Assembly (NCBI RefSeq): GCF_947498635.1
Contig: NZ_CANMKV010000022.1
Coordinates: 1-64,000, forward strand
Reading direction: 5' to 3'
From: an uncultured Microbulbifer sp.
GTDB lineage: Bacteria > Pseudomonadota > Gammaproteobacteria > Pseudomonadales > Cellvibrionaceae
DNA: 64,000 nucleotides
Within the stretch, counting starts at the first letter, position 1; each line of letters starts with the position of its first letter. This document shows, piece by piece, positions 1-64,000 of this stretch. The notes below the pieces were generated by a model. That model did no database searches and was not told the origin of the DNA. It saw only the letters and a list, made by a program, of their open reading frames with translations. Made by a program: the position numbers and the translations under genes.

Positions 1-77
1 ACTTGATCGTGTCATAGGGCACCTCTGCTGCGTAGTTTATCGCTTAAGAGAGTGTCCGTCTTTTGTGGGTAGGATCA
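1..77 (-). mobile_element. Terminal 77 bp of an IS3-like insertion sequence, with the first codons of its orfA
   Basis: Bases 5-77 are the exact reverse complement of 32220-32292, where the same element end occurs again. Read on the minus strand, the element begins TGATCC at base 77, has a Shine-Dalgarno-like AGAGGTG, and an ATG at bases 15-13 that starts a reading frame (MTRSS) running off the window. A related copy at 32293 leads into IS3-type orfA/orfB remnants, which gives the family. The TG terminal dinucleotide fits IS3-family ends. The rest of the element and its target duplication lie outside the window. Confidence 0.75.
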
Positions 78-983
78 ACCCTCAACAGGGGTGTCTATGG
101 GTTTGCTTTCTTGGGAGTGATAATTATTTTCTGGTTTGAAGTATATCCTGGCAGCAGTATCAAAATCTGTACAGTGATGGGTTTTGCGGGCATTAAAACA
201 GTCAATATCAGAAAATCTTCCAAGTTGGATCAATACTTTACTAATTAACCGTCTGTGGGTTAAAGGATCTTCGTTAGAAAATCCTATCTTTGCACCATTG
301 TTTATCTCGACCCCATCTTTTACTTGAAAAAATAGCTGGTCTGATAATGCTGAGTAGGTACCATAAATTTCTATTACTTTTTCTTGAGTAAAAGGTACCT
401 CAGGATAGGCAATTTTCATTTCGACACTTTCGAATTCTTCATCTAAATGGAGCAGGTAAGGTTGGGCGGTATATTCATTAAGGCCCGCAGGATCAATATT
501 AAAATCGGATTTTTTATTTCTTGGAAAGCAATTCTGATAGAGTGCGCCCGTATCAGAAAATGTAATCTTGAGCTCTGTTTCAAGTTGTGAAAGTAAATCG
601 AAGAATTCTTTTCTGTGGGTAAAATAATTCGAGAAAGAGTTTTGGAGTTCCGCTCTTTTTAGACTCTCGGCAGACTGAGCTGATCTATGGTTTGTCGCTA
701 TGAATGCTGTAAATGGCAGCGCAAGAGAAAAAAGAGCGATAGGGAATTTATAGATGTCGAAGAGCCGATTTAAACCAACATAAGTTGGTTCCATGGGAAG
801 GTCAAGCCGAGCGGCTATCCAGGAAGCGGAGATTATTGCAAGTAATAGAGGGATGAAGAAAGCTGTCTTAAACAAGCCTATCTGCCAAAGAGTGCGCTCC
901 TCAATGGGTTTCTTCGGCGACCACCAGTTTGCAAGCCTTGCCCATGCTGCCTTTAAGCCTAATTCAGCCATACGTCTTTCCAT
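75..983 (-). CDS. Two-transmembrane protein of unknown function, 3' end cut by an insertion sequence
   Basis: A 302-residue protein. Two hydrophobic segments lie at about residues 33-60 and 78-97, followed by a soluble domain of about 200 residues opening with a charged helical stretch containing FSNYFTHRKEFFDLL. Its stop codon (TGA, bases 77-75) is the first three bases of the IS3-like end, so the natural C-terminus has been replaced or lost. I do not recognise the family with confidence. The plan of two membrane helices plus a cytosolic helical domain resembles membrane effectors of phage-defence systems, but no reverse transcriptase or other partner is visible. The gene lies on the 3' side of tRNA-Leu, a common island integration point. 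It may no longer be functional. Confidence 0.6.
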   Translation of the reverse strand: MERRMAELGLKAAWARLANWWSPKKPIEERTLWQIGLFKTAFFIPLLLAIISASWIAARLDLPMEPTYVGLNRLFDIYKFPIALFSLALPFTAFIATNHRSAQSAESLKRAELQNSFSNYFTHRKEFFDLLSQLETELKITFSDTGALYQNCFPRNKKSDFNIDPAGLNEYTAQPYLLHLDEEFESVEMKIAYPEVPFTQEKVIEIYGTYSALSDQLFFQVKDGVEINNGAKIGFSNEDPLTHRRLISKVLIQLGRFSDIDCFNARKTHHCTDFDTAARIYFKPENNYHSQESKPIDTPVEG

Positions 984-1186
984 TTTTTGACATCGGTGAA
1001 TTATTAAACTGGGTAGTATTGATGTCTAGTGGTTAGACTACTTGGCGAATGTGATTACGGAGCTGGGTGAGTTTTAAATAAAGTGACACGTGAGGGTAGG
1101 GAGCAATTATTAATGAATCAAGTTTAAAATGCGTGCACCAAATATGCACCAAAAGGTATCTAACTTATTGATTCTGAAGGGGTGTG

Positions 1187-1273
1187 TGGTGCCCGGGGCC
1201 GGACTTGAACCGGCACGGCCGTTAAGCCGGGAGATTTTAAGTCTCCTGTGTCTACCAATTCCACCACCCGGGC
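1187..1273 (-). tRNA. tRNA-Leu (anticodon TAA)
   Basis: The 87-nt cloverleaf has acceptor stem GCCCGGG paired with CCCGGGC, an encoded CCA (1189-1187), the long variable arm of a class II tRNA, and anticodon loop CTTAAAA giving anticodon TAA. It is co-transcribed with tRNA-Cys upstream from the promoter at 1551-1578. Confidence 0.97.
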
Positions 1274-1367
1274 AGGTCCCCTTGCGAGGTGGGGCTTTAG
1301 CAATTTTGCTTTGCCCTACATCCTCACTCCCATTGCAGCTCACAGGATTCTGCAATGGAAAGGAAAA

Positions 1368-1441
1368 TGGAGGCTAGGGTCGGAATCGAACCGGCGTACA
1401 CGGAGTTGCAGTCCGCTGCATGACCACTCTGCCACCTAGCC
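1368..1441 (-). tRNA. tRNA-Cys (anticodon GCA)
   Basis: The 74-nt cloverleaf starts GGCTAGGTGGCAGAG and ends with an encoded CCA; the anticodon loop ACTGCAACT gives GCA. It precedes tRNA-Leu by 94 bp on the same strand. Confidence 0.97.
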
Positions 1442-1550
1442 AACACACCGCTTTTTAGCGGTTGAAAACGCAGTAAATTCTATCGGATAAACCTGAAAAA
1501 TCCTAGCGTTTTCTGATACTTACGTGCCCTTGGCTGCGTAAGAGGGCGCT

Positions 1551-1578
1551 ATTCTATGGTCTCACGGAGATTAGTCAA
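1551..1578 (-). promoter_or_regulatory. Sigma70 promoter of the tRNA-Cys/tRNA-Leu unit
   Basis: On the minus strand, TTGACT (1578-1573) and TAGAAT (1556-1551) are separated by 16 bp and followed by a GC-rich discriminator (AGCGCCC), as expected for a stringently controlled stable-RNA promoter. It lies about 110 bp upstream of tRNA-Cys. Confidence 0.7.
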
Positions 1579-1754
1579 GCGTTGATTTCAACAATTTGCA
1601 AAAGTTGAGGAAAAAAGTCTGGAAAGTTCACGCATAACCGTATGGCAGCAGGCGTAATAACTTTTAGTACTGCAGTCGATGAACCTATTTCCATTTGTTC
1701 TTAATTTATTTTGGGGGCTGCTGGCAATCCATTGAGGGTGTTCGATACTGTCTT

Positions 1755-1916
1755 TATCTGGCTAACACGTCTCCCCCAAAACGTGTTTAGTAACGCTGGT
1801 AGGGCGCACCAGGATGGTACTTGCCCGATGTGTAGCAAGGATGAAATCCTCCAAGTTTCACTCCTAATGGTCTTGGCCCTGACGCTCTCCCCCCCCGTCG
1901 TCAGGGCTTTTTTTTT
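1755..1916 (+). ncRNA. Candidate small RNA with C-rich loops ending in an intrinsic terminator
   Basis: There is no convincing reading frame here, but there are successive stem-loops. AACACGT/ACGTGTT (1764-1770 with 1781-1787) encloses a CTCCCCCAAA loop. ACCA/TGGT (1808-1818) exposes a GGA loop. AGGAT/ATCCT lies at 1838-1850. A 9-bp terminator stem at 1876-1907 has a loop containing eight C and a 9-T tail. The terminator needs a plus-strand transcript and the nearest gene is convergent, so an RNA gene is likely. C-rich loops can pair with Shine-Dalgarno sequences. The 5' end is unknown; it could begin anywhere from about 1640. Confidence 0.4.
1876..1916 (+). terminator. Rho-independent terminator
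   Basis: A 9-bp perfect stem GCCCTGACG/CGTCAGGGC (1876-1884 with 1899-1907) is followed by nine T. The T-run shows it works on the plus strand. It does not serve the minus-strand protease gene ending at 1934. Confidence 0.85.
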
Positions 1917-1933
1917 ACCTGTAATTTTGCGGT

Positions 1934-3148
1934 TTACTGTGCTTTCTCGGTCAGGTTTTCCTGAGCCAGGGTCTTCACCGGCCTGCCTGCGGCCTGCTCG
2001 GAAAGCTTCCGGAATCGTTCCAAGGTGATCTCACCGCGAGTGCTTGCGAGTTCCCGAGCCACATCGTCGATCCCGGCTTTCCCGTTGCTGGCTTTGCGAA
2101 TTTCTTTGTCCAGCTCAGATATAACACCGGCTGCGCGTGCGGTGATCGGTCCAGAAGAGCGCCTGACCAAAAGAGTGGGAGCCTCTTCGCCCCAGTGCAC
2201 CAGCTTATCCATCGCTTCCTGATAGCGGTCTTCGCTAATACCACCAGTTCTTCTCAAAATTTCGAGTGAATAAAACTCGGCCAGCCCCTCAACAATCCAA
2301 TCGCTTTGCTCATCACCATGTATACCTGTACCGACATGAACAAGCTCATGGATCATGCTGCTGGTGCGGTTGCCGCTAATTAGAGGGCGATCGGCATGCA
2401 TAAACAACGAGCGTGTACCAGAGAGTCCGCCACGCCACATGGGGTCATCGCCGCTAACGATGAGTAAGTGATCGGGGAAAAGTGGGAAGATTTTTTTTAG
2501 TTCTGGAAGATTCCAGTTGAGAAAGGCGAGCACGTCCTGGCGGCGTGTATCCTGTCCCTTTGGAGCGGAAACTCGTGTATCCGTGCCGGCAATATAATCC
2601 TGACGACTACCGATCTTGCCCACAATCATCCACCCTTTGGGCCTCACAAAGCGTCTTTTGGGGTCGGATAGCTGATAGAGGTTGTCCTCGATTTCAGGGT
2701 AGGGCAGGGCTGAAGACCAGCCTTTAGGCATCACCAATTTCAAGCGTGCGTCGGAGCGCCCTCGGCTGGTTGCAGAGATTGGCGCTATCAGCTTATCGCT
2801 GCGAAGGATTGCCCAGTCGTCGGTGATCCTGGAATCATAGCCACCATTCTTTCTCTGATTATTAATAACGAAGCTATAGCTTAATTCGGCCCTTTCACCC
2901 TCGGGGCGCCAGATCGCCGAAGCTCCCTTTTCCTCAAGAGGGGACTTACTTTCCAGATCCCTGTATCGTCCAGAGCTCAGATTCAATTTGAGCTTACTGG
3001 GTATATCCTCGCCACTCAGCGTTATTTCAACGTGGGCGAGCTTTGAATCGGGGTCAACTTCGACTGTGTAGAGCAGCTCATACGCCCAGGTAGAGGTTGA
3101 TAGAGTAGTGGCGAGCAGAAGCGGGGCGAAAAATCTTAAAAGCATCAT
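1934..3148 (-). CDS. Secreted HExxH zinc metalloprotease (M61-like gluzincin)
   Basis: A 404-residue protein with a Sec signal peptide (residues 1-22, ending STWA). After an N-terminal beta-rich half, an HELVH zinc motif lies at residues 267-271, and a second conserved block EGLAEFY has Glu287 as the likely third zinc ligand. This is the gluzincin arrangement, closest in my recognition to M61 aminopeptidases although shorter than typical glycyl aminopeptidases and without a visible PDZ domain. It is predicted periplasmic or secreted. Two adjacent ATG codons could start it. It is monocistronic, with no operon partner. Confidence 0.7.
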   Translation of the reverse strand: MMLLRFFAPLLLATTLSTSTWAYELLYTVEVDPDSKLAHVEITLSGEDIPSKLKLNLSSGRYRDLESKSPLEEKGASAIWRPEGERAELSYSFVINNQRKNGGYDSRITDDWAILRSDKLIAPISATSRGRSDARLKLVMPKGWSSALPYPEIEDNLYQLSDPKRRFVRPKGWMIVGKIGSRQDYIAGTDTRVSAPKGQDTRRQDVLAFLNWNLPELKKIFPLFPDHLLIVSGDDPMWRGGLSGTRSLFMHADRPLISGNRTSSMIHELVHVGTGIHGDEQSDWIVEGLAEFYSLEILRRTGGISEDRYQEAMDKLVHWGEEAPTLLVRRSSGPITARAAGVISELDKEIRKASNGKAGIDDVARELASTRGEITLERFRKLSEQAAGRPVKTLAQENLTEKAQ

Positions 3149-3493
3149 ATGCCTGGCATTAAATCCAACAAGTTGCGGTTATGACAGCATCCAAGCCTAC
3201 AGGTGCCGTAAAGTCGCCTTCAAGCAAATTGGTCACAGAAGAAGGCGGGATTTACGAAATGCCGGTTCGGAAGTGTTTGGTAATCAGAAAATCAAAATAA
3301 AAGAATACACTTATAAAGCCGTTATCATATATGCAAAATATTTAACAAACATATCTCCCGTACTTGTTGTTCAGGTAGCAAGATATGTTCAAGCCCGGTA
3401 GCGCGATAATCTGTAGAGGCTGAAGGAGTGGTCAGATGGGTAGGCTCTTGTTTGGCAAAAGCCATACGAAGTAGCTAAGTGATTTGTAGGCAC
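3149..3493. other. Intergenic stretch, no gene seen
   Basis: 345 bp between two minus-strand genes. It is AT-rich around 3290-3350 and must hold the protease promoter, but I see no clear -35/-10 pair, RNA or repeat. A 97-codon plus-strand frame here overlaps the protease start and has no homology I recognise. Confidence 0.5.
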
Positions 3494-3943
3494 TTACGCC
3501 GAGCGCTTGCTTTTTTCCTGAACCAGCCAGTAGGAGACTCCTAGCGCAATGGTAACAAGCGCTATGCCCACCACATGCTCTGCGCCAACTAACTCAAGAT
3601 CTAGAACAATGACTTTCCGCGCGACCGCCATAAGAGCTGTTGCGAGAACCAACTGAACGGGAATGACGTTGGTACCCAGGTAGAGCCGAATATTGGTAAA
3701 AATCTCTATTGCGATCAGTACCACCAAAAAGGCACCGAAAGTCTCGAGGATATCTTCCATGTCCAGTAGAAATCGCGGTGGCGATCTCAGGTTCTCAAAA
3801 ACCACGTAGATCACGTCGGCGATAGTCCAAAAAATCACCAAAACCATCAGGATCGCAAGGAATTTAACCGCTATTTTGATCGCGCGATGTAACTGGTTGA
3901 TTAGGGGGTCTTCATGGTCCTCATGTATCTCTTCGTATTTCAT
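3494..3943 (-). CDS. PsiE-family membrane protein (phosphate-starvation-inducible E)
   Basis: A 149-residue protein with four predicted membrane helices (about residues 22-48, 66-84, 92-110 and 120-142) and the PsiE-family features: an N-terminal acidic/His tail, a conserved segment EDILETFGAFLVVLIAIEIF, and an ARKVIVLD motif. PsiE proteins are inner-membrane proteins of unknown biochemical role, induced by phosphate starvation in E. coli. The gene stands alone. No Pho box could be confirmed upstream. Confidence 0.8.
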   Translation of the reverse strand: MKYEEIHEDHEDPLINQLHRAIKIAVKFLAILMVLVIFWTIADVIYVVFENLRSPPRFLLDMEDILETFGAFLVVLIAIEIFTNIRLYLGTNVIPVQLVLATALMAVARKVIVLDLELVGAEHVVGIALVTIALGVSYWLVQEKSKRSA

Positions 3944-4252
3944 TTGCCTCGCTTTGCCCCTGGTGGCCTGAGGTTTCTTTAGCTTGAATATATGTCAAAA
4001 CTTGCCGACCAGCTATGCAGCCACCCTTGGTAGAAGAGGTGAGGCCCAATGTGGCATCAAACCGCACTGTGAAGCCCGTGAGCTAGCTAATGATGACCTT
4101 GGTGGGGGCGAGGGAACTCAAAATTGTTCTAGATAAGCGTGTTCGAAATTGCCAAGGAGACCGAACACGTTAGCGTGTGCTGCAAGTATAGTTGGCAGGA
4201 GTGGGGCAGTTCGTGGAGCTGCCAGGGGCTGGATTAGTAAAGTTATAGATAC
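3944..4252. other. Intergenic stretch, no gene seen
   Basis: 309 bp between psiE-like and the tRNA-Pro terminator. No reading frame, repeat or RNA structure stands out. Confidence 0.5.
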
Positions 4253-4279
4253 AAAAAAACCCGCTTGAGGCGGGTTTTT
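4253..4279 (-). terminator. Terminator of tRNA-Pro
   Basis: The stem ACCCGC/GCGGGT around TTGAG is flanked by A-run and T-run on the two sides, so it can work in both directions. It lies 9 bp downstream of the tRNA-Pro 3' end. Confidence 0.85.
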
Positions 4280-4287
4280 AGAATCTT

Positions 4288-4364
<77 letters not shown>

Positions 4365-4396
4365 ATTTATTCCGCTGGATCAGCGAAGAGGCCGGC

Positions 4397-4424
4397 ATTA
4401 TAGCAGCCATTTTTTCACTGTAAA
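4397..4424 (-). promoter_or_regulatory. Promoter of tRNA-Pro
   Basis: On the minus strand, TTTACA (4424-4419), a 16-bp spacer and a perfect TATAAT (4402-4397) are followed by a GC-rich discriminator. It lies just past the tesB stop codon at 4433, so tesB transcription runs into the tRNA. Confidence 0.75.
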
Positions 4425-4432
4425 CTATTGAT

Positions 4433-5281
4433 TTAGCTTTTAATTTGTCGAATTAGGCCCTCTTGGGCCGTAGAGGCAACCAGCACACCGTTGCGGGTAA
4501 AAATCTGGCCTCTCGTAAATCCACGGGCGCCTCCCGCAGAGGGGCTGTCAGTGACGTATAAGAGCCATTGATCCAATCGAAAATCTCGATGGAACCACAT
4601 GGCGTGGTCCACACTGGCGGGCATTAGGTGTGGATCGAATAGGGAAATATCGTGGGGCTGTAGGGAGGTCCCCAACAGGCCCATGTCTGAGGCGTAACAA
4701 AGTGCTGCGCGGTGCTCGATTGGGTCGTCAGACATCTCTCCCTCTGCACGAAGCCAGAACATACATTTGGCCTCACGAGTCTCGGCACCAAAGTAGCTTT
4801 GAGGATCGACGGGGCGAAAATCAATCATATAGCGGCGTTGGTCGTATTGAGGACTAACGAGCCCTGCCTCCAGTGCCAGTTGCTGGGTATTTTTCAGCCC
4901 TTCTGGCGCCGGTATATCCCCGCTGGGCATATCCGCTTGGTGATCAAAACCGGCCTCTTTAATCTGAAAGGAGGCTGACATATTAAAAATGGCGCGGCCT
5001 CGTTGTTTGGCAACCACGCGCCTAGTGGTAAAGCTTCCCCCATCACGAATCGGGTCTACCTCATAGATAACGGGCAGTTCGCTGGAGCCGGGGCGAAGAA
5101 AGTAGGCGTGTAGGGAGTGGGGTAAGCGTTCTTCGACGGTGCGAGTAGCAGCCATAAGAGCCTGCCCAAGCACCTGGCCTCCGAAAAGAACTTTACGATA
5201 ATTTTCGACGTGATGACGACTGCGAAAGAGATTGCGATCAAGCTCTTCGACGTCAAGAAGTTTGCTCAGCTTTTCCAACAT
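4433..5281 (-). CDS. tesB: Acyl-CoA thioesterase II
   Basis: A 282-residue double-hotdog thioesterase that hydrolyses medium- and long-chain acyl-CoA to free fatty acid and CoA in the cytoplasm. Family motifs are clear: FGGQVLGQAL near residue 34, HSLHAYFLRPG near 55, YASDMGLLG (the active-site Asp), DHAMWFHRDF, and STAQEGLIR at the C-terminus (the active-site Gln). The E. coli active-site Thr position (TIDHSMWFH) is Ser here (SVDHAMWFH). Length matches the family. It is divergent from a TetR regulator, which may control it along with its own gene. Confidence 0.93.
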   Translation of the reverse strand: MLEKLSKLLDVEELDRNLFRSRHHVENYRKVLFGGQVLGQALMAATRTVEERLPHSLHAYFLRPGSSELPVIYEVDPIRDGGSFTTRRVVAKQRGRAIFNMSASFQIKEAGFDHQADMPSGDIPAPEGLKNTQQLALEAGLVSPQYDQRRYMIDFRPVDPQSYFGAETREAKCMFWLRAEGEMSDDPIEHRAALCYASDMGLLGTSLQPHDISLFDPHLMPASVDHAMWFHRDFRLDQWLLYVTDSPSAGGARGFTRGQIFTRNGVLVASTAQEGLIRQIKS

Positions 5282-5667
5282 GGACGACTCTACCTGTTAC
5301 CTATTAGTGATAGTCGGGTTTGCCTGGACTGGCATTGGGGGCTTGTCCAGAGGGGCGATAATAGCAGCACATGACGTAAAGACCATTATTAGTCACTGAT
5401 TTCACTGCTAGCTTTACAAGTAGGCCCTGGGGCGATTGATTAACCGGGTTTGCACTTGGGTTGTGATTCGCATCTCACTCTGTTGGGAGCTTGGGGAGAG
5501 GGGAAATGGGTCTGAAAGTACAAAATTTAGGCAGAGTGATCTCCTTATGGGCGTAATTTCTAGGCTAATTTCTCGATTCACTTTTCCAAGCGACTCGAAT
5601 TGCCTATCATTCATGAATGAATAGTCAATTTCAGTCCCCAACATTACGGGCAGAGAAGGTCGGAAGT
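5282..5667. promoter_or_regulatory. Divergent control region of tesB and the TetR gene, with a 14-bp palindrome
   Basis: This 386-bp region separates tesB and the TetR-family gene. The perfect palindrome TCATTCATGAATGA (5607-5620) overlaps an upstream in-frame ATG (5617) of the TetR frame and is a good candidate for the autoregulatory operator. That makes the downstream ATG at 5668, with its AGAAGG Shine-Dalgarno, the likelier start. Confidence 0.5.
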
Positions 5668-6345
5668 ATGGATAAGGCAAAAGAGAAGGTTCAGAGGTTT
5701 CGCGCGCGAGAGCAGCGCATCCTGGATGCGGCTCTGGAGCTTCTGCTGGAGCACGGTGAAGAAAAGGTCACGGTCGAGCAGATTGCTGAGCGTGTAGATA
5801 TCGGCAAAGGCACCATCTACAAGCATTTTATTTCAAAAACAGAAATCTACATGCGCTTACTCATGGACTATGAAAAGTCCCTGGCGGAGCGCCTCAAGGT
5901 CGCTGTGGAGAATGCGGAAAAGGGTGATATTACGGCGCCTGCCCGAGCCTACTTTGAATCCCGCATGGCCGATCCGGGCAAGGATCGTCTTTTCCAGCGC
6001 CTGGAGGAGAAGATCATATCTCTCAATCTGGCCGCAGAGATGATTTCTGAGCTGCACGCTATCCGTAACTCCAACACTTCCGCCTTAAATCGTGTCTTTG
6101 AGCGCCGGATAGAGCAGGGCATGCTGAAGAAGGTACCAGCGTATTACTACTACTCAACCTACTGGGCCCTTGTGCAGGGTGCTGTGGAGCTCTATCACTC
6201 CAAATCCTTCTCTGATGTGATTGAGGATCGGGAGGGGTTAATGGAGTTCATTATGGATGTGGGTGTTCATATTGGTGATACCTCCTCGCGCAAGCCCCTG
6301 GAGGGTGACCAGTCTGGTGAAACTGCGGGGTCCTCTTTTGGCTGA
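5668..6345 (+). CDS. TetR-family transcriptional regulator
   Basis: 225 residues from the chosen start. An N-terminal TetR helix-turn-helix occupies about residues 12-58: VTVEQIAERVDIGKGTIYKHF is the recognition region and FISKTEIYMRLL the characteristic following helix. The C-terminal ligand domain is not diagnostic. Starting at 5617 would add 17 residues, but that ATG sits inside the palindrome at 5607-5620. The 3' end overlaps the start of the DUF1285 gene, so the two are translationally linked. The effector may be an acyl-CoA or fatty acid, given divergent tesB, but this is only inference. Confidence 0.85.
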   Translation: MDKAKEKVQRFRAREQRILDAALELLLEHGEEKVTVEQIAERVDIGKGTIYKHFISKTEIYMRLLMDYEKSLAERLKVAVENAEKGDITAPARAYFESRMADPGKDRLFQRLEEKIISLNLAAEMISELHAIRNSNTSALNRVFERRIEQGMLKKVPAYYYYSTYWALVQGAVELYHSKSFSDVIEDREGLMEFIMDVGVHIGDTSSRKPLEGDQSGETAGSSFG

Positions 6346-6904
6346 GCCATTGTTTCAGCAACTGCAAAAGCTGCAAAAGGAGTTCCACGGTCACCCGCCG
6401 GTAGACCGGTGGGACCCAGAGTTCTGTGGTGATATGGATATGGTTATCAAGCGTGATGGCCACTGGATCCATGAGGGCACAGAAATTCAGCGGCAGCCAC
6501 TGGTGAAGTTGTTTGCCAGCATTTTGAAGAGAGAGGCTGATGAATACTTTTTGGTGACTCCTGTTGAGAAGTTGCGGATTCAGGTGGAAGACGTGCCTTT
6601 TGTAGCTACTCAGGTCGCCCGTAGTTCCACCGATGAGAATGCGCAAAAGCTGCTATTTACCACGAATGTGGGGGATGTTGTTGAGCTGGATGATGAGAGT
6701 ATTTGGCAGCTATTGGAATTTGGCACGCCCTCTCAACTTATCCCTTATTTCGAGGTTCGCAAGGGGTTGATGGCCAGGGTTTCCCGCAATGTTTTTTATC
6801 AGCTCATAGAATGGGCGGAAGAGGAGCGTCAGGGCTCAAATGGCTCAGGACAACTGTGTATTCACAGCGCAGGCAAAAAATTTCTATTAGGCTCCTATAA
6901 TTGA
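6317..6904 (+). CDS. DUF1285-family protein
   Basis: About 195 residues. DUF1285 hallmarks are present: PPVDRWDPEFCGDMDM, DGHWIHEGTEIQRQPLVKLFA, YFLVTPVEKLRIQVEDVPF. Cytoplasmic, function not established. The GTG at 6317 is chosen because the conserved region begins just after it; an ATG at 6257 in the same frame would overlap the TetR gene by almost 90 bp. Co-transcription with the TetR gene is very likely. Confidence 0.75.
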   Translation: MKLRGPLLAEPLFQQLQKLQKEFHGHPPVDRWDPEFCGDMDMVIKRDGHWIHEGTEIQRQPLVKLFASILKREADEYFLVTPVEKLRIQVEDVPFVATQVARSSTDENAQKLLFTTNVGDVVELDDESIWQLLEFGTPSQLIPYFEVRKGLMARVSRNVFYQLIEWAEEERQGSNGSGQLCIHSAGKKFLLGSYN

Positions 6905-7524
6905 TCTCTCCTAAAAGCCTGGGTTGTACTTTGTAAACCCAGGCGCATCTACCGCTTATAGCGCCCCCCGTTTTGAAAAATACCTGATTAAAGCGGTTTT
7001 TTCTAATGCTTTGATCGGGTTGGTTTGTAGCTTTGTGTAACCGGCGCGATCTAATTTGTCTTGATGTTCCTTCGTTTTGATGGGGGCATATACACGTCGA
7101 ATTCAACAAATATTAAAAATATGAAAGTTTGGATCTTTCTTGTGTGCGTTTCTGAAAGGAAATAAAAGATTGGGGAGTTTGTGCTGCTCAGACGAAAAAT
7201 CAGACAGCGCGTTTGGGTGCCCAGCTGGAGGCTGTCCCAGTAACGGCAATGTAAGCAAGGGGGACTATTAATGTCGATCTTGAAAAGATTGCCAGTTTTT
7301 ATAATGAGAGATTAAAAAGTGCTGGGGTGCAAAGCTTTCCGGTGGATCTAATGCGCCTGAGTGTGGTGGTGTCAAATTTACTTGAGAGGAGGTTTGGCAG
7401 GCATTCGTTCCGAATGCGCACTACAATTTTTGGTTTGCGAGCGACTACATTCCGCTGCGATCTTCGCGGAGGGATTCCTTCTACTTTTGTTCTTTCATGG
7501 GGGGCTAAGTGGGTAGGGCACATA
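6905..7524. other. Long intergenic stretch, no gene seen
   Basis: 620 bp between the DUF1285 gene and the ETF-QO terminator. An inverted repeat CCTGGGTT/AACCCAGG at about 6919-6942 just after the DUF1285 stop may be a transcription end, but lacks a T-run. Short frames of 14-33 codons at 7066-7170 and 7271-7315 show nothing recognisable. Confidence 0.45.
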
Positions 7525-7549
7525 CAAAAATGGCGCCCGAAGGCGCCAG
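7525..7549 (-). terminator. Terminator of the ETF-QO gene
   Basis: On the minus strand, TGGCGCC-TTCG-GGCGCCA is a 7-bp GC-rich stem with a stable tetraloop, followed by TTTTTG. It lies 12 bp after the ETF-QO stop codon. Confidence 0.93.
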
Positions 7550-7561
7550 AAAGCAAACTGC

Positions 7562-9199
7562 TTACATATTTGGGTAGTTGGGGCCGCCGCCACCTTCCGG
7601 AGTGATCCAGACAATGTTCTGAGTCGGATCTTTAATGTCACAGGTCTTACAGTGCACGCAGTTCTGTGCATTGATCTGGAAGCGCTTGCCGTTCGCGTCC
7701 TCGATAACTTCGTAGACGCCTGCGGGACAGTAGCGCTGTGCCGGCTCATCGTAGATAGGCAGGTTGTGATTCAGCGGGATTTCTGAGTCTTTCAGCGTCA
7801 GGTGGCAAGGCTGATCTTCTTCGTGGTTAGTGTTGGAGATAAACACGGAGGACAGCTTGTCAAAACTGAGCACGCCATCGGGCTTGGGGTAGTCAATCTT
7901 GGCGCAGTCCGCGGCGGGTTTCAGTTGGGCGTGGTCCGCTTTGGTGTCGCGTAGGGTCCAGGGCAGCTTGCCCTTAAATATATTGATATCCACGAAGGCA
8001 TAGGCGGAACCGAGAATATTGCCCCACTTGTGTTGTGCAGGACCAAAGTTGCGCTGTACGTGCAGTTCCTTCCAGGCCCAGCTGTCGCGGTACTTGGTAG
8101 TGTACTCAGTCAGCTCAGCATTGTTGCGCTCAGCGGCCAGGGCTTCCACCACAGACTCAGCAGCGATCATGCCGGATTTCATGGCGGTGTGGTTGCCCTT
8201 GATCTTGGCAAAGTTCAGAGTGCCGGCATTGTCGCCGATCAGCAGGCCGCCGGGGAAGGTCATCTTTGGTTGGGACTGCAATCCGCCTTTGATGATTGCG
8301 CGCGCACCGTAGGCGACACGTTGACCGCCTTCAAGGTATTGCTTAATGACCGGGTGGTGCTTGTAGCGCTGGAATTCATCGAAGGGGCTCACGTGTGGAT
8401 TGCTGTAAGCCAAGTCGGTGATCAGCCCTACAACGACCTGGTTATCTTCCAGGTGGTATAGGAACCCGCCGCCGTGGGTGCCACTTTGCTCTAGGGGCCA
8501 GCCGGCAGTGTGGACCACTAGACCTTGTTGGTGTTTGTCAGCGGGAATTTTCCAAATTTCCTTGATGCCAATACCGTAGTGCTGGGGGTCTGCATCGGCA
8601 TCCAGCTTAAAGCGCTCGATCAGCTGCTTGCCTAAATGTCCGCGACAACCCTCGGCAAACAAGGTGTACTTGGCGTGCAGCTCCATACCGGGCATGTAGG
8701 AGTCCTTCTGCTCACCGTTCATGCCGATACCCATATCGCCTGTGGCTATACCTTTTACTGAGCCATCTTCGTTATAGAGAACTTCAGCTGCGGCGAACCC
8801 TGGGAATATCTCCACTCCCAGGTTTTCTGCCTGTTCAGCCAGCCAGCGGCATAGGTTGCCTAGGCTGATAATGTAATTACCCTCGTTGTGCATAGTGCTC
8901 GGCACAAGCAGGTTGGGCACTTTGATGGCGTTTTCATCGCTCCGCAGAACGTAAATATCGTCGCCTTTGACTTCGGTGTTCAGAGGAGCACCGCGCTCTT
9001 TCCAGTCGGGGAAAAGCTCGTTCAGAGCGGTTGGCTCAAAAACTGCGCCTGAGAGAATGTGGGCGCCGACCTCGGAGCCTTTCTCTACAACGCAAACTGA
9101 GACGTCTTCATTTAGCTGGCGAATACGGCAGGCCGCTGCTAGTCCGGCTGGACCTGCACCCACGATCACTACATCGTATTCCATTGATTCGCGTTCCAC
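7562..9199 (-). CDS. etfD: Electron transfer flavoprotein-ubiquinone oxidoreductase (ETF-QO)
   Basis: 545 residues. It is the membrane-associated FAD/4Fe-4S enzyme that passes electrons from ETF to ubiquinone during fatty- and amino-acid oxidation. A dinucleotide-binding motif VIVGAGPAGLAAACR lies near the N-terminus, and the C-terminal ferredoxin-like part carries the cluster cysteines (YCPAGVYE, CVHCKTCDI). It ends PNYPNM as in Pseudomonas homologues. The GTG at 9199 is chosen because it has a GAGGAG Shine-Dalgarno 6 bp away and aligns with the usual MERE start. It is divergent from etfBA, its physiological partners. Confidence 0.95.
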   Translation of the reverse strand: MERESMEYDVVIVGAGPAGLAAACRIRQLNEDVSVCVVEKGSEVGAHILSGAVFEPTALNELFPDWKERGAPLNTEVKGDDIYVLRSDENAIKVPNLLVPSTMHNEGNYIISLGNLCRWLAEQAENLGVEIFPGFAAAEVLYNEDGSVKGIATGDMGIGMNGEQKDSYMPGMELHAKYTLFAEGCRGHLGKQLIERFKLDADADPQHYGIGIKEIWKIPADKHQQGLVVHTAGWPLEQSGTHGGGFLYHLEDNQVVVGLITDLAYSNPHVSPFDEFQRYKHHPVIKQYLEGGQRVAYGARAIIKGGLQSQPKMTFPGGLLIGDNAGTLNFAKIKGNHTAMKSGMIAAESVVEALAAERNNAELTEYTTKYRDSWAWKELHVQRNFGPAQHKWGNILGSAYAFVDINIFKGKLPWTLRDTKADHAQLKPAADCAKIDYPKPDGVLSFDKLSSVFISNTNHEEDQPCHLTLKDSEIPLNHNLPIYDEPAQRYCPAGVYEVIEDANGKRFQINAQNCVHCKTCDIKDPTQNIVWITPEGGGGPNYPNM

Positions 9200-9552
9200 G
9201 GCACTCTCCTCAGCAGTTGTATTCAACTTTTTACGGCCATTCCGGCCTTATCATTTATATAGATGGCGGATTATATAGGCCTTTATTGAACCCTACCAAT
9301 TGCATGACTATTCAATTGCTATGGCAAATGTGCTGTATTTCAACAGCTTAGGGGGACTGAATAGATGGTCTCTATTCTCTGAAATAGATTGCGTGAATGG
9401 CAGCAGTCACTTCTATTTGACTATTGATTTTGCCGTATAGAACCGCCACCATACACGCCGTTCAAACACCTGTTTGACCAGAACACCGTATCCGTTCGCG
9501 ATGAGAATCGTCAGTCGCGGCTGTTAAAAAGCATATTTGAGACGGGATTTCC
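9200..9552. promoter_or_regulatory. Divergent promoter region between ETF-QO and etfBA
   Basis: This 353-bp region must drive both directions. I see no confident sigma70 pair and no clear palindrome. A GACGGGA Shine-Dalgarno precedes etfB. Confidence 0.45.
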
Positions 9553-10302
9553 ATGAAAGTTCTTGTAGCTGTGAAGCGCGTTGTCGACTACAACGTCAAG
9601 GTTCGCCCTAAGGCGGACGGCACTGACGTTGATATCGCCAACGTCAAAATGTCTATCAACCCCTTCTGCGAAATTGCAGTTGAAGAGGCGGTGCGTTTGA
9701 AGGAAAAAGGCGTTGTCAGCGAGATAATCGCCGTTTCCATGGGCCCCAAGCAGAGCCAGGAACAAATCCGCACAGCCCTGGCGCTGGGCGCCGATCGAGG
9801 CATTCTGGTTGAGACCGATGCCGAACTGCAGCCGCTTGCTGTAGCCAAATGCCTGAAAGCAATTGTTGAGAAAGAAGAGCCGCAAATGGTGATTCTCGGC
9901 AAGCAAACTATCGATGGCGACAACAACCAAACCGGTCAGATGCTGGGCGCTTTGACCGGAATGGGGCAGGGTACCTTTGCTTCCGAGGTGGTTGTAGCCG
10001 GTGACACTGTAAAAGTGACCCGTGAAATTGATGGCGGCCTGCAGACGGTAGAGTTGAAGCTTCCGGCTATCGTAACCACGGACCTGCGCCTGAATGAGCC
10101 GCGTTATGCGTCTCTGCCGAATATCATGAAGGCGAAGAAAAAGCCTCTCGACACCACCACTCCAGACGAGCTGGGTGTAGATATCACTCCTCGCACTAAA
10201 ACGCTGAAAGTCGAGCCACCCGCAGAGCGTCAAGCCGGTGTTAAGGTTGCTGACGTTGCGGAACTGGTAGAGAAACTGAAAAACGAGGCGAAGGTAATCT
10301 GA
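9553..10302 (+). CDS. etfB: Electron transfer flavoprotein beta subunit
   Basis: A 249-residue AMP-binding subunit of the ETF heterodimer, which collects electrons from acyl-CoA dehydrogenases. Signature features include [17 protein letters not shown] at the start, [16 protein letters not shown], the recognition-loop region [16 protein letters not shown] near residue 180, and the TDLRLNEPR segment. Its TGA overlaps the etfA ATG by one base, so the two subunits are translationally coupled. Confidence 0.97.
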
Positions 10303-11231
10303 TGAGCATTCTGGTTATTGCTGAACACGACAACGCCGAACTGAAGGGCGCTACGCTCAATACCATTGCCGCGGCCAAGGCGATCGGTAGCGATATCGCC
10401 GTACTAGTGGCTGGCGCCGGTTGCGCCGCTGTGGCGGACGCTGCCGCCAAAGTTGATGGTGTTAACAAAGTATTGTTGGCTGACAATGCCGCCTATGAGC
10501 ATCAGCTGGCTGAAAATGTAGCCCAGTTGGTTGCCGACCTGGGGAAAGACTACGGTCATATCCTGGCTCCCGCTACCACCACCGGCAAGAATATGCTGCC
10601 GCGCGCCGCAGCCCTGTTGGACGTTCAGCCGATCTCCGACATTATCTCTGTTGAGAGCGCTGATACCTTTAAGCGTCCAATCTATGCCGGCAATGTTATT
10701 GCAACCGTGCAGAGCTCAGATGCCGTTAAGGTAATCTCAGTGCGTGCAACTGCTTTTGATGCCGTTTCTGCCGAGGGCGGTAGTGCCGCTGTTGAATCCG
10801 TAGATATTGCCGACGATGCTGGAGTTTCCTCCTTTGTTGGCGAAGAGCTCGCCAAATCCGACCGCCCTGAACTTACCGCCGCTAGTGTGGTGGTTTCAGG
10901 TGGGCGCGGCATGCAAAACGGTGAAAATTTCGAAATGCTGTACAAACTGGCGGATAAGCTCGGTGCAGCGGTTGGCGCATCCCGCGCCGCGGTAGATGCC
11001 GGTTTTGTTCCCAACGATATGCAGGTTGGCCAGACTGGCAAGATCGTTGCTCCCGATCTCTATATTGCGGTAGGCATTTCCGGCGCTATCCAGCATCTGG
11101 CCGGCATGAAAGACTCCAAGGTTATTGTGGCGATCAACAAGGATGAAGAGGCTCCAATCTTCTCGGTTGCTGACTACGGCTTGGTGGCTGATTTGTTTGA
11201 GGCGGTTCCTGAGTTTGAAGCAAAACTGTAA
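10302..11231 (+). CDS. etfA: Electron transfer flavoprotein alpha subunit
   Basis: A 309-residue FAD-binding subunit. The C-terminal FAD domain shows the family block [20 protein letters not shown] followed by [14 protein letters not shown] and [15 protein letters not shown]. Overlap with etfB and the terminator 28 bp downstream define a two-gene operon. It works with the divergent ETF-QO. Confidence 0.97.
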
Positions 11232-11259
11232 TCCTTGATTGCTGTACTACTCAGTATTG

Positions 11260-11288
11260 AAAAGGCGGCGCATTGCCGCCTTTTCTTG
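11260..11288 (+). terminator. Terminator of etfBA
   Basis: AAAAGGCGGC-GCATT-GCCGCCTTTT followed by CTTG: a 6-bp GC stem extended by A/T pairs. Confidence 0.88.
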
Positions 11289-11439
11289 TTTTGGCGATCT
11301 GATCTACGGAACTAGTGTGCAATTTCGGGGACGAAGTGATGGTTTGCAACGTTTAACTGGGCAGGAGCGTTGCCTTTCCTAGGATAAGGCAACAAAATAG
11401 GCGTCAAAAACCAATAACCTAGAAAAGTTGAACTTGTAA

Positions 11440-12141
11440 GTGGGTATGTTCATGTCCCCATTAAGGCGAGCCATTGGCTCAGTTAATAATGGCTTTGGTC
11501 AGGGTGATGCGCGCCGAGCGTTTTCCCGTGGCACCATGGCGGCATCCGCGGTGGGGCTGCTTTGGGTATCGGGCAACTTGCTTGCCTACGGTTCCCTACT
11601 CATGCCATCGGAGCCGGAAGAGTCTCTGCTGGCCGAACGTAAAGATAACCGTCTGGGTGCTCCACAGGCGTCTTCAATTCCCAACACCCCCTTCTTTGGC
11701 TATGCCGAAGCCAAGAAACAAGAAGCTACTCCCGAGGTCGATCTCTCTAGTATCCCGGTAACCCAGCTGAATATCGTTCTCTCTGGCGTTTTAGATAACT
11801 CGGATAAGAATAAAGCCAGTGCACTGGTCGCCGAAAAAGGCAAAGCGGCAAAGCGTCTCTTTGTGGGGGACTCACTACCTGGTGGCGCAGAACTTTATTC
11901 TGTTGAGGTAGACCATGTGGTTCTTCGTCGTAATGGCAGGATGGAAAAGCTGACATATCCAGAAGTGGACGGTCGCCCGAATGTTCCACTGAAGAATTAT
12001 TCAAGCCTGACGCGCAAGTCCAGGCAGAGTGGTACAAAAAGTACCGCAAGACGTGAAGCGAGCCAGGAAAGCATTCGAGAGCGGATGGAAAAGCTCCGTG
12101 AATTGGCTCGTGAGCGCCGTGCTCAGCGCCAGCCCCAATAA
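11440..12141 (+). CDS. gspC: Type II secretion system protein GspC
   Basis: About 229-233 residues. This inner-membrane clamp protein links the secretin to the inner-membrane platform. One membrane anchor lies at about residues 32-52, then a Pro-rich linker, then the HR domain (FFGYAEAK, then ITQLN/VLSGVL-like segment VTQLNIVLSGVLDNSDKNKASALV, and the KRLFVGDSLPGGAELYSVEVDHVVLRRNG strand pair). No PDZ or coiled-coil domain follows; the C-terminus is a basic helical tail rich in Arg. Several starts are possible (GTG 11440, ATG 11446, ATG 11452). It is the first gene of the gsp operon. Confidence 0.88.
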   Translation: MGMFMSPLRRAIGSVNNGFGQGDARRAFSRGTMAASAVGLLWVSGNLLAYGSLLMPSEPEESLLAERKDNRLGAPQASSIPNTPFFGYAEAKKQEATPEVDLSSIPVTQLNIVLSGVLDNSDKNKASALVAEKGKAAKRLFVGDSLPGGAELYSVEVDHVVLRRNGRMEKLTYPEVDGRPNVPLKNYSSLTRKSRQSGTKSTARREASQESIRERMEKLRELARERRAQRQPQ

Positions 12142-12198
12142 AACTGTCTAACTAGATTGTTTTGAGTTTTTTGAACATTTACTAGAGCCAGATAAATA

Positions 12199-14220
12199 AT
12201 GATGAAGATGTTTTATCGACGGCTGATTGCGGTCGGGTTTGGTTTTTTTGTGTCTACTGCAACGCTGGCTCAAGGCTCGGAGAGGGTTACCCTCTCTCTC
12301 GACAATGCCGATGTTCGTGACCTGATTAACTGGGCAGCCGATTTCACCGGCAAAAATATTATTGTTCACCCCAATGTTAAGGGGAAAGTCACCGTTGTTG
12401 CCGGTGACCCTATGACACACGATGAAGCCTTTGATGTCTTTATGTCTGTACTCCAGGTGAATGGCTTCAGCCTGGTAGAGCAGGGCGGTACCTGGAAAGT
12501 GGTGCCCGATGCCCTCGCCAAGCAACAAGCAATTCCAGTGGCCGACGAGAACACTCGAGCACCGGCCGAATCTCTGGTTGTGCGCACCGTGCGCGTAGAA
12601 AATATTTCTGCTTCCCAGCTGATCGCTATGCTGCGCCCACTGATACCGCAGACCGGCCATCTCGCTGCGTATGCCGATACCAATACCCTGATTATTGCCG
12701 ACCGTGCAGCGAATATTGATCAAATCATACGTTTGGTAAAACAACTTGACCGCGCTGGTGCCATTGATATCGAGGTTGTTCCTCTGATGTTTGCCTCCGC
12801 CAAAGAGGTTAAGCAAATCCTCAATGACTTGTTGCAAGCCAGCGGGGGCAAGGGTGCGGGCAGGGAGGTTCAGCCACTGCGCATTGCGGTGGATGAGCGC
12901 TCAAACAGTGTACTGTTGACGGGAGACCCGGTGACCCGTCAGCAAATTCGAACCGTTATTGGCCGTTTGGACCAGCCGCTGGATGGCGATGGCAATACTG
13001 CAGTGGTGTATATCCAGTACGCCAATGCGGCGGACTTGAAACCGATTCTGGAAGGGATGAGTGGAAGTATCCAAAATACCGAGAAGGACCAGCAGGCAGC
13101 CAGCGTAGAAGTCAGCATTCAGGTGAATGAATCGCTCAACGCCCTGGTACTTACCGCTCCTCCGGCACTACTGGAAACGATGAAGGGCGTTATTGCACGT
13201 CTCGATGTGCGTCGCGCTCAGGTATTGATCGAGGCAGTGATTGTTGAGGTTAAAGAGGATACCAAAAATAACTTAGGGATCAGTTGGATCGCTGGTGCGG
13301 ACGAGAGTATTGTCGCGGGTTGGAATAATCAGCCATCAATCGATGCTGATGGGAATATTAATCCCTTCTCCCTTCCCCTCGACAGTGTCAGCAAGCTAAA
13401 CACCTTGAGTTTGGGCTATTTTAGTGGCACCGACCTGAGGGTTGCGGTTAACGCCCTGGCAACAGCTGGCAATACGAATATCCTATCCACGCCGACCATT
13501 ATGGCGCTGGATAACGAAGAAGCTGAGATTTTGGTCGGTCAGAACGTGCCCTTTATTACCGGTGAGCAACTGCTTTCCGGTAGCAACGGCGACCCCTTTA
13601 CCACCATTCAGCGCGAAGATATTGGTACCACCCTCAAAGTGACGCCGAGGGTGAACAACAACAATTCCGTGACTTTGGAAATTGAGCAAAAGGTTGAAGA
13701 TCTCCTTTCGGCAGCAGCTGATGAAGCTGTAGGGGCCTCGGATATTATTACCAGCAAACGCGAAATTCGCACGAAGGTCCTGATTGATGATGGCGCGATC
13801 CTGGTGCTGGGTGGATTGATCGAAGATAAAGTGACAGATTCTGTTCAGAAGGTACCGTTACTGGGTGACATTCCAGGAATCGGCAGGTTGTTTCGGAACA
13901 ATACAAAAAATGTTACCAAAACTAATCTGATGGTATTCCTGAAACCGAAGATCTTAAGTACCCAAACGGCCGCTTATGAAGAAACTCGTAAGCGCTACAT
14001 GGATATGCAGCAAAAGCAGATCTTCCTCAAAGACAGAACGAGTCTGCTGTGGGATTGGCACCGTGGTGATGCATTGCCAGACCTGATGCCGCCAACAGGC
14101 ACCTACAACGAGAGTCCGGCCCCGGTGGATGGCTCTATCAATGCCGTTGATAATCTGGAAGACGCTTTGGAAGGCGTATCGGAAGAGGTTGAGGTACTGG
14201 AGGTCGAAGAATATAAATGA
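12199..14220 (+). CDS. gspD: Type II secretion secretin GspD
   Basis: A 673-residue outer-membrane secretin pore. Signal peptide at residues 1-25, N0 domain (LDNADVRDLINWAADFTGKNIIV), N1-N3 repeats (residues about 120-330, with AYADTNTLIIADRAANI and RSNSVLLTGDP), and the secretin domain ending in the conserved VPLLGDIPGIGRLF block near residue 555. The acidic C-terminal tail (about residues 640-673) may be the S-domain. Its stop overlaps the gspE ATG by 4 bases. Confidence 0.96.
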   Translation: MMKMFYRRLIAVGFGFFVSTATLAQGSERVTLSLDNADVRDLINWAADFTGKNIIVHPNVKGKVTVVAGDPMTHDEAFDVFMSVLQVNGFSLVEQGGTWKVVPDALAKQQAIPVADENTRAPAESLVVRTVRVENISASQLIAMLRPLIPQTGHLAAYADTNTLIIADRAANIDQIIRLVKQLDRAGAIDIEVVPLMFASAKEVKQILNDLLQASGGKGAGREVQPLRIAVDERSNSVLLTGDPVTRQQIRTVIGRLDQPLDGDGNTAVVYIQYANAADLKPILEGMSGSIQNTEKDQQAASVEVSIQVNESLNALVLTAPPALLETMKGVIARLDVRRAQVLIEAVIVEVKEDTKNNLGISWIAGADESIVAGWNNQPSIDADGNINPFSLPLDSVSKLNTLSLGYFSGTDLRVAVNALATAGNTNILSTPTIMALDNEEAEILVGQNVPFITGEQLLSGSNGDPFTTIQREDIGTTLKVTPRVNNNNSVTLEIEQKVEDLLSAAADEAVGASDIITSKREIRTKVLIDDGAILVLGGLIEDKVTDSVQKVPLLGDIPGIGRLFRNNTKNVTKTNLMVFLKPKILSTQTAAYEETRKRYMDMQQKQIFLKDRTSLLWDWHRGDALPDLMPPTGTYNESPAPVDGSINAVDNLEDALEGVSEEVEVLEVEEYK

Positions 14221-15713
14221 CGGTTGATACAGGAACAGGGACACCAGCAATTCGCCGCCTTCCATATGCTTTCGCCAAGCGCCACAAGGTCCTGCTACTG
14301 GAACAGGAGGGGCGCCCGGTATGCCAATATGTCGCACCGCTGAGCCCCTCGGCCATTGCCGAGGTGCAACGTGTTAACGGCGGTGCGGTGCGCTTGGAGG
14401 CCGTAGAGAATGAAATATTCCAGATGGCCCTGCAGCGCCTCTACGAAAATCGTGAGGGGGGAAACCTCTCTGGAGTCGAAGGGCTCGGCGATGATTTGGA
14501 TCTGGCCGCAGTTGTGGATTCCCTTCCGGAAACCGAAGATCTACTTGAGCAGGAAGACGATGCGCCTATCGTAAAGCTGATCAATGCGATTTTTGCGGAG
14601 TCTCTGAAGCAGGGCGCCTCTGATATCCATATTGAAACCTTCGAGAAGCGCTTGGTGGTGCGTTTCCGGGTCGACGGTGTACTGCGTGAAGTACTCCAGC
14701 CCCGACGCGCCCTGGCTCCTCTGCTTGTTTCTCGTATCAAAGTTATGGCCAAGCTGGATATCGCGGAAAAGCGTATTCCCCAGGATGGTCGAATCTCTCT
14801 CCTGATGGCGGGGCGGGAAGTGGATGTCCGTGTATCTACTATGCCCTCGTCCGCCGGCGAGCGGGTGGTGATGCGTCTGCTCGATAAGCAGGCAGGTAAG
14901 ATGGACCTAAGTAAACTGGGCATGGCGGACAGGGATCTCAGTGTGATGACAGAGTTGCTCGCGCATCCCCATGGCATCATCCTGGTAACTGGCCCAACAG
15001 GTTCCGGTAAAACCACCACTCTCTACGCGGGTCTAGGCAGTATCAATAGCCTGGAAAAGAATATTCTGACCGTGGAAGACCCGGTCGAGTACAACCTGGA
15101 AGGCGTTGGTCAAACTCAGGTGAATACCAAGGCGGATATGACGTTCGCCCGTGGGTTGCGCGCTATTTTGCGCCAAGACCCAGACGTGGTGATGGTCGGT
15201 GAAATCCGTGACCTGGAAACCATGCAGATCGCCATTCAGGCGAGTTTGACTGGGCACTTGGTCCTTTCAACCCTGCACACCAACACTGCCCTGGGTGCGG
15301 TAACCCGCCTGGTAGATATGGGAATCGAGCCATTCCTGTTGTCTTCAAGCTTGATTGGGGTCCTGGCCCAGCGCCTGGTGCGGGTACTTTGCCCCGAGTG
15401 CAAGCAGCCACATGTGCCTGATGAGAGTGAACGAGCAATGCTGGGGGTCGCCCCTGGAGAGGAGGCGATCATCTACAACCCCAATGGCTGCGATCAGTGT
15501 AACCATTCCGGCTATGTGGGCCGAATCGGCATTTACGAGCTAGTCCCCTTGAATGAAACCATGCGCCAATTGATTCACGATCGAGCCTCGGAGAGCAAGC
15601 TGGTGGCGGAAGCGCGCAAGGTTGGGCCGAGTATTCGCGATGATGGAATCCTCAAGATCCTGGCGGGGAGAACCTCCCTTGAAGAAGTTATGCGGGTTAC
15701 CCAGGAGTCCTGA
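14217..15713 (+). CDS. gspE: Type II secretion ATPase GspE
   Basis: A 498-residue cytoplasmic ATPase that powers pseudopilus assembly. It has an N1E domain that binds GspL, a Walker A GPTGSGKTTTLY at about residue 258, an Asp box (DPDVVMVGEIRD) and His box (LVLSTLHTNTA), and a zinc-binding tetracysteine element with C-x2-C pairs (CPEC and CDQC) near residues 394-428. All key residues are present. It begins inside the gspD stop (ATGA overlap). Confidence 0.97.
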   Translation: MTVDTGTGTPAIRRLPYAFAKRHKVLLLEQEGRPVCQYVAPLSPSAIAEVQRVNGGAVRLEAVENEIFQMALQRLYENREGGNLSGVEGLGDDLDLAAVVDSLPETEDLLEQEDDAPIVKLINAIFAESLKQGASDIHIETFEKRLVVRFRVDGVLREVLQPRRALAPLLVSRIKVMAKLDIAEKRIPQDGRISLLMAGREVDVRVSTMPSSAGERVVMRLLDKQAGKMDLSKLGMADRDLSVMTELLAHPHGIILVTGPTGSGKTTTLYAGLGSINSLEKNILTVEDPVEYNLEGVGQTQVNTKADMTFARGLRAILRQDPDVVMVGEIRDLETMQIAIQASLTGHLVLSTLHTNTALGAVTRLVDMGIEPFLLSSSLIGVLAQRLVRVLCPECKQPHVPDESERAMLGVAPGEEAIIYNPNGCDQCNHSGYVGRIGIYELVPLNETMRQLIHDRASESKLVAEARKVGPSIRDDGILKILAGRTSLEEVMRVTQES

Positions 15714-15715
15714 TC

Positions 15716-16933
15716 GTGGCAGCGTTTGAGTACACAGCCCTCGCGGCATCCGGTCGGAAAAGCAAAGGTACCCTAGAGGCGGACAGTGCCCGTTCTGCGC
15801 GCCAACAATTGCGCGCCAAAGGGATGGTGCCCCTGGATATTGCCCCGGCCGCTGAGCAATCTGAAAAGAGTGCCAGTGGCTTTATGTCGGGAAGCCCGGG
15901 ACTCAGTATTAAAAACCTGGCCCTACTTACCCGACAGATCGCAACCCTGCTGCGTGCAGGCATTCCCCTGGAGGAAACCCTGGGGGCAATTGCCAATCAG
16001 ACCCGCAACCAAAAAATTCGCCGCGTTGTGTTGGCTGTGCGCGGAAAGATTTTGGAAGGGCACAGCTTTGCGCAAGCCCTGGGTTGTTTCCCCAAGGCTT
16101 TCCCGAAACTTTACCGCGCCACCGTCGAGGCTGGTGAGCACTCTGGACACCTGGATGCCGTATTGGAGCGCCTGGGTGACTACACCGAGGGTCAGCAGCA
16201 ATTTCGGCAGAAAGTGCAATTGGCGCTGATTTACCCTCTGGTGCTGGTGTTTATCTGTGTCCTCGTGGTCACAGGGTTGATGGTTTATGTTGTGCCGGAT
16301 GTTATTGAGGTCTTTACCGGTACCGGACAGATTTTGCCGCTACCCACTCGAGTACTGGTTTCACTGAGTGACTTTATTGCCGTCTGGGGCTGGCTGGTAC
16401 CCCCCGCGCTGGGTGCGGCCATTGCCGGTATTGCGATTTTGTTACGCCGCCCGGCAATCAAGTACAAGTTTCATCATCGGCTACTGGAACTGCCGGTGAT
16501 TGGCTGGATGGTTCGCGGTGCGCAAAGTGCCCGCTACGTGGGCACCCTGGCAATCCTGACCGGGAGTAGTGTTCCTCTGGTACAAGCCATGGGTATTGCC
16601 CGAGGTGTAATGACCAATGAGTTCCTTAAGGATCGCCTGGAAACCGCTCAGAAAACCGTGCGTGAGGGTGGCAGCTTGCACCGCGCCATGGAAGATATCG
16701 GCTATTTCCCTCCAATGATGATCTATATGATCGCCAGCGGTGAATCTTCTGGTACCTTGGACGAGATGTTACAGAGGGCAGCGGAGTCTCAGGAGCAAGA
16801 TTTACAGGGTGCGGTAACCGCTTTTGTGAGTTTGTTTGAACCACTCATGTTACTTGTGATGGCAGCTATCGTACTATTTATCGTGATGGCCATTATGATG
16901 CCAATTATGAGCATGAACGAACTAGCCATGTAG
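15716..16933 (+). CDS. gspF: Type II secretion inner-membrane platform protein GspF
   Basis: A 405-residue polytopic protein with two GspF repeats (about residues 70-193 and 273-395) and three membrane segments (about residues 168-198, 222-244 and 375-398). It begins with GTG 2 bp after the gspE stop. The N-terminus FEYTALAASGRKSKGTLEADSARSARQQL is the usual GspF cap domain. Confidence 0.96.
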   Translation: MAAFEYTALAASGRKSKGTLEADSARSARQQLRAKGMVPLDIAPAAEQSEKSASGFMSGSPGLSIKNLALLTRQIATLLRAGIPLEETLGAIANQTRNQKIRRVVLAVRGKILEGHSFAQALGCFPKAFPKLYRATVEAGEHSGHLDAVLERLGDYTEGQQQFRQKVQLALIYPLVLVFICVLVVTGLMVYVVPDVIEVFTGTGQILPLPTRVLVSLSDFIAVWGWLVPPALGAAIAGIAILLRRPAIKYKFHHRLLELPVIGWMVRGAQSARYVGTLAILTGSSVPLVQAMGIARGVMTNEFLKDRLETAQKTVREGGSLHRAMEDIGYFPPMMIYMIASGESSGTLDEMLQRAAESQEQDLQGAVTAFVSLFEPLMLLVMAAIVLFIVMAIMMPIMSMNELAM

Positions 16934-16988
16934 TGCTCAAAGAGGTGTAGTCCATAGAATTGGGACGCTGGTTATTTAGGAGGGGACA

Positions 16989-17090
16989 ATGAAATCCTTA
17001 CTGAAAAGCCGCGGTTTTACCTTGAGAGAGGCATCTAAAGTGCTCATTGGCCTCGGCGCTGTCGGGTTGCTCGGCTTCCTACTGCTTTGA
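16989..17090 (+). CDS. Tiny pseudopilin-like ORF between gspF and gspG (33 codons)
   Basis: ATG at 16989 follows a strong Shine-Dalgarno (TAGGAGGGG, 5 bp spacing). The product has a basic leader, then RGFTLREA, which resembles the prepilin-peptidase site G-FTLIE, then a glycine/leucine-rich helix GLGAVGLLGFLLL, and stops at 17090. The Glu at mature position +5 is present if FTLRE aligns with FTLIE; +4 is Arg instead of Ile. It has no globular domain. It may be a functional micro-pseudopilin or a decayed duplicate of the gspG 5' end; the intact ribosome site and clean frame favour expression. No such gene is part of the standard gsp set. Confidence 0.5.
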   Translation: MKSLLKSRGFTLREASKVLIGLGAVGLLGFLLL

Positions 17091-17202
17091 GTGTAAAGAT
17101 CAATATCTCTGTTTAAAACAAGCGAAAATTTTTTAAATTGGGGTCACGATATCTCTCGTGACCCTGGGGGTTCCCAGCTTTCAGCTGAACTTGGAGAAAA
17201 AA

Positions 17203-17631
17203 ATGCGAAATCTACGCAAAAGTGGTGGTTTCACCTTGATTGAGGTCATGGTGGTAATTGTGATTCTCGGTGTGCTTGGCGCCATGGTGGTGCCCAGTGT
17301 CCTGGGAAAAACGGGCGAAGCCCGTATGAAGGCCGCTCGCGTGGACATTCGCGCTATCGAAACTGCCCTCGATATGTACCGTATGGATAACTTCGTGTAC
17401 CCGAGTTCCGATCAGGGACTGGAGGCACTGGTTGCCCGTCCTTCCGGTTTCCCCGAAGCTAAAAACTGGACTGAGCCCTACCTGAAAAAGGCACCGAAAG
17501 ATCCCTGGGGTAATCTCTACCAATACATTAGCCCTGGCAGCTCCGGCGCCTTCGATTTGTTCTCCCTGGGTGCCGATGGTAAGCCAGGTGGAGAGGGTGA
17601 GGCCGCCGATATTTTTGCTGCCGATTTGTAA
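17203..17631 (+). CDS. gspG: Major pseudopilin GspG
   Basis: 142 residues from the ATG at 17203, chosen because it has a TTGGAG Shine-Dalgarno and gives the normal short leader MRNLRKSGG before FTLIEVMVV. An upstream GTG at 17158 would lengthen the leader without reason. The C-terminal calcium-binding domain shows the usual YPSSDQGLEALV, APKDPWGNLYQYISPG and FDLFSLGADGKPGGEGEAADI. GspG forms the body of the pseudopilus after GspO processing. Confidence 0.97.
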   Translation: MRNLRKSGGFTLIEVMVVIVILGVLGAMVVPSVLGKTGEARMKAARVDIRAIETALDMYRMDNFVYPSSDQGLEALVARPSGFPEAKNWTEPYLKKAPKDPWGNLYQYISPGSSGAFDLFSLGADGKPGGEGEAADIFAADL

Positions 17632-17652
17632 GCCCAGATCAAACAATACCTG

Positions 17653-18240
17653 ATGTATAAACGATCAGCCCAGGTAGGGCTCCAGCGCAATCGCGGCTTC
17701 ACCCTGGTAGAGATTCTGGTGGTTATTGTGATAATCGCCAGCCTAGCGGGTATGGCTATGATGTCTTTGGGCAGTTCCGGGGTACGTGTATGGGAGGGCG
17801 AGACTCAGCGTCTCTCCGCGCTATTGCAGCTGGTTGCCGATCGGGCTCTGATTGACAAAACCCACTATGGCGTGGTGCTAAAGCCTGAGTCTTACATCGT
17901 TGTGCGGTTTGATCCCTCCTCAATGACTTGGCAGGCGCCCGATATGGCTTCGGCCAGCCGGCGCAGTCAGCGCTTTGCGACCCATGAATTTCCCGCCAAC
18001 GTGCGTCTCGAGGTGCTGGAGGGGGCGGATCTTCCCTCAACTGAATCCACCGAGTTTGCCGAAGAGGAGAGTGACGAGGAAGATACCAAGCCACAATTTG
18101 TTGCCCTCTCCAGCGGTGAGGTCCTACCGGTGAAACTGGCGGTCTTCCTGATCGAAGATGGCGATTTTGCTCGCGGCGCGACTATTTCCTACAGCAGCCT
18201 CTACGGCTTGCAATTAGAGTGGCAGGCCGATGACTTATAG
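17653..18240 (+). CDS. gspH: Minor pseudopilin GspH
   Basis: 195 residues. The prepilin leader ends NRG before FTLVEILVVIVIIASLAGMA, followed by the GspH domain (VWEGETQRLSALLQLVADRALIDK, FDPSSMTWQAP). A strongly acidic insert (residues about 133-150, with runs of Glu/Asp) precedes the final strands. It overlaps the gspI start by 11 bp. Confidence 0.94.
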   Translation: MYKRSAQVGLQRNRGFTLVEILVVIVIIASLAGMAMMSLGSSGVRVWEGETQRLSALLQLVADRALIDKTHYGVVLKPESYIVVRFDPSSMTWQAPDMASASRRSQRFATHEFPANVRLEVLEGADLPSTESTEFAEEESDEEDTKPQFVALSSGEVLPVKLAVFLIEDGDFARGATISYSSLYGLQLEWQADDL

Positions 18241-18613
18241 ATACCTACGCCCATCTGTGCAGAGAGGCTTTACCCTCGTTGAGGTATTGATCGCGCTAGT
18301 CATCTTTGGGGTTATCGCGGCCAGTGTATTGCGAACTATGCAGAGCAGTGTGCAGCGCCAGCGGGTGATGGAAGAACGGCTCGCGGCGAACTGGGTGGCG
18401 CAACAAGTACTTTCTCAGGTGCGCCTACAAACCCCTTGGCCGCCAATTGGGGAAAAGAAGGACGAGGTGGCCTTTGCCGCGAGGGACTGGGAAGTGACCG
18501 CCCGTGTAGAGGCTACCAGCGAAGAGCGTCTGCGCCACATCACGATCGAGGTAGGGTATCCCGATGCGGAAAACCCGACTCTGACACTCGATGCCTGGGC
18601 GGCGCAGGAGTAG
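18230..18613 (+). CDS. gspI: Minor pseudopilin GspI
   Basis: 127 residues. The leader QRG is followed by FTLVEVLIALVIFGVIAASVL and the GspI-type segment NWVAQQVLSQVRLQTPWPPIGEKKDEVAFAARDWEV. Part of the GspIJK tip complex. It overlaps the gspH stop. Confidence 0.94.
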   Translation: MTYRYLRPSVQRGFTLVEVLIALVIFGVIAASVLRTMQSSVQRQRVMEERLAANWVAQQVLSQVRLQTPWPPIGEKKDEVAFAARDWEVTARVEATSEERLRHITIEVGYPDAENPTLTLDAWAAQE

Positions 18614-18618
18614 CTTCG

Positions 18619-19392
18619 ATGAAGATCCCCACACACATCCCGCCACTGAAGGCTCAGTCCGGTTTTACCCTGGTCGAAGTGCTCGTCGTACTGGTCCTTG
18701 TGGCGATCATTAGTGTCGGCTCTTTTTCCCTTTTGGATGTTTTTCACAATACGGACAATATCGTTGAGCGGCGTGCCGAAGAGCTGCGCCGCTTCTCCAT
18801 GGCGCTTTACCGCCTGGAGGATGACTTGCGTCAGGTTACAGCGAGGCCGGTAAAGAATGCCTATACAGGCTATGAGCCCGCATTCCGTGGAGATGAGGAC
18901 GAATTCGAATTTACTCGTCTGGGAGCGGCAAATCTCACCGGGGAGCCTCGAGGGGAGATACAGCGTCTGGGCTATAGCATCGGCTACCCAGAGAGCGATG
19001 AACGTAGCTCGTTCAGCGAGGAAGAAGACACCGGCGCATTATTGTTGCGCAGCCGCTGGCAGGTACTGGACCGCGGGCCGGATTCAGAACCTATTGTCGA
19101 GCCTTTGCTAGCGGGGGTCGAGAGCCTGACCCTCAGGTATTTTGATTCGGATTCCGATGCCTGGGTGGCTCAGTGGCCGCCGGCCGGTTCTCCGACACCC
19201 CCTACAAGTGCCAACAGTCGGTTACCAAAAGCGATTGAGCTTGTCTTGCTCACCCACCAGTACGGGGAAATTCGCCGAGTCTTTTCTTTCTCCTCAGTGG
19301 ATTACAGTTCTTCCGGGGGGGGATCGCCAAACGGTAATCCTGGGTTAAATCGTAATCCGGGGAGTACTAACACCGGGGGAAATGGTAATTGA
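18619..19392 (+). CDS. gspJ: Minor pseudopilin GspJ with an extended Gly/Asn/Pro tail
   Basis: 257 residues from the ATG at 18619. The leader ends QSG before FTLVEVLVVLVLVAIISVGSF. The GspJ core follows (RRFSMALYRLEDDLRQVTARPVKNAYTG). The last 28 or so residues are a low-complexity Gly/Asn/Ser/Pro tail, unusual for GspJ. Its TGA overlaps the gspK ATG by one base. Confidence 0.93.
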   Translation: MKIPTHIPPLKAQSGFTLVEVLVVLVLVAIISVGSFSLLDVFHNTDNIVERRAEELRRFSMALYRLEDDLRQVTARPVKNAYTGYEPAFRGDEDEFEFTRLGAANLTGEPRGEIQRLGYSIGYPESDERSSFSEEEDTGALLLRSRWQVLDRGPDSEPIVEPLLAGVESLTLRYFDSDSDAWVAQWPPAGSPTPPTSANSRLPKAIELVLLTHQYGEIRRVFSFSSVDYSSSGGGSPNGNPGLNRNPGSTNTGGNGN

Positions 19393-20405
19393 TGAAGGCA
19401 GGTAAATCACCAAAGGCTTTGCACTGCCAACAGGGTGTAGCCTTGATCACCGTTCTGTTAGTTATGGTGATTGCTATTGCGCTGGTTTCCCATGCGATTA
19501 CCCGCGATCAGATTGCCATCACCCGCAGTGGCGCGCTCTTGGCCAATACTCAGTTAGCCGAATTTGTCGCCGGGGCAGAGGCCTGGAGCCGGGTAGCGCT
19601 GCTCAAAGATTTCGAAGAGGATGAAGAAGCTGATGAGCCCGCCGATCACGCACTTGAGGCCTGGGCTTCCCCAGCGCTGCAATTCAATCCCGACAACGGC
19701 AAAATACGCATAAATATCAAAGACTTAAACTCTTGTTTTAACGTTAATAATCTGGCTGAGGCCAGCGCCAATGATCAGTTTGATATTTTTCGAAGGCTGG
19801 TGAGTAATGTCACCGGAAAATCTGATTTGGCCGGAGCAATTGCCGATTGGATTGATGACAATGACACCCCGCGCACGTCGGCAACGGAGGACGATGGCTA
19901 CCTCGGCAGGGAGGTTGCGCACCGCACCCCTGACACCCTGATCAGCGATGTATCCGAGCTGTCAGCGGTACAGGAGATGGAACAGGAGGATTGGCAGAAA
20001 CTCGCCCCTTTTCTCTGCGCCCTGCCTGAGACCGAAAGCAAGATCAATATCAATTTAGCTTCACAGGAGCTGGTTGAGGCGGTAGACCCCTCCGCGAGTG
20101 TGGCTAAGTTGCTGCAGTTCCGCGAATCTGGTGGCATCTTGAGTCAGTCGGGGGATTATTCCTCCTACAACATCACCAAAACAGACCCGTTTAGTTTTCA
20201 CAGCCAGCACTTTTTGGCGCGCATTGCTGTCCAACTGGGGGATAGTGAAGATTACCGTCAGTATTGGGAGACCGCCCTGTGGCTTGATGAGGATGGAGAT
20301 GGAGCGGTTAAAGTAGTGCAGCGCCAGCGCCGCACTTTTTCTGGTGCAATGATGCAGGAGTTACTCGACTACGACGGTACCGTAGCGGGTGAAGATAGTA
20401 GATAG
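19392..20405 (+). CDS. gspK: Type II secretion minor pseudopilin GspK
   Basis: 337 residues from the ATG at 19392. The leader ends CQQG and the mature N-terminus VALITVLLVMVIAIALV lacks the +5 Glu, as is normal for GspK. The large inserted alpha domain (SCFNVNNLAEA, IADWIDDNDTPR, INLASQELVEAV) is present. It caps the pseudopilus tip with GspI and GspJ. Confidence 0.94.
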   Translation: MKAGKSPKALHCQQGVALITVLLVMVIAIALVSHAITRDQIAITRSGALLANTQLAEFVAGAEAWSRVALLKDFEEDEEADEPADHALEAWASPALQFNPDNGKIRINIKDLNSCFNVNNLAEASANDQFDIFRRLVSNVTGKSDLAGAIADWIDDNDTPRTSATEDDGYLGREVAHRTPDTLISDVSELSAVQEMEQEDWQKLAPFLCALPETESKININLASQELVEAVDPSASVAKLLQFRESGGILSQSGDYSSYNITKTDPFSFHSQHFLARIAVQLGDSEDYRQYWETALWLDEDGDGAVKVVQRQRRTFSGAMMQELLDYDGTVAGEDSR

Positions 20406-20418
20406 CCAATAAGATTGT

Positions 20419-21747
20419 ATGTTTAAAAAGAAAAGCGTAAATGAAATCGGCATGCCTGCAGCCCCACCGAAGCCCGCTTTGGTCATGCTGCGGCTCTCTG
20501 AAAATAGCGATGATCAGCTCACCCTGCACCAGTGGGAGGGGGGTGAGTGGCGGCAGCTGGCACTGGATGATGCATTCCTTTCGGCTTTTGACCCTGAATT
20601 TGAAACGGCCACCGAGAGTGAAATTCTCCCAGCGTTGAATTTACCTGAGGGAAGCAAAGCCCTCCTACTGCTGCCCGGCAACTGGGTTTGGAGTGGCGTT
20701 GAAGCTATTCCAAAAGCAGCCAGGCGCCAGACAAACGCTATTGGTTATATGGTGGAAGAGCAGCTAGCCGAGGATGTAGAAGATCTACACTTTGTCTGCT
20801 CGCCTCGTCATGGTGATATTTGCAGTATTTATGCGATTGCCAAAGACAAGATGGACATCTTGCACAGCCAGTTGGAGCGGCTCAACTGGTCGCTAATAGC
20901 GGCGCTGCCTGAATACCAGCTCTTGGACCTGCTCGAGAGTGACCTCTCTCTATGGCTAGAAGGTGAGCAGGCCCATATTTGGCAGAAAAGTGGCCAAGGG
21001 TTATCAATTCGTCGTGAATATCTCCAGCCTCTACTCGGCTCTCTGCTCGGTGAGGGCGATGCACCTGAAGAAAACACCAGCGAAGAGCCGGAGGGGAAGA
21101 GCTTACTGTTGCTGGGCGCGGGAGAAGGGGATGGCCTTATCGTGGCCGAATTGGAATCCCTCTTCGACGATCGACTACAGAGTAATCAGCGCCCCCCTGA
21201 AGACATTTTTTTGGAGCGATATAAGCCGGGTATCCTCGCCAATCTGCTCAGTGGTGATTACCAGCTTTCCACAGGGGAAAGTAACTCTGTATGGTGGGTG
21301 AAACCCGCTAAAGTGGCCGCTTTCTGTTTCGCTGCTCAACTTCTCTTTTTTGTTGGGGCGGGAGCCTTTTACCACTGGCAAGCCGAGCAAGCGGAAGAGC
21401 AAGCGCGCACCATGTTCACCGAGCTGTTTCCCAATGTTCGCCCTTCAGCCCAGTTGCGCAGGCAGCTCAATGGTTTCTTGAAAGGCGCCGGTAATCAGGG
21501 CGGTACCTTTACCACTCACATGCAGCAGTTGAGTGAAGTGTGGACAGAGCAGCGGGGTAAAGAGCTGAAGTTGCAATCTCTGCGTTTTGACGGTCAGCGT
21601 GGCGAAATGGTACTGCAGTTGAAGGCACAAAGCCTTTCAGACCTGGATACCTTTGTTAGCAAGCTATCCAGTAGTGGTTTACGCGCTGATCTGCTCGGGG
21701 CCAATGAGCTGAAGAAGGGTGTTTCCGGGCGGGTCCGTGTGCGCTAG
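20419..21747 (+). CDS. gspL: Type II secretion protein GspL
   Basis: 442 residues. The cytoplasmic actin-like domain (about residues 15-280) recruits GspE, a single membrane helix lies at about residues 298-318 (KVAAFCFAAQLLFFVGAGAF), and a periplasmic ferredoxin-like domain completes it. RQTNAIGYMVEEQLAEDVEDLHF is a typical GspL segment. It sits 13 bp after gspK. Confidence 0.92.
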   Translation: MFKKKSVNEIGMPAAPPKPALVMLRLSENSDDQLTLHQWEGGEWRQLALDDAFLSAFDPEFETATESEILPALNLPEGSKALLLLPGNWVWSGVEAIPKAARRQTNAIGYMVEEQLAEDVEDLHFVCSPRHGDICSIYAIAKDKMDILHSQLERLNWSLIAALPEYQLLDLLESDLSLWLEGEQAHIWQKSGQGLSIRREYLQPLLGSLLGEGDAPEENTSEEPEGKSLLLLGAGEGDGLIVAELESLFDDRLQSNQRPPEDIFLERYKPGILANLLSGDYQLSTGESNSVWWVKPAKVAAFCFAAQLLFFVGAGAFYHWQAEQAEEQARTMFTELFPNVRPSAQLRRQLNGFLKGAGNQGGTFTTHMQQLSEVWTEQRGKELKLQSLRFDGQRGEMVLQLKAQSLSDLDTFVSKLSSSGLRADLLGANELKKGVSGRVRVR

Positions 21748-21791
21748 GCGCACCGGGCAAATGGCAGAGAGAATTTGGTGGTTATTGAGAT

Positions 21792-22277
21792 ATGAAAGAA
21801 CAAATCGCGCAGTGGAAACAGAAATGGCACGCACTGTCATCCAGTGACCAACGCGCCCTCGGTGCCCTTGGCCTATTTGCAGGTGGTCTTTTTATCGTCT
21901 ACGGCCTATTCAGCCCGGCGAAGGGCTTTTTCGATGAGTCCCGTACCCGTGCGGAAGAATCTAGGGAACTGGTACAGTGGATGGAGTCCCAGCGCCCCGT
22001 CCTCTCTCGTATCAAGCCTAATGGGGCTGGTGGCAAAGCCTCGGGAACTCTTCTGCAACGAGTGACTAACGCGGCCAAGCAAAATCGGGTCACCATTAAG
22101 CGCTTTGAACCGGAGGGGGAGAATCGTATCCGTCTTTGGGTTGAGGAAGTGCGCTATCAGGACCTGCAGCCATGGCTCAACCAACTGATGAAAGAGCAGT
22201 TGGGAGTGCGCACCATTAATCTCGATGCATTATCGGAGCAGGGTATGGTTTCTGCTCGCCTGACTATAGAGGGCTGA
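21792..22277 (+). CDS. gspM: Type II secretion protein GspM
   Basis: 161 residues. A short cytoplasmic N-terminus (WKQKWHALSSSDQRALGALG) precedes one membrane helix at about residues 22-42 and a periplasmic ferredoxin-like domain that pairs with GspL. It is the last gene of the operon; gspN and the prepilin peptidase gspO are not in this locus. Confidence 0.9.
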   Translation: MKEQIAQWKQKWHALSSSDQRALGALGLFAGGLFIVYGLFSPAKGFFDESRTRAEESRELVQWMESQRPVLSRIKPNGAGGKASGTLLQRVTNAAKQNRVTIKRFEPEGENRIRLWVEEVRYQDLQPWLNQLMKEQLGVRTINLDALSEQGMVSARLTIEG

Positions 22278-22522
22278 GAGTTGAGGGGCTGAGCCTCTCG
22301 CTTCCCATTGGGGAGACACGGTGTAGAAACCGGTTCCCCTTTGACGATCACTTGTCAGTTTGTACATATTTTTCCTAAGAACTCTTCTTTATCAAAGACT
22401 ACGTGCTGCCTAATAGCGGGATGCGCGGCCTCTATACCATCCATGCCACTAGCCCCCAGTTTTCGCCAGAATTGTCGCCGAAAGCCCTATACTGAAGTCA
22501 GGAAGTGGAAAAAGGTGCCACT

Positions 22523-22795
22523 ATGCTTTTCAAAGATGTAACCACCAAGCACTTGGTTGAGGTGGCCGATGTCGTCACACTCTCTAATCCCTATGAGCTG
22601 ACAGTGGTTGGCCGCTATTTATGGGGCGAAGAGATCCAAGATCCAGAGGTCTTTGATAAAACAGACCTGTGTTTTCTGTCTGGAGAGCCACTGCCTAGGT
22701 GTTGGCACGATAGCCGCTACCGTGAGAAGGAAGTACGACGTTTGCGATGTGGTACTCACGCCCAGGAAGATGGGGACTATTATCAGGGTGCTTGA
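22523..22795 (+). CDS. Small conserved hypothetical protein
   Basis: 90 residues from the ATG at 22523; an in-frame start at 22505 would add six residues. The pattern MLFKDVTTKHLVEVADVVTLSNP, then GRYLWGEEIQDPEVFDKTDLCFLSGEPLPRCW, recurs in my memory of short gammaproteobacterial hypothetical proteins, without an assigned function. It is soluble, with no signal peptide. Confidence 0.65.
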   Translation: MLFKDVTTKHLVEVADVVTLSNPYELTVVGRYLWGEEIQDPEVFDKTDLCFLSGEPLPRCWHDSRYREKEVRRLRCGTHAQEDGDYYQGA

Positions 22796-22903
22796 ACTGC
22801 CAGTCATGTGAGTTGGTATGCTGACCGACAGTATTCGGCCAAGTCTTACCAGTAGCCGGCAAGCACTGTACAATGCGCGGCAATTTTCTAAGCGAAGAAT
22901 TGC

Positions 22904-23107
22904 ATGACTTTTGAGCAGTTTGAAGAGTATTCCCTATGGTTGGGGATCGGCGCACTTATCCTATTTATGGTGTTTATTGTCTGGAACCTGGCCAAGGACT
23001 CCAAGGCGGGTAGGTTCGGCACCTTTATCCTGTTTACGGCGCTGGGCCTGGGCTTGCTCGGGTTTATTATAAAAACAGTACTGGTTGAAGTACTTGGGAT
23101 AGGCTAG
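22904..23107 (+). CDS. DUF2788-family small membrane protein
   Basis: 67 residues with two membrane helices (about 12-28 and 37-60) and the family-like start MTFEQFEEYSLWLGIGALILFM. Function unknown. It sits 46 bp before the sensor-kinase-like gene on the same strand and may be co-transcribed. Confidence 0.75.
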   Translation: MTFEQFEEYSLWLGIGALILFMVFIVWNLAKDSKAGRFGTFILFTALGLGLLGFIIKTVLVEVLGIG

Positions 23108-23152
23108 GGGCCCTTATGTCACCGGATACCCAATGCTTCAGGGAAGGTCGCC

Positions 23153-25363
23153 ATGACGTTATTTGATCGCCCTGAACTGAAAGTGCAGAAGGATAGGCGC
23201 ATTTGTCGTGCCACCGATATGCGCATTGCCAAGTACAGTCGGCGGGGGATGATACTCTCCTTCTGTGCCTTCCTAATTGCGGCCACCATCGGCGACATGC
23301 GCCTTGAGGCTCCACGCCTGCTGCTCATCCTTGGGGCTGGGCTGGTGGTACTTACGTTGATTCGCGGTTACTACGTTTTTCGCTTTAGTCACCTTTACAG
23401 CGCAGGGCCAAATCGCTGGAGAAATCACTACTTTTTTATTTCGATTCTCGGTTCGATCTGGTGGGGCTTGATCCTATTTTACTTCGTTTACCTGATGGGG
23501 TTTGCTCCCGAGACCCACTTCCTGTGGATCTACTCTGTCATTTTTTGTTCGAGTGTGACGACGGTATTTTCACCGTACCACCGCTTTCTTGCCTGGTTTA
23601 CCGCCACCTCTCTGTTACCTGCTGCACTAATGGCCCTTTTCTCCGGCATGATTCTCGGTACCATCTACGGCACTTTGACTCTGGCCTTTATCTGGTTGAC
23701 CGCTCATCAGGGGCGACGCGAGTCGGAAAATTATTGGGAGCGGCTCTCAGCGATGCAAGAGTTGCAACAGCGTGCCAGTAGTCTTGCCGCCGCGCGCAAG
23801 CACTCTGAAGCAGCCGTAGAATTGACCAATGAGTTTATTGTCAATATCGGTCAGGAGTTTCGCAGCCAGTTATCCGATGCATTGGGGGCCCTATCGCTGT
23901 TAGAAGCGGAGCCTCTCAGCGAGCGACAGAAAGAGTGGGTTGGGTTGGCCAAAACAGCCAGCAGCCAACAACTTAAGCTTGTCGACAATGTTGGTTTGTT
24001 TACCCGTGTTGCGCGTAAGGATATCCGTATGCGCCAGGGGCCGTTCAACCTGGTAAAAACCATCGAGAAGTCCTTTAAGTTCGCCGCGCGCGCTGCTCAC
24101 AGTCAGTCTCTGGAATTTAATTTCCAGATTGATGACAGCCTGCCGGTGATGGTGACTGGTGATAACCGAAAAACCGCACAACTCATCCGTAACCTGGTGG
24201 ATTCTGCCACCGGTATCGCCCAGCGCGGCGAACTTTGGGGCGAAGTGAGTTTTACCCCAATCACATCCGTTGAAGGGCAGCTGAACATTACCCTGAGGGA
24301 CGATGGGCGGGGTGAAATCCTTCCCGATGAAAGCGAATTGTTTGGAGCCTTTTCCAGGATGGACACCAACCAGGTGACCACTGGGCTCGGTCTTTCAATT
24401 GCCAAAGGTCTGGCAGAGGCTATGGGCGGCTATTTGCAACTGCATTCCAACCAGGACGGCAATCGCTATCAGGTGGTGGTTAAGTTCAGTATGGAACCCA
24501 ACCAGCGCACTTATCTCACTCCGGATCGACGGCTGCAAGATAGCGAAGTTTTATTGATACACCAAAAGGGCCTGTTTATTTCTGGTCTTGTACAGGTGCT
24601 TCGCTCATTTGGGATGGACGTTAAATCCCTGCGCTGGTGTGAGGGGTGTGAATGTGAGGTGCAGCAGCTTCTCCAGCAGGCCCTGGAGCGTGGTCAGTTA
24701 GTGTTACTGGTGCCCGCCATGGGGGATGACACGCTGTTTAATTCTGTCACCCCGTTTTTTGAACAGGCCCACAGTGAAAATAGGGATTGTCCGCTGATTT
24801 GCCTCGGTGGTTTTGGCCAGAAGTCTGCTTTCGTACAGCTCCAGCAGCTTGTGCCCTCAGCGCTTTATCTGGGGCGCCCGGCAACTCGCAAAGAGTTGCA
24901 CGATACCCTGGTGGAGAGAACCGTTGGCGGAACCAAGAGAACCACCCGTCGAGTGGTCACCGGTGGTGCCGATCACCCGCGGCAATATTCCCTGCTGTTG
25001 GTTGAGGATTCGCGTCCGCACCAATGGGTAACTGAGGAAATGCTGCAGGCACTTGGCTATCAAGTGGATATTGCCGGTAATGGTGAGGAGGCCATGGTCC
25101 GACTGTCGGAGGGACACTACGACCTTGCGCTGGTGGATTGTCAGCAAAATACTGATCACAGTGCTGAAATTATTGAGATGTTGCGTCGATGGGAGACCGA
25201 GCACAGACCGGATGATCGATTGCCAATTGTTGCCCTGACTAGCACAACGGAAGAGCAGTTTGAAGGGCGCTGTTTGGCGGCGGGAATGGACGATTTTCTG
25301 ACCAAGCCCTTGAGTAAGGATTTGTTACGGGAGACTTTAGCCCGTTGGTTGGGTAGTGCTTAA
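23153..25363 (+). CDS. Hybrid sensor kinase homologue with a replaced phospho-accepting histidine
   Basis: 736 residues. There are about six membrane helices between residues 30 and 190, then a dimerisation helix where FIVNIGQEFRSQL aligns with the usual FLANMSHEIRTPL, so the phospho-accepting His is Gln234. The ATPase domain keeps the G1 (DDGRG) and G2 (GLGLSIAKGLAEAMGG) boxes, but the N-box NLVDSAT lacks the second Asn. A degenerate receiver-like segment spans about 460-600. The C-terminal receiver (about 618-735) is intact, with acidic pair ED, Asp662, Thr and Lys (TKPL). It looks like a pseudokinase or phosphatase, or a receiver fed by another kinase. No output domain is present. Confidence 0.85.
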   Translation: MTLFDRPELKVQKDRRICRATDMRIAKYSRRGMILSFCAFLIAATIGDMRLEAPRLLLILGAGLVVLTLIRGYYVFRFSHLYSAGPNRWRNHYFFISILGSIWWGLILFYFVYLMGFAPETHFLWIYSVIFCSSVTTVFSPYHRFLAWFTATSLLPAALMALFSGMILGTIYGTLTLAFIWLTAHQGRRESENYWERLSAMQELQQRASSLAAARKHSEAAVELTNEFIVNIGQEFRSQLSDALGALSLLEAEPLSERQKEWVGLAKTASSQQLKLVDNVGLFTRVARKDIRMRQGPFNLVKTIEKSFKFAARAAHSQSLEFNFQIDDSLPVMVTGDNRKTAQLIRNLVDSATGIAQRGELWGEVSFTPITSVEGQLNITLRDDGRGEILPDESELFGAFSRMDTNQVTTGLGLSIAKGLAEAMGGYLQLHSNQDGNRYQVVVKFSMEPNQRTYLTPDRRLQDSEVLLIHQKGLFISGLVQVLRSFGMDVKSLRWCEGCECEVQQLLQQALERGQLVLLVPAMGDDTLFNSVTPFFEQAHSENRDCPLICLGGFGQKSAFVQLQQLVPSALYLGRPATRKELHDTLVERTVGGTKRTTRRVVTGGADHPRQYSLLLVEDSRPHQWVTEEMLQALGYQVDIAGNGEEAMVRLSEGHYDLALVDCQQNTDHSAEIIEMLRRWETEHRPDDRLPIVALTSTTEEQFEGRCLAAGMDDFLTKPLSKDLLRETLARWLGSA

Positions 25364-25402
25364 ATTCGTTTGAGCAGGCCTATTTATAGGTTTGAAAATA
25401 GG

Positions 25403-25431
25403 AAAGCCGCGGCAATTGCCGCGGCTTTTTT
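25403..25431 (+). terminator. Bidirectional terminator between the pseudokinase and the TonB receptor
   Basis: AAAGCCGCGGC-AATT-GCCGCGGCTTTTTT: an 8-bp GC stem with A-run and T-run flanks. It serves both convergent genes. Confidence 0.93.
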
Positions 25432-25435
25432 GTAC

Positions 25436-28400
25436 TTAGAATTCGTAGCGTATTCCCATACGGGCGCTCCAAAGGGAAGCCGCTGTAAAGCGGGTTTGAC
25501 CAGCTGGATCGTTGAATTCGTTAAATACAAATCGGCCCTGCTCATCAATGTTCGCATCTACAGCAGCCTGGAAGCGTGGGAAGGCACCCTCGTACATTAC
25601 TCCCCAATCGTCGTTTAGCAGGTTGCCAAGGTTCTCGATGACAAAGAAAGCATTGAGTCTGTCGTCGGCGCGCCAGCCTGGTAGCTCCTGGTCAACACGC
25701 AGGTCGAATTTGGTCCACCAATTGCTGCTGAGGGAGTTGCGCTCCATAGTGCCGCTATCTAGGTCTTCAGAATCGATCCATGCGAAAAATGCGTCGGTAT
25801 CGAAGTCTTCCCCAAAGACAACATTGGCATCGTCTAAATCTGTCGGAACATAGAGCAGGCCACGCCCTCGTCCCCCATCACCAAAGATATAATTGGAGAA
25901 GGTGTAGGAATAGGGAACGCCTTCATTTGCACTACCGAAGAGCGTAAAGCGAGTTTTATACCCAGCTAGAAACTCGCGGGCATAGTCCAACTTCAGTGTA
26001 AAACGGTGTGGCACCACGTAGTTGGAAGTCGCCGTACCTGGGTCTTGAGCGTCTACCGTGGCGATAGTGGTGTAGTTAGAATAGGCCACTGAACTGGTCA
26101 TGGGGTTCACGTCTTTAGCATCGGTATAGGCGTATCCCACCGCTACATCCAGACCGAAGTCGAAAGACTTACTGAGCCCCAATGAGATAACACTGGAGTA
26201 ACCGGAATCACCCTTAACATTGGTGAGCATGTAGTCCCCCCTGCGGCCATTAGCGTTGGCGTAAACCGGGCGGCCATCGGCTGCGGCACTAGCCTGCTCT
26301 AAAGATAGGTCTTGAATTATGGCTGCATCTTTATAGTCGCTGTAGAGATAGTCTACAGTGACTAGATAACCAGATTCAAACTCATAGCTCCCCCCAAGTG
26401 CATATTTCCAAACGGATGGAACCTCAAAGTCTGGGTCCATCATGTTTACGCCACCTAAAGAGCCGTCTCCACTAGCAACTTGATTGTAGAGGGACTGTGG
26501 TACGTCGAAAATTGGAGTGCCGTTACCAGTCCAATCCATATCAAACAAAGGAGTGCCGCTGGTATCAGTGGCTTCAATTTGTATAACGCCGTTATTGGAG
26601 TAATTGTTGGAAATCCACACATTCGGATTGCCACCTGAGTAGAGGCCAACCCCACCGTGCAGCTCAAGGTTATCATCGACATTCCAGTTCAAGCCCAGTC
26701 GGGGTTGCAGTAGGCCGAGACCGTCTATGGTGTGCTGATTGGAGAAGTTATAAGCTGCTGTAAAATCTGTATTGGCTACAGGCTCGTCATCGCTGCTGTA
26801 ACGATCGTAGCGTAGGCCGGCGACGACGGTGAGGTCGACGTCGGCAAAAGTGTACTCATCCTGCACGTAGAGAGTGTCGATATCGTATGCAAATTCAGCG
26901 GCGGCATCCAAGATATTGTTGGTACCAATAGCATTCTCATAAATAATTAAGTCGGCAACGCCTTGCTCAAAATTTTCAATACTACTAAAGCGATATTCAC
27001 CAGCGGCTTCCTGAATAAACAGATTGTAAATATCGAAATTTTCGTGCTCGTAGCCGGCAGTTAGGTTGTGCTCACCCAAAAGCAGTTTGCCCGCGAGTTT
27101 AAAGGTCAGGTTATCGTAGCTCAACTTGTTGGCGTGACGGGAGTCATCTGCACCGAGATAAACAGTAGCACCTGTGTCACTGCCATCGTTGTCGTGATCG
27201 TAGGAAGTGCTGATTTGCACTTCACCAAAATCAGTCCCTTCCAGCGAAATCTGATGGTTATCCAGCTCGGAATAACCAATCTTTATTTCAGTAGAGAAGA
27301 TGTCACTCCAGTCTGAAAATAACTGCACGACGTAGGAGTTCAGCTCTGCCCCGCGCTCATAGTAATGATTGGACAGTTCCAGCTCATCGGGATCGCCATC
27401 GGCCTCGGCAATAGAAAAACCATCGTTGTAGTTGTAAGTAAATGCGGCGCGATGGTTTTCAGAAATATTCCAGTCGAACTTGACTAGCAGTTTCTCATCT
27501 TCTTCCGGAAGGCTGTTGGGTAAGCTGCCCGGATTGTAACCGTAGACCTCGTTGGAAATTCGTACAATTTCGTCCAATTGAGCCTGGGATACGCCCTGGA
27601 CTTCAGTAGCGGCATTGCTACCAACTGGGCCCCGGTCAAAAGTAGCGATACCATCGAGTTTCTCATAGGCTGCAAAAAAGAAAAGCTTATCCTCGATAAT
27701 GGCGCCGCCAAGGGTTGCGTTGTAACGCTTTTCATCAAACTTGGCTACGTTGATGTCCTCTCCTTCTAGCGAGTCCCCGCGAAAAGCATCATCGGTATAA
27801 TCATAGAAAAAAGAACCGTGCCACTCATTGCTGCCGGACTTGGTCACTGCATTGATATTACAGGCGCTGAAGCCACCATACTGTACGTCAAATGGTGCCA
27901 GCTCGACGGCTACCTGATCGATAGCGTCATAGGAGAATGGCATACGTTCAGTTGGATAGCCGTTACTATTCAAACCAAAGTTGTCATTCATACGCACGCC
28001 GTCAACAGTCAGGCTATTGAAGCGAGGGTTGGCTCCCGCACATTGGATGGAATCGTAATTGGCTTCATCGATATAAATTCGCGGGTCCAAGCGCAACAAA
28101 TCCTTGATATCGCGGTTGATGGCGGGGGCGCTCGCAAGGTCATCGCTATTGAAATGTGATGCCGGGCCCATTGCTTGGCGGGAGGTATTGATAGCTCGAC
28201 CGAGAACATTGACCTCTTCAATATTGGCGGTATCCAGAGATACTATTAGAGGCAGGCTATCACCCAAAGAGAGGTAGATATCTTCAAAGGTACGATCCCC
28301 TTGATCGGATTCTATGATGACGGTGTAGGGCCCGCCGGCACGTAAGCCGCTCAGGTTGAATTGACCGGACTCTCCAACTTCTGTTACCCGCCGACTGTTG

Positions 28401-28573
28401 GAGGGCGTATGTACCACCGTAATTTGCGCTGCATGGATAACTTCGCCAGAACTACCGGTAATGGCACCGCGAATGGCGGCGGCCGTTTCCTGAGCGAGGG
28501 AAACCGGGGTCGCACTAATCGATGAGAGAATAGCAGCAGATAACCACACGCGTGGAAATAGAGATGGTTTCAT
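25436..28573 (-). CDS. Oar-type TonB-dependent receptor
   Basis: A 1045-residue outer-membrane receptor. Signal peptide at residues 1-27, a carboxypeptidase-regulatory-like domain at about 32-115 (AIRGAITGSSGEVIHAAQITV, GQFNLSGLRAGGPYTV), a plug domain at about 120-250 with FNSLTVDGVRMNDNFGL and AVTKSGSNEWHGS, then a long beta barrel ending in an aromatic residue (RMGIRYEF). This arrangement is that of OmpA-related Oar-like receptors of unknown or peptide/protein substrates rather than siderophore receptors. It stands alone on its strand, divergent from an S1/P1 nuclease. Confidence 0.92.
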   Translation of the reverse strand: MKPSLFPRVWLSAAILSSISATPVSLAQETAAAIRGAITGSSGEVIHAAQITVVHTPSNSRRVTEVGESGQFNLSGLRAGGPYTVIIESDQGDRTFEDIYLSLGDSLPLIVSLDTANIEEVNVLGRAINTSRQAMGPASHFNSDDLASAPAINRDIKDLLRLDPRIYIDEANYDSIQCAGANPRFNSLTVDGVRMNDNFGLNSNGYPTERMPFSYDAIDQVAVELAPFDVQYGGFSACNINAVTKSGSNEWHGSFFYDYTDDAFRGDSLEGEDINVAKFDEKRYNATLGGAIIEDKLFFFAAYEKLDGIATFDRGPVGSNAATEVQGVSQAQLDEIVRISNEVYGYNPGSLPNSLPEEDEKLLVKFDWNISENHRAAFTYNYNDGFSIAEADGDPDELELSNHYYERGAELNSYVVQLFSDWSDIFSTEIKIGYSELDNHQISLEGTDFGEVQISTSYDHDNDGSDTGATVYLGADDSRHANKLSYDNLTFKLAGKLLLGEHNLTAGYEHENFDIYNLFIQEAAGEYRFSSIENFEQGVADLIIYENAIGTNNILDAAAEFAYDIDTLYVQDEYTFADVDLTVVAGLRYDRYSSDDEPVANTDFTAAYNFSNQHTIDGLGLLQPRLGLNWNVDDNLELHGGVGLYSGGNPNVWISNNYSNNGVIQIEATDTSGTPLFDMDWTGNGTPIFDVPQSLYNQVASGDGSLGGVNMMDPDFEVPSVWKYALGGSYEFESGYLVTVDYLYSDYKDAAIIQDLSLEQASAAADGRPVYANANGRRGDYMLTNVKGDSGYSSVISLGLSKSFDFGLDVAVGYAYTDAKDVNPMTSSVAYSNYTTIATVDAQDPGTATSNYVVPHRFTLKLDYAREFLAGYKTRFTLFGSANEGVPYSYTFSNYIFGDGGRGRGLLYVPTDLDDANVVFGEDFDTDAFFAWIDSEDLDSGTMERNSLSSNWWTKFDLRVDQELPGWRADDRLNAFFVIENLGNLLNDDWGVMYEGAFPRFQAAVDANIDEQGRFVFNEFNDPAGQTRFTAASLWSARMGIRYEF

Positions 28574-28808
28574 AGCTTGGTCCTGGTCTTAAAAAAGCCA
28601 ACAACGTAACTTTGAGAGTACTGGTGGTATTAGTTTCCGAGACACTTTCCCAAATCTCGGTCAGAGTGCTTTTTAGCAGATGAAATTGAAGAGTTGATGA
28701 ACGATTTGTTACATTTTTTGAGCGATACACCCAAGGAGTTTATGAAAGGTGATTTGTCACAAATTCTCACTAGAGTTAGTGGTTAAATTTCTATAACAGG
28801 TGGCTGAA

Positions 28809-29654
28809 ATGAATAAGTCGCAAGCAATCATTCGGTTGATTTTTGTTCTGATAGGATGCTTCAGTGTACTTAAGGCCTATGCCTGGGGCGATGATGGTCA
28901 TCGAGTAATCGGTGAAATCGCCTGGCACTACTTAAGTCCTGACGTAGCAAAAGAAGTGGGACTTCTTCTTGAAGAGGTGGGGGAACCTCACTTGGCCGAG
29001 TCGGCAACCTGGGCAGATCGCATTCGCTCAAATGCGCAATATGACTGGGCTGCGCCCATGCACTATATCAACCTTTCTCGCGGGTGGCGTAGCTATGAGG
29101 CCGCGCGAGATTGCCCACCAGCGGGATGTATCCTCAATGCCATCCAACAGTTTGCCGCAGTTCTCGCGGATCGCAGCCGCCCGGAAAGCGCGCGGGCAGA
29201 GGCTTTAATGTTTGTTGCACATTTTGTTGGCGACCTGCATCAGCCACTTCATACTGGCCTTTATTCAGACCGGGGAGGTAATGATGTACAGGTTCAGTTT
29301 TTTGGTGAAGAAACAAATCTACATGCCCTTTGGGATATCCAGCTCGTCTCTCGTGTAGTGGCTGATTGGCAGGACTATGCCCAGCGGCAAACGGAAATAA
29401 TCCGCCCAGGAGAACGTCAACTATGGCAGTCCACTACAGTGGAAGAGTGGGCGCGGGAGTCCCACCAGATTGCTCACAACCTGGCTTATACCAATGAAAT
29501 TCAACTGGGGGAAAAGTATTTCCTTCGCAGTCAGGACTCTGTGGAAATACGCTTACAACAAGGTGGCGTCCGCCTCGCAGCCGTCTTGAATAAAGCTTTG
29601 CGAAAAAGAGGGCTTAATCTAGCGGATAACGAATGTAAGCCAGGAAGTTGCTAA
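28809..29654 (+). CDS. Secreted S1/P1-type nuclease
   Basis: 281 residues from the ATG at 28809 (AACAGG Shine-Dalgarno); a GTG at 28800 is an alternative. The signal peptide ends AYA, and the mature protein starts with Trp, WGDDGHRVIGEIAWHYL, as required because the N-terminal Trp binds zinc in this family. The remaining ligands are visible: ATWADRIR, PMHYIN, AHFVGDLHQPLHTG and NLHALWD. It cleaves single-stranded nucleic acid and 3'-nucleotides in the periplasm or outside. A 41-codon frame overlaps its stop. Confidence 0.93.
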   Translation: MNKSQAIIRLIFVLIGCFSVLKAYAWGDDGHRVIGEIAWHYLSPDVAKEVGLLLEEVGEPHLAESATWADRIRSNAQYDWAAPMHYINLSRGWRSYEAARDCPPAGCILNAIQQFAAVLADRSRPESARAEALMFVAHFVGDLHQPLHTGLYSDRGGNDVQVQFFGEETNLHALWDIQLVSRVVADWQDYAQRQTEIIRPGERQLWQSTTVEEWARESHQIAHNLAYTNEIQLGEKYFLRSQDSVEIRLQQGGVRLAAVLNKALRKRGLNLADNECKPGSC

Positions 29655-29779
29655 TGACCTCTCCAGTGCCCCTGGTAATCATATTAGTCCTTGGAGGCCT
29701 TACTTGTTATATCCGAGCTATTTATGGGAGCTCAACCCGTACCACAGGCATCAGCAAAGCCCTTGAATTGGTGCGGTAG
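29654..29779 (+). CDS. Possible small membrane protein coupled to the nuclease gene
   Basis: 41 codons starting in a TAATG overlap with the nuclease stop. The product has one hydrophobic helix (PLVIILVLGGLTCYI) and a short polar tail. The coupling favours translation, but there is no family I recognise and it could be chance. Confidence 0.25.
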   Translation: MTSPVPLVIILVLGGLTCYIRAIYGSSTRTTGISKALELVR

Positions 29780-30188
29780 TCATTGTTTTCGGATTTTATG
29801 TCGAAAGATGGCCATAAAATGCTCAGGATATTTGGTAGTCTGTGGTGAATGTCGTCCATGCAATTGTCCCTGAACTGTTTTAATATACAGTTTTTATTGT
29901 TTTGTACTGCTTTCAATATCAGAATTCAAAAAAGGCTTCTTCTATTTCTAGTGAAAATGAGCTAATCCACTGACTTTTAAGGGATTGCCAATATTATCAA
30001 AAGCAGAAAAATCATGTAGATATAGAGCAGCTGCTGTATATCTATTTATAGAATATCATGCCATTGACTCTAACCGTTGATATTGGACGATTTTTGAGGT
30101 CGGCTTGGCTAGGTGGGACAGAAATATATAGAAGAATGATGTAAAGACGCCTCTTTTGAATTAACTGTTATGAGTATTAGTGAAAGTT
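29780..30188. other. AT-rich intergenic stretch, no gene seen
   Basis: 409 bp, clearly richer in A+T than the flanking genes, without a supported frame or structure. It marks the left border of the insertion-sequence cluster. Confidence 0.45.
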
Positions 30189-30428
30189 ATGGATTGGCCC
30201 AGTGACGTAGACTGCTATCAGGCAATGGCGAAGTTCGCCTCCTATTACATGCAAGCTGAACAGCAGGAAAAATGGTTAAGCATCATCGCTGACGGCCTTG
30301 AAACTGGAGCCTTCCCTCCAGGTAAAGGTTTTTTATATGAGATTGATAAGGCGATTAAGTCTTCTCCAAAATCAAGCATGCCAAATCGAGAGGATTTATA
30401 TCAACTCATTTGTACAGTATGCATTTAA
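30189..30428 (+). CDS. Hypothetical protein
   Basis: 79 residues from the ATG at 30189 (GTG at 30180 possible). Predicted soluble and helical, with WPSDVDCYQAMAKFASYY and IIADGLETGAFPPGKGFLYEID. I recognise no family. It ends 39 bp before the IS110-type transposase, which is on the opposite strand. The ribosome site is weak. Confidence 0.4.
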   Translation: MDWPSDVDCYQAMAKFASYYMQAEQQEKWLSIIADGLETGAFPPGKGFLYEIDKAIKSSPKSSMPNREDLYQLICTVCI

Positions 30429-30466
30429 AAATTCATAACAAGTGACTATGGTTGTTCGTCAAGTTG

Positions 30467-31918
<1,452 letters not shown>

Positions 31919-31936
31919 ATCTTAACCTATAGCAGG

Positions 31937-32219
31937 TGACTATAGTTACCCATCAAGCTTTAAGCCATATTTTCATTCCAGTAGGTGTTTTTTTTCATCA
32001 TAATATTCAGGATGCTAAGTTGCATTCTCATGCAGGTAATGAGAGCGACTTTTTTAGGTTTACCAGCGTCGACTAATCGCTTACACATCGGCTTTAATTT
32101 GAGATGATGTTGTAAGCCTACATGATGAAAAAAACAGAACTGTGCGTACGCGATGCCGCCCACCACGAATAATAGCTTGCTTTGGAATCTGCCGCTATCA
32201 GGATTCATTGGGGAGATTT
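31937..32219 (-). pseudogene. Relic of a second IS110-family transposase (3' end only)
   Basis: The block parallels 30443-30723, the 3' part of the intact transposase, at roughly 80 percent identity by eye. It includes the same [16 protein letters not shown] and NTYWNENMA endings, but has frame-disrupting changes near 32130-32180. Its 5' side is cut at 32219 by the IS3-like end that begins at 32220. Confidence 0.85.
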
Positions 32220-32292
32220 GATCCTACCCACAAAAGACGGACACTCTCTTAAGCGATAAACTACGCAGCAGAGGTGCCCTATGACACGATCT
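32220..32292 (+). mobile_element. 73-bp IS3-like left end (copy A)
   Basis: Identical over 73 bp to the reverse complement of 5-77. It contains the TGATCC terminus, the Shine-Dalgarno and the first codons of orfA (ATGACACGATC). It is truncated exactly where copy B begins with another TGATCC. Confidence 0.85.
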
Positions 32293-32915
32293 GATCCTAT
32301 CCACCAACGACGGACACTCTCTAAAGCGATAAACCACGCAGCAGAGGTGCTCTATGATAAGACCAAGTAAATCAACCAAAACTGCTCGTAAAAAATACTC
32401 TGAGAAATATAGAAAAGATGCCCTAGTACTGACGACCTTAAAAAAGACCGCTGATTACTTTGCAAAGAGCCTGAAATGCGGTACGCCTTCATACAAAAGC
32501 ACAGGCAAGAGTTCACATCAAAGCGGTGGCTGAGGTGTTGAGCAGATCTCGCAGAGGGCTTTGCAACCGGGTGTCAAGATCGGTCGGCCAATCCAAGCTC
32601 CAGCAGCGCTTTATAGCCAGTAAAGAAGGTAGTGGCGCCCCTCGCCTGACGAAGGAGTTGACCAGTGAAGGTAATAAATATAAACAAAAAACAATTACTG
32701 CCAGTATGCGTCGACAGGGCCTGCGAGCCAAAGCAGCTAAGAGATATAAAGCCACAATCTACTCAAAACATGGCCTGCCAGTGGCTCTAAATCTGCTCGA
32801 GCAGAACTTCAATGCTGAAGCGCCGAGTCAGAAATGGGTCGGGGATATCACCTACTTACGAACAGAAGAGGGTTTATCCAACCCATCAACGATATCTAAC
32901 AACACTGAACGTTAG
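32293..32915 (+). pseudogene. Degraded IS3-family element (copy B): orfA and orfB remnants
   Basis: The left end (32293-32365) matches copy A at 64 of 73 positions. An orfA start at 32354 gives KKYSEKYRKDALVL, then loses homology. orfB remnants follow: KHRQEFTSKRWLRC in one frame, then from 32526 a frame with GAPRLTKELTSEG, MRRQGLRAKAAKRYKAT and QKWVGDITYLRTEEG, the start of the DDE catalytic core (first Asp in GDITYL). It then ends abruptly at about 32873. Deletion and frameshift make it inactive. Confidence 0.88.
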
Positions 32916-33161
32916 ATATTTAATAGGAACCCGCTGAGAAATTTATATTAGATAAAATCAATACTAATAAAAAATATCTGTTTAGTCTCTGTTAACTGGT
33001 ACCCAAAAAGTTGATAAACAGGATTACAAATAGACTGGTTGGTTCCGCTGGTTGTCTTAACTGCCAGCCTGTTTAACAATACTTAAAGTTTAAGTACACA
33101 GCGCCAACCTCAGGTTTAAGCACCTGAGAAATATTAACAATAATGTAGTAGGTGTACATAC
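32916..33161. promoter_or_regulatory. AT-rich region upstream of the cytochrome/flavoprotein operon
   Basis: 246 bp after the IS relic. It must carry the promoter for 33162-36320. No distinct operator is seen. Confidence 0.35.
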
Positions 33162-33551
33162 ATGGAACCGGTAAGACCTCGCCGGAGCGTAAGGCTCCTC
33201 TGTGCCCCCTTGTTTTTTGCCGTGATGATAAGTGGGTGCTCGGACCTCCCTGAAGAGAGTGCCGAAAATCGCTTGGCTTTGACTCAGCGAGCCCTTTCAT
33301 TAACCCCTACAGATCCTGAAATTGCTGAAATTTATGGACGTACCTGTCGTAGTTGTCACAGTACTGGTGCCAGTGCCGCGCCTTTAACTGGGGATATTGC
33401 AACCTGGGAGCCACGTCTGGATAAGGGGATGGATGTGCTGGTAGATAACGCAATCAATGGCTTTCAGGGGATGCCGCCTCTGGGACTTTGCTTTGAGTGT
33501 TCACCTGAACAGTTTGAACAGTTGATTGCCTTTATGGCCACTGCGGAGTAG
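33162..33551 (+). CDS. Lipoprotein c-type cytochrome (cytochrome c5-like)
   Basis: 129 residues. A lipoprotein signal has lipobox MISGC (Cys at 26), and a single haem site CRSCH lies near residue 63. GMPPLGLCFECS carries the likely axial Met and the extra Cys pair typical of c5-like domains. A single-haem electron carrier on the periplasmic side. It precedes the flavoprotein gene by 6 bp and is probably its electron acceptor. Confidence 0.88.
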   Translation: MEPVRPRRSVRLLCAPLFFAVMISGCSDLPEESAENRLALTQRALSLTPTDPEIAEIYGRTCRSCHSTGASAAPLTGDIATWEPRLDKGMDVLVDNAINGFQGMPPLGLCFECSPEQFEQLIAFMATAE

Positions 33552-33557
33552 GGGATT

Positions 33558-34949
33558 ATGCATCAGTCACGTCGTCGTTTTATTGCCACTATCGCTGCAG
33601 GTTCCACCGCTCTCGCCGCAGCCCCAGTTTCGTCTATTGCCCGTACTCTGGTACAAGCCGCCGAGCCAATAAAACGCAAGGGTATCCATTGGCGCAACTG
33701 GTCCGGTTCTCAAGTGTGTTTGCCCAGTGAGCGCCTCGCGCCAAAAACAATAGCTGAATTACAACAACGCGTAGCCGACTCCAAAGGCACTATTAGAGCC
33801 GTAGGTGCTGGGCACTCCTTTACGCCTCTAGTACCCACGGATGACACGATCATCTCGCTTGGGCGTATTAGCGGAGTGCTGGATCACAGTAAAGAAACAG
33901 CCGAGGCCACGATTTACGCTGGCACTCGTATCGCAGACCTAGGGCAACCACTAGAGGATATTGGGCAAGCGTTAATTAACCAACCGGACATCGACGAGCA
34001 GACTCTGGGCGGTTGTTTAGCGACGGCCACTCATGGAACAGGGGCCGGTCTGGGTTGTATGTCTAGTTATGTGACTGGCCTAGAGTTGGTGACAGCGGGT
34101 GGCGATACACTTTGGTGTGATATGCAACAAAACTCTGAAGTATTCTCTGCGGCAAAGGTTTCCCTCGGGAGCCTGGGGCTGATGACCAAGGTACGTATGC
34201 AAAATCAGCCAAGCTATCGACTTCGCAGAGAGTCCTGGGTGGCACCTCTACAAGAGGTGCTTGAGCAGGCAGAATCTTTGGCTGATTCGAACCGAAATTT
34301 TGAGTTCTACTACATTCCATTTTCCAGTATGTGCATGGCGGACTCCCATCAACTGACGGATGAAGAGATTTTTTCAACCGAGCGGGAAGATACCAACGAA
34401 GCGGTAATGACCCTTAAAACAGTGCGAGATTGGCTCGGCTGGTCCCCGAAACTTCGACAATTTGCCTTGAAATCCGCTATAGAGGATATCGAAAAGGAAG
34501 TGGTTGTGGAGTCCTCCTGGCGAAACTATGCCAGTGAACGCAATGTACGCTTTAATGAAATGGAATATCACCTGCCTCGGGAAGCGGGGCTGGCCGCTTT
34601 TGCAGAGTTACGACGAGCCATCGAAGAGAACAACCTAAACGTGTTCTTCCCGATCGAAGTTCGTTTTGTAAAGGGGGACGATATTTGGTTGAGTCCTTTC
34701 TACCAGCAGGACTCTGTTTCAATCGCGGTGCACCGCTATTTTGAGGAAGATTATCAGCCCCTGTTTCAGGCATTGGAACCGATTATGCGTAAGTATGGTG
34801 GCAGACCACACTGGGGCAAGCTCAATACGTTGGGCAAAATGGATTTCGCAAAACTCTATCCCCGCTGGCAGGACTATCTAGAGGTTAGGCGTTCACTCGA
34901 CCCGATGGGGAAGTTCTTGAACCCCTACCTGAAAAAGCTCACTGGCTGA
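33558..34949 (+). CDS. Tat-exported FAD-linked oxidoreductase, aldonolactone oxidase (ALO/GULO) family
   Basis: 463 residues. A twin-arginine signal (SRRRFIATIAAG) is followed by an FAD_binding_4 domain: VGAGHSFTPLVPTD carries the His that binds FAD covalently in this family, and TLGGCLATATHGTG the second FAD loop. The C-terminal ALO domain ends with HWGKLNTLG and YLEVRRSLDPMGKFLNPYL. These enzymes oxidise sugar lactones such as L-gulono- or D-arabinono-1,4-lactone. Export plus the cytochrome partner suggest a dehydrogenase feeding the respiratory chain, not an oxidase; substrate unknown. Confidence 0.88.
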   Translation: MHQSRRRFIATIAAGSTALAAAPVSSIARTLVQAAEPIKRKGIHWRNWSGSQVCLPSERLAPKTIAELQQRVADSKGTIRAVGAGHSFTPLVPTDDTIISLGRISGVLDHSKETAEATIYAGTRIADLGQPLEDIGQALINQPDIDEQTLGGCLATATHGTGAGLGCMSSYVTGLELVTAGGDTLWCDMQQNSEVFSAAKVSLGSLGLMTKVRMQNQPSYRLRRESWVAPLQEVLEQAESLADSNRNFEFYYIPFSSMCMADSHQLTDEEIFSTEREDTNEAVMTLKTVRDWLGWSPKLRQFALKSAIEDIEKEVVVESSWRNYASERNVRFNEMEYHLPREAGLAAFAELRRAIEENNLNVFFPIEVRFVKGDDIWLSPFYQQDSVSIAVHRYFEEDYQPLFQALEPIMRKYGGRPHWGKLNTLGKMDFAKLYPRWQDYLEVRRSLDPMGKFLNPYLKKLTG

Positions 34950-35030
34950 TCTTTATGCGGCGAGCCGCGGTACCTTTGAGCAGTTGGATGGCTATTCGGC
35001 AAATACTTGGTGGGACTAGAGGGGAGCACT

Positions 35031-36320
35031 GTGGATAGAGGGCGGCGAAAATTTATACTGGGTGGCACAGCCTTGGCTGCTGCAGCGTCACTGCCACTAT
35101 TAAGGCCCGAGCCCATGGGGCAGGGGGGGCATGATGATTATTTTGCGGGCGTCTCCAGGGCATTGCATTCGGCGGGAATATCGGGCCCCACGATGGTAGT
35201 CGATTTAAGGCGACTAAAGGCCAATGCTGGGGTACTTTCGCGGCACTTACAGGGGCATTACGATTACCGTATCGTAGCCAAGTCCCTTCCTGCCCTGGGC
35301 TTGCTAGAGACTGTAGCCAAACAAACTGGCACCCAGCGAATTATGGTGTTTCACCTGCCTTTCTTGCAGCAGTTGGCACAATCACAACCCGAGGCGGATA
35401 TCCTCTTAGGTAAGCCTTTCCCGATCGCCGCTGCTGAGAGCTTTTACAAGAGCTTACCTTCAAGTGGTTTTGATCCCGCATCTCAACTTCAGTGGCTTAT
35501 TGACAGCCCGCGCCGCTTGCAGCAGTACGCAGAGCTGGCCAATGGCCTGGGGCAAAGGCTGCGTATCAACATCGAATTGGATGTAGGATTACACAGAGGC
35601 GGAATAGGTGATGCGCAAAGCCTTACTAAAATGCTCAATATTATTCAGGGAGAATCCCAGCTTCAGCTGTCAGGCTTTATGGGGTATGACGCCCATGCGG
35701 CTAAAATGCCGGGAATTCTGGGGGGGCCAGAGAAGGCGATTGATCGCGGTCTCGACATATACTCGCAGCGATTAGCGCAAGCCCGGCAGTTGTTGGGGGA
35801 GCATTTTCCCGAGAACCCGACATTGAATGGGGCCGGTAGCCCTACTTACCAGTTGTATAAAGGTCGAGCTGGCAGGGCTCCCTGTAATGAACTAGCGGCA
35901 GGATCATGCTTGGTTAAGCCCCTAGACTTTGATATTCCTACCCTAGAAGATCATGTAGCAGCAGCATTCATTGCAAGCCCAGTTTTAAAGAAGCTTCCCC
36001 ATACGCAGATTCCCGGTTTGGAGGGGATGACTACAGTCATGCGTTGGCTGAACCCCAATCGAGCCCAAACATACTTCGTCTCTGGTGGGTATTGGAAGGC
36101 TCGACCAGAATCCCCAAAAGGTCTCTCGATTAATCCAATCTATGGGCGCTCCACTAATCAGGAAATGTTGAATGCGTCCAGTAAAGTTACTCTTGCAGAA
36201 GATGACTGGGTTTTCTTTCGCCCTACTCAGAGTGAATCAGTCTTTCTTCAGTTCGGGGATATTGCTGTGTATGACCAGGGCGAAATCGTGGAGCGCTGGC
36301 CGGTGTTCAGCAACACCTGA
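35031..36320 (+). CDS. Tat-exported PLP-dependent protein of the alanine racemase / D-threonine aldolase-like fold
   Basis: 429 residues from the GTG at 35031 (GAGGGG Shine-Dalgarno). The Tat signal is GRRKFILGGTALAAAA. The N-terminal TIM barrel has MVVDLRRLKANAG and the PLP-lysine region YRIVAKSLPALGLLE, then RINIELDVGLHRGGI and FMGYDAHAAKMPG. This layout is that of DSD1/D-threonine-aldolase relatives. The C-terminal domain is less conserved. Location of a PLP barrel enzyme in the periplasm is unusual but not unknown (broad-spectrum racemases). It follows the ALO-family gene in the same direction and is likely in its operon. Confidence 0.8.
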   Translation: MDRGRRKFILGGTALAAAASLPLLRPEPMGQGGHDDYFAGVSRALHSAGISGPTMVVDLRRLKANAGVLSRHLQGHYDYRIVAKSLPALGLLETVAKQTGTQRIMVFHLPFLQQLAQSQPEADILLGKPFPIAAAESFYKSLPSSGFDPASQLQWLIDSPRRLQQYAELANGLGQRLRINIELDVGLHRGGIGDAQSLTKMLNIIQGESQLQLSGFMGYDAHAAKMPGILGGPEKAIDRGLDIYSQRLAQARQLLGEHFPENPTLNGAGSPTYQLYKGRAGRAPCNELAAGSCLVKPLDFDIPTLEDHVAAAFIASPVLKKLPHTQIPGLEGMTTVMRWLNPNRAQTYFVSGGYWKARPESPKGLSINPIYGRSTNQEMLNASSKVTLAEDDWVFFRPTQSESVFLQFGDIAVYDQGEIVERWPVFSNT

Positions 36321-36419
36321 ATCAATGGCGGATTATGTAATTTAAGGCGTAAAGCGCCATCGTATATTTGGCCACATAAGAAATATAAGTGTTCACAAGA
36401 ATAATTATTGGAGGCTGGT

Positions 36420-36845
36420 GTGATCTTTGAAGCAATCCTGGTGTTAAATTGTATTTGGTTCTTAATGGGATTTAATGTGTTCTCATTGCGCGGTAGGGTA
36501 TTTGCCAAATTGCTAGTCCCCAGAGAGCAAAGGGATACCCCCGTCTTTGGTATATTGGCTGAATCGGGCAAGTTTCTAGGAGGGTTTAACTTTTCTCTGG
36601 CGTTGCTCAACATTTTACTGCTAATTAACCACGCCTCTTTCTCTAGTGATATACAAAGAGCTGTTCTGCTTTTTACTTTTTCGGTTACACATGGCTCGCA
36701 GTTTATTTATAACTTGCCTGTTGCACTTAAGAATCGCAGTGGTGGTGGAGCTTGGAAAGTAAGGGGCGTTATGAGGTTTATTTTTGTGATGGACTTTGCA
36801 ATGATGATGATTAACCTGTTAGCGGCTCTTTGGTATTGGTTGTAG
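36420..36845 (+). CDS. Four-helix membrane protein of unknown function
   Basis: 141 residues from the GTG at 36420, preceded by GGAG. Four hydrophobic segments cover almost the whole length. A central loop has AKLLVPREQRDTPVFGILAESGKFLGG, and HGSQFIYNLPVAL lies before the last third. I do not recognise a family. Confidence 0.65.
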   Translation: MIFEAILVLNCIWFLMGFNVFSLRGRVFAKLLVPREQRDTPVFGILAESGKFLGGFNFSLALLNILLLINHASFSSDIQRAVLLFTFSVTHGSQFIYNLPVALKNRSGGGAWKVRGVMRFIFVMDFAMMMINLLAALWYWL

Positions 36846-37050
36846 TGAGGGCTTCAGCGGCAGAGGTATTATCTGCCGCAATTGAATTCTTATAGGTGGA
36901 CTTTTGGGGTTGTGTGGTTTTAAGTGGCTGCTGAACACCCTCAAGCCTGATGGGTAGGCTGCCCCCTGTTAAGATTCCTTATCATTTATATCAACGCACT
37001 ACAATATTACCCGTCCAAATAGAACCTTGGGGGTAAGGGGCCTGAATCTG

Positions 37051-37713
37051 GTGATTAAACTTACAGATGTTCCCGCTCAGCAGATGTCGGCTATAACGGA
37101 TTTTATCCTTACTATAGCTGCAGTGATAATCCTGATTTATTTATGTCGTCCTGAGCTTCAACCACGATGGAAAAGAAATTCCTGGATTTTTTTCTATGGT
37201 TTGTTAGTTGTTGTTTCCTTTTTGGCTGGCTTGATACATGGGCTGCAGATTCCTGAAAACATCGAAGTTTTCTTATGGTATATACTTTTGTTCCTGTTGG
37301 GCGCTTTTCTGGCATCTTTTGTCGTCGCAGTTATGAATGATCTTTTAGGTGAGAGTTTGTCAAAAAAAGGGTTGCCCTATATTTGTCTGGCGAGCTTGAT
37401 ATTTTTTTGGGTAGCGGCGACTAGAGTCAATGGCTTTGTTGTGTTTGTTACTTGCCAGATTCTTATAATGATTCCTGTTATCATTGGTTATTCCTGGCTG
37501 GGATTGGCTAATAAGCTGAGAGGCTCCTGGTATATGGTTCTGGGTGCCATTGTTTCCGTAATTTCCGGGATTTTTCAGCTGAGTGCTGAAGAGGAAATTG
37601 TTTATGTTTGGGTGCTTGGTCATAATAGTTTTTATCATTTGGTGCAGGCGGTGGGAGTATTGTTCTTTTTTGTAGGTGTTGCCAAATCCTTTCAAATTAA
37701 AGAGCGATCGTGA
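37051..37713 (+). CDS. Polytopic membrane protein of unknown function
   Basis: 220 residues from the GTG at 37051 (AAGGGG Shine-Dalgarno); an in-frame TTG (37027) or ATG (37084) could also start it. About seven membrane helices. Conserved-looking polar residues are HGLQIPENIEVFLWY in loop 2, and GHNSFYHLVQAVGVLFFF near the end, where the His pair could bind metal or haem. It resembles seven-helix DUF proteins by topology only. Confidence 0.6.
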   Translation: MIKLTDVPAQQMSAITDFILTIAAVIILIYLCRPELQPRWKRNSWIFFYGLLVVVSFLAGLIHGLQIPENIEVFLWYILLFLLGAFLASFVVAVMNDLLGESLSKKGLPYICLASLIFFWVAATRVNGFVVFVTCQILIMIPVIIGYSWLGLANKLRGSWYMVLGAIVSVISGIFQLSAEEEIVYVWVLGHNSFYHLVQAVGVLFFFVGVAKSFQIKERS

Positions 37714-37853
37714 TTCTTTGTGTGGTCTATTGGGAATTTGAAATCTGCCCATTAACTATATATGAGGGGGCTTCATGTGGTTTTATCTATGGTGCTTGTC
37801 CGCCTTCAAGGTTTGTCATTTATAAGGCTTTAAACTTCTAGAGAAGGCGACTA

Positions 37854-38444
37854 ATGGGTATTAGGAACAATTCGTACGACTATGGCTCTATTGCCAAGTG
37901 GCTGCATTGGAGTGTCGCATTATTATTCCTGGGATCTTATATCAGTGTCTATTACCGCCAATGGTTTACACAAGAAGAGACGCCGGAAAACTGGATTGCC
38001 CTACAGCTTCACTTGTCTATTGGCGTAACGATTGGAGCGCTTGTGCTGTTGCGAATATTCTGGCGTCTCACGAACCCCACCCCCAGATTGGAGCCAGGCT
38101 CAAGGTTAGAGCACATTGCCACCCATACAGGCCATTTTCTGCTGTATGTCGTCATGATATTGTCACCACTAACCGGATATCTGGGGACTGGGGTGAATAC
38201 TGAATATTTTTTTCTTTTTGAAATCCCTCAGTTTGCAGATACGTCATTTTTTACGAATATTATGCAGAATACAATGGGGATGACCTTTAAGCAATTTGAA
38301 GAACCTATCGATTTTATACATAAGGAAGTTCTGGGAGAATGGCTTGTTTGGTTGCTTATTCTCGGGCATGCCCTGGCGGCTCTTTATCATCACTTTATAA
38401 AGAAAGATCGAACACTGGTTAGAATGACTACCGGTAACAAGTGA
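37854..38444 (+). CDS. Cytochrome b561 family protein
   Basis: 196 residues with four membrane helices and the bis-histidine haem ligands of bacterial b561: AKWLHWSVALLF, LQLHLSIGVTIG, THTGHFLLYVVMILSPLTGYLG and LILGHALAALYHHF. It is a quinol- or superoxide-oxidising inner-membrane electron carrier. The C-terminus KKDRTLVRM is typical. It is monocistronic. Confidence 0.92.
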   Translation: MGIRNNSYDYGSIAKWLHWSVALLFLGSYISVYYRQWFTQEETPENWIALQLHLSIGVTIGALVLLRIFWRLTNPTPRLEPGSRLEHIATHTGHFLLYVVMILSPLTGYLGTGVNTEYFFLFEIPQFADTSFFTNIMQNTMGMTFKQFEEPIDFIHKEVLGEWLVWLLILGHALAALYHHFIKKDRTLVRMTTGNK

Positions 38445-38498
38445 AACGCAGGCTTTTTTTGAGGCCGTCAACTTACCAATAATTACAATGGTCCTGTT

Positions 38499-39314
38499 AT
38501 GGCGTTGCTTACTAAGAACCATAGGCCCAGGATTCTCTGCTTGACCTTTGATAATGTCGGTGAGGCTAGAAAAGTGTTTCTTAGGGAATCTGCTGTACCC
38601 AACTGGGAAGCCCCTGAAATCACTATTGGATTTCCTCAATTATTACGGCTATTGGAACGCCTGAAAATACACGCGACCTTTTTTGTAGAAGGTTGGAGTG
38701 CTCTGCATTATGGGAAACTGATTCAGAATATTTATAATGACGGCCATGAAATTGGCCTGCATGGGTGGATTCATGAAGGCTTTTCTAGCTTGGATCAACG
38801 TGCAGCTCGCCAGTACATCCATGATGGTTTAAAGGCCCTGCAATTACGCGGTATACAGCCTTTTGGCTTTCGGGCTCCCGGCGGCCAGGTAGGGCAATTT
38901 ACCCGGCAGATTCTCGTTGATGATGGTTTCATTTATGACTCTAGTATAGAGACCTCCCTACCGAAAAGCATTCCCAGCGACGTGAAAGGATTTTCTGGAG
39001 ATGAGATCCAGCAGCTGGAAAGTGGCTTGATCTGTATTTCCTGGCAGTGGTTCATGGTGGATGCCATTCACTACAACCTTGCTAGCAATGGTTTACGCAA
39101 CCCAAAAGCATTATCAGATTTCTGGTGCCAAGTGATCAGGAAGGTAGCGAAAGGTAATGGATTAATAACCTTGATCTGCCATGCACATGTAACGGGCATT
39201 AACCCGGAACGTATGTCCGCACTTGAGAGAGTATTAAAGCTGGCTTTAGCATTAGATTTCGACATTGTCCCGGCGATTGATGTATGTGCACGTTTCGGAG
39301 ATCTTTCCAGGTAA
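38499..39314 (+). CDS. NodB-type polysaccharide deacetylase family protein
   Basis: 271 residues. NodB motifs appear in order: ILCLTFDNVGEA (motif 1, with Asp-Asn where most have Asp-Asp), HEIGLHGWIHEGF (metal His pair), PFGFRAPGGQ (motif 3), and LITLICHAHVTG (motif 5). The HGWIHE form resembles the subgroup with peptidoglycan deacetylase HpPgdA and allantoinase-like PuuE. No signal peptide, so probably cytoplasmic. Substrate uncertain. Confidence 0.85.
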   Translation: MALLTKNHRPRILCLTFDNVGEARKVFLRESAVPNWEAPEITIGFPQLLRLLERLKIHATFFVEGWSALHYGKLIQNIYNDGHEIGLHGWIHEGFSSLDQRAARQYIHDGLKALQLRGIQPFGFRAPGGQVGQFTRQILVDDGFIYDSSIETSLPKSIPSDVKGFSGDEIQQLESGLICISWQWFMVDAIHYNLASNGLRNPKALSDFWCQVIRKVAKGNGLITLICHAHVTGINPERMSALERVLKLALALDFDIVPAIDVCARFGDLSR

Positions 39315-39694
39315 ATCTGAATACCAACTTTACTGGCTCGCTTGAATCAAGATCACTTTGTTAGGGTTAACTTCGCTGAAATGGTAGAATTTGATGCCAA
39401 GTTGGCATGGAGGTTTACTTCCCAGTTTTCTAAGCTTCAGTTGGTCATAACTGCAGCCAACACTTTGTGCTCGGGCAGTTTGGGCGCTCACCGAAGTCGT
39501 TATCCGACTGGTTGCTTTAAGCCAGTTCCCGAGTGGTATTTATGCAAAGCTGTTTTCGTGTTTTTTCGTGGGTCTTATGGTCCAGTTCCCTCGCATTATT
39601 GGCAGGCTGTGATCCTCCCAGAGAGTTTCAACGAATAGCAGAAACAGAGTTGTACCTGTTGCCGTTCACCCCCAGTTCCGTAGATTCACTCTAA
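39315..39694. other. Intergenic stretch, no gene seen
   Basis: 380 bp between convergent genes. A 98-codon plus-strand frame lacks a ribosome site and shows no family features. No clear terminator was found. Confidence 0.45.
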
Positions 39695-40939
39695 TCAGCT
39701 CGCAGCATTGATTAGCGGGCGGTTATCTTCACTGTGTTTAGGTAATGCGAGAGATATTACGGTTGTGAGAAGTAGCAAGCCAGTGGACGCCAGTAGGCAG
39801 GCTTGAAGGCCGGCCGTTTGAAATATCCAACCCGATAGCAAAGTTCCGGCAAGGCGCCCCATGGCGTTGGCCATATAGTAAAAGCCCACATCCATCGAAA
39901 CCCCGTCTTCTCTGGCATAAGAGACAATTAGGTAGCTATGCACAGAGGAATTGACGGCAAATAAGATAGCAAAAAATAGTAAGCCCACTAATAAGCTGAT
40001 CTCTGTGTGGGTACCGGTGTGTAGGGCAAGGGCAATCAGTAATGGGATCAGGCTCAAAGCGGCACCCCAGAGTAGGGCTGTTCGACCATCTGGAACTGCA
40101 GGGGAGAAACTTGCAGTGATTTTAGGTGCAAAGGCTTGCACAGCCCCATAGCCGATTATCCAGCTGGCCAAGAAGGCACCTACCTGCCAGTGGCTCCAAT
40201 GAAACTGGCTTGCTAGAAAAATGGGTAGAGCGATCACAAACCATACATCGCGCGCGGCAAAGAGGAATAGTCTTGCCGCGGCAAGGACATTTACAGCCCG
40301 ACTTTTAGAGAACACATCCCTAAAACGGGATTTAGCCTTGGATCTGCCCAGATCCCGCTGAAGAAACCTCATACTTAATAGCAATACCAGTGCGAGACCC
40401 GCTGCCATTAATAATGCTGCCCCGCGAAAGCCCAGCAGTGCCAGCAGGGCTCCCCCGAGGAAAAAGCCAATGCCTTTAAGCGCATTCTTAGAGCCAGTGA
40501 GCAGGGCTACCCAGCGATATAACGCCCCCTGGGCACAGGGAGGCAGCAACAGTTTGATCGAGCTTTTTGCGCTCATTTTGTTCAAGTCTTTGGCAATGCC
40601 GGAGAGCCCCTGAGCGGCCATAACCCAAGGAACATTGAGATGACTCGAAGGAACCAGGAGCATGGCCAGCGCGGTAATCTGCAATGTTAGGCCAATATTC
40701 ATGGTGTGATTGAGCCCCACGCGTGCTCCCAGCCATCCTCCCACCAGATTGGTAATAACCCCGAAAATTTCATAGAACAGAAAAAGCAGGGCGATTTCCA
40801 TTGGGGTATACCCCAAAGTATGAAAATGCAGTAACACCAGCATACGCAGTGCGCCGTCGGTGAGGGTGAAAGACCAATAGTTTCCAGTTACCAGTAAATA
40901 TTGGCGCACAGAGGGGGGGAGGGAGGAGAGGAACGGCAT
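39695..40939 (-). CDS. arsJ: Organoarsenical efflux MFS permease ArsJ
   Basis: A 414-residue, 12-helix major facilitator protein with the ArsJ start MPFLSSLPPSVRQYLLVTGNYWSFTLTDGALRMLVLLHFH. ArsJ exports 1-arseno-3-phosphoglycerate, formed when GAPDH uses arsenate in place of phosphate. The GAPDH gene directly upstream and the ArsR/ArsC genes confirm the assignment. It is the last gene of the minus-strand ars operon. Confidence 0.92.
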   Translation of the reverse strand: MPFLSSLPPSVRQYLLVTGNYWSFTLTDGALRMLVLLHFHTLGYTPMEIALLFLFYEIFGVITNLVGGWLGARVGLNHTMNIGLTLQITALAMLLVPSSHLNVPWVMAAQGLSGIAKDLNKMSAKSSIKLLLPPCAQGALYRWVALLTGSKNALKGIGFFLGGALLALLGFRGAALLMAAGLALVLLLSMRFLQRDLGRSKAKSRFRDVFSKSRAVNVLAAARLFLFAARDVWFVIALPIFLASQFHWSHWQVGAFLASWIIGYGAVQAFAPKITASFSPAVPDGRTALLWGAALSLIPLLIALALHTGTHTEISLLVGLLFFAILFAVNSSVHSYLIVSYAREDGVSMDVGFYYMANAMGRLAGTLLSGWIFQTAGLQACLLASTGLLLLTTVISLALPKHSEDNRPLINAAS

Positions 40940-41018
40940 TGATTCGGGCTCTTACTACTTGGGCTCAATTTGGCCTGGAAGCCAGGCCAGTTTTACAAGG
41001 GATCAAATGATCTTCAAT

Positions 41019-42026
41019 CTATTGACCCTCGGTGCCAACCATACGGGCTAGTTCCGCGGTGCGGTTTGCATAGCCCCATTCGTTGTCATACCAAGTGTAA
41101 ATTTTGACCTGGGTGCCATTAATCACCATGGTGGAGAGGGCATCGACAATACTGGAGCGCGGGTCGGTTTTATAATCCACGGAAACCAAAGGGCGCTCCT
41201 CAAAGCCGAGAATATTTTTCAGCGCACCTTCGGCTGCGGTTTTAAGCAGCCTGTTGACCTCTTCAACTGTCGTCTCACGTTCAAGCTCGAATACACAATC
41301 GGTTAGTGAGGCGTTGGCTAGCGGAACCCGCACGGCGTGGCCATTCAGTCTGCCGCTCAGCTCTGGGAAAATTGCGGTAATGGCGGTGGCCGAACCCGTA
41401 GTCGTGGGAATCAAGCTGGCTCCACAGGCCCTGGCACGACGCAGATCTGCATGGGGCGCATCGAGAATCGTCTGAGTATTGGTGATGTCGTGAATTGTGG
41501 TTATAGAGCCATGCTTGATGCCCAGCTTTTCATGAATCACCTTAACCACTGGAGCAATGCAGTTGGTCGTACAGGATGCAGCGGTAACAATTCGATGTTT
41601 TGCCGGGTCATAAATATGCTGATTCACTCCCAGAACAATATTCGGCACCCCAGCTTCTTTCACCGGAGCTGATACCAGTACACGTTTTACTCCCTGTTTC
41701 AGATACCCCTCCAGCAAGGCACGTGTCTTCATCTTTCCCGAGGCTTCGATGACAAGATCACAGGCGCTCCAATCCGTATCGGCAATGGCCAGGTTGTGGC
41801 TGCAGCGCACCTGTCGTCCATCAATAGTGATCATGTCCCCGCTAGCCTCGGCATTGTGCTGCCAGCGCCCATGCACCGAGTCGAAATTCAGTAGGTGAGC
41901 AAGTGTCGGAGCATCCCCAGCGGGATCGTTGACATGGACGAACTCGATTTCTGGCCAGTCCCAGGCCGCGCGTAGCACCAGACGCCCGATTCGACCAAAT
42001 CCATTGATTCCGACTTTGATAGCCAT
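41019..42026 (-). CDS. ArsJ-associated glyceraldehyde-3-phosphate dehydrogenase
   Basis: 335 residues from the ATG at 42026 (GGGAGAG Shine-Dalgarno); the longer frame to 42065 overlaps the repeated operator-like sequence. Rossmann motif [14 protein letters not shown], catalytic [11 protein letters not shown] with Cys about 155, and the C-terminal [11 protein letters not shown]. In this context it converts glyceraldehyde-3-phosphate and arsenate to 1-arseno-3-phosphoglycerate for ArsJ. It is a resistance paralogue rather than the glycolytic enzyme, judged from its neighbours. Confidence 0.94.
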
Positions 42027-42048
42027 TTTGTCTCTCCCGAGTAATTCG

Positions 42049-42073
42049 CATATATGAAAAAACACATATATGA
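42049..42073 (-). promoter_or_regulatory. Duplicated CATATATGA element, probable ArsR operator
   Basis: CATATATGA occurs at 42049-42057 and 42065-42073, 16 bp apart, in the spacer between arsR and the GAPDH gene. The core CATATATG is itself palindromic, and a similar AT-rich sequence precedes arsC (42944-42968). ArsR-family repressors often bind such ATA/TAT-rich sites. Confidence 0.5.
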
Positions 42074-42132
42074 AGATAAATTTTTACTGTAAAAGCGCCT
42101 ATCGCCACGGGGCCGTTGAGGTCTTGAGTTGC

Positions 42133-42477
42133 TCAACAGCACAGTGTGGCACGTAGCGGCCTATCGCCCATCTGGATCAGGTTGCGTAGATCCGCCTCAA
42201 TAAAGTGCCGGTTTGCCTGCAAAGTTTCCTGAAGAATTGATTTCGCCCACCCCTCTAATGCAGGGTTGATACGGTAGAAAACCCACTGACCCTGACGTCG
42301 GTCCTGTAATAAATCGGCCCCGCGGAGTAAGGCCAGGTGTCTGGAGATCTTTGGCTGGCTCAAATCCATAGCTGCGGTTAGCTCGCACACACAAAGCTCA
42401 CCCTCATGAACGATCAAGAGCAGTGTGCGCAAGCGCGTGTCGTCCGCCAGGCATTTATAAAATTGTACAGGGTTCAA
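42133..42477 (-). CDS. arsR: ArsR-family arsenite-responsive repressor
   Basis: 114 residues. A winged helix-turn-helix (LCVCELTAAMDLSQPKISRHLALLRGADLL) carries the ELCVCEL arsenite-binding motif in the recognition region (Cys-Val-Cys). FYRINPAL forms the wing. It lies 19 bp after the arsC stop in the same operon. It is derepressed by As(III) or Sb(III). Confidence 0.95.
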   Translation of the reverse strand: MNPVQFYKCLADDTRLRTLLLIVHEGELCVCELTAAMDLSQPKISRHLALLRGADLLQDRRQGQWVFYRINPALEGWAKSILQETLQANRHFIEADLRNLIQMGDRPLRATLCC

Positions 42478-42496
42478 GGTTTCCCTCAGATTCGAG

Positions 42497-42916
42497 TTAT
42501 GCCACTTTTGCGGCTTTGCTGTAGATCAACACCAATAGCTTGATCCGGGTACTGAGCTCTAATACTGTTTTGTAAAAGGGCCTGAAACAATGGCGACTGG
42601 CTGGATCTTTAAAATCCCAAGAGGCTAACTTTCCATGCCCAGGGGAGGACACATATTCTTTGTGGCTCTTGTCGCATAAAGTAATAACCAGGTCAAAATA
42701 CCGATTAGAGACTTCTTTTAAGCTTTTGGAGTAGAGACCACTTATTGGGATGCCGCAGCGTCGCAGCGCCCTAATAGCTCGAACATCCACTGGAGCAGGG
42801 TCAGTGCCGGCACTGCATACCTCGAAAAACGCTCCCCCGTAGTAGCGCAATAGTGCCTCAGCAATGAGTGAACGGGCTGAATTCCCCGAGCAGACAAACA
42901 GAATGCGCCTTTTCAT
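42497..42916 (-). CDS. arsC: Arsenate reductase, low-molecular-weight phosphatase type
   Basis: 139 residues from the ATG at 42916 (GGAG Shine-Dalgarno). The P-loop FVCSGNSARS gives the C-x5-R catalytic site near the N-terminus; VITLCDKSHKEY and the WDFKDPA motif (the general-acid Asp) follow. It reduces As(V) to As(III). The extended frame up to 42991 overlaps the promoter palindrome and is unlikely. First gene of the operon. Confidence 0.88.
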   Translation of the reverse strand: MKRRILFVCSGNSARSLIAEALLRYYGGAFFEVCSAGTDPAPVDVRAIRALRRCGIPISGLYSKSLKEVSNRYFDLVITLCDKSHKEYVSSPGHGKLASWDFKDPASRHCFRPFYKTVLELSTRIKLLVLIYSKAAKVA

Positions 42917-42943
42917 GGGGCTGCTCCATTCGGCTTTGGCTGC

Positions 42944-42968
42944 ATTATATATGGAAAATCGCATATTC
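42944..42968 (-). promoter_or_regulatory. Probable ArsR site upstream of arsC
   Basis: ATATATGG (42947-42954) and GCATATTC (42961-42968) form an imperfect inverted AT-rich repeat 28 bp upstream of the arsC start and resemble the repeats before the GAPDH gene. Confidence 0.4.
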
Positions 42969-42976
42969 AAAGGATT

Positions 42977-43000
42977 AAAAAAACCGGGCACAGGTCCCGG
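42977..43000 (-). terminator. Terminator of xthA
   Basis: On the minus strand, CCGGGACCTGTGCCCGG is followed by seven T. It lies 14 bp after the xthA stop and separates it from the ars operon. Confidence 0.9.
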
Positions 43001-43014
43001 TTATTCACAAACGA

Positions 43015-43830
43015 TTAGAGCTTAAATTCTGCCCAGACCGGCGCGTGGTCTGAGGGGCGCTCCATGGCGCGGATATCGTAATCTACGCCGGTGGCGACAC
43101 AGCGTTCCAGAAGTGGATTGGTCGCCATGATGAGGTCGATTCGCAGTCCGCGCCGAGGGTCGCGGTCGAAACCCTTGCTGCGATAGTCAAACCAACTAAA
43201 TACATCATCGGTTTCAGGGTGCATGGCACGGAAGGTGTCCACCAAGCCCCAGGCCTCAATTTTCTGCAGCCACTCACGCTCTTCTGGCAGGAAGCTGCAC
43301 TTGCCGTCGCGAAGCCAGCGCTTGCGGTTGGGTTCGCCAATACCGATATCCTGGTCGCTCGGGGAAATGTTCATATCGCCAATAACCAGTACCGGAGCAT
43401 CGGGTTCGCAGGTGGTTTGCAGATAGGTATCCAAGTCTGCGTAGTACTTTTCTTTTGCTGGGAACTTCACCGGATGCTCCCTACTTTCCCCCTGCGGGAA
43501 GTAGCCGTTGATCACGGTAAGTGGTTTGGGACCGCCAATATCAAACTTCCCCATCACCATACGGCGCTGGGCACTGTCGTCATCAGTAGGGAAGCCATAT
43601 TCACGATCAATAAAAGGCAGGCGTGATAGGAGTGCGACTCCGTAGTGTGTTTTTTGCCCAAAAAAGATCAGTTCATACCCCAGGTCCCTGATGGCATCTA
43701 CCGGGAAATCCTCATCGGTGACCTTGGTTTCCTGTAAACCGATAATATCGGGTTGGTGGCTATCCACCAGGGCCTGCATTTGGTGCAGGCGAGTGCGGAT
43801 GCTGTTGACGTTAAAGGAAACGACTTTCAT
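43015..43830 (-). CDS. xthA: Exodeoxyribonuclease III
   Basis: 271 residues from the ATG at 43830 (GGGGAAG Shine-Dalgarno); the in-frame extension to 43905 reads through the upstream terminator and is rejected. EEP-nuclease motifs: [61 protein letters not shown], and [10 protein letters not shown] with the catalytic Asp-His. AP endonuclease and 3'-5' exonuclease in base excision repair. Confidence 0.96.
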
Positions 43831-43844
43831 TTCTTCCCCCAAAT

Positions 43845-43870
43845 AAAAAAGGTCGGGGAAGCCCGACCTA
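43845..43870 (-). terminator. Terminator of prc
   Basis: On the minus strand, AGGTCGGG-CTTC-CCCGACCT is followed by TTTTT, 52 bp after the prc stop and just upstream of the xthA ribosome site. Confidence 0.9.
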
Positions 43871-43921
43871 ACTGTTGGTGCGTGCACCGGGCGCGCATCG
43901 CGCACCCGGAGAACGGCTAAT

Positions 43922-46021
43922 TTAGAAGTTGGCGACTTGTGGCGGTGCCTTGCTGGTTTTGTTGGCCAGTCCGATAAAGTCCGCCATTATATAGCCGGCT
44001 TCGTTCAAAATTGGATCTTTTTCCAGTTTGATCTCTACCGGGCCGCCGATAGTAGCGACTTCTTCTGACTCACTTTCTTCATAAGCCTCGAAATCCTTAT
44101 AGGGTTCCAGGCCTTTGGCACTGCGGCGTCGGTTTTCCATGGAAAGCAGGCGCTGATTTACATTTTCTCGTTCCTGCTCACGCATTACTTCATTCAGAGA
44201 TAGGTGCTTCCTATCGGCGCGTTCGCTCTCAAATTGAAACTGATCGCGCAGGAAGATGAAGTCGGGGTCTGATGCCGTGCGCTTGTTGTGCTTGGTGATC
44301 AGGTTCGGGATCAGCGTTTTCAAGTTGAAGTATTTTGCGTGGGGTACCGCGTGGATACGATCCCAGGGCAGGGCCGTATCGTAGGCACTCTCACCAACAC
44401 TCTCCGCATTGATCAGTTGCGGCATGGGGATATCCGGTTTAACACCCGCGTGTTGTGTGCTGTCTCCCGATACGCGGTAGAACTTGGACTGGGTGATTTT
44501 CAGCTGACCCTCCTTGAGGGGAGCCATGGTCTGCACGGTGCCTTTACCAAAGGATTGGTTGCCCACCACTAGGCCGCGGTTGTAGTCCTGAATAGCACCG
44601 GCAAAAATCTCTGAAGCAGATGCGGATAAACGGTTGATCAGCACCATCAGCGGACCGCGATACATCGCACGAGAGCGGGAGCGATTATGCCGTGAGATCT
44701 GCTCATTCGCATGGCGAATTTGTACTACCGGACCCTGGTCGATAAACAGGTCGGTAAGCATGGTGGCCTCTTGTAGCGAGCCGCCACCATTGTTACGCAG
44801 ATCGAGAATGATGCCGTCGACCTTCTCTTCTTTCAGTTCACTGAGCAGCCTGGCCACATCGCGGGTGGTGCTTTTGTAGTTGGGGTCGCGACGGCGGTAG
44901 GCATCGAAGTCTATATAGAAGGTGGGTAGATTGATTACGCCAATCTTGTAGCTCTTCTTACCGTCAGAGAACTCAAAAACAGCTTTCTTGGCGGCCTGAT
45001 CCTCCAGCTTAACTTTACTGCGTTTGATGAGGATGGTCTTGTGGGTACCGTCACCGCCAGTGGGGATAGTCTCCAGGCGGACGAAGGTGCCTGCCTTGCC
45101 GCGGATTAAATCCACCACATCATCGAGACGCCAGCCGACGACGTCGACCATTTCTCCCTTCTGATCCTGACCCACGCCCACGATCTTGTCGTTGGGCTTG
45201 ATCTTGCCGGTGCGGTCAGCTGGACCACCGGCCACTAGGCGGGCAACCTTGGTGTACTCCTCATCCCCCTGTAACACAGCACCGATGCCTTCGAGAGACA
45301 ACGACATGCTCATGTTGAAATTTTCCAGGGAGCGGGGGGACAGGTAGTTACTGTGTGGATCGTAGAGGCGTGTCAGCGAGTTCATATAGAGCTCGAATAC
45401 GTCATTGCTGTTTTGCTGCTCCAGACGCTTTTGTTGGCCTTTGTAGCGTCGTTCCAGCAGATCGCGTATCTCTTCATCGGTCTTACCGGTGAGGCGCAGA
45501 TTGAGGACGCTGCTTTTCAGGCGCTTGCGCCACAAGTCATCGGCGGCGCTGATGGAAGAGGGCCACTGGCTCTCCTCGCGGTCCAGCTCCAGAGACTCGT
45601 CCCGCTCGAAATCAAAGGCTGGTAGGCCTTTCTCCAGCTGGGAGAGGATATTGTCCAGGCGATCACTCATGCGCAGGCGGAAACGGTTGTAAATCTCAAA
45701 GCCCGCTTTGACCTCCCCGGCACGCAACTGGTCATCCATGGTGGTCTTCCACTCACGGAACTCGTTAATGTCGGAGGAGAGGAAGTAACTCCTGGTGGGG
45801 TCTAGAGCATCGATGTACTCATCCCACAGGTCTTCAGACATTTCGTCCCCGACCTTGATTTTGTTGTAGTGCAGCATTTCAAGCTTGCCGACGATCTCTC
45901 TGGCTGTACTGCCCTGATCCTTTTCGGGAACCAAGGGTTCGGTCTCAGCCATAGAGGTGGTGGAAAGCAAGCCAATGACCAAGAAGCCGGAAAATAGTGC
46001 GGCGATCCGATTGGTAAGCAT
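43922..46021 (-). CDS. prc: Carboxy-terminal processing protease (Prc/Tsp)
   Basis: 699 residues from the ATG at 46021; a GTG at 46057 would add 12 residues before the signal peptide. Signal peptide about 1-26, an N-terminal helical domain, a PDZ domain at about 230-320 ([37 protein letters not shown]), and the S41 serine-lysine core with [15 protein letters not shown] (Ser) and [10 protein letters not shown] (Lys). A periplasmic protease that trims or degrades proteins from the C-terminus, including tmRNA-tagged ones. Monocistronic. Confidence 0.95.
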
Positions 46022-46632
46022 AGGGAGTCTCTTTATACGTCCTACTTCATAGGCCACCAGCCTTTATGGCTTGGCGACCTATAGCTTAGGACAAGTATAA
46101 AGGCTGAAAGCTCCGAAGGGCATGAAATACCTCCAATCAGAGATGGATCTTTCCCGCTTTGGGGACATTTAGCAAAATATATTTCCCTGATCTCCACCTT
46201 ATACGGCATTTCATCTCAATTTCAGGCGACAGATATGTTTGGTCACCATCGCTTTTGGCGCTCTCAACCTAATGTTGACTATGAGGTCTGCGTTTAGTTT
46301 GCAGGCAATGTGATGAAAATTAACACAGGGGAAAAAGTGATCGAATGGTTATGGGGAGAGCATAAACATGACAGGTATTCGCCGATTTTCCATATTTTCT
46401 CGCAAATGATCCCTACCAATAGATGGATTGGGGGTCTGATCCTGAGCGATACCCACTGAATTTGGGAGTCGTGACCACTTTTGCACATCTAATGAGGTAA
46501 GTGATCAGAGATTGGCCAAGCGAAGTCTCTCAGGCTGTTTTCATTCCATAGGCTTTTGTTACTAACCAAGCGAGATCGATGCAATAAGCCACTTCGACTG
46601 AACTCCGATTACTACAAATTAGGAGCATCAGT
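46022..46632. other. Long region upstream of the cyclodipeptide synthase gene
   Basis: About 610 bp between divergent genes. A 48-codon plus-strand frame (46313-46459, containing EWLWGEHKHDRYSPIFHIFSQM) has a weak ribosome site and no family I recognise. No clear promoter, riboswitch or repeat was found. Confidence 0.4.
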
Positions 46633-47298
46633 ATGAAAGTCGACTTTGCAACTACCAGATCTCAACAACTTTATGAGATGGCTGATTTGGCTGTAATTGG
46701 TATAAGCCCTTTCAATAGTTATTTTTCTGAGGGACAAATAACCCGACTTGCTCAGTGGGCACATAGTCACTTTAAAAGGGTGATGTTCTTCATTCCGGAT
46801 GGGGCGGCTGAATATACTCAGCGGGCACTTGGATATGAGGAGAGAAAAGCTAAAAAGAGAGCGCGGCGTCAATGTACTTACCTGCACAACAAAGTCTATC
46901 GCGTGGTGGCTTCTGGATCGATAGAAAGTGAGTTAGTGGATTCGGTGTGGTTGGAACAGTCTGAATCCTATTCAAGTACTTACTGTGAGGTGGAACAGAA
47001 GTTTAATTCGGATGAAAGTTTCCGCGCGGGTTGTTTAGAAACTAGTCGGTGGGTACTGGAGCACCACTCAGCGAAAGGCCAAGTAACCATTGATATGATG
47101 CTTATGGCTGTTCGATATCTTCTAGCCGAGCTACCAGTGATTCTGCACTCGGCAGACATAGTTGGAAGTGAGTCCGCATGCTTCTGTTATCACAGCTGTC
47201 CCAAATTTCTAAATGACTTATTTAGGGAAGGGGATGAAGAGGTTATGGGGAGGCGTAGTGGTTATGTGATTGTGAAAAATGATGATGAGTTTTCTTAA
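46633..47298 (+). CDS. tRNA-dependent cyclodipeptide synthase
   Basis: 221 residues with an aminoacyl-tRNA-synthetase-like Rossmann fold that joins two amino acids from charged tRNAs into a diketopiperazine. ISPFNSYFS carries the catalytic Ser25. FIPDGAAEYTQRALGY and KAKKRARRQCTYLHNKVYR match the family. Tyr162 and Glu166 (RYLLAELP) match the AlbC Tyr178/Glu182 spacing. By spacing the subfamily-defining residues are Asn28, Tyr186 and His187, so the signature reads N-Y-H rather than NYQ or XYP. No tailoring enzyme is adjacent. The only nearby flavoprotein (48602-49861) is not of the cyclodipeptide oxidase type. Confidence 0.9.
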   Translation: MKVDFATTRSQQLYEMADLAVIGISPFNSYFSEGQITRLAQWAHSHFKRVMFFIPDGAAEYTQRALGYEERKAKKRARRQCTYLHNKVYRVVASGSIESELVDSVWLEQSESYSSTYCEVEQKFNSDESFRAGCLETSRWVLEHHSAKGQVTIDMMLMAVRYLLAELPVILHSADIVGSESACFCYHSCPKFLNDLFREGDEEVMGRRSGYVIVKNDDEFS

Positions 47299-47376
47299 TC
47301 GCGCGTAACGTCATTCCCCCTACTCAAGGTGGACTATTTAAGCTGTCTAAACCTAACACGATACATCAAAAAAAAC

Positions 47377-47416
47377 CTTTAACTTATTGAAAAATATGTA
47401 TTATTTTAAGTTAAAG
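47377..47416. terminator. Inverted repeat downstream of the cyclodipeptide synthase gene
   Basis: A perfect 10-bp inverted repeat CTTTAACTTA/TAAGTTAAAG with a 20-bp AT-rich loop, between convergent genes. It is preceded by an A-run, so it may act as a weak terminator on the minus strand for the lipocalin gene. A second GC-rich hairpin (CGGATGCAG/CTGCATCCG, about 47440-47463) lies closer to the lipocalin stop. Confidence 0.4.
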
Positions 47417-47477
47417 TAAATTCTAGATTGGTTTGTGACGGATGCAGTAGCTGCTGCATCCGCCCCTGCATTCAGCT

Positions 47478-48020
47478 TTAGAGAGGTAGCTGTTTAGTCA
47501 TAATGATGTGGTCGATGTTGTAGCCATGTTTAACCACGGCGAGGTCCAGCAGTTCATCAATAATTGCCTCATCCAGTTGAGGGGTACGGCTCAGAAGATA
47601 GAGACTGCTGCGATCGGGGTCGCCTACCAAGGACCATTGATACGTGGGATCCAACTCCAAGACCCAGTAGTTACCATTGGTTTTGCCATCGAAGAATGAA
47701 ACCGCAAGCTTGCTATTCGTTTCATCTATGGGGGTAGCAGAGCCTTGTACGCTGATTGGAAAACCGTACTTCGGGTGTAGGATTCGGCAAAAGTTGAACA
47801 CACTGAGTGTGCCATCATCGTTGAGGCCATAGTCTGCCGTAACCGCTGTGCAAGCAGGCTGGAAGATTTGTGGCAAACGGGCTATTTCATACCACTTACC
47901 AACATACTGATAAACGTCCACATAGGGTACCGTTTCAAGTTCAGACTCACTATCGGCCCAGGAGAAATGAGCCCCAAAAGCCAGTAGAAAAACCCCAAAA
48001 CCTTTTACCAATCCCTTCAT
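47478..48020 (-). CDS. Bacterial lipocalin (Blc-like)
   Basis: 180 residues. The Sec signal peptide ends SWA, with no lipobox cysteine, so this is a soluble periplasmic lipocalin rather than the usual lipoprotein. Motif 1 VDVYQYVGKWYEIARLPQIF, then YGLNDDGTLSVFNFCR, the NYWVLELDPTYQWSLVGDPDRSSLYLLSRTP block and the terminal helix DELLDLAVVKHGYN are all typical of Blc. It binds fatty acids or lysophospholipids and has a stress role in the envelope. Confidence 0.9.
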   Translation of the reverse strand: MKGLVKGFGVFLLAFGAHFSWADSESELETVPYVDVYQYVGKWYEIARLPQIFQPACTAVTADYGLNDDGTLSVFNFCRILHPKYGFPISVQGSATPIDETNSKLAVSFFDGKTNGNYWVLELDPTYQWSLVGDPDRSSLYLLSRTPQLDEAIIDELLDLAVVKHGYNIDHIIMTKQLPL

Positions 48021-48255
48021 GTTCTAATTTCCTTGTCATTTGATTGAGTCACTTTCCACCGTACCAACCGTGCGATGGCAAACTCTTTACGAGAGGAAAG
48101 CTGGAACGGATTAATCAATTGTTGATTTGGGGAAGATCTTCACAATAACTTCAAGAATGGCCGGCTTTGCCCTCAGAATTTAGCCAGATTTTTTTGACAA
48201 AAAGGGCAGCCTTAACTATTCGCCCGTTACTTGGCCTTGTATCAGGGAGATTATA

Positions 48256-48531
48256 ATGAGGAAGAATTTTTCACTATCGACGGTAGTCTCATTGGCATGG
48301 GCGATTAGCTGGCGAGCGATCGTTATCAATCTTCCGATATACATGCCGTTTTCCGCCCTAGATAAGCTGGGTTACGAGTTTCCTAACTGGTTTTGGTACC
48401 TGCTTTGTATCTTGGGTGGTTTTTTTTCGTATGTACTTGCATTTTGGTGGATCCTCTCGCGAGGTTACGGCTCTCAAAACCGCCAAAAGCTGAAAATATT
48501 TGAACAAGAGAGTGGCAACAAGCAAGTATAA
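48256..48531 (+). CDS. Small membrane protein of unknown function
   Basis: 91 residues with two hydrophobic helices (about 9-30 and 42-68) and a basic tail. An AGGGAG Shine-Dalgarno lies 7 bp before the ATG. WYLLCILGGFFSYVLAFWWILSRGYG is the second helix. I recognise no family. It is 71 bp upstream of the flavoprotein gene and may be in its operon. Confidence 0.55.
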   Translation: MRKNFSLSTVVSLAWAISWRAIVINLPIYMPFSALDKLGYEFPNWFWYLLCILGGFFSYVLAFWWILSRGYGSQNRQKLKIFEQESGNKQV

Positions 48532-48601
48532 GTTGGGTTACATTTTGATGGCTCTGCCAATAAACCATGCCTTCTCGCCAAACCAATAAGTAGGCCATGC
48601 T

Positions 48602-49861
48602 ATGTCACAGGAAATTCCCGTTGATGTACTGATTCTCGGAGGTGGTATTCAGGGAGCAACCCTGATGAGGGCGCTGATACCGGAGTACTCGGTGATACTG
48701 GTCGATGACGAGTTCGGTGATGCTGAATCCCTGCATTTCCACGGTTACTTCTCCTCTGGCTGGAATGCCGCCAACCCGCAAGCTGCGGAGATTCACAGGG
48801 CTGCCGCGCAACGCTGGCACAAAGAGCTTGCGACTAGCGGTGTGAATAGTCGAATAACTGATTTCCATGCAGCGCTGACTCCGGACTTCTTAAAGATGGT
48901 TGAAGGTAACTGGGCTGAAGCGGCTATCCCTTCTGAGGAGGTGGAATTGCCAGGGATCTTTGATCCGGATGGTTTGCCACCAAATCGCAGGTTCAGATTT
49001 CCTGGCGATCTTATTTTTGATGGCGCTGCAGCCTATCTCAGTGTCAGCGAGCCCTTGAGACAGCAAATATATCGTGGCCGGTTGGCATCGTTTCAGCTTG
49101 CGGGCTCAGATATTGAGCGAGTAATTCTGGATATGGACGGTCGCTCTTGCGCAGTAAAGCCAGAGTTGGTGATTTCCGCCTGTGGTGCGGGTAATGCTGA
49201 GGTAATTCGACAGTTGGGTGTTGCAGAGGAGCAGGTGCAAAATTCTCAGATGGTGAGGCCGCTACACATGCTTTTGGCCCGAGGCCCCGATATTCCAAAG
49301 GTTTCTGCTTACCTAATTGACTTAATGGTGATGCATCACCCGTTGGAGGAGGGGGAAGGCCTCTGGATTCTTACCCTTAACCCGGACGTGCCCAAGTTTA
49401 AAGCGGGTGTTGTGGATAGATGCATTCCTCCAGAAATTGAGAATGATCTGCTTTGTGCATCCTTCAAGCGCCTTGCCAGTGTAATGCCCAGCTTTGCGGC
49501 CTGGGCCGAGGGGTGCCAGTGGTCGGTATACGCTGGCTGGAAAACGGATGCACCAGGCCCTAATAGTGATCCGTTGGTACATCTGGAGTATCCAACGCCC
49601 TATCAACTGGATGATTTTGGTCTGAAAAATTTCCTGGCGGTCTGGCCCAATCACTGGGGTTTGGCTCTGGACGTTGCGGATGATGCCGGTGAGTGGGTGC
49701 GCTCCAAATTGAAGCCTCACCACCCCCAGCCAGGTTCGAATAGTGGGCTGCCAGCAGGTACCGGCAGTGGACATACCATACAAAATGGCTGGCAGAGTGA
49801 TGAGTTGTTATGGCATTCATGGGGTGAGTTTGCCCGGCAGGTGGGTTATCACAATGAATAG
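48602..49861 (+). CDS. FAD-dependent oxidoreductase of the DAO superfamily
   Basis: 419 residues. The N-terminal dinucleotide fold VDVLILGGGIQGATLMRALIPEYSVILVDD is followed by the DAO-like second FAD region VISACGAGNAEVIRQLGV near residue 200. The C-terminal part (WSVYAGWKTDAPG, FLAVWPNHWGLALDVADDAGEWV) is consistent with a DAO enzyme. The usual substrate-binding features are not recognisable. It lies just upstream of the LacI-controlled sugar locus but before its first operator, so it is probably not part of it. Confidence 0.75.
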   Translation: MSQEIPVDVLILGGGIQGATLMRALIPEYSVILVDDEFGDAESLHFHGYFSSGWNAANPQAAEIHRAAAQRWHKELATSGVNSRITDFHAALTPDFLKMVEGNWAEAAIPSEEVELPGIFDPDGLPPNRRFRFPGDLIFDGAAAYLSVSEPLRQQIYRGRLASFQLAGSDIERVILDMDGRSCAVKPELVISACGAGNAEVIRQLGVAEEQVQNSQMVRPLHMLLARGPDIPKVSAYLIDLMVMHHPLEEGEGLWILTLNPDVPKFKAGVVDRCIPPEIENDLLCASFKRLASVMPSFAAWAEGCQWSVYAGWKTDAPGPNSDPLVHLEYPTPYQLDDFGLKNFLAVWPNHWGLALDVADDAGEWVRSKLKPHHPQPGSNSGLPAGTGSGHTIQNGWQSDELLWHSWGEFARQVGYHNE

Positions 49862-49960
49862 CACACTCTCAAAATCGTAGGTTGAAGTCTCCAAATGCCG
49901 CATCTCGTCATCAAAAATCTATTCTTGGTTGAATATGACGCCATGTTGCGCGTTGATAGT

Positions 49961-50014
49961 TTGCAGTGGCTGCTTTTTTCTGTATTTTAAATAGAAATGT
50001 AACCGGTTACATTT
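49961..50014 (+). promoter_or_regulatory. Promoter and LacI-type operator of the sugar locus (operator 1)
   Basis: A perfect 20-bp palindrome at 49995-50014 is built on TGTAACCGGTTACA. A plausible promoter, TTGCAG (49961-49966), 16 bp, TATTTT (49983-49988), would place it at the transcription start. The same core recurs at 57026 and 57173, and a LacI-family gene lies in the locus (54062), so the two very likely belong together. Confidence 0.75.
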
Positions 50015-50154
50015 CACTGTAGCTGATTCTTCCATGTTGTGTATTCCTCTATGAAGGGCGTATGCACTTGGCGAAATAAAAGCCATAACAATAAAGGTCA
50101 GGGGCCTCGCCTCTATCGGGCGATAGTGCGCTCCCCATGGAAAGTAGTGTGGGT

Positions 50155-51318
50155 ATGAAAATAAGAATGGGCATGGTTGGTGGTGGAGAAGGTGCGTTTA
50201 TCGGGGCCATACACCGAATGGCGGCTGCACTGGATGGCGAGATTGAGCTGGTGGCGGGTTGCTTCAGTAGTAACCCAAAGCAAGGGCGAATGACTGGAGA
50301 GAAACTGGGGCTCGACCCCGAACGCGTTTACCAGAGTTACCAGCAGCTGTTTTCAGAGGAGGCTAAGCGCAGCGTCGATGATCGCGTTGAGTTTATCGCG
50401 GTTGTCACCCCGAATGATCTACACCTGCCGGTCGCTATCGCAGCTTTGCGTGCGGGCTTCCATGTACTTTCCGACAAGCCTGCAGCTGGCAATTTGGAAG
50501 AGACTCTGGCGCTGCAACAAGAAGTTGTCCGTAGCGAGCGAATCTATGGTCTTACTCATACTTATGCGGCCTATCCGATGGTGGTTCAAGCAAAGGAGAT
50601 TCTTCGCAGAGGGGAGCTTGGGAACATTCGCCGGGTCACAGTCACCTATCCTCAAGGCTGGCTGGCCCTGGCGGATGACACGAAGGGCAGTAAGCAGGCG
50701 GGCTGGCGGACAGATCCTAAACGCTCAGGTGAAAGTGGCTGCTTTACCGATATCGGTACCCATGCTCACTATTTAGTGGAATTTGTTACTGGCGAAAGAA
50801 TTTCTGAGGTTTGTGCAGATTTGCAGTCAGTAGTCGATGAACGGGCACTGGATGATGATGGTGCTGCTTTGTTCAAACTGACAGGGGGGGGGCGCGGTAC
50901 TTTGACGGCTAGTCAGGTTTGTGGAGGCGAAAGCAATAACCTCAATATCAGCATTTACGGTGAGCGGGGATCGCTGTTTTGGGAGCAGGAATCTCCAAAC
51001 CAGTTGCAAATCAAATACCGGGGAAAACCGAAGGCCACTCTTCAAGCTGGTGTTGATTGCGAATATCTGGATAAAAAGGTTCGAGCCCTATGTCGAACTC
51101 CGCAGGGCCACCCAGAGGGCTATATAGAAGCATTTGCCAACATATACCGGGACTTTGCACAGATGGTGCGGAGCCAACGGAGAGATTTTCCGGTACAGAG
51201 TGGTAACTGTGTTGGGGGGATCGATGCAGGTGTTCGCGCAATGGCATTTGTGCGCGGAGCCCTGGAAAGCAGTTGTCAGCAATCTTCCTGGGTAACGTTG
51301 GCACCTTATTGGGAGTGA
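50155..51318 (+). CDS. Gfo/Idh/MocA-family oxidoreductase
   Basis: 387 residues from the ATG at 50155; an upstream ATG at 50137 is possible. NAD(P)-binding GMVGGGEGAFIGAIHRMAA, the catalytic DKPAAGN motif near residue 110 (usual EKP) and GCFTDIGTHAHYLVEFVTG with the active-site Asp/His. It has no signal, so it is cytoplasmic. Members reduce or oxidise sugars, often at C3 in 3-keto-sugar pathways. First gene of the LacI-controlled locus. Confidence 0.92.
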   Translation: MKIRMGMVGGGEGAFIGAIHRMAAALDGEIELVAGCFSSNPKQGRMTGEKLGLDPERVYQSYQQLFSEEAKRSVDDRVEFIAVVTPNDLHLPVAIAALRAGFHVLSDKPAAGNLEETLALQQEVVRSERIYGLTHTYAAYPMVVQAKEILRRGELGNIRRVTVTYPQGWLALADDTKGSKQAGWRTDPKRSGESGCFTDIGTHAHYLVEFVTGERISEVCADLQSVVDERALDDDGAALFKLTGGGRGTLTASQVCGGESNNLNISIYGERGSLFWEQESPNQLQIKYRGKPKATLQAGVDCEYLDKKVRALCRTPQGHPEGYIEAFANIYRDFAQMVRSQRRDFPVQSGNCVGGIDAGVRAMAFVRGALESSCQQSSWVTLAPYWE

Positions 51319-51540
51319 GAGAAACACGTACTTTTTTCTATAAACCAAGCACCTCTTATACGTGGTAACTCTGATGTAGGAAGTTCCCTGGCAGGGTGGG
51401 TAGTACGGCGGATAGTACGGTACAGGGAAGTACCGGTGCCGGCCAAGTGCCAGCCACCTTTCGACGAGCGCAAGAAATTTCCATAGGGATTGCAGAGTTA
51501 AACAGAGTTCATAAGTACAGCAGTAAAAAGGATAACAATA

Positions 51541-52602
51541 ATGAAGGCACCCACAATTCAGGGGCCCGGAATTTTTCTCGCCCAGTTTCTCCCGCCTGCG
51601 AAAGAGCCAGTAACGTTGGAGTCGATGGTGCGTTGGGCGGCGGGGCTCGGCTACCGGGGTGTACAGGTACCCACATGGGACAAGCGTGTTTTTGACTTGG
51701 AGCTGGCCAGCACTAGCCAAGCTTACTGTGATGATGTGTTGGGAATCTGCGATAGCGCAGGCGTGCAAATCTCTGAGCTGTCCACCCATTTACAGGGACA
51801 GCTCGTAGCTGCACACCCTGCGTACAAGGAAATGTTGGATATTTTTGCTCCGGAGAGCTTGCGCGGCGACCTGTCGGCCCGAGCTGAGTGGGCGAGCAAC
51901 CAGTTGGTTTTGGCGGCCAGAGCCAGTGCCAATCTGAAGCTCAAATCGCATGCAACCTTTTCTGGTGCATTACTCTGGCACACTTTTTACCCCTGGCCTC
52001 AGCGCCCCGCACAGTTAGTGGAGGAGGGGTTTCAAGCATTAGGTCGTTTGTGGCGCCCCATTTTGGATGCATTTGACCATGCAGGGGTCGATGTTTGCTA
52101 CGAACTGCATCCGGGTGAAGACCTCCACGATGGACTGACCTTCGAGCGTTTTCTCCACGAAGTGGAGGATCACCCAAGGGCGAATATTCTCTACGATCCC
52201 AGCCACCTGCTTTTACAGCAAATGGACTACTTGGCTTTTATCGATATTTACCACGAGCGTATCAAGGCCTTCCACGTGAAGGATGCGGAATACCACCCGA
52301 GTGGGCGGGCCGGTGTTTACGGCGGTTATGCGCCCTGGATTGATCGGCCTGGCCGTTTTCGTTCGCTGGGTGATGGCCAAGTGGATTTTCGAGGAATTTT
52401 TAGCCGGCTGACCCAGTATGGCTACGACCGCTGGGCAGTTCTGGAGTGGGAATGCTGTATCAAGGATCAGCATCAAGGCGCCAGTGAGGGTGCGCCGTTT
52501 ATTCGGGATCATCTGATCACAGTGGCCGAGAAGGCCTTTGATGATTTCGCTGGAGGGCAAACAGATCGCGCCAGAAATCGCCGAATACTAGGGCTGGATT
52601 AG
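51541..52602 (+). CDS. Sugar phosphate isomerase/epimerase-like TIM barrel protein
   Basis: 353 residues of the xylose-isomerase-like AP-endonuclease-2 fold. Metal-binding residues appear in order: VCYELHPGEDLHDG (Glu), LYDPSHLLLQQMD (Asp/His), IKAFHVKDAEYHP (His) and AVLEWECCIKDQHQG (Glu). Cytoplasmic. Typical partner of Gfo/Idh/MocA enzymes in keto-sugar catabolism. A 222-bp spacer separates it from the preceding gene; no promoter is evident there. Confidence 0.92.
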   Translation: MKAPTIQGPGIFLAQFLPPAKEPVTLESMVRWAAGLGYRGVQVPTWDKRVFDLELASTSQAYCDDVLGICDSAGVQISELSTHLQGQLVAAHPAYKEMLDIFAPESLRGDLSARAEWASNQLVLAARASANLKLKSHATFSGALLWHTFYPWPQRPAQLVEEGFQALGRLWRPILDAFDHAGVDVCYELHPGEDLHDGLTFERFLHEVEDHPRANILYDPSHLLLQQMDYLAFIDIYHERIKAFHVKDAEYHPSGRAGVYGGYAPWIDRPGRFRSLGDGQVDFRGIFSRLTQYGYDRWAVLEWECCIKDQHQGASEGAPFIRDHLITVAEKAFDDFAGGQTDRARNRRILGLD

Positions 52603-52682
52603 CCATGGTAAACCGGTGAAATTGAACTGAGATTGATGTCATTGCACAACCGATAACAATAATTGATGCGGAGACCGGATAA

Positions 52683-54005
52683 ATGGAAACACAGACAAAG
52701 ACCCTGCACAGGAATATCTTCCTGGTAGGCAATCTCTCGATCTTTATGATCGGCCTTGGATTCGCGGTCAGGGCCTCGATTGCCGGTAACTTACAGTCTG
52801 ATATTTACGATCATATTGACCTTGCCAACTCCACCGCCATGCTGGGGGAAGCCTTGGGTTTCACATTTACCGGTTTTGCACTCACCTTACTGTTTGGCAG
52901 TGCCTTGGTGGACTTAGTCGGCATCAAGAGAATGCTGTTGCTTTCATCAATTGGTTATGTGATGGGCAGCCTGCTCATTATCACAGCCTCCATGGTGCCC
53001 CCGGGAGAGGGGGTGGAAAATCTGGTCATGGCTGGACTGCTCCTCACAGGACTGGGTTGGGGGGCAGTGGAGGCCGCCAGTAATCCGATGGTTGCCGCTG
53101 TCGATCCAGAGAATAAGACACACCGTTTAAACGTGCTGCATGCTTGGTGGCCCGCGGGCATCGTGGTGGGAGGGCTATTAGGGCTGGCAATTTCTGCCCT
53201 CGAGTTTCCCTGGCAGTTGAATCTGATCGTCCTCGCCTTACCTGCAGTAGTCATGGCCTGGCTCGTTGCCGTAACAGATTTCCCGGTAACTGAACGCGTT
53301 TCTTCCGGTATCAGTTACGGCGAAATGCTTAAGGAAGTTTTTAAACAGCCCATGTTTATCCTTCTGTGGGTGTGTATGTGGCTGACGGCTGCAACAGAGC
53401 TGGCGCCGGGCCAATGGGTGGATCTGACCCTCTCAAGGGTTGTCGGTATGAAGGGCATTCTTATCCTGGTGTACGTCAGCATGTTGATGTTTGTGATGCG
53501 TCATTTTGCTGGACAGTTAGCGAAGAAGTTGTCCTCTGTTGGGCTTTTGTGGTTAAGCAGTCTGCTTGCAGCGGTAGGGCTCTACAGCCTGGGTATGGCC
53601 AGGACCCCGGTCACGGCGCTCCTGGCAGCTACTGTCTGGGGCATTGGTGTCTGTTATATGTGGCCGACCATGCTCGCCACTGTGTCTGAACGCTTTGTGC
53701 GCGGCGGGGCGCTTTTTTTGGGGCTACTGGGTTTTGCCGGTGGTATGTCTATCCAATTTGTCCTGCCGAAACTCGGAGTCATTTTCGACAATGCCAAGAT
53801 CGAGGCTGCAGGTGGTCTGGAAGCCTTCGAAAAATTATCTGGTGATGAACTGGATGCAGTACTGGCAACCGCCTCGGTTGAGTCCTTCCAATCGCTGGCA
53901 GTGGTCCCTCTCATTTTGTTACCCATTTTTGCGTTTATCTGGCTTTGGGATCGCCGGCAGGCTGCCAGTAAAACAGAGAGTGTGATTACAGTGGGGAACC
54001 CGTAG
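52683..54005 (+). CDS. MFS transporter, probable sugar or sugar-derivative permease
   Basis: 440 residues with 12 membrane helices. The first half has LFGSALVDLVGIKRMLLLSSIGYVMGS, a major-facilitator loop 2-3 signature. It is probably the inner-membrane importer that brings the periplasmic product to the Gfo/Idh and isomerase enzymes. Direction and substrate are inferred from context. Confidence 0.88.
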   Translation: METQTKTLHRNIFLVGNLSIFMIGLGFAVRASIAGNLQSDIYDHIDLANSTAMLGEALGFTFTGFALTLLFGSALVDLVGIKRMLLLSSIGYVMGSLLIITASMVPPGEGVENLVMAGLLLTGLGWGAVEAASNPMVAAVDPENKTHRLNVLHAWWPAGIVVGGLLGLAISALEFPWQLNLIVLALPAVVMAWLVAVTDFPVTERVSSGISYGEMLKEVFKQPMFILLWVCMWLTAATELAPGQWVDLTLSRVVGMKGILILVYVSMLMFVMRHFAGQLAKKLSSVGLLWLSSLLAAVGLYSLGMARTPVTALLAATVWGIGVCYMWPTMLATVSERFVRGGALFLGLLGFAGGMSIQFVLPKLGVIFDNAKIEAAGGLEAFEKLSGDELDAVLATASVESFQSLAVVPLILLPIFAFIWLWDRRQAASKTESVITVGNP

Positions 54006-54061
54006 ATGGTTTCGATCTGTGCGAAAATAGTCCACTTCCAGTCGAAAATTAGCAGGAATAT

Positions 54062-55069
54062 ATGTCAAACATTCGCGAAGTTGCACGTCGCTCTGGTGTT
54101 TCGGTCGCGACCGTGTCCAGGGCTCTGAAAGACCCGCAAATGGTTTCTCCGCGAACTAGAGAGCGGGTGTTGAAGGCCGTGGAGGAGGCCGGTTACCGGC
54201 CCAACCAACTGGCGAGAAACTTCAGTTCTGGTAAGTCATTTGCGGTGATGGTACTGGTCCCAAATATCGCCAATCCCTTTTTTTCCAAGGTTATCCGGGG
54301 AATAGAAAAAGCTGCTCAAGATCAGGGTTACTCAGTGTTACTGGGGGATACCAAGGGCGATACCGCTCACGAGCAATTTTATGCGGGCATGGCACTGACA
54401 AATCAGGCAGATGGTTTGATACAGCTGGGTGGTTGTTATCCGTTTGCGGAAAAAGATGCGGCCCTGGCAGCGTCGGTTCCGATGGTGAATGCCTGTGAGC
54501 GGATTGCTGAAGATGACCGGTATCCAGTCGTTGAGCTGGATAACAGCGGTGCAGCACAGGCGCTGGCTCGACATCTAATAGGGCTTGGCCACCGCCGAAT
54601 AGGCGTGATTACCGGTCCAATGAAAAGTCCAATTGTGCGTGATCGTTTAGCCGGATTCGAAGAAGAAATGCAAAGACATGGCCTTACATTGAATACGGAA
54701 CTAGTTGTCAACGGAGAGTTCACTATGCCATCAGGTGCCGAGGGCGCACAAAAGCTACTTTCTTCTATCAGTGCGCCTACCGCCATTTTTTGTATGAATG
54801 ATGAAATGGCTATTGGCGCCATACATCAAGCGAAAAAGATGGGGCTACAAATTCCCACAGATGTATCCGTGGCGGGTTTTGACAATATCGAGTTTTCGCA
54901 ATTTACCGATCCCCCCCTGACCACAGTTGACCAGCCAGCAGAAGCACTAGGCCGATATGCGATGGAAACCCTGCGCCAGATTATTGATGGGAAACCAATG
55001 AAATCGAGTCGGACCATTTTGCCGTTTGATCTGGTCGTACGTGGAAGTACGGACCGCTACCAGGATTGA
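54062..55069 (+). CDS. LacI-family transcriptional repressor of the sugar locus
   Basis: 335 residues. LacI helix-turn-helix IREVARRSGVSVATVSRALKDPQMVSPRTRERVLKAVEEAGYRPN at residues 3-49, including the hinge helix N-x-x-A-R (NQLARNF), then a periplasmic-binding-protein-like ligand domain. The recognition helix SVATVSRAL is of the type that binds CG-centred palindromes, and TGTAACCGGTTAC occurs three times in the locus. Expected inducer: a sugar from the pathway. Confidence 0.95.
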   Translation: MSNIREVARRSGVSVATVSRALKDPQMVSPRTRERVLKAVEEAGYRPNQLARNFSSGKSFAVMVLVPNIANPFFSKVIRGIEKAAQDQGYSVLLGDTKGDTAHEQFYAGMALTNQADGLIQLGGCYPFAEKDAALAASVPMVNACERIAEDDRYPVVELDNSGAAQALARHLIGLGHRRIGVITGPMKSPIVRDRLAGFEEEMQRHGLTLNTELVVNGEFTMPSGAEGAQKLLSSISAPTAIFCMNDEMAIGAIHQAKKMGLQIPTDVSVAGFDNIEFSQFTDPPLTTVDQPAEALGRYAMETLRQIIDGKPMKSSRTILPFDLVVRGSTDRYQD

Positions 55070-55138
55070 CAGGAGTTCGGCGGTAAAACCAGTAATACCC
55101 CGAACAGATAACGACCATTTCATGTGGAGATGATAACG

Positions 55139-55858
55139 ATGAAAACACTCACAGAGACAAAACCATATTCACTTCTCATAGCAGCAGTTTTGCTAATCCC
55201 TCTGGGAGGCTGTGAGAGGGTGCCGGAAAAAACGGATACCCACGGTGGCTTCCAAGCCGAAAAGCAATGGCGATATTTGTTTGATGGTAAAACCTTGCAG
55301 GGCTGGGTTGCTGCAAGTGGGTCTCCGGTGGGAGAAGCCTGGCAGGTCATAGATGGCAACCTGGTGCTCACCGCCGGCGGGGCTGGGGATATTGTGACTG
55401 CGGATCAGTTTTCTGACTTTGAACTCGAGCTGGAGTGGAAGATCTCTGAGGGGGGGAACAGCGGCATTATTTATAGGGTAGCGGGTGGCAATGCACCGGT
55501 CTGGATGTCTGGTATGGAATATCAGGTATTGGATAACAGCGCCTTTCCCGATCTGGAGAAGCTCAGCCACACGGCGGGATCGGTATTCGATATGTACGCC
55601 CCCAAAGAAGATGAGGTGAAACCGGCGGGTGAGTTCAATAAAACCCGTATTCGTGTTGAGGATGGCCGAGTTGAGCACTGGCTAAATGGCAGCATGGTTG
55701 TGCGCTATGAACTCTGGTCTGAAGACTGGGATAGGCGTCTGGCCAACAGCAAGTTTTCTGCCTATCCAGATTTTGCCCGTAGCGAGAGCGGCTTTATCGC
55801 CCTTCAGGATCACGGAGACAAAGTCTGGTATCGCAATATCCGAATCCGGGAGCTGTAG
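55139..55858 (+). CDS. DUF1080 / 3-keto-disaccharide hydrolase family lipoprotein
   Basis: 239 residues from the ATG at 55139. The lipobox LGGC (Cys at 25) puts it in the envelope. The concanavalin-like domain has WRYLFDGKTLQGWVA, EAWQVIDGNLVL, FELELEWKISEGGNSGIIYRV and the C-terminal SGFIALQDHGDKVWYRNIRIREL. The family (PF06439) includes hydrolases of 3-keto-glycosides. It is placed 4 bp before tatA and near the TIM barrel and GMC genes, which fits a periplasmic 3-keto pathway. Confidence 0.92.
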   Translation: MKTLTETKPYSLLIAAVLLIPLGGCERVPEKTDTHGGFQAEKQWRYLFDGKTLQGWVAASGSPVGEAWQVIDGNLVLTAGGAGDIVTADQFSDFELELEWKISEGGNSGIIYRVAGGNAPVWMSGMEYQVLDNSAFPDLEKLSHTAGSVFDMYAPKEDEVKPAGEFNKTRIRVEDGRVEHWLNGSMVVRYELWSEDWDRRLANSKFSAYPDFARSESGFIALQDHGDKVWYRNIRIREL

Positions 55859-55861
55859 GCC

Positions 55862-56092
55862 ATGGGGATTTCCGGCGTGAGCATCTGGCAGATTCTAATT
55901 ATCCTTGGACTGGCGCTACTGTTGTTTGGCAGCGGTAAAATCCGTCGCATGGGTGAGGATCTCGGTGGGGCAATCAGCGGCTTCCGCCGATCGTTGCGGG
56001 AGTGCGATAAGGCAACATCGACTGTAGGATTTCAGAGCGATCTTTCTGGTAATTTGATTCAGTCTGGAGAGCACGCTGGAGAACAGGAATGA
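55862..56092 (+). CDS. TatA/E-family twin-arginine translocase protein inside the sugar locus
   Basis: 76 residues. GISGVSIWQILIILGLALLLFGSGKIRRMGEDLGGAISGFRRSL is the canonical TatA layout: a short N-terminal membrane helix, FG hinge and amphipathic helix; then a short polar tail. It starts 3 bp after the DUF1080 stop and overlaps the next gene (ATGA at 56089). No tatB or tatC accompanies it. The following gene and the GMC partner subunit both carry Tat signals, so it looks like a pathway-dedicated TatA. Confidence 0.93.
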   Translation: MGISGVSIWQILIILGLALLLFGSGKIRRMGEDLGGAISGFRRSLRECDKATSTVGFQSDLSGNLIQSGEHAGEQE

Positions 56093-57000
56093 AGCGTAGA
56101 ACTTTCTTACAGGCCAGTGCCGGCCTGGCCGCAGCTACCTTGACGACCCCTTCATTTGGCAGCAGTGGACATAGCATCGGTACTGATAAGGGGGGCTTCT
56201 TCAAAATTTCCCTCGCCCAGTGGTCCCTACATCGACAGCTGCGCAGTGGTGTTCTCAAGGTACTGGACTTCCCCGTCAAGGCAAAAAAAGCCTTTGCCAT
56301 TGATGCGGTGGAGTATGTAAACCAGTTTTTTGCCGATAAAGCCAAGGATCAAAAATTCCTGACGGCGTTGAGAGATCGCGCGGTAGATCACGGCGTAAAG
56401 AGCCTTTTGATAATGGTAGATGCCGAAGGAGCCCTCGGTAATCCAGACAAGCGCGAGAGACTTCAAGCCGTAGAGAATCATTACAAATGGGTTGAAGCCG
56501 CCAAATACTTGGGGTGTCACGCGATCAGGGTAAATGCTGGGGGGCAGGGCAGTAGTGAGGAAGTCGGCTCCGCGTGTACAGAGGGGCTGCGCGGGCTCTC
56601 AGAATTTGCTCAGGACTTTGATATCGACATTGTGGTGGAGAATCACGGTGGTTATTCCTCAAGCGGACTTTGGCTATCTCAGTTACTGCGGAAAGTGGAC
56701 ATGCCGAACTGCGGTAGCCTACCGGACTTTGGCAACTTCGGTAACTACGACCGTTATCTCGGGGTGCAGCAACTAATGCCTTTTGCTCGCGGAATCAGCG
56801 CAAAGAGTTTTTCTTTCGATGAGAGGGGTAACGAGGTCAATACGGACTTTGCCCGGATGCTACGGATAATACGAGATGCCGGTTACAAGGGATATATCGG
56901 CATTGAGTACGAGGGTTCCAGTGATGAGGAGTATGGAATTAAGGCCACGCAAAAGTTGCTACTGCGCTTATCGCAACAGATTGAGCCGGCCTTGTCTTAA
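56089..57000 (+). CDS. Tat-exported xylose-isomerase-like TIM barrel protein
   Basis: 303 residues. The Tat signal KRRTFLQASAGLAAATL starts the protein. The barrel has VEYVNQFFA, metal-ligand loops IVVENHGGYSSSG, NCGSLPDFGNFGNYDRYLGV and YIGIEYEGSSDEEYG. Members epimerise or isomerise sugars and keto-sugars. In this context it probably acts on the 3-keto product in the periplasm. Its start overlaps tatA by 4 bases. Confidence 0.9.
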   Translation: MKRRTFLQASAGLAAATLTTPSFGSSGHSIGTDKGGFFKISLAQWSLHRQLRSGVLKVLDFPVKAKKAFAIDAVEYVNQFFADKAKDQKFLTALRDRAVDHGVKSLLIMVDAEGALGNPDKRERLQAVENHYKWVEAAKYLGCHAIRVNAGGQGSSEEVGSACTEGLRGLSEFAQDFDIDIVVENHGGYSSSGLWLSQLLRKVDMPNCGSLPDFGNFGNYDRYLGVQQLMPFARGISAKSFSFDERGNEVNTDFARMLRIIRDAGYKGYIGIEYEGSSDEEYGIKATQKLLLRLSQQIEPALS

Positions 57001-57025
57001 ATAATAGATATAAGTTGATTTTTAG

Positions 57026-57039
57026 TGTAACCGGTTACT
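57026..57039 (+). promoter_or_regulatory. LacI-type operator 2
   Basis: TGTAACCGGTTACT: one end base differs from operators 1 and 3. It lies 26 bp after the TIM barrel stop and about 147 bp upstream of operator 3, a spacing that would allow DNA looping. Confidence 0.65.
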
Positions 57040-57149
57040 TTAGGATGATAGTCAATATTGAGGGGTTACGGTTGCAATTTATACGTTTAAGTCGAAAAGT
57101 CAGCGAATAACTATTAATTATTCAACGAATTCACAACAAATGAAAAAAA

Positions 57150-57186
57150 TTGACAAATAATATGGCCTTCGATGTAACCGGTTACA
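57150..57186 (+). promoter_or_regulatory. Promoter with overlapping operator 3 before the GMC gene
   Basis: TTGACA (57150-57155), 17-bp spacer, TGTAAC (57173-57178) as the -10. The perfect palindrome TGTAACCGGTTACA occupies 57173-57186, so a bound repressor would cover the -10. It drives GMC, its subunit 3 and possibly the TonB receptor and asparaginase. Confidence 0.75.
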
Positions 57187-57256
57187 CTTTTATCTTGAGT
57201 AATAATTAAAATTCACCGGACAATATAAAAATAATTTAGGAAGTAGGAGAGAGGCG

Positions 57257-59053
57257 ATGCCGAAGGATGACTTCGAGAAAAAAGAGTATGACGTGCTGAT
57301 TGTGGGCTCTGGCGCAGGTGGCGGTATGGCGGCCTATGTACTGGCGACAGCAGGATTAAAAGTACTGATGCTGGAGGCGGGACGATCCTATGACCCAGTC
57401 AAGGAAACCCCTATGTTCAATCTGCCCAAAGACGCACCTCTACGCGGAGGTAGTACACCGGAAAAGCCGTTTGGTTTTTATGATGCGACAGTCGACGGTG
57501 GTTGGCAGGTGCCTGGTGAGCCCTACACCCAGGCATCCAACGAACGAGGTCGGCGTTTCGATTGGTGGCGCGCGCGTATGCTTGGAGGCCGCACCAATCA
57601 CTGGGGGCGTATCTCCTTGCGTATGGGGGAGTACGATTTTAAGCCCCATTCACGGGATGGACTCGGTTTCGACTGGCCGATTAGTTATGCAGACCTGGCC
57701 CCCTACTACGACAAAACCGAGATGCTGATCGGTGTCTACGGCACCAATGAAGGGCTGGAAAATACGCCCGACTCTTCCGACGGTGTGTTATTGCCACCGC
57801 CTAAGCCACGTGCCTATGAACTCTTGGCGAAAAAGGCCTGCGACAAATTGGGTATTCCGGTGATTCCATCCCATTTGGCCATTCTCAGTGAGCGCCTAGA
57901 CCACAAAACTATTCCTCAAAAATTGTTCCCAGACAATAAGCTCGCCCAGGAGGTAACCCGCGAGTCAATGAAATCCCGTGCCGCTTGTTTTTGGGCCACA
58001 CCCTGCGGACGCGGTTGCTCCATCAAAGCGAATTTCCAATCCACTACCGTGCTGCTGCCGCCGGCGTTGGCCACTGGCAATATGGACATCATTACCGATG
58101 CCATGGTGCGCGAGGTTACCGTAGATAAGAAAGGTAATGCCAACGGGGTCGTATACATCGATAAAGGCACTCGTCAGGAAAGGTTTGCCAGTGCTCGTGC
58201 CGTAGTGGTGGCAGCCAGCGCCGCCGAAACGTCGCGCATTCTGCTCAATTCGAAAAGTAGCTTGTTCCCCGATGGCCTCGCCAATGGCAGTGGAGTCGTA
58301 GGTAAGTACCTGATGGATACTGTTGGCGCCGGCATCGGTGGCCAGATTCCCGCCCTGGAAAATATGCCTGCACATAACGAAGACGGTGCATCCGCGATGC
58401 ATATGTATATGCCCTGGTGGTTGTACAAGGAACAGCTCCGTGGGGATCTGAATTTTGCCCGCGGTTACCACATTGAGTTTGGCGGTGGCCGCAGTATGCC
58501 GGGCGCCGGCGCCTTCGGTGGTATGGGTGATTTCACCAGCGGCGCCTACGGCAAGGATCTGAAACAGGCCTGCCGGCGCTACTACGGTTCTTTTGTTTGG
58601 TTTGATGGGCGTGGAGAAATGATCCCCAATGAGGACAGCTACTGCGAAATTGATAATCAACAGGTAGACCAGTGGGGTATCCCCGTTCTGAAGTTCCACT
58701 GGAAGTGGAGCGAGCAGGAGTTGAACCAAGCGGCCCACATGCACAAAACCTTTGCTGAAATCATCGAAGGCATGGGCGGCAGGGTGACCTCTAAGGTTCA
58801 AACAGATGGGGCCAAGGCAATTATCAACGGTGGTGCGATCATTCATGAAGTGGGCACCGCGCGTATGGGTTCAAACCCAAATGACTCCGTGCTTAATCCT
58901 AACTGCCAGTCCTGGGAGGTTCCCAACCTCTTCCTTACCGATGGTGCCCCTTTTGTTTCCAATGCCGATAAAAACCCAACCCTAACCATTATGGCCCTGG
59001 CTTGGCGTACCAGTGACTACATCGTGGATCAGTTCAAGAAGAGGAATATCTGA
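57257..59053 (+). CDS. GMC-family sugar/glycoside dehydrogenase flavoprotein
   Basis: 598 residues. N-terminal FAD fold YDVLIVGSGAGGGMAAYVLATAGLKVLMLEAG, GMC segment WWRARMLGGRTNHWGR, and the C-terminal substrate region with IHEVGTARMGSNPNDSVLNP (the catalytic His) and SNADKNPTLTIMALAWR (second-sphere Asn). It has no signal peptide, whereas the next gene has one, so export as a folded complex is implied. Together they resemble glucoside 3-dehydrogenase and gluconate 2-dehydrogenase complexes. Expected reaction: oxidation of a sugar hydroxyl, electrons to a cytochrome c. No cytochrome gene is in this locus. Confidence 0.93.
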   Translation: MPKDDFEKKEYDVLIVGSGAGGGMAAYVLATAGLKVLMLEAGRSYDPVKETPMFNLPKDAPLRGGSTPEKPFGFYDATVDGGWQVPGEPYTQASNERGRRFDWWRARMLGGRTNHWGRISLRMGEYDFKPHSRDGLGFDWPISYADLAPYYDKTEMLIGVYGTNEGLENTPDSSDGVLLPPPKPRAYELLAKKACDKLGIPVIPSHLAILSERLDHKTIPQKLFPDNKLAQEVTRESMKSRAACFWATPCGRGCSIKANFQSTTVLLPPALATGNMDIITDAMVREVTVDKKGNANGVVYIDKGTRQERFASARAVVVAASAAETSRILLNSKSSLFPDGLANGSGVVGKYLMDTVGAGIGGQIPALENMPAHNEDGASAMHMYMPWWLYKEQLRGDLNFARGYHIEFGGGRSMPGAGAFGGMGDFTSGAYGKDLKQACRRYYGSFVWFDGRGEMIPNEDSYCEIDNQQVDQWGIPVLKFHWKWSEQELNQAAHMHKTFAEIIEGMGGRVTSKVQTDGAKAIINGGAIIHEVGTARMGSNPNDSVLNPNCQSWEVPNLFLTDGAPFVSNADKNPTLTIMALAWRTSDYIVDQFKKRNI

Positions 59054-59054
59054 G

Positions 59055-59750
59055 ATGAGCGAGGAAAAAACAAACCTAAGCCGCCGCAATGCCCTGCGTT
59101 TGATTGCCTCCACCGCTGTCGCTGTTCCGGTGATGGGCTGTTCTGAGGAGGTAGCGAAAAAAGTAGCGATCAGAGAGGACAAGCCAGCAACCAACCCCGC
59201 AATTAAAAAACTGGATGCACCAAAGCAAACTTTAGCCAGGGGGACACCGACGGACCCGGACCTGCTCAACCCGGTCGTGTCCTGGGAGATGCAACTGGAT
59301 GCGAGTGAGCTGGCGGTACTGGCGGCATTGTGCGATGTGATTATTCCAGCGGATGAAATTTCCCCGAGCGCTTCTTCGGTTGGGGCTCATCACTACATCA
59401 ATGAATACGTCAGTGCACCGTATACCAATAACAAGGCAGATCTCGTCACGATTCGCGGCGGAGTTGTTTGGCTGGAAGGAGAATCTAGGCGCAGGTTCGC
59501 AGTGGCATTTATTGAGCTGAGTGAAACTCAAAAAAGCGCGATCTGTGAAGACATTAAATGGGTCCGCAGCGCAAAGCCTGAATTTCAAGCTGGTGCACGT
59601 TTCTTCGCCAAGGTGAGAGTCCTTGTCTCGACCGCATTCTACACCACGGAGGAAGGCATGGCGGATATCGGCTACGTGGGCAACAGACCCATGGCCAGTT
59701 TCCCCGGAGCGCCGCCCGAAGTGCTAAAGCGACTCGGATTGGATGGTTAA
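59055..59750 (+). CDS. Gluconate 2-dehydrogenase subunit 3 family protein with Tat lipoprotein signal
   Basis: 231 residues from the ATG at 59055, a single base after the GMC stop. A Tat motif LSRRNALRLIAS leads to a lipobox-like VPVMGC near residue 34, then the subunit 3 domain (ASELAVLAALCDVIIPADEISPSASSVGAHHYINEYV, FIELSETQKSAICEDI, FYTTEEGMADIGYVGNRPM). It is the chaperone-like exported subunit that carries the GMC flavoprotein through the Tat pore. Confidence 0.92.
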   Translation: MSEEKTNLSRRNALRLIASTAVAVPVMGCSEEVAKKVAIREDKPATNPAIKKLDAPKQTLARGTPTDPDLLNPVVSWEMQLDASELAVLAALCDVIIPADEISPSASSVGAHHYINEYVSAPYTNNKADLVTIRGGVVWLEGESRRRFAVAFIELSETQKSAICEDIKWVRSAKPEFQAGARFFAKVRVLVSTAFYTTEEGMADIGYVGNRPMASFPGAPPEVLKRLGLDG

Positions 59751-59919
59751 TGATTGCTAATGGCTTCACCCTAGGGAGGGAAGATTCTATGTAAAAAATA
59801 ATGAGCCAGTGAGACGTAGACCTGAAACCGGGGCTTATCCGATGGCCGAAAACTTAAATGCACAGGGCCTAGAGGGTGAACGGAAAGCTCGAGAAGAATA
59901 ATAAAAGAGACATTGAGCA

Positions 59920-62688
59920 ATGAAAGAGAAATCTCTTAAAGTAAGTCGCCAAACGGAGTTATTACGCACGTCTGCCAGTATGTTGGTGCTATTCAGTATT
60001 GTCGGCATGGCACACGCGCAAAGCGTAGAACAGTCAGAAACAGAAAACCTGGTTCTCGAGGAAGTCGAGGTGCTGGGTATTCGCCAGAGTATGGTGAAAA
60101 ATCTCGATGTGAAGCGCTTCTCCAATGCGATAGTGGATTCAATAACGGCTGAAGATATCGGCAAGTTTCCCGATAAAAATGTTGCGGATTCATTGCAACG
60201 GGTGCCAGGAATTTCCATCGTTCGCAGTGGTGGCGAGGGCGCACGGGTCAGTATCCGCGGCACCGCGCCGGAACTTACTTTTACCCAGCTGAACGGCAAC
60301 TATATCGCTACTCCCGGTGATGATCCTTCACGGTCATTCGACTATTCCTTGTTACCTGCAACAATGATTTCCCGCGCAGACGTTTATAAAAGCCCAGAGG
60401 CAAAGCTGGATGAAGGCGGAATCGGCGGTACCGTAATTTTACATACCCGCAAGCCTCTGGATCTGGATGCCGGGGAAGGCATGCTATCCATAGAGACAAC
60501 CTATGCGGATGTCACGGAAAAGTATGAGCCGCAGTACACCGGTTTTTACTCCTGGAAAAATAATCAGGAATCCATAGGTGTGTTAGTTGGTTACTCCAAG
60601 CAGGATCGTCAAAACCGTGTGATTAGCACCACTACGGAAAACTGGGGCTGGCAAGGTGCTGAAAAGCCGCACGATGGTGTAGAGGCCAGAGGGCCCATGG
60701 TCGATGTCGACGGTAACGAATACCGGGATTTCTATGCACCCAGAGCGGTAGTGGGCAGTGTGTTTGAGGAGGAGCGCACCCGCGAGGGTATACAGTTCAG
60801 CGCACAGTGGCGTCCTGTAGAGCAGCTGGAGTTTGGCGTTAATTATTTTCGCTTTGAACAGGGCGGCGATTCGGAAAATTATCGTATCGTATTTCCCGAG
60901 TGGAACTACGGCAATGCGATAGCACCTGGTAGCCTGAAATTTGATAAGGATGGCGATACCTTACTCGGTATCGGCATGTTGGATAGTGGACAGGCGGAAT
61001 TGCAGTCCCCGCAGGTCGCCGGTGACTACACTCGCGCGAAGTATGTATCTGATACCCTGGATTTCAATGCGAGTTACCAGGGGGATGGCTATAGTATCCG
61101 CCTGGTTGTCGGTAATACCAGTGCGGAAGGAGGCCCCTCCGAGAAGTTGTTTGCCTCGGTAAACGCTCGCCAAGGCACTGTCACTGATTGGAGTTGGGAC
61201 CTCAGTAGTGGTACCGCCGAAATCGATACCAGTGCCGACCTGGGAGATCCTAATACCTATCCTTTATACGACTGGTTCTCTTCCCATTGGACCAGTAGTG
61301 AAGACGATGAAAACTACTACCAGCTGGATATTTCTGTCGATATGGATTATGGCTGGTTCAGCGCCTTGGACATTGGACTTAAATACCGCGACCACGAAAT
61401 TAACCGGCGTATCACCAGGCAAGCCTGGGATGATGACAACCCCCCATGCCCAACGATCAACTGGCCCAATGAAGAGGGTGAAGCAGGTCTTTGTTATCCC
61501 TGGTGGCCAGATGATTCATTTCATACTGACCCCAATGGGGTGCCGAATACCCTCGATATCCTTTCGAGTGGTCCGCTAGACAATATAATCGGTGGTGTGA
61601 ATGTGCCCAACTTCGCCCATCTGGAGTTTGAACAACTGAAGGCGTTTCTCTATGAGACTTATGGCAATCCCACGGTTACCGTAGAAAAGGATCAGGATTA
61701 CCGTATCGGGGAAGAGGTCACAGCAGCCTATGTCCAACAGAATTTTGCTTCAGCCACCTTGCGCGGTAACTTTGGCGTTCGCGCAGTGGAGACCAAACAA
61801 TATGCCCGTACTTACGACAATATTAATGGCGTCCTGCAGGCGGAGCCCAATGTCCGCGATAGCAGTAACACCGATTTTTTGCCCAGCGCCAATATAGCCT
61901 GGGATATTAACGATGAACTGGTCTTGCGTGCGGCTCTCGCTCGGGTCGTAGCCCGGGTAGATTACGGTGATCTGGGTGGCTCTGAGTCGATACACGCTCC
62001 GTTGCCTGGAGCGACTGTGCGCGATGGATTTGCGGGGAACTCCAAGCTGGAGCCCTATAAGGCGGATCAGTTTGATTTGGGCCTGGAGTGGTATTTCGGT
62101 GATGCTTCCGCAGTAGGATTGACCCTGTTCCGCAAGGATATCGCCTCATTCGTGATTAACGGCAGCTCCCTGGTGAGCAGGGAAATTGATGGTGATATAT
62201 GGAATGTGAACATGTCAATGCCGGTCAATGGTACCGATGCCAGTGCCCAAGGAGCCGAGCTGTTTGTTCAGTACGCTTTCGATAACGGTTTTGGGGTTTT
62301 TGCCAATTACACCTATACAGATACGGAATTGGCCAACCTTGATCTAGAGAGCGGTGAAACCATCAAAACGGAGATTGCGGGCACGTCCAAGGATCAATAC
62401 AACCTATCGGTATATTACGAGAATAACGACTTCAGTGTCCGGGCCTCTTACAACTATCGCAGCGCCTATGCCGATGGTTACAGTAATGGCGTGAACACCT
62501 TTACCGATGAGTACGACCAGCTGGATGTGAATGCTTCGTATCGTTTGATGGAAAACCTAACGCTCACGGCCTCCATTATTAATCTCACCGAAGAAAAGGT
62601 GGATAGGTATTGGGGCGAGGAAAATAGAGTCCTTGGTTCAGCCTATTCTGGCCGCCGCGCCTATATGGGGCTGACTTATAGCTTCTGA
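59920..62688 (+). CDS. TonB-dependent receptor (Xanthomonas/Caulobacter carbohydrate type)
   Basis: 922 residues. Signal peptide ending AHA, a TonB-box-like region (LVLEEVEVLGIRQSM), then the plug with the family signature VDSITAEDIGKFPDKNVADSLQRVPGISIVRSGGEGARVSIRGTAPE and LDEGGIGGTVILHTRKPLD. The 22-strand barrel ends YSGRRAYMGLTYSF with a terminal Phe. Receptors of this subfamily usually import glycans or related molecules. It is very likely the uptake gate for the substrate of this locus. Confidence 0.94.
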   Translation: MKEKSLKVSRQTELLRTSASMLVLFSIVGMAHAQSVEQSETENLVLEEVEVLGIRQSMVKNLDVKRFSNAIVDSITAEDIGKFPDKNVADSLQRVPGISIVRSGGEGARVSIRGTAPELTFTQLNGNYIATPGDDPSRSFDYSLLPATMISRADVYKSPEAKLDEGGIGGTVILHTRKPLDLDAGEGMLSIETTYADVTEKYEPQYTGFYSWKNNQESIGVLVGYSKQDRQNRVISTTTENWGWQGAEKPHDGVEARGPMVDVDGNEYRDFYAPRAVVGSVFEEERTREGIQFSAQWRPVEQLEFGVNYFRFEQGGDSENYRIVFPEWNYGNAIAPGSLKFDKDGDTLLGIGMLDSGQAELQSPQVAGDYTRAKYVSDTLDFNASYQGDGYSIRLVVGNTSAEGGPSEKLFASVNARQGTVTDWSWDLSSGTAEIDTSADLGDPNTYPLYDWFSSHWTSSEDDENYYQLDISVDMDYGWFSALDIGLKYRDHEINRRITRQAWDDDNPPCPTINWPNEEGEAGLCYPWWPDDSFHTDPNGVPNTLDILSSGPLDNIIGGVNVPNFAHLEFEQLKAFLYETYGNPTVTVEKDQDYRIGEEVTAAYVQQNFASATLRGNFGVRAVETKQYARTYDNINGVLQAEPNVRDSSNTDFLPSANIAWDINDELVLRAALARVVARVDYGDLGGSESIHAPLPGATVRDGFAGNSKLEPYKADQFDLGLEWYFGDASAVGLTLFRKDIASFVINGSSLVSREIDGDIWNVNMSMPVNGTDASAQGAELFVQYAFDNGFGVFANYTYTDTELANLDLESGETIKTEIAGTSKDQYNLSVYYENNDFSVRASYNYRSAYADGYSNGVNTFTDEYDQLDVNASYRLMENLTLTASIINLTEEKVDRYWGEENRVLGSAYSGRRAYMGLTYSF

Positions 62689-62760
62689 TCCTGCCTTACC
62701 TCTCGCGTGCGGATGCAGTGGTGTGTCCGCGCACTCAAGGCTCAAAGAGAACTCATCGTG

Positions 62761-63732
62761 ATGAACAAAAGAAAATTCTTGCGGTATTCCTTCCTCTCAA
62801 CTGTTACTGCCTTGACAGCACCGTCAGTGACTGCCATGGCCAAGCGTCATGCTAAGAAGGGAAAAAAACCAGTGGTGATTTCAACCTGGAACCACGGTGG
62901 CCCTGCCAATGAGGCAGCTTGGCCGATTCTCGCTGACGGTGGCAGGGCCTTGGATGCAGTAGAAGCCGGCGCTCGTGTCCCGGAAGCAGACCCGCAGGTT
63001 ACCAGTGTGGGATACGGTGGCTTTCCCGATCGGGATGGTGTCGTTACGTTGGACGCCTGTATTATGGATGAAAAGCAAAACTGCGGTTCAGTGGCTTTTC
63101 TGCAGGGTATAAAGCATCCCATTTCGGTCGCACGCAAAGTGATGGAGGAGACCCCCCATGTCATGTTGGTGGGTGAAGGTGCACAGCGTTTTGCCGTTGA
63201 GCAGGGATTTGAAATTGAAAATCTACTTACACCAAGAGCTGAGGCAGCTTGGCGTGAGTGGAAGCAGGAATCCTATTATCAGCCGGTGATCAATATCGAG
63301 AATCACGACACGATCGGTATTTTGGCTTTAGATCAAGACGGCCATCTTTCAGGTGCCTGCACTACCAGCGGTGCGGCCTTTAAGATGCATGGGCGGGTAG
63401 GGGACTCGCCAATTATCGGCGCTGGGCTCTATGTCGACAATGAAGTGGGGGCTGCCACTGCCACAGGCATGGGTGAGCTTATGATAAAAACAGTTGGCTG
63501 CCATCAGGTTGTGGAGTTAATGCGTCATGGCTACACACCGGAGGAGGCCTGCCGAGAGGCGATCGAGCGGATTGCACGAAAGCTTGGGGACTACAAGCAG
63601 TTCCAGGTGGGGTTTTTGGCTTTAGATAAGGCCGGTAACTATGGTGCCCATTGTATCCACCCCGGTTTTCACTATGCGGTTCGCGACGTGCTTGGTGCAC
63701 AGAGGATTAGCTCAAAAAGTAAGCTTGAGTGA
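62761..63732 (+). CDS. N4-(beta-N-acetylglucosaminyl)-L-asparaginase-type Ntn hydrolase
   Basis: 323 residues from the ATG at 62761. The signal region NKRKFLRYSFLSTVTALTAPSVTAMA is Tat-like with Lys-Arg instead of Arg-Arg. The fold shows VISTWNHGGPANEAAWPILADGGRALDAVEAGARVPEADPQVTSVGYGG and the autocleavage site ENHDTIGILALD, where Thr becomes the N-terminal nucleophile. It then has TTSGAAFKMHGRVGDSPIIGAGLYVDNEVGAATATG, all family hallmarks. Such enzymes split the bond between GlcNAc and asparagine. It lies 72 bp behind the TonB receptor. Confidence 0.93.
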   Translation: MNKRKFLRYSFLSTVTALTAPSVTAMAKRHAKKGKKPVVISTWNHGGPANEAAWPILADGGRALDAVEAGARVPEADPQVTSVGYGGFPDRDGVVTLDACIMDEKQNCGSVAFLQGIKHPISVARKVMEETPHVMLVGEGAQRFAVEQGFEIENLLTPRAEAAWREWKQESYYQPVINIENHDTIGILALDQDGHLSGACTTSGAAFKMHGRVGDSPIIGAGLYVDNEVGAATATGMGELMIKTVGCHQVVELMRHGYTPEEACREAIERIARKLGDYKQFQVGFLALDKAGNYGAHCIHPGFHYAVRDVLGAQRISSKSKLE

Positions 63733-63816
63733 TGGTTTTCTCAGCCTGCCTAACCTGCAACAAACACTGGTATTTCGATTCGTCACAATTTAGAGACAAA
63801 TTTTGTATCGCTCAGA

Positions 63817-64000
63817 TTAGTGCAGGGTCCGCACTTGCTGTCTGTTCAGGCGCAGTACGGGCGAAAAGCGAATCATATCCAGGAGAGTATCAATATAGCG
63901 CTCGCCTAAATCTCCGAGATCTTCTATACGTGGAGAAAGCAACCAGCTCTCAAGCACCCCAAAGAGGCCGCCGTGGAGCATTTGCTGAGCCAGGTCCAGA
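63817..64000 (-). CDS. C-terminal part of a TetR-family regulator (runs off the window)
   Basis: The last 60 codons on the minus strand, stop TAA at 63819-63817. LAQQMLHGGLFGVLESWLLSPRI and YIDTLLDMIRF match the ends of TetR ligand-binding domains. Start and DNA-binding part are outside. It is convergent with the asparaginase gene. Confidence 0.6.
   Translation of the reverse strand, partial: LDLAQQMLHGGLFGVLESWLLSPRIEDLGDLGERYIDTLLDMIRFSPVLRLNRQQVRTLH

Follow-up and report, generated by a model that had tools for sequence, protein, structure and literature searches.

Eleven consecutive genes on the plus strand (50155..63732) of the 64,000-nucleotide stretch analyzed here, hereafter the window, are likely to form a LacI-repressed glycoside catabolic locus operating by oxidation, elimination, hydration and reduction, a reading that includes proposals for uptake, for an additional TatA and for two transcription units. 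Seen directly were the genes present, their conservation, the sequences of the operators, the Tat-like signals and the close homology of one protein, HYD, to one whose activity has been named; from these we infer every reaction, the direction of transport, the substrate, the binding of LacI and what TatA and TatXI do. A sequence-only reading of the same DNA had proposed a 3-keto-glycoside pathway with outer-membrane uptake, C3 oxidation and cleavage in the periplasm, and a cytoplasmic finish; homology and conservation support that pathway, and the proposed mechanism appears largely right. The accompanying statement that the exact set of genes is not known as described was too strong: the core is that of the Caulobacter lac-type and Agrobacterium pathway, which has been published (PMC9007349, PMC10628242), and Pseudoalteromonas has an annotated version. 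Systems of this kind are known. The less ordinary parts are an orphan tatA overlapping the TatXI gene, and TatXI itself, of the 4ovx family.

A conserved gene cluster

Pfam and NCBIfam profiles, together with the reading frames, returned all eleven genes with the families previously named for them. The grouping goes beyond chance: 11 further genomes of the genus have the genes in the same order, making 12 congeneric loci in all, and the locus is patchily distributed there (12 of 48 genomes, 11 of the 48 having been searched for TatXI only). Separation of the genes in relatives had been named as an outcome that would count against the proposal; on inspection they stay together, and the proposal stands unrefuted. 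The core order also recurs in Pseudoalteromonas, without LacI, TatA, TatXI or the asparaginase. From the signals read, translation of the first gene is favored to start at ATG 50155, as noted earlier, within an ORF that opens at 50137; starts near ATG 59055 for Glu3 (ORF opening at GTG 59013) and near ATG 62761 for the asparaginase (GTG 62707) are favored likewise, while the DUF1080 ORF opens at GTG 55124.

Putative operators and transcription units

The regulator (54062..55069, plus strand; PF00356, Peripla_BP_3) belongs to the LacI family, its best NCBIfam model being CytR at 328 bits, under the cut-off of 436. A conserved palindrome of LacI type, ATGTAACCGGTTACAT, lies upstream of the Gfo gene (49997..50012), and two further candidates, likewise without strand, are found at 57025..57040 (2 mismatches of 16) and 57172..57187 (1 mismatch of 16), the 14-mer core of the latter starting 17 bp past a TTGACA. 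The upstream operator is unchanged in 9 of the 12 loci, has one change in two and two changes in one; the surrounding DNA otherwise drifts between these loci. The LacI had been claimed as the locus's own regulator, and it does look private, with palindromic predicted operators at the genes it would regulate and with the only two exact occurrences of the 14-mer core in the 4.52 Mb genome both falling within the locus. No copy of the core with up to one mismatch was found in 1.33 Mb from 78 control loci. On the other side, at two mismatches the pattern is not commoner than a backwards control (14 places in the genome vs 16). One additional one-mismatch site, at C51:17576, was dismissed, as it lies inside a gene that by eye reads like an RND pump.

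A gap of 256 bp containing the second and third operators precedes the GMC gene, for which reason a single transcription unit was rejected. The locus probably comprises two operator-controlled units, which seem to use a common local operator of LacI type. LacI would bind the three palindromes and thereby control one unit running from Gfo to TatXI and another from GMC to TonB or the asparaginase. A promoter scan gave 7 sites, fewer than in shuffled sequence (13.4), which counts against the reading.

Predicted uptake and periplasmic oxidation

The predicted point of entry for the glycoside is the TonB-dependent receptor (59920..62688, plus strand; PF00593/PF07715), which would take it into the periplasm. 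Its place is the same in every one of the 12 congeneric loci, yet identity is only 44–45% in G007 and G812. Once inside, the sugar would be oxidized at C3 by the GMC flavoprotein (57257..59053, plus; PF05199/PF00732), the putative large subunit of a glycoside 3-dehydrogenase, carried out of the cytoplasm by its Tat-lipoprotein small subunit, Glu3 (59055..59750, plus). Glu3 is a Gluconate_2-dh3 protein (PF13618, 5e-21), the sole PF13618 match in the genome, and the sequences of its congeners carry an RR...GC signal; by family assignment, the pair is an FAD-dependent GMC dehydrogenase with its subunit 3. LacABC-type dehydrogenases have a cytochrome c subunit, LacC, encoded together with the dehydrogenase. 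This feature of a LacABC-type glycoside 3-dehydrogenase is lacking here, which counts against the reading: none of the eleven proteins has a CxxCH motif, and none was found in any open frame of at least 80 codons at 46000–64000 of the window.

The GMC family also includes alcohol oxidoreductases, and the similarity of this protein, which has an HEVGT motif at His530, to solved enzymes is modest; most of the other relatives among the matches listed are just about 30–38% identical. Nevertheless, we regard it as very improbable that the enzyme acts on a non-sugar alcohol and that the locus is misassigned, since its closest solved relatives, the top PDB matches, are glucose and fructose dehydrogenases, and the genes for the PF13618 subunit, DUF1080, HYD and Gfo stay with its gene from locus to locus.

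Predicted cleavage of the glycosidic bond

The activated glycosidic bond would be broken by the DUF1080 lipoprotein (55139..55858, plus strand), and perhaps by TatXI as well. The former is a clear member of the 3-keto-disaccharide hydrolase family (PF06439, 3keto-disac_hyd; 2.6e-53, 181 bits vs a cut-off of 26.8) with PDB relatives and, by eye, a GGC lipobox consistent with secretion; its gene is the only PF06439 match in the genome.

TatXI (56089..57000, plus) is a xylose-isomerase-like barrel (AP_endonuc_2) with an RR signal, and may be an exported 3-keto-glycoside eliminase. Sequence comparison places it in the family of PDB 4ovx, in which the active site of the C-glycoside eliminases is largely but not completely retained. 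All 9 TatXI proteins aligned have E184-x-H186, D213 and E273, and the first of these is the pattern formed in eliminases by the Glu ligand and the catalytic His, according to the residue roles described in PMC10628242. However, Ser237 replaces the metal-binding β7 His of the eliminases, and the complete Glu-x-His, Asp, His, Glu site of an eliminase α subunit (DgpC/CGE) is therefore absent. None of the eleven genes gave a Pfam match to a DUF6379-type β subunit; in Sphingobium and Croceicoccus, one is annotated in the vicinity of HYD-Gfo.

There is close to an even chance that TatXI is instead a periplasmic 3-keto-sugar epimerase or isomerase resembling YcjR, or an unrelated sugar isomerase, with DUF1080 alone performing the cleavage. 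The invariant eliminase pattern argues against this, as do clusters in the gammaproteobacteria Exilibacterium, G394 and G402, which hold TatXI with Gfo-HYD-MFS but no DUF1080 gene inside. Strict replacement of DUF1080 by TatXI was rejected, as Exilibacterium, G394, G402 and G240 carry DUF1080 genes elsewhere. That of G394 is on the same contig, about 9 kb beyond the cluster; that of Exilibacterium has no 40-mer in common with L062. Among TatXI relatives elsewhere, genes of this kind of pathway lie within 3 kb in 20 of 79 loci vs 7 of 79 at 6–9.5 kb; most of the 79 are not beside such genes, nor are the five distant TatXI copies in the genus, and both observations count against the main reading. 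In other phyla the immediate neighbors of TatXI are of mixed families: among the 25 commonest families listed, Gluconate_2-dh3 accounts for 4 and DUF1080 for 2 of 75 upstream proteins, and UbiA for 6 of 78 downstream ones. Fold comparison, which only re-ranks Foldseek's own matches, did not separate eliminase from epimerase, and neither AtOGE nor AtHYD (8ro4) is named among the 50 Foldseek matches listed.

Predicted cytoplasmic steps

The MFS permease (52683..54005, plus strand; PF07690) would import the 3-keto sugar or the 2-hydroxy-3-keto-glycal. Hydration of the glycal is assigned to HYD (51541..52602, plus; PF01261, AP_endonuc_2), a putative cytoplasmic barrel that matches PDB 8ro4, entitled '2-hydroxy-3-keto-glucal hydratase', over residues 5–352 (525 bits, E 1e-156); we take 8ro4 to be AtHYD of Agrobacterium. 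As a homologue of this hydratase, HYD is best read as the hydrating enzyme in a pathway of oxidation, elimination, hydration and reduction. The Gfo/Idh/MocA oxidoreductase (50155..51318, plus; PF01408, PF22725; best PDB match 3v5n, 317 bits) is best read as the final reductase, which would convert the 3-keto sugar to free hexose. Such a reductase is expected beside the hydratase, and the Gfo and HYD genes are neighbors in every one of the 12 congeneric loci; Exilibacterium, G034, Pseudoalteromonas, G394 and G402 have them side by side as well. Gfo falls far under every NCBIfam equivalog cut-off, which counts against the assigned role. Levoglucosan catabolism was rejected (105 bits for Gfo vs a cut-off of 650).

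A glycosylasparaginase-like hydrolase

The last gene (62761..63732, plus strand; PF01112, Asparaginase_2) encodes a hydrolase with an HDTIG motif whose nearest solved relatives are glycosylasparaginases (1p4k, 406 bits), and its ORF starts 18 bp past the TonB gene. On these two grounds the main substrate of the locus could be a glycan or glycopeptide, GlcNAc-Asn for example, and the asparaginase its central enzyme. We consider this improbable: the gene was not found near TonB in G009, G808 and G006, and G013 has only a truncated copy, yet the other genes of the locus are in place. Its inclusion as a full member of the locus does not hold, a full-length match near TonB being present in just 6 of 10 assessable loci; it is an accessory that is only loosely attached.

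An orphan TatA

Between the DUF1080 and TatXI genes lies a tatA (55862..56092, plus strand), which begins 3 bp after the former and overlaps the latter by 4 bp. The protein has an FG hinge and scores above the cut-offs of PF02416 (1e-9) and TIGR01411. It represents its own lineage, seen only in the genus within the samples searched, and adjoins TatXI in 10 of the 11 congeners with a close TatXI, bearing out the suggestion that the locus has a Tat component of its own. A link of TatA and TatXI across bacteria was rejected: a profile seeded with the operon and chromosomal TatA found none beside TatXI in 79 named TatXI loci, although its positive finds were six congener loci only, so that distant TatA may lie beyond its range. 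Listings from an open library showed no paper that treats TatA together with TatXI or DUF1080, which does not prove that there is none.

On induction of the locus, the orphan TatA may add export capacity. It is a serious possibility, at about one chance in three, that it is a passenger lacking any specific function: G007 keeps TatXI, and G006 the same GMC small subunit, without TatA, and the tatA2 of the Campylobacter jejuni nap operon was judged not specifically required for NapA, although its loss is reported to have lowered NapA activity by about half (PMC4148689). Co-inheritance in 10 of 11 congeners, the translational overlap with TatXI and a pN/pS of 0.40 or less (28 pairs of 8 sequences, pS near saturation) speak against a passenger.

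Relation to known systems

In Caulobacter crescentus, a DUF1080 protein beside LacABC is described as needed for growth on lactose, and genes for a transporter, a reductase and two epimerases lie upstream of lacB; by that description the locus resembles this cluster in its dehydrogenase, signal-peptide DUF1080, transporter, two epimerase-like proteins and reductase (PMC9007349). It differs in lacking a cytochrome gene and in having its own LacI with local operators, the TatA-TatXI pair and the asparaginase. The GlycDH-OGE-HYD-Gfo operon of Agrobacterium tumefaciens, as reported, shares the order of chemical steps and a close relative of HYD, whose function there is called preliminary; cleavage is by OGE in that operon and would be by DUF1080, perhaps TatXI, here (PMC10628242). 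A plasmid of Pseudoalteromonas sp. CF6-2 (NZ_CP091443.1) carries Gfo-HYD-MFS-DUF1080-GMC-Glu3 in the same order with a TonB receptor nearby, but the regulator close to it is of the AraC rather than the LacI type, TatA and TatXI are missing, and the cluster ends with a further small barrel gene. The Bacillus smithii pathway LgdA-B1-B2-C is described as following the same oxidation, elimination, hydration and reduction, although it starts with the levoglucosan dehydrogenase LgdA rather than an exported GMC enzyme (PMC7676230). Like the C. jejuni nap operon in its published description, the locus has a second tatA within an operon for a Tat substrate, which is a nitrate reductase there and a barrel enzyme with a flavoprotein partner here (PMC4148689).

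The locus is a compact system, with one LacI, three predicted operators and one candidate substrate class. In the clusters of relatives, DUF1080 and TatXI occur alone or together: that of the congener G006 has DUF1080 only, that of Exilibacterium TatXI only, and the window both together with TatA. A comparison of these three could assign a function to 4ovx, a widespread structural-genomics orphan, and show whether a TatA paralogue can serve particular cargo. It is rather unlikely, judged on present evidence, that TatXI founds an exported, metal-altered family of 3-keto-glycoside eliminases (4ovx), interchangeable with DUF1080 at the cleavage step, and that one genus added a dedicated, co-regulated TatA for its export; if true, this would be a cargo-linked Tat component within a sugar-catabolic operon.

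Gene products and pathway class

Family searches bore out the eleven plus-strand genes (50155–63732), together with the families that the sequence-only reading had assigned to them. The 3-keto-glycoside class of pathway proposed in that reading is also well supported: the gene set fits, and most likely carries out, a published pathway that starts with C3 oxidation and proceeds through beta-elimination and hydration to reduction. For Agrobacterium, passages of PMC10628242 describe an oxidising GlycDH and then OGE for the elimination, AtHYD for the hydration (a function termed preliminary there) and a Gfo enzyme for the reduction. The cytoplasmic barrel, HYD (51541–52602, plus strand), scores 525 bits, across residues 5–352, against PDB 8ro4, titled '2-hydroxy-3-keto-glucal hydratase'.

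The exported xylose-isomerase-like barrel, TatXI (56089–57000, plus strand), belongs to a different family from HYD; the one close solved relative that sequence searches gave is a Planctomyces protein from structural genomics, 4ovx, and the best named TatXI match is from Exilibacterium tricleocarpae. In Parapedobacter loci (L063, L065, L078), a second TatXI-family gene lies about 3 kb from the first. A UbiA prenyltransferase match in six of 78 downstream neighbours of TatXI relatives suggests that the family has another setting.

DUF1080 and Glu3 (Gluconate_2-dh3, PF13618, the small subunit of GMC) are each the single match of their family in the genome. The Glu3 signal contains RR and ends in a lipobox, and is present again in congeners; the GMC protein, read by eye, has no signal of its own, and is therefore best read as being carried out by Glu3. 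LacABC has a cytochrome c, whereas no cytochrome c motif occurs in this cluster. In Caulobacter, according to portions of PMC9007349, growth on lactose requires a DUF1080 protein adjoining LacABC, and a transporter, two epimerases and a reductase lie upstream of lacB.

Upstream of the locus, outside the operator-controlled units, lie a DAO-type FAD oxidoreductase (PF01266; 48602–49861) and a lipocalin-like gene named by eye (47478–48020), both again upstream in several congeners.

Conservation of the locus

A GMC search of 58 genomes, including its own, found GMC at 85–95% identity in eight others, all of the same genus; with the window and three loci reached through TatXI, this gave 12 loci. 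The order Gfo-HYD-MFS-LacI-DUF1080-GMC-Glu3-TonB is intact in all 12, window included, a count that, as loci were selected by GMC or TatXI, describes what stays together and not locus frequency. TonB identity is just 44–45% in G007 and G812. The locus was found in 12 of the 48 genus genomes, of which 11 were searched by TatXI alone. TatXI is absent from G006 (11/12 loci), and TatA from G006 and G007 (10/12).

The asparaginase is an accessory of the locus, because it is full-length near TonB in six loci (window, G806, G004, G029, G003 and, about 1 kb further on, G023), is cut short in G013, and was not found near TonB in G009, G808 or G006; this count leaves out G007 and G812, where contigs end. 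Two of the matches contain a single stop, located before the signal peptide. The G013 copy (L040:2420–3409) is truncated just past the HDTIG motif, followed by unrelated sequence. Past the asparaginase, the contig (L055:3818–9109) encodes a regulator of the TetR family and an efflux pump of the AcrB type, both probably unrelated to the locus.

Gfo-HYD-MFS-DUF1080-GMC-Glu3 with TonB nearby (30–67% identity) also occurs in Pseudoalteromonas sp. CF6-2 and in G034, a congener at greater distance, with no LacI, TatA, TatXI or asparaginase within the stretch read. On plasmids of Sphingobium and Croceicoccus, Gfo-HYD lies near a GMC enzyme and a TIM barrel plus DUF6379 pair; this pair is the C-glycoside eliminase arrangement.

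Operators

The genes probably form two units, Gfo to TatXI and GMC to TonB or asparaginase, which appear to share a single operator type. The palindrome ATGTAACCGGTTACAT upstream of Gfo (49997–50012) is identical in nine of the 12 loci, with one change in two and two changes in one, while the surrounding DNA drifts. Two further copies (57025–57040 and 57172–57187) occupy the 256-bp gap before GMC, spaced 145–154 bp apart across loci. In the 4.52-Mb genome the exact 14-mer core occurs at two places, 49998 and 57173; one mismatch adds 57026, in this locus, and one place within another gene. Once two mismatches are allowed, the pattern does not exceed its backwards control (14 versus 16 places), so the weight rests on near-exact sites. 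At up to one mismatch, three sites were found in nine of the 12 loci (window included), two in two and one in one; Exilibacterium has two, and none occurs across 78 control loci (1.33 Mb). The third core starts 17 bp after TTGACA, the usual spacer, and would therefore overlie the -10 position. We infer that LacI binds these palindromes, and its regulon looks private.

The operon TatA

The genome also encodes an ordinary tatA/tatB pair. Among the 48 genus genomes, close TatXI (58–100% identity) occurs in 11, ten with the extra TatA directly beside it; five with only distant TatXI (45–51%) have no TatA beside it. Extra tat genes lie elsewhere in G002, G019 and G809; those of G002 and G019 (L206, L207) form a second tatA/tatB-like pair, and no TatXI match was found in either genome.

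The ten operon TatA cores, 41.5–58.5% identical to 30 chromosomal cores, form one group (support 0.974, short-sequence tree), and all ten have the FG hinge. Among matches listed from 390 genomes of the order (reaching to near 9e-14), identity of at least 60% is confined to the window, G009 and G013, and the next-best match scores 59.6 bits versus 79 or more. With pN/pS at most 0.40 in 28 pairs from eight of the ten sequences, although pS is near saturation, the gene looks to be under purifying selection.

The operon tatA and TatXI genes overlap by 4 bp. A precedent for tatA inside an operon is C. jejuni tatA2 in the nap operon; parts of PMC4148689 report NapA activity halved on its loss, the authors judging tatA2 not specific for NapA. 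The operon TatA would boost Tat capacity, co-induced with the locus. Glu3 in G006 and G007, and TatXI in G007, occur without this TatA, which suggests that they do not depend on it.

Systems of this kind are already known; this locus is a variant whose LacI regulon looks private and which includes an additional Tat component and a putative exported enzyme, TatXI.
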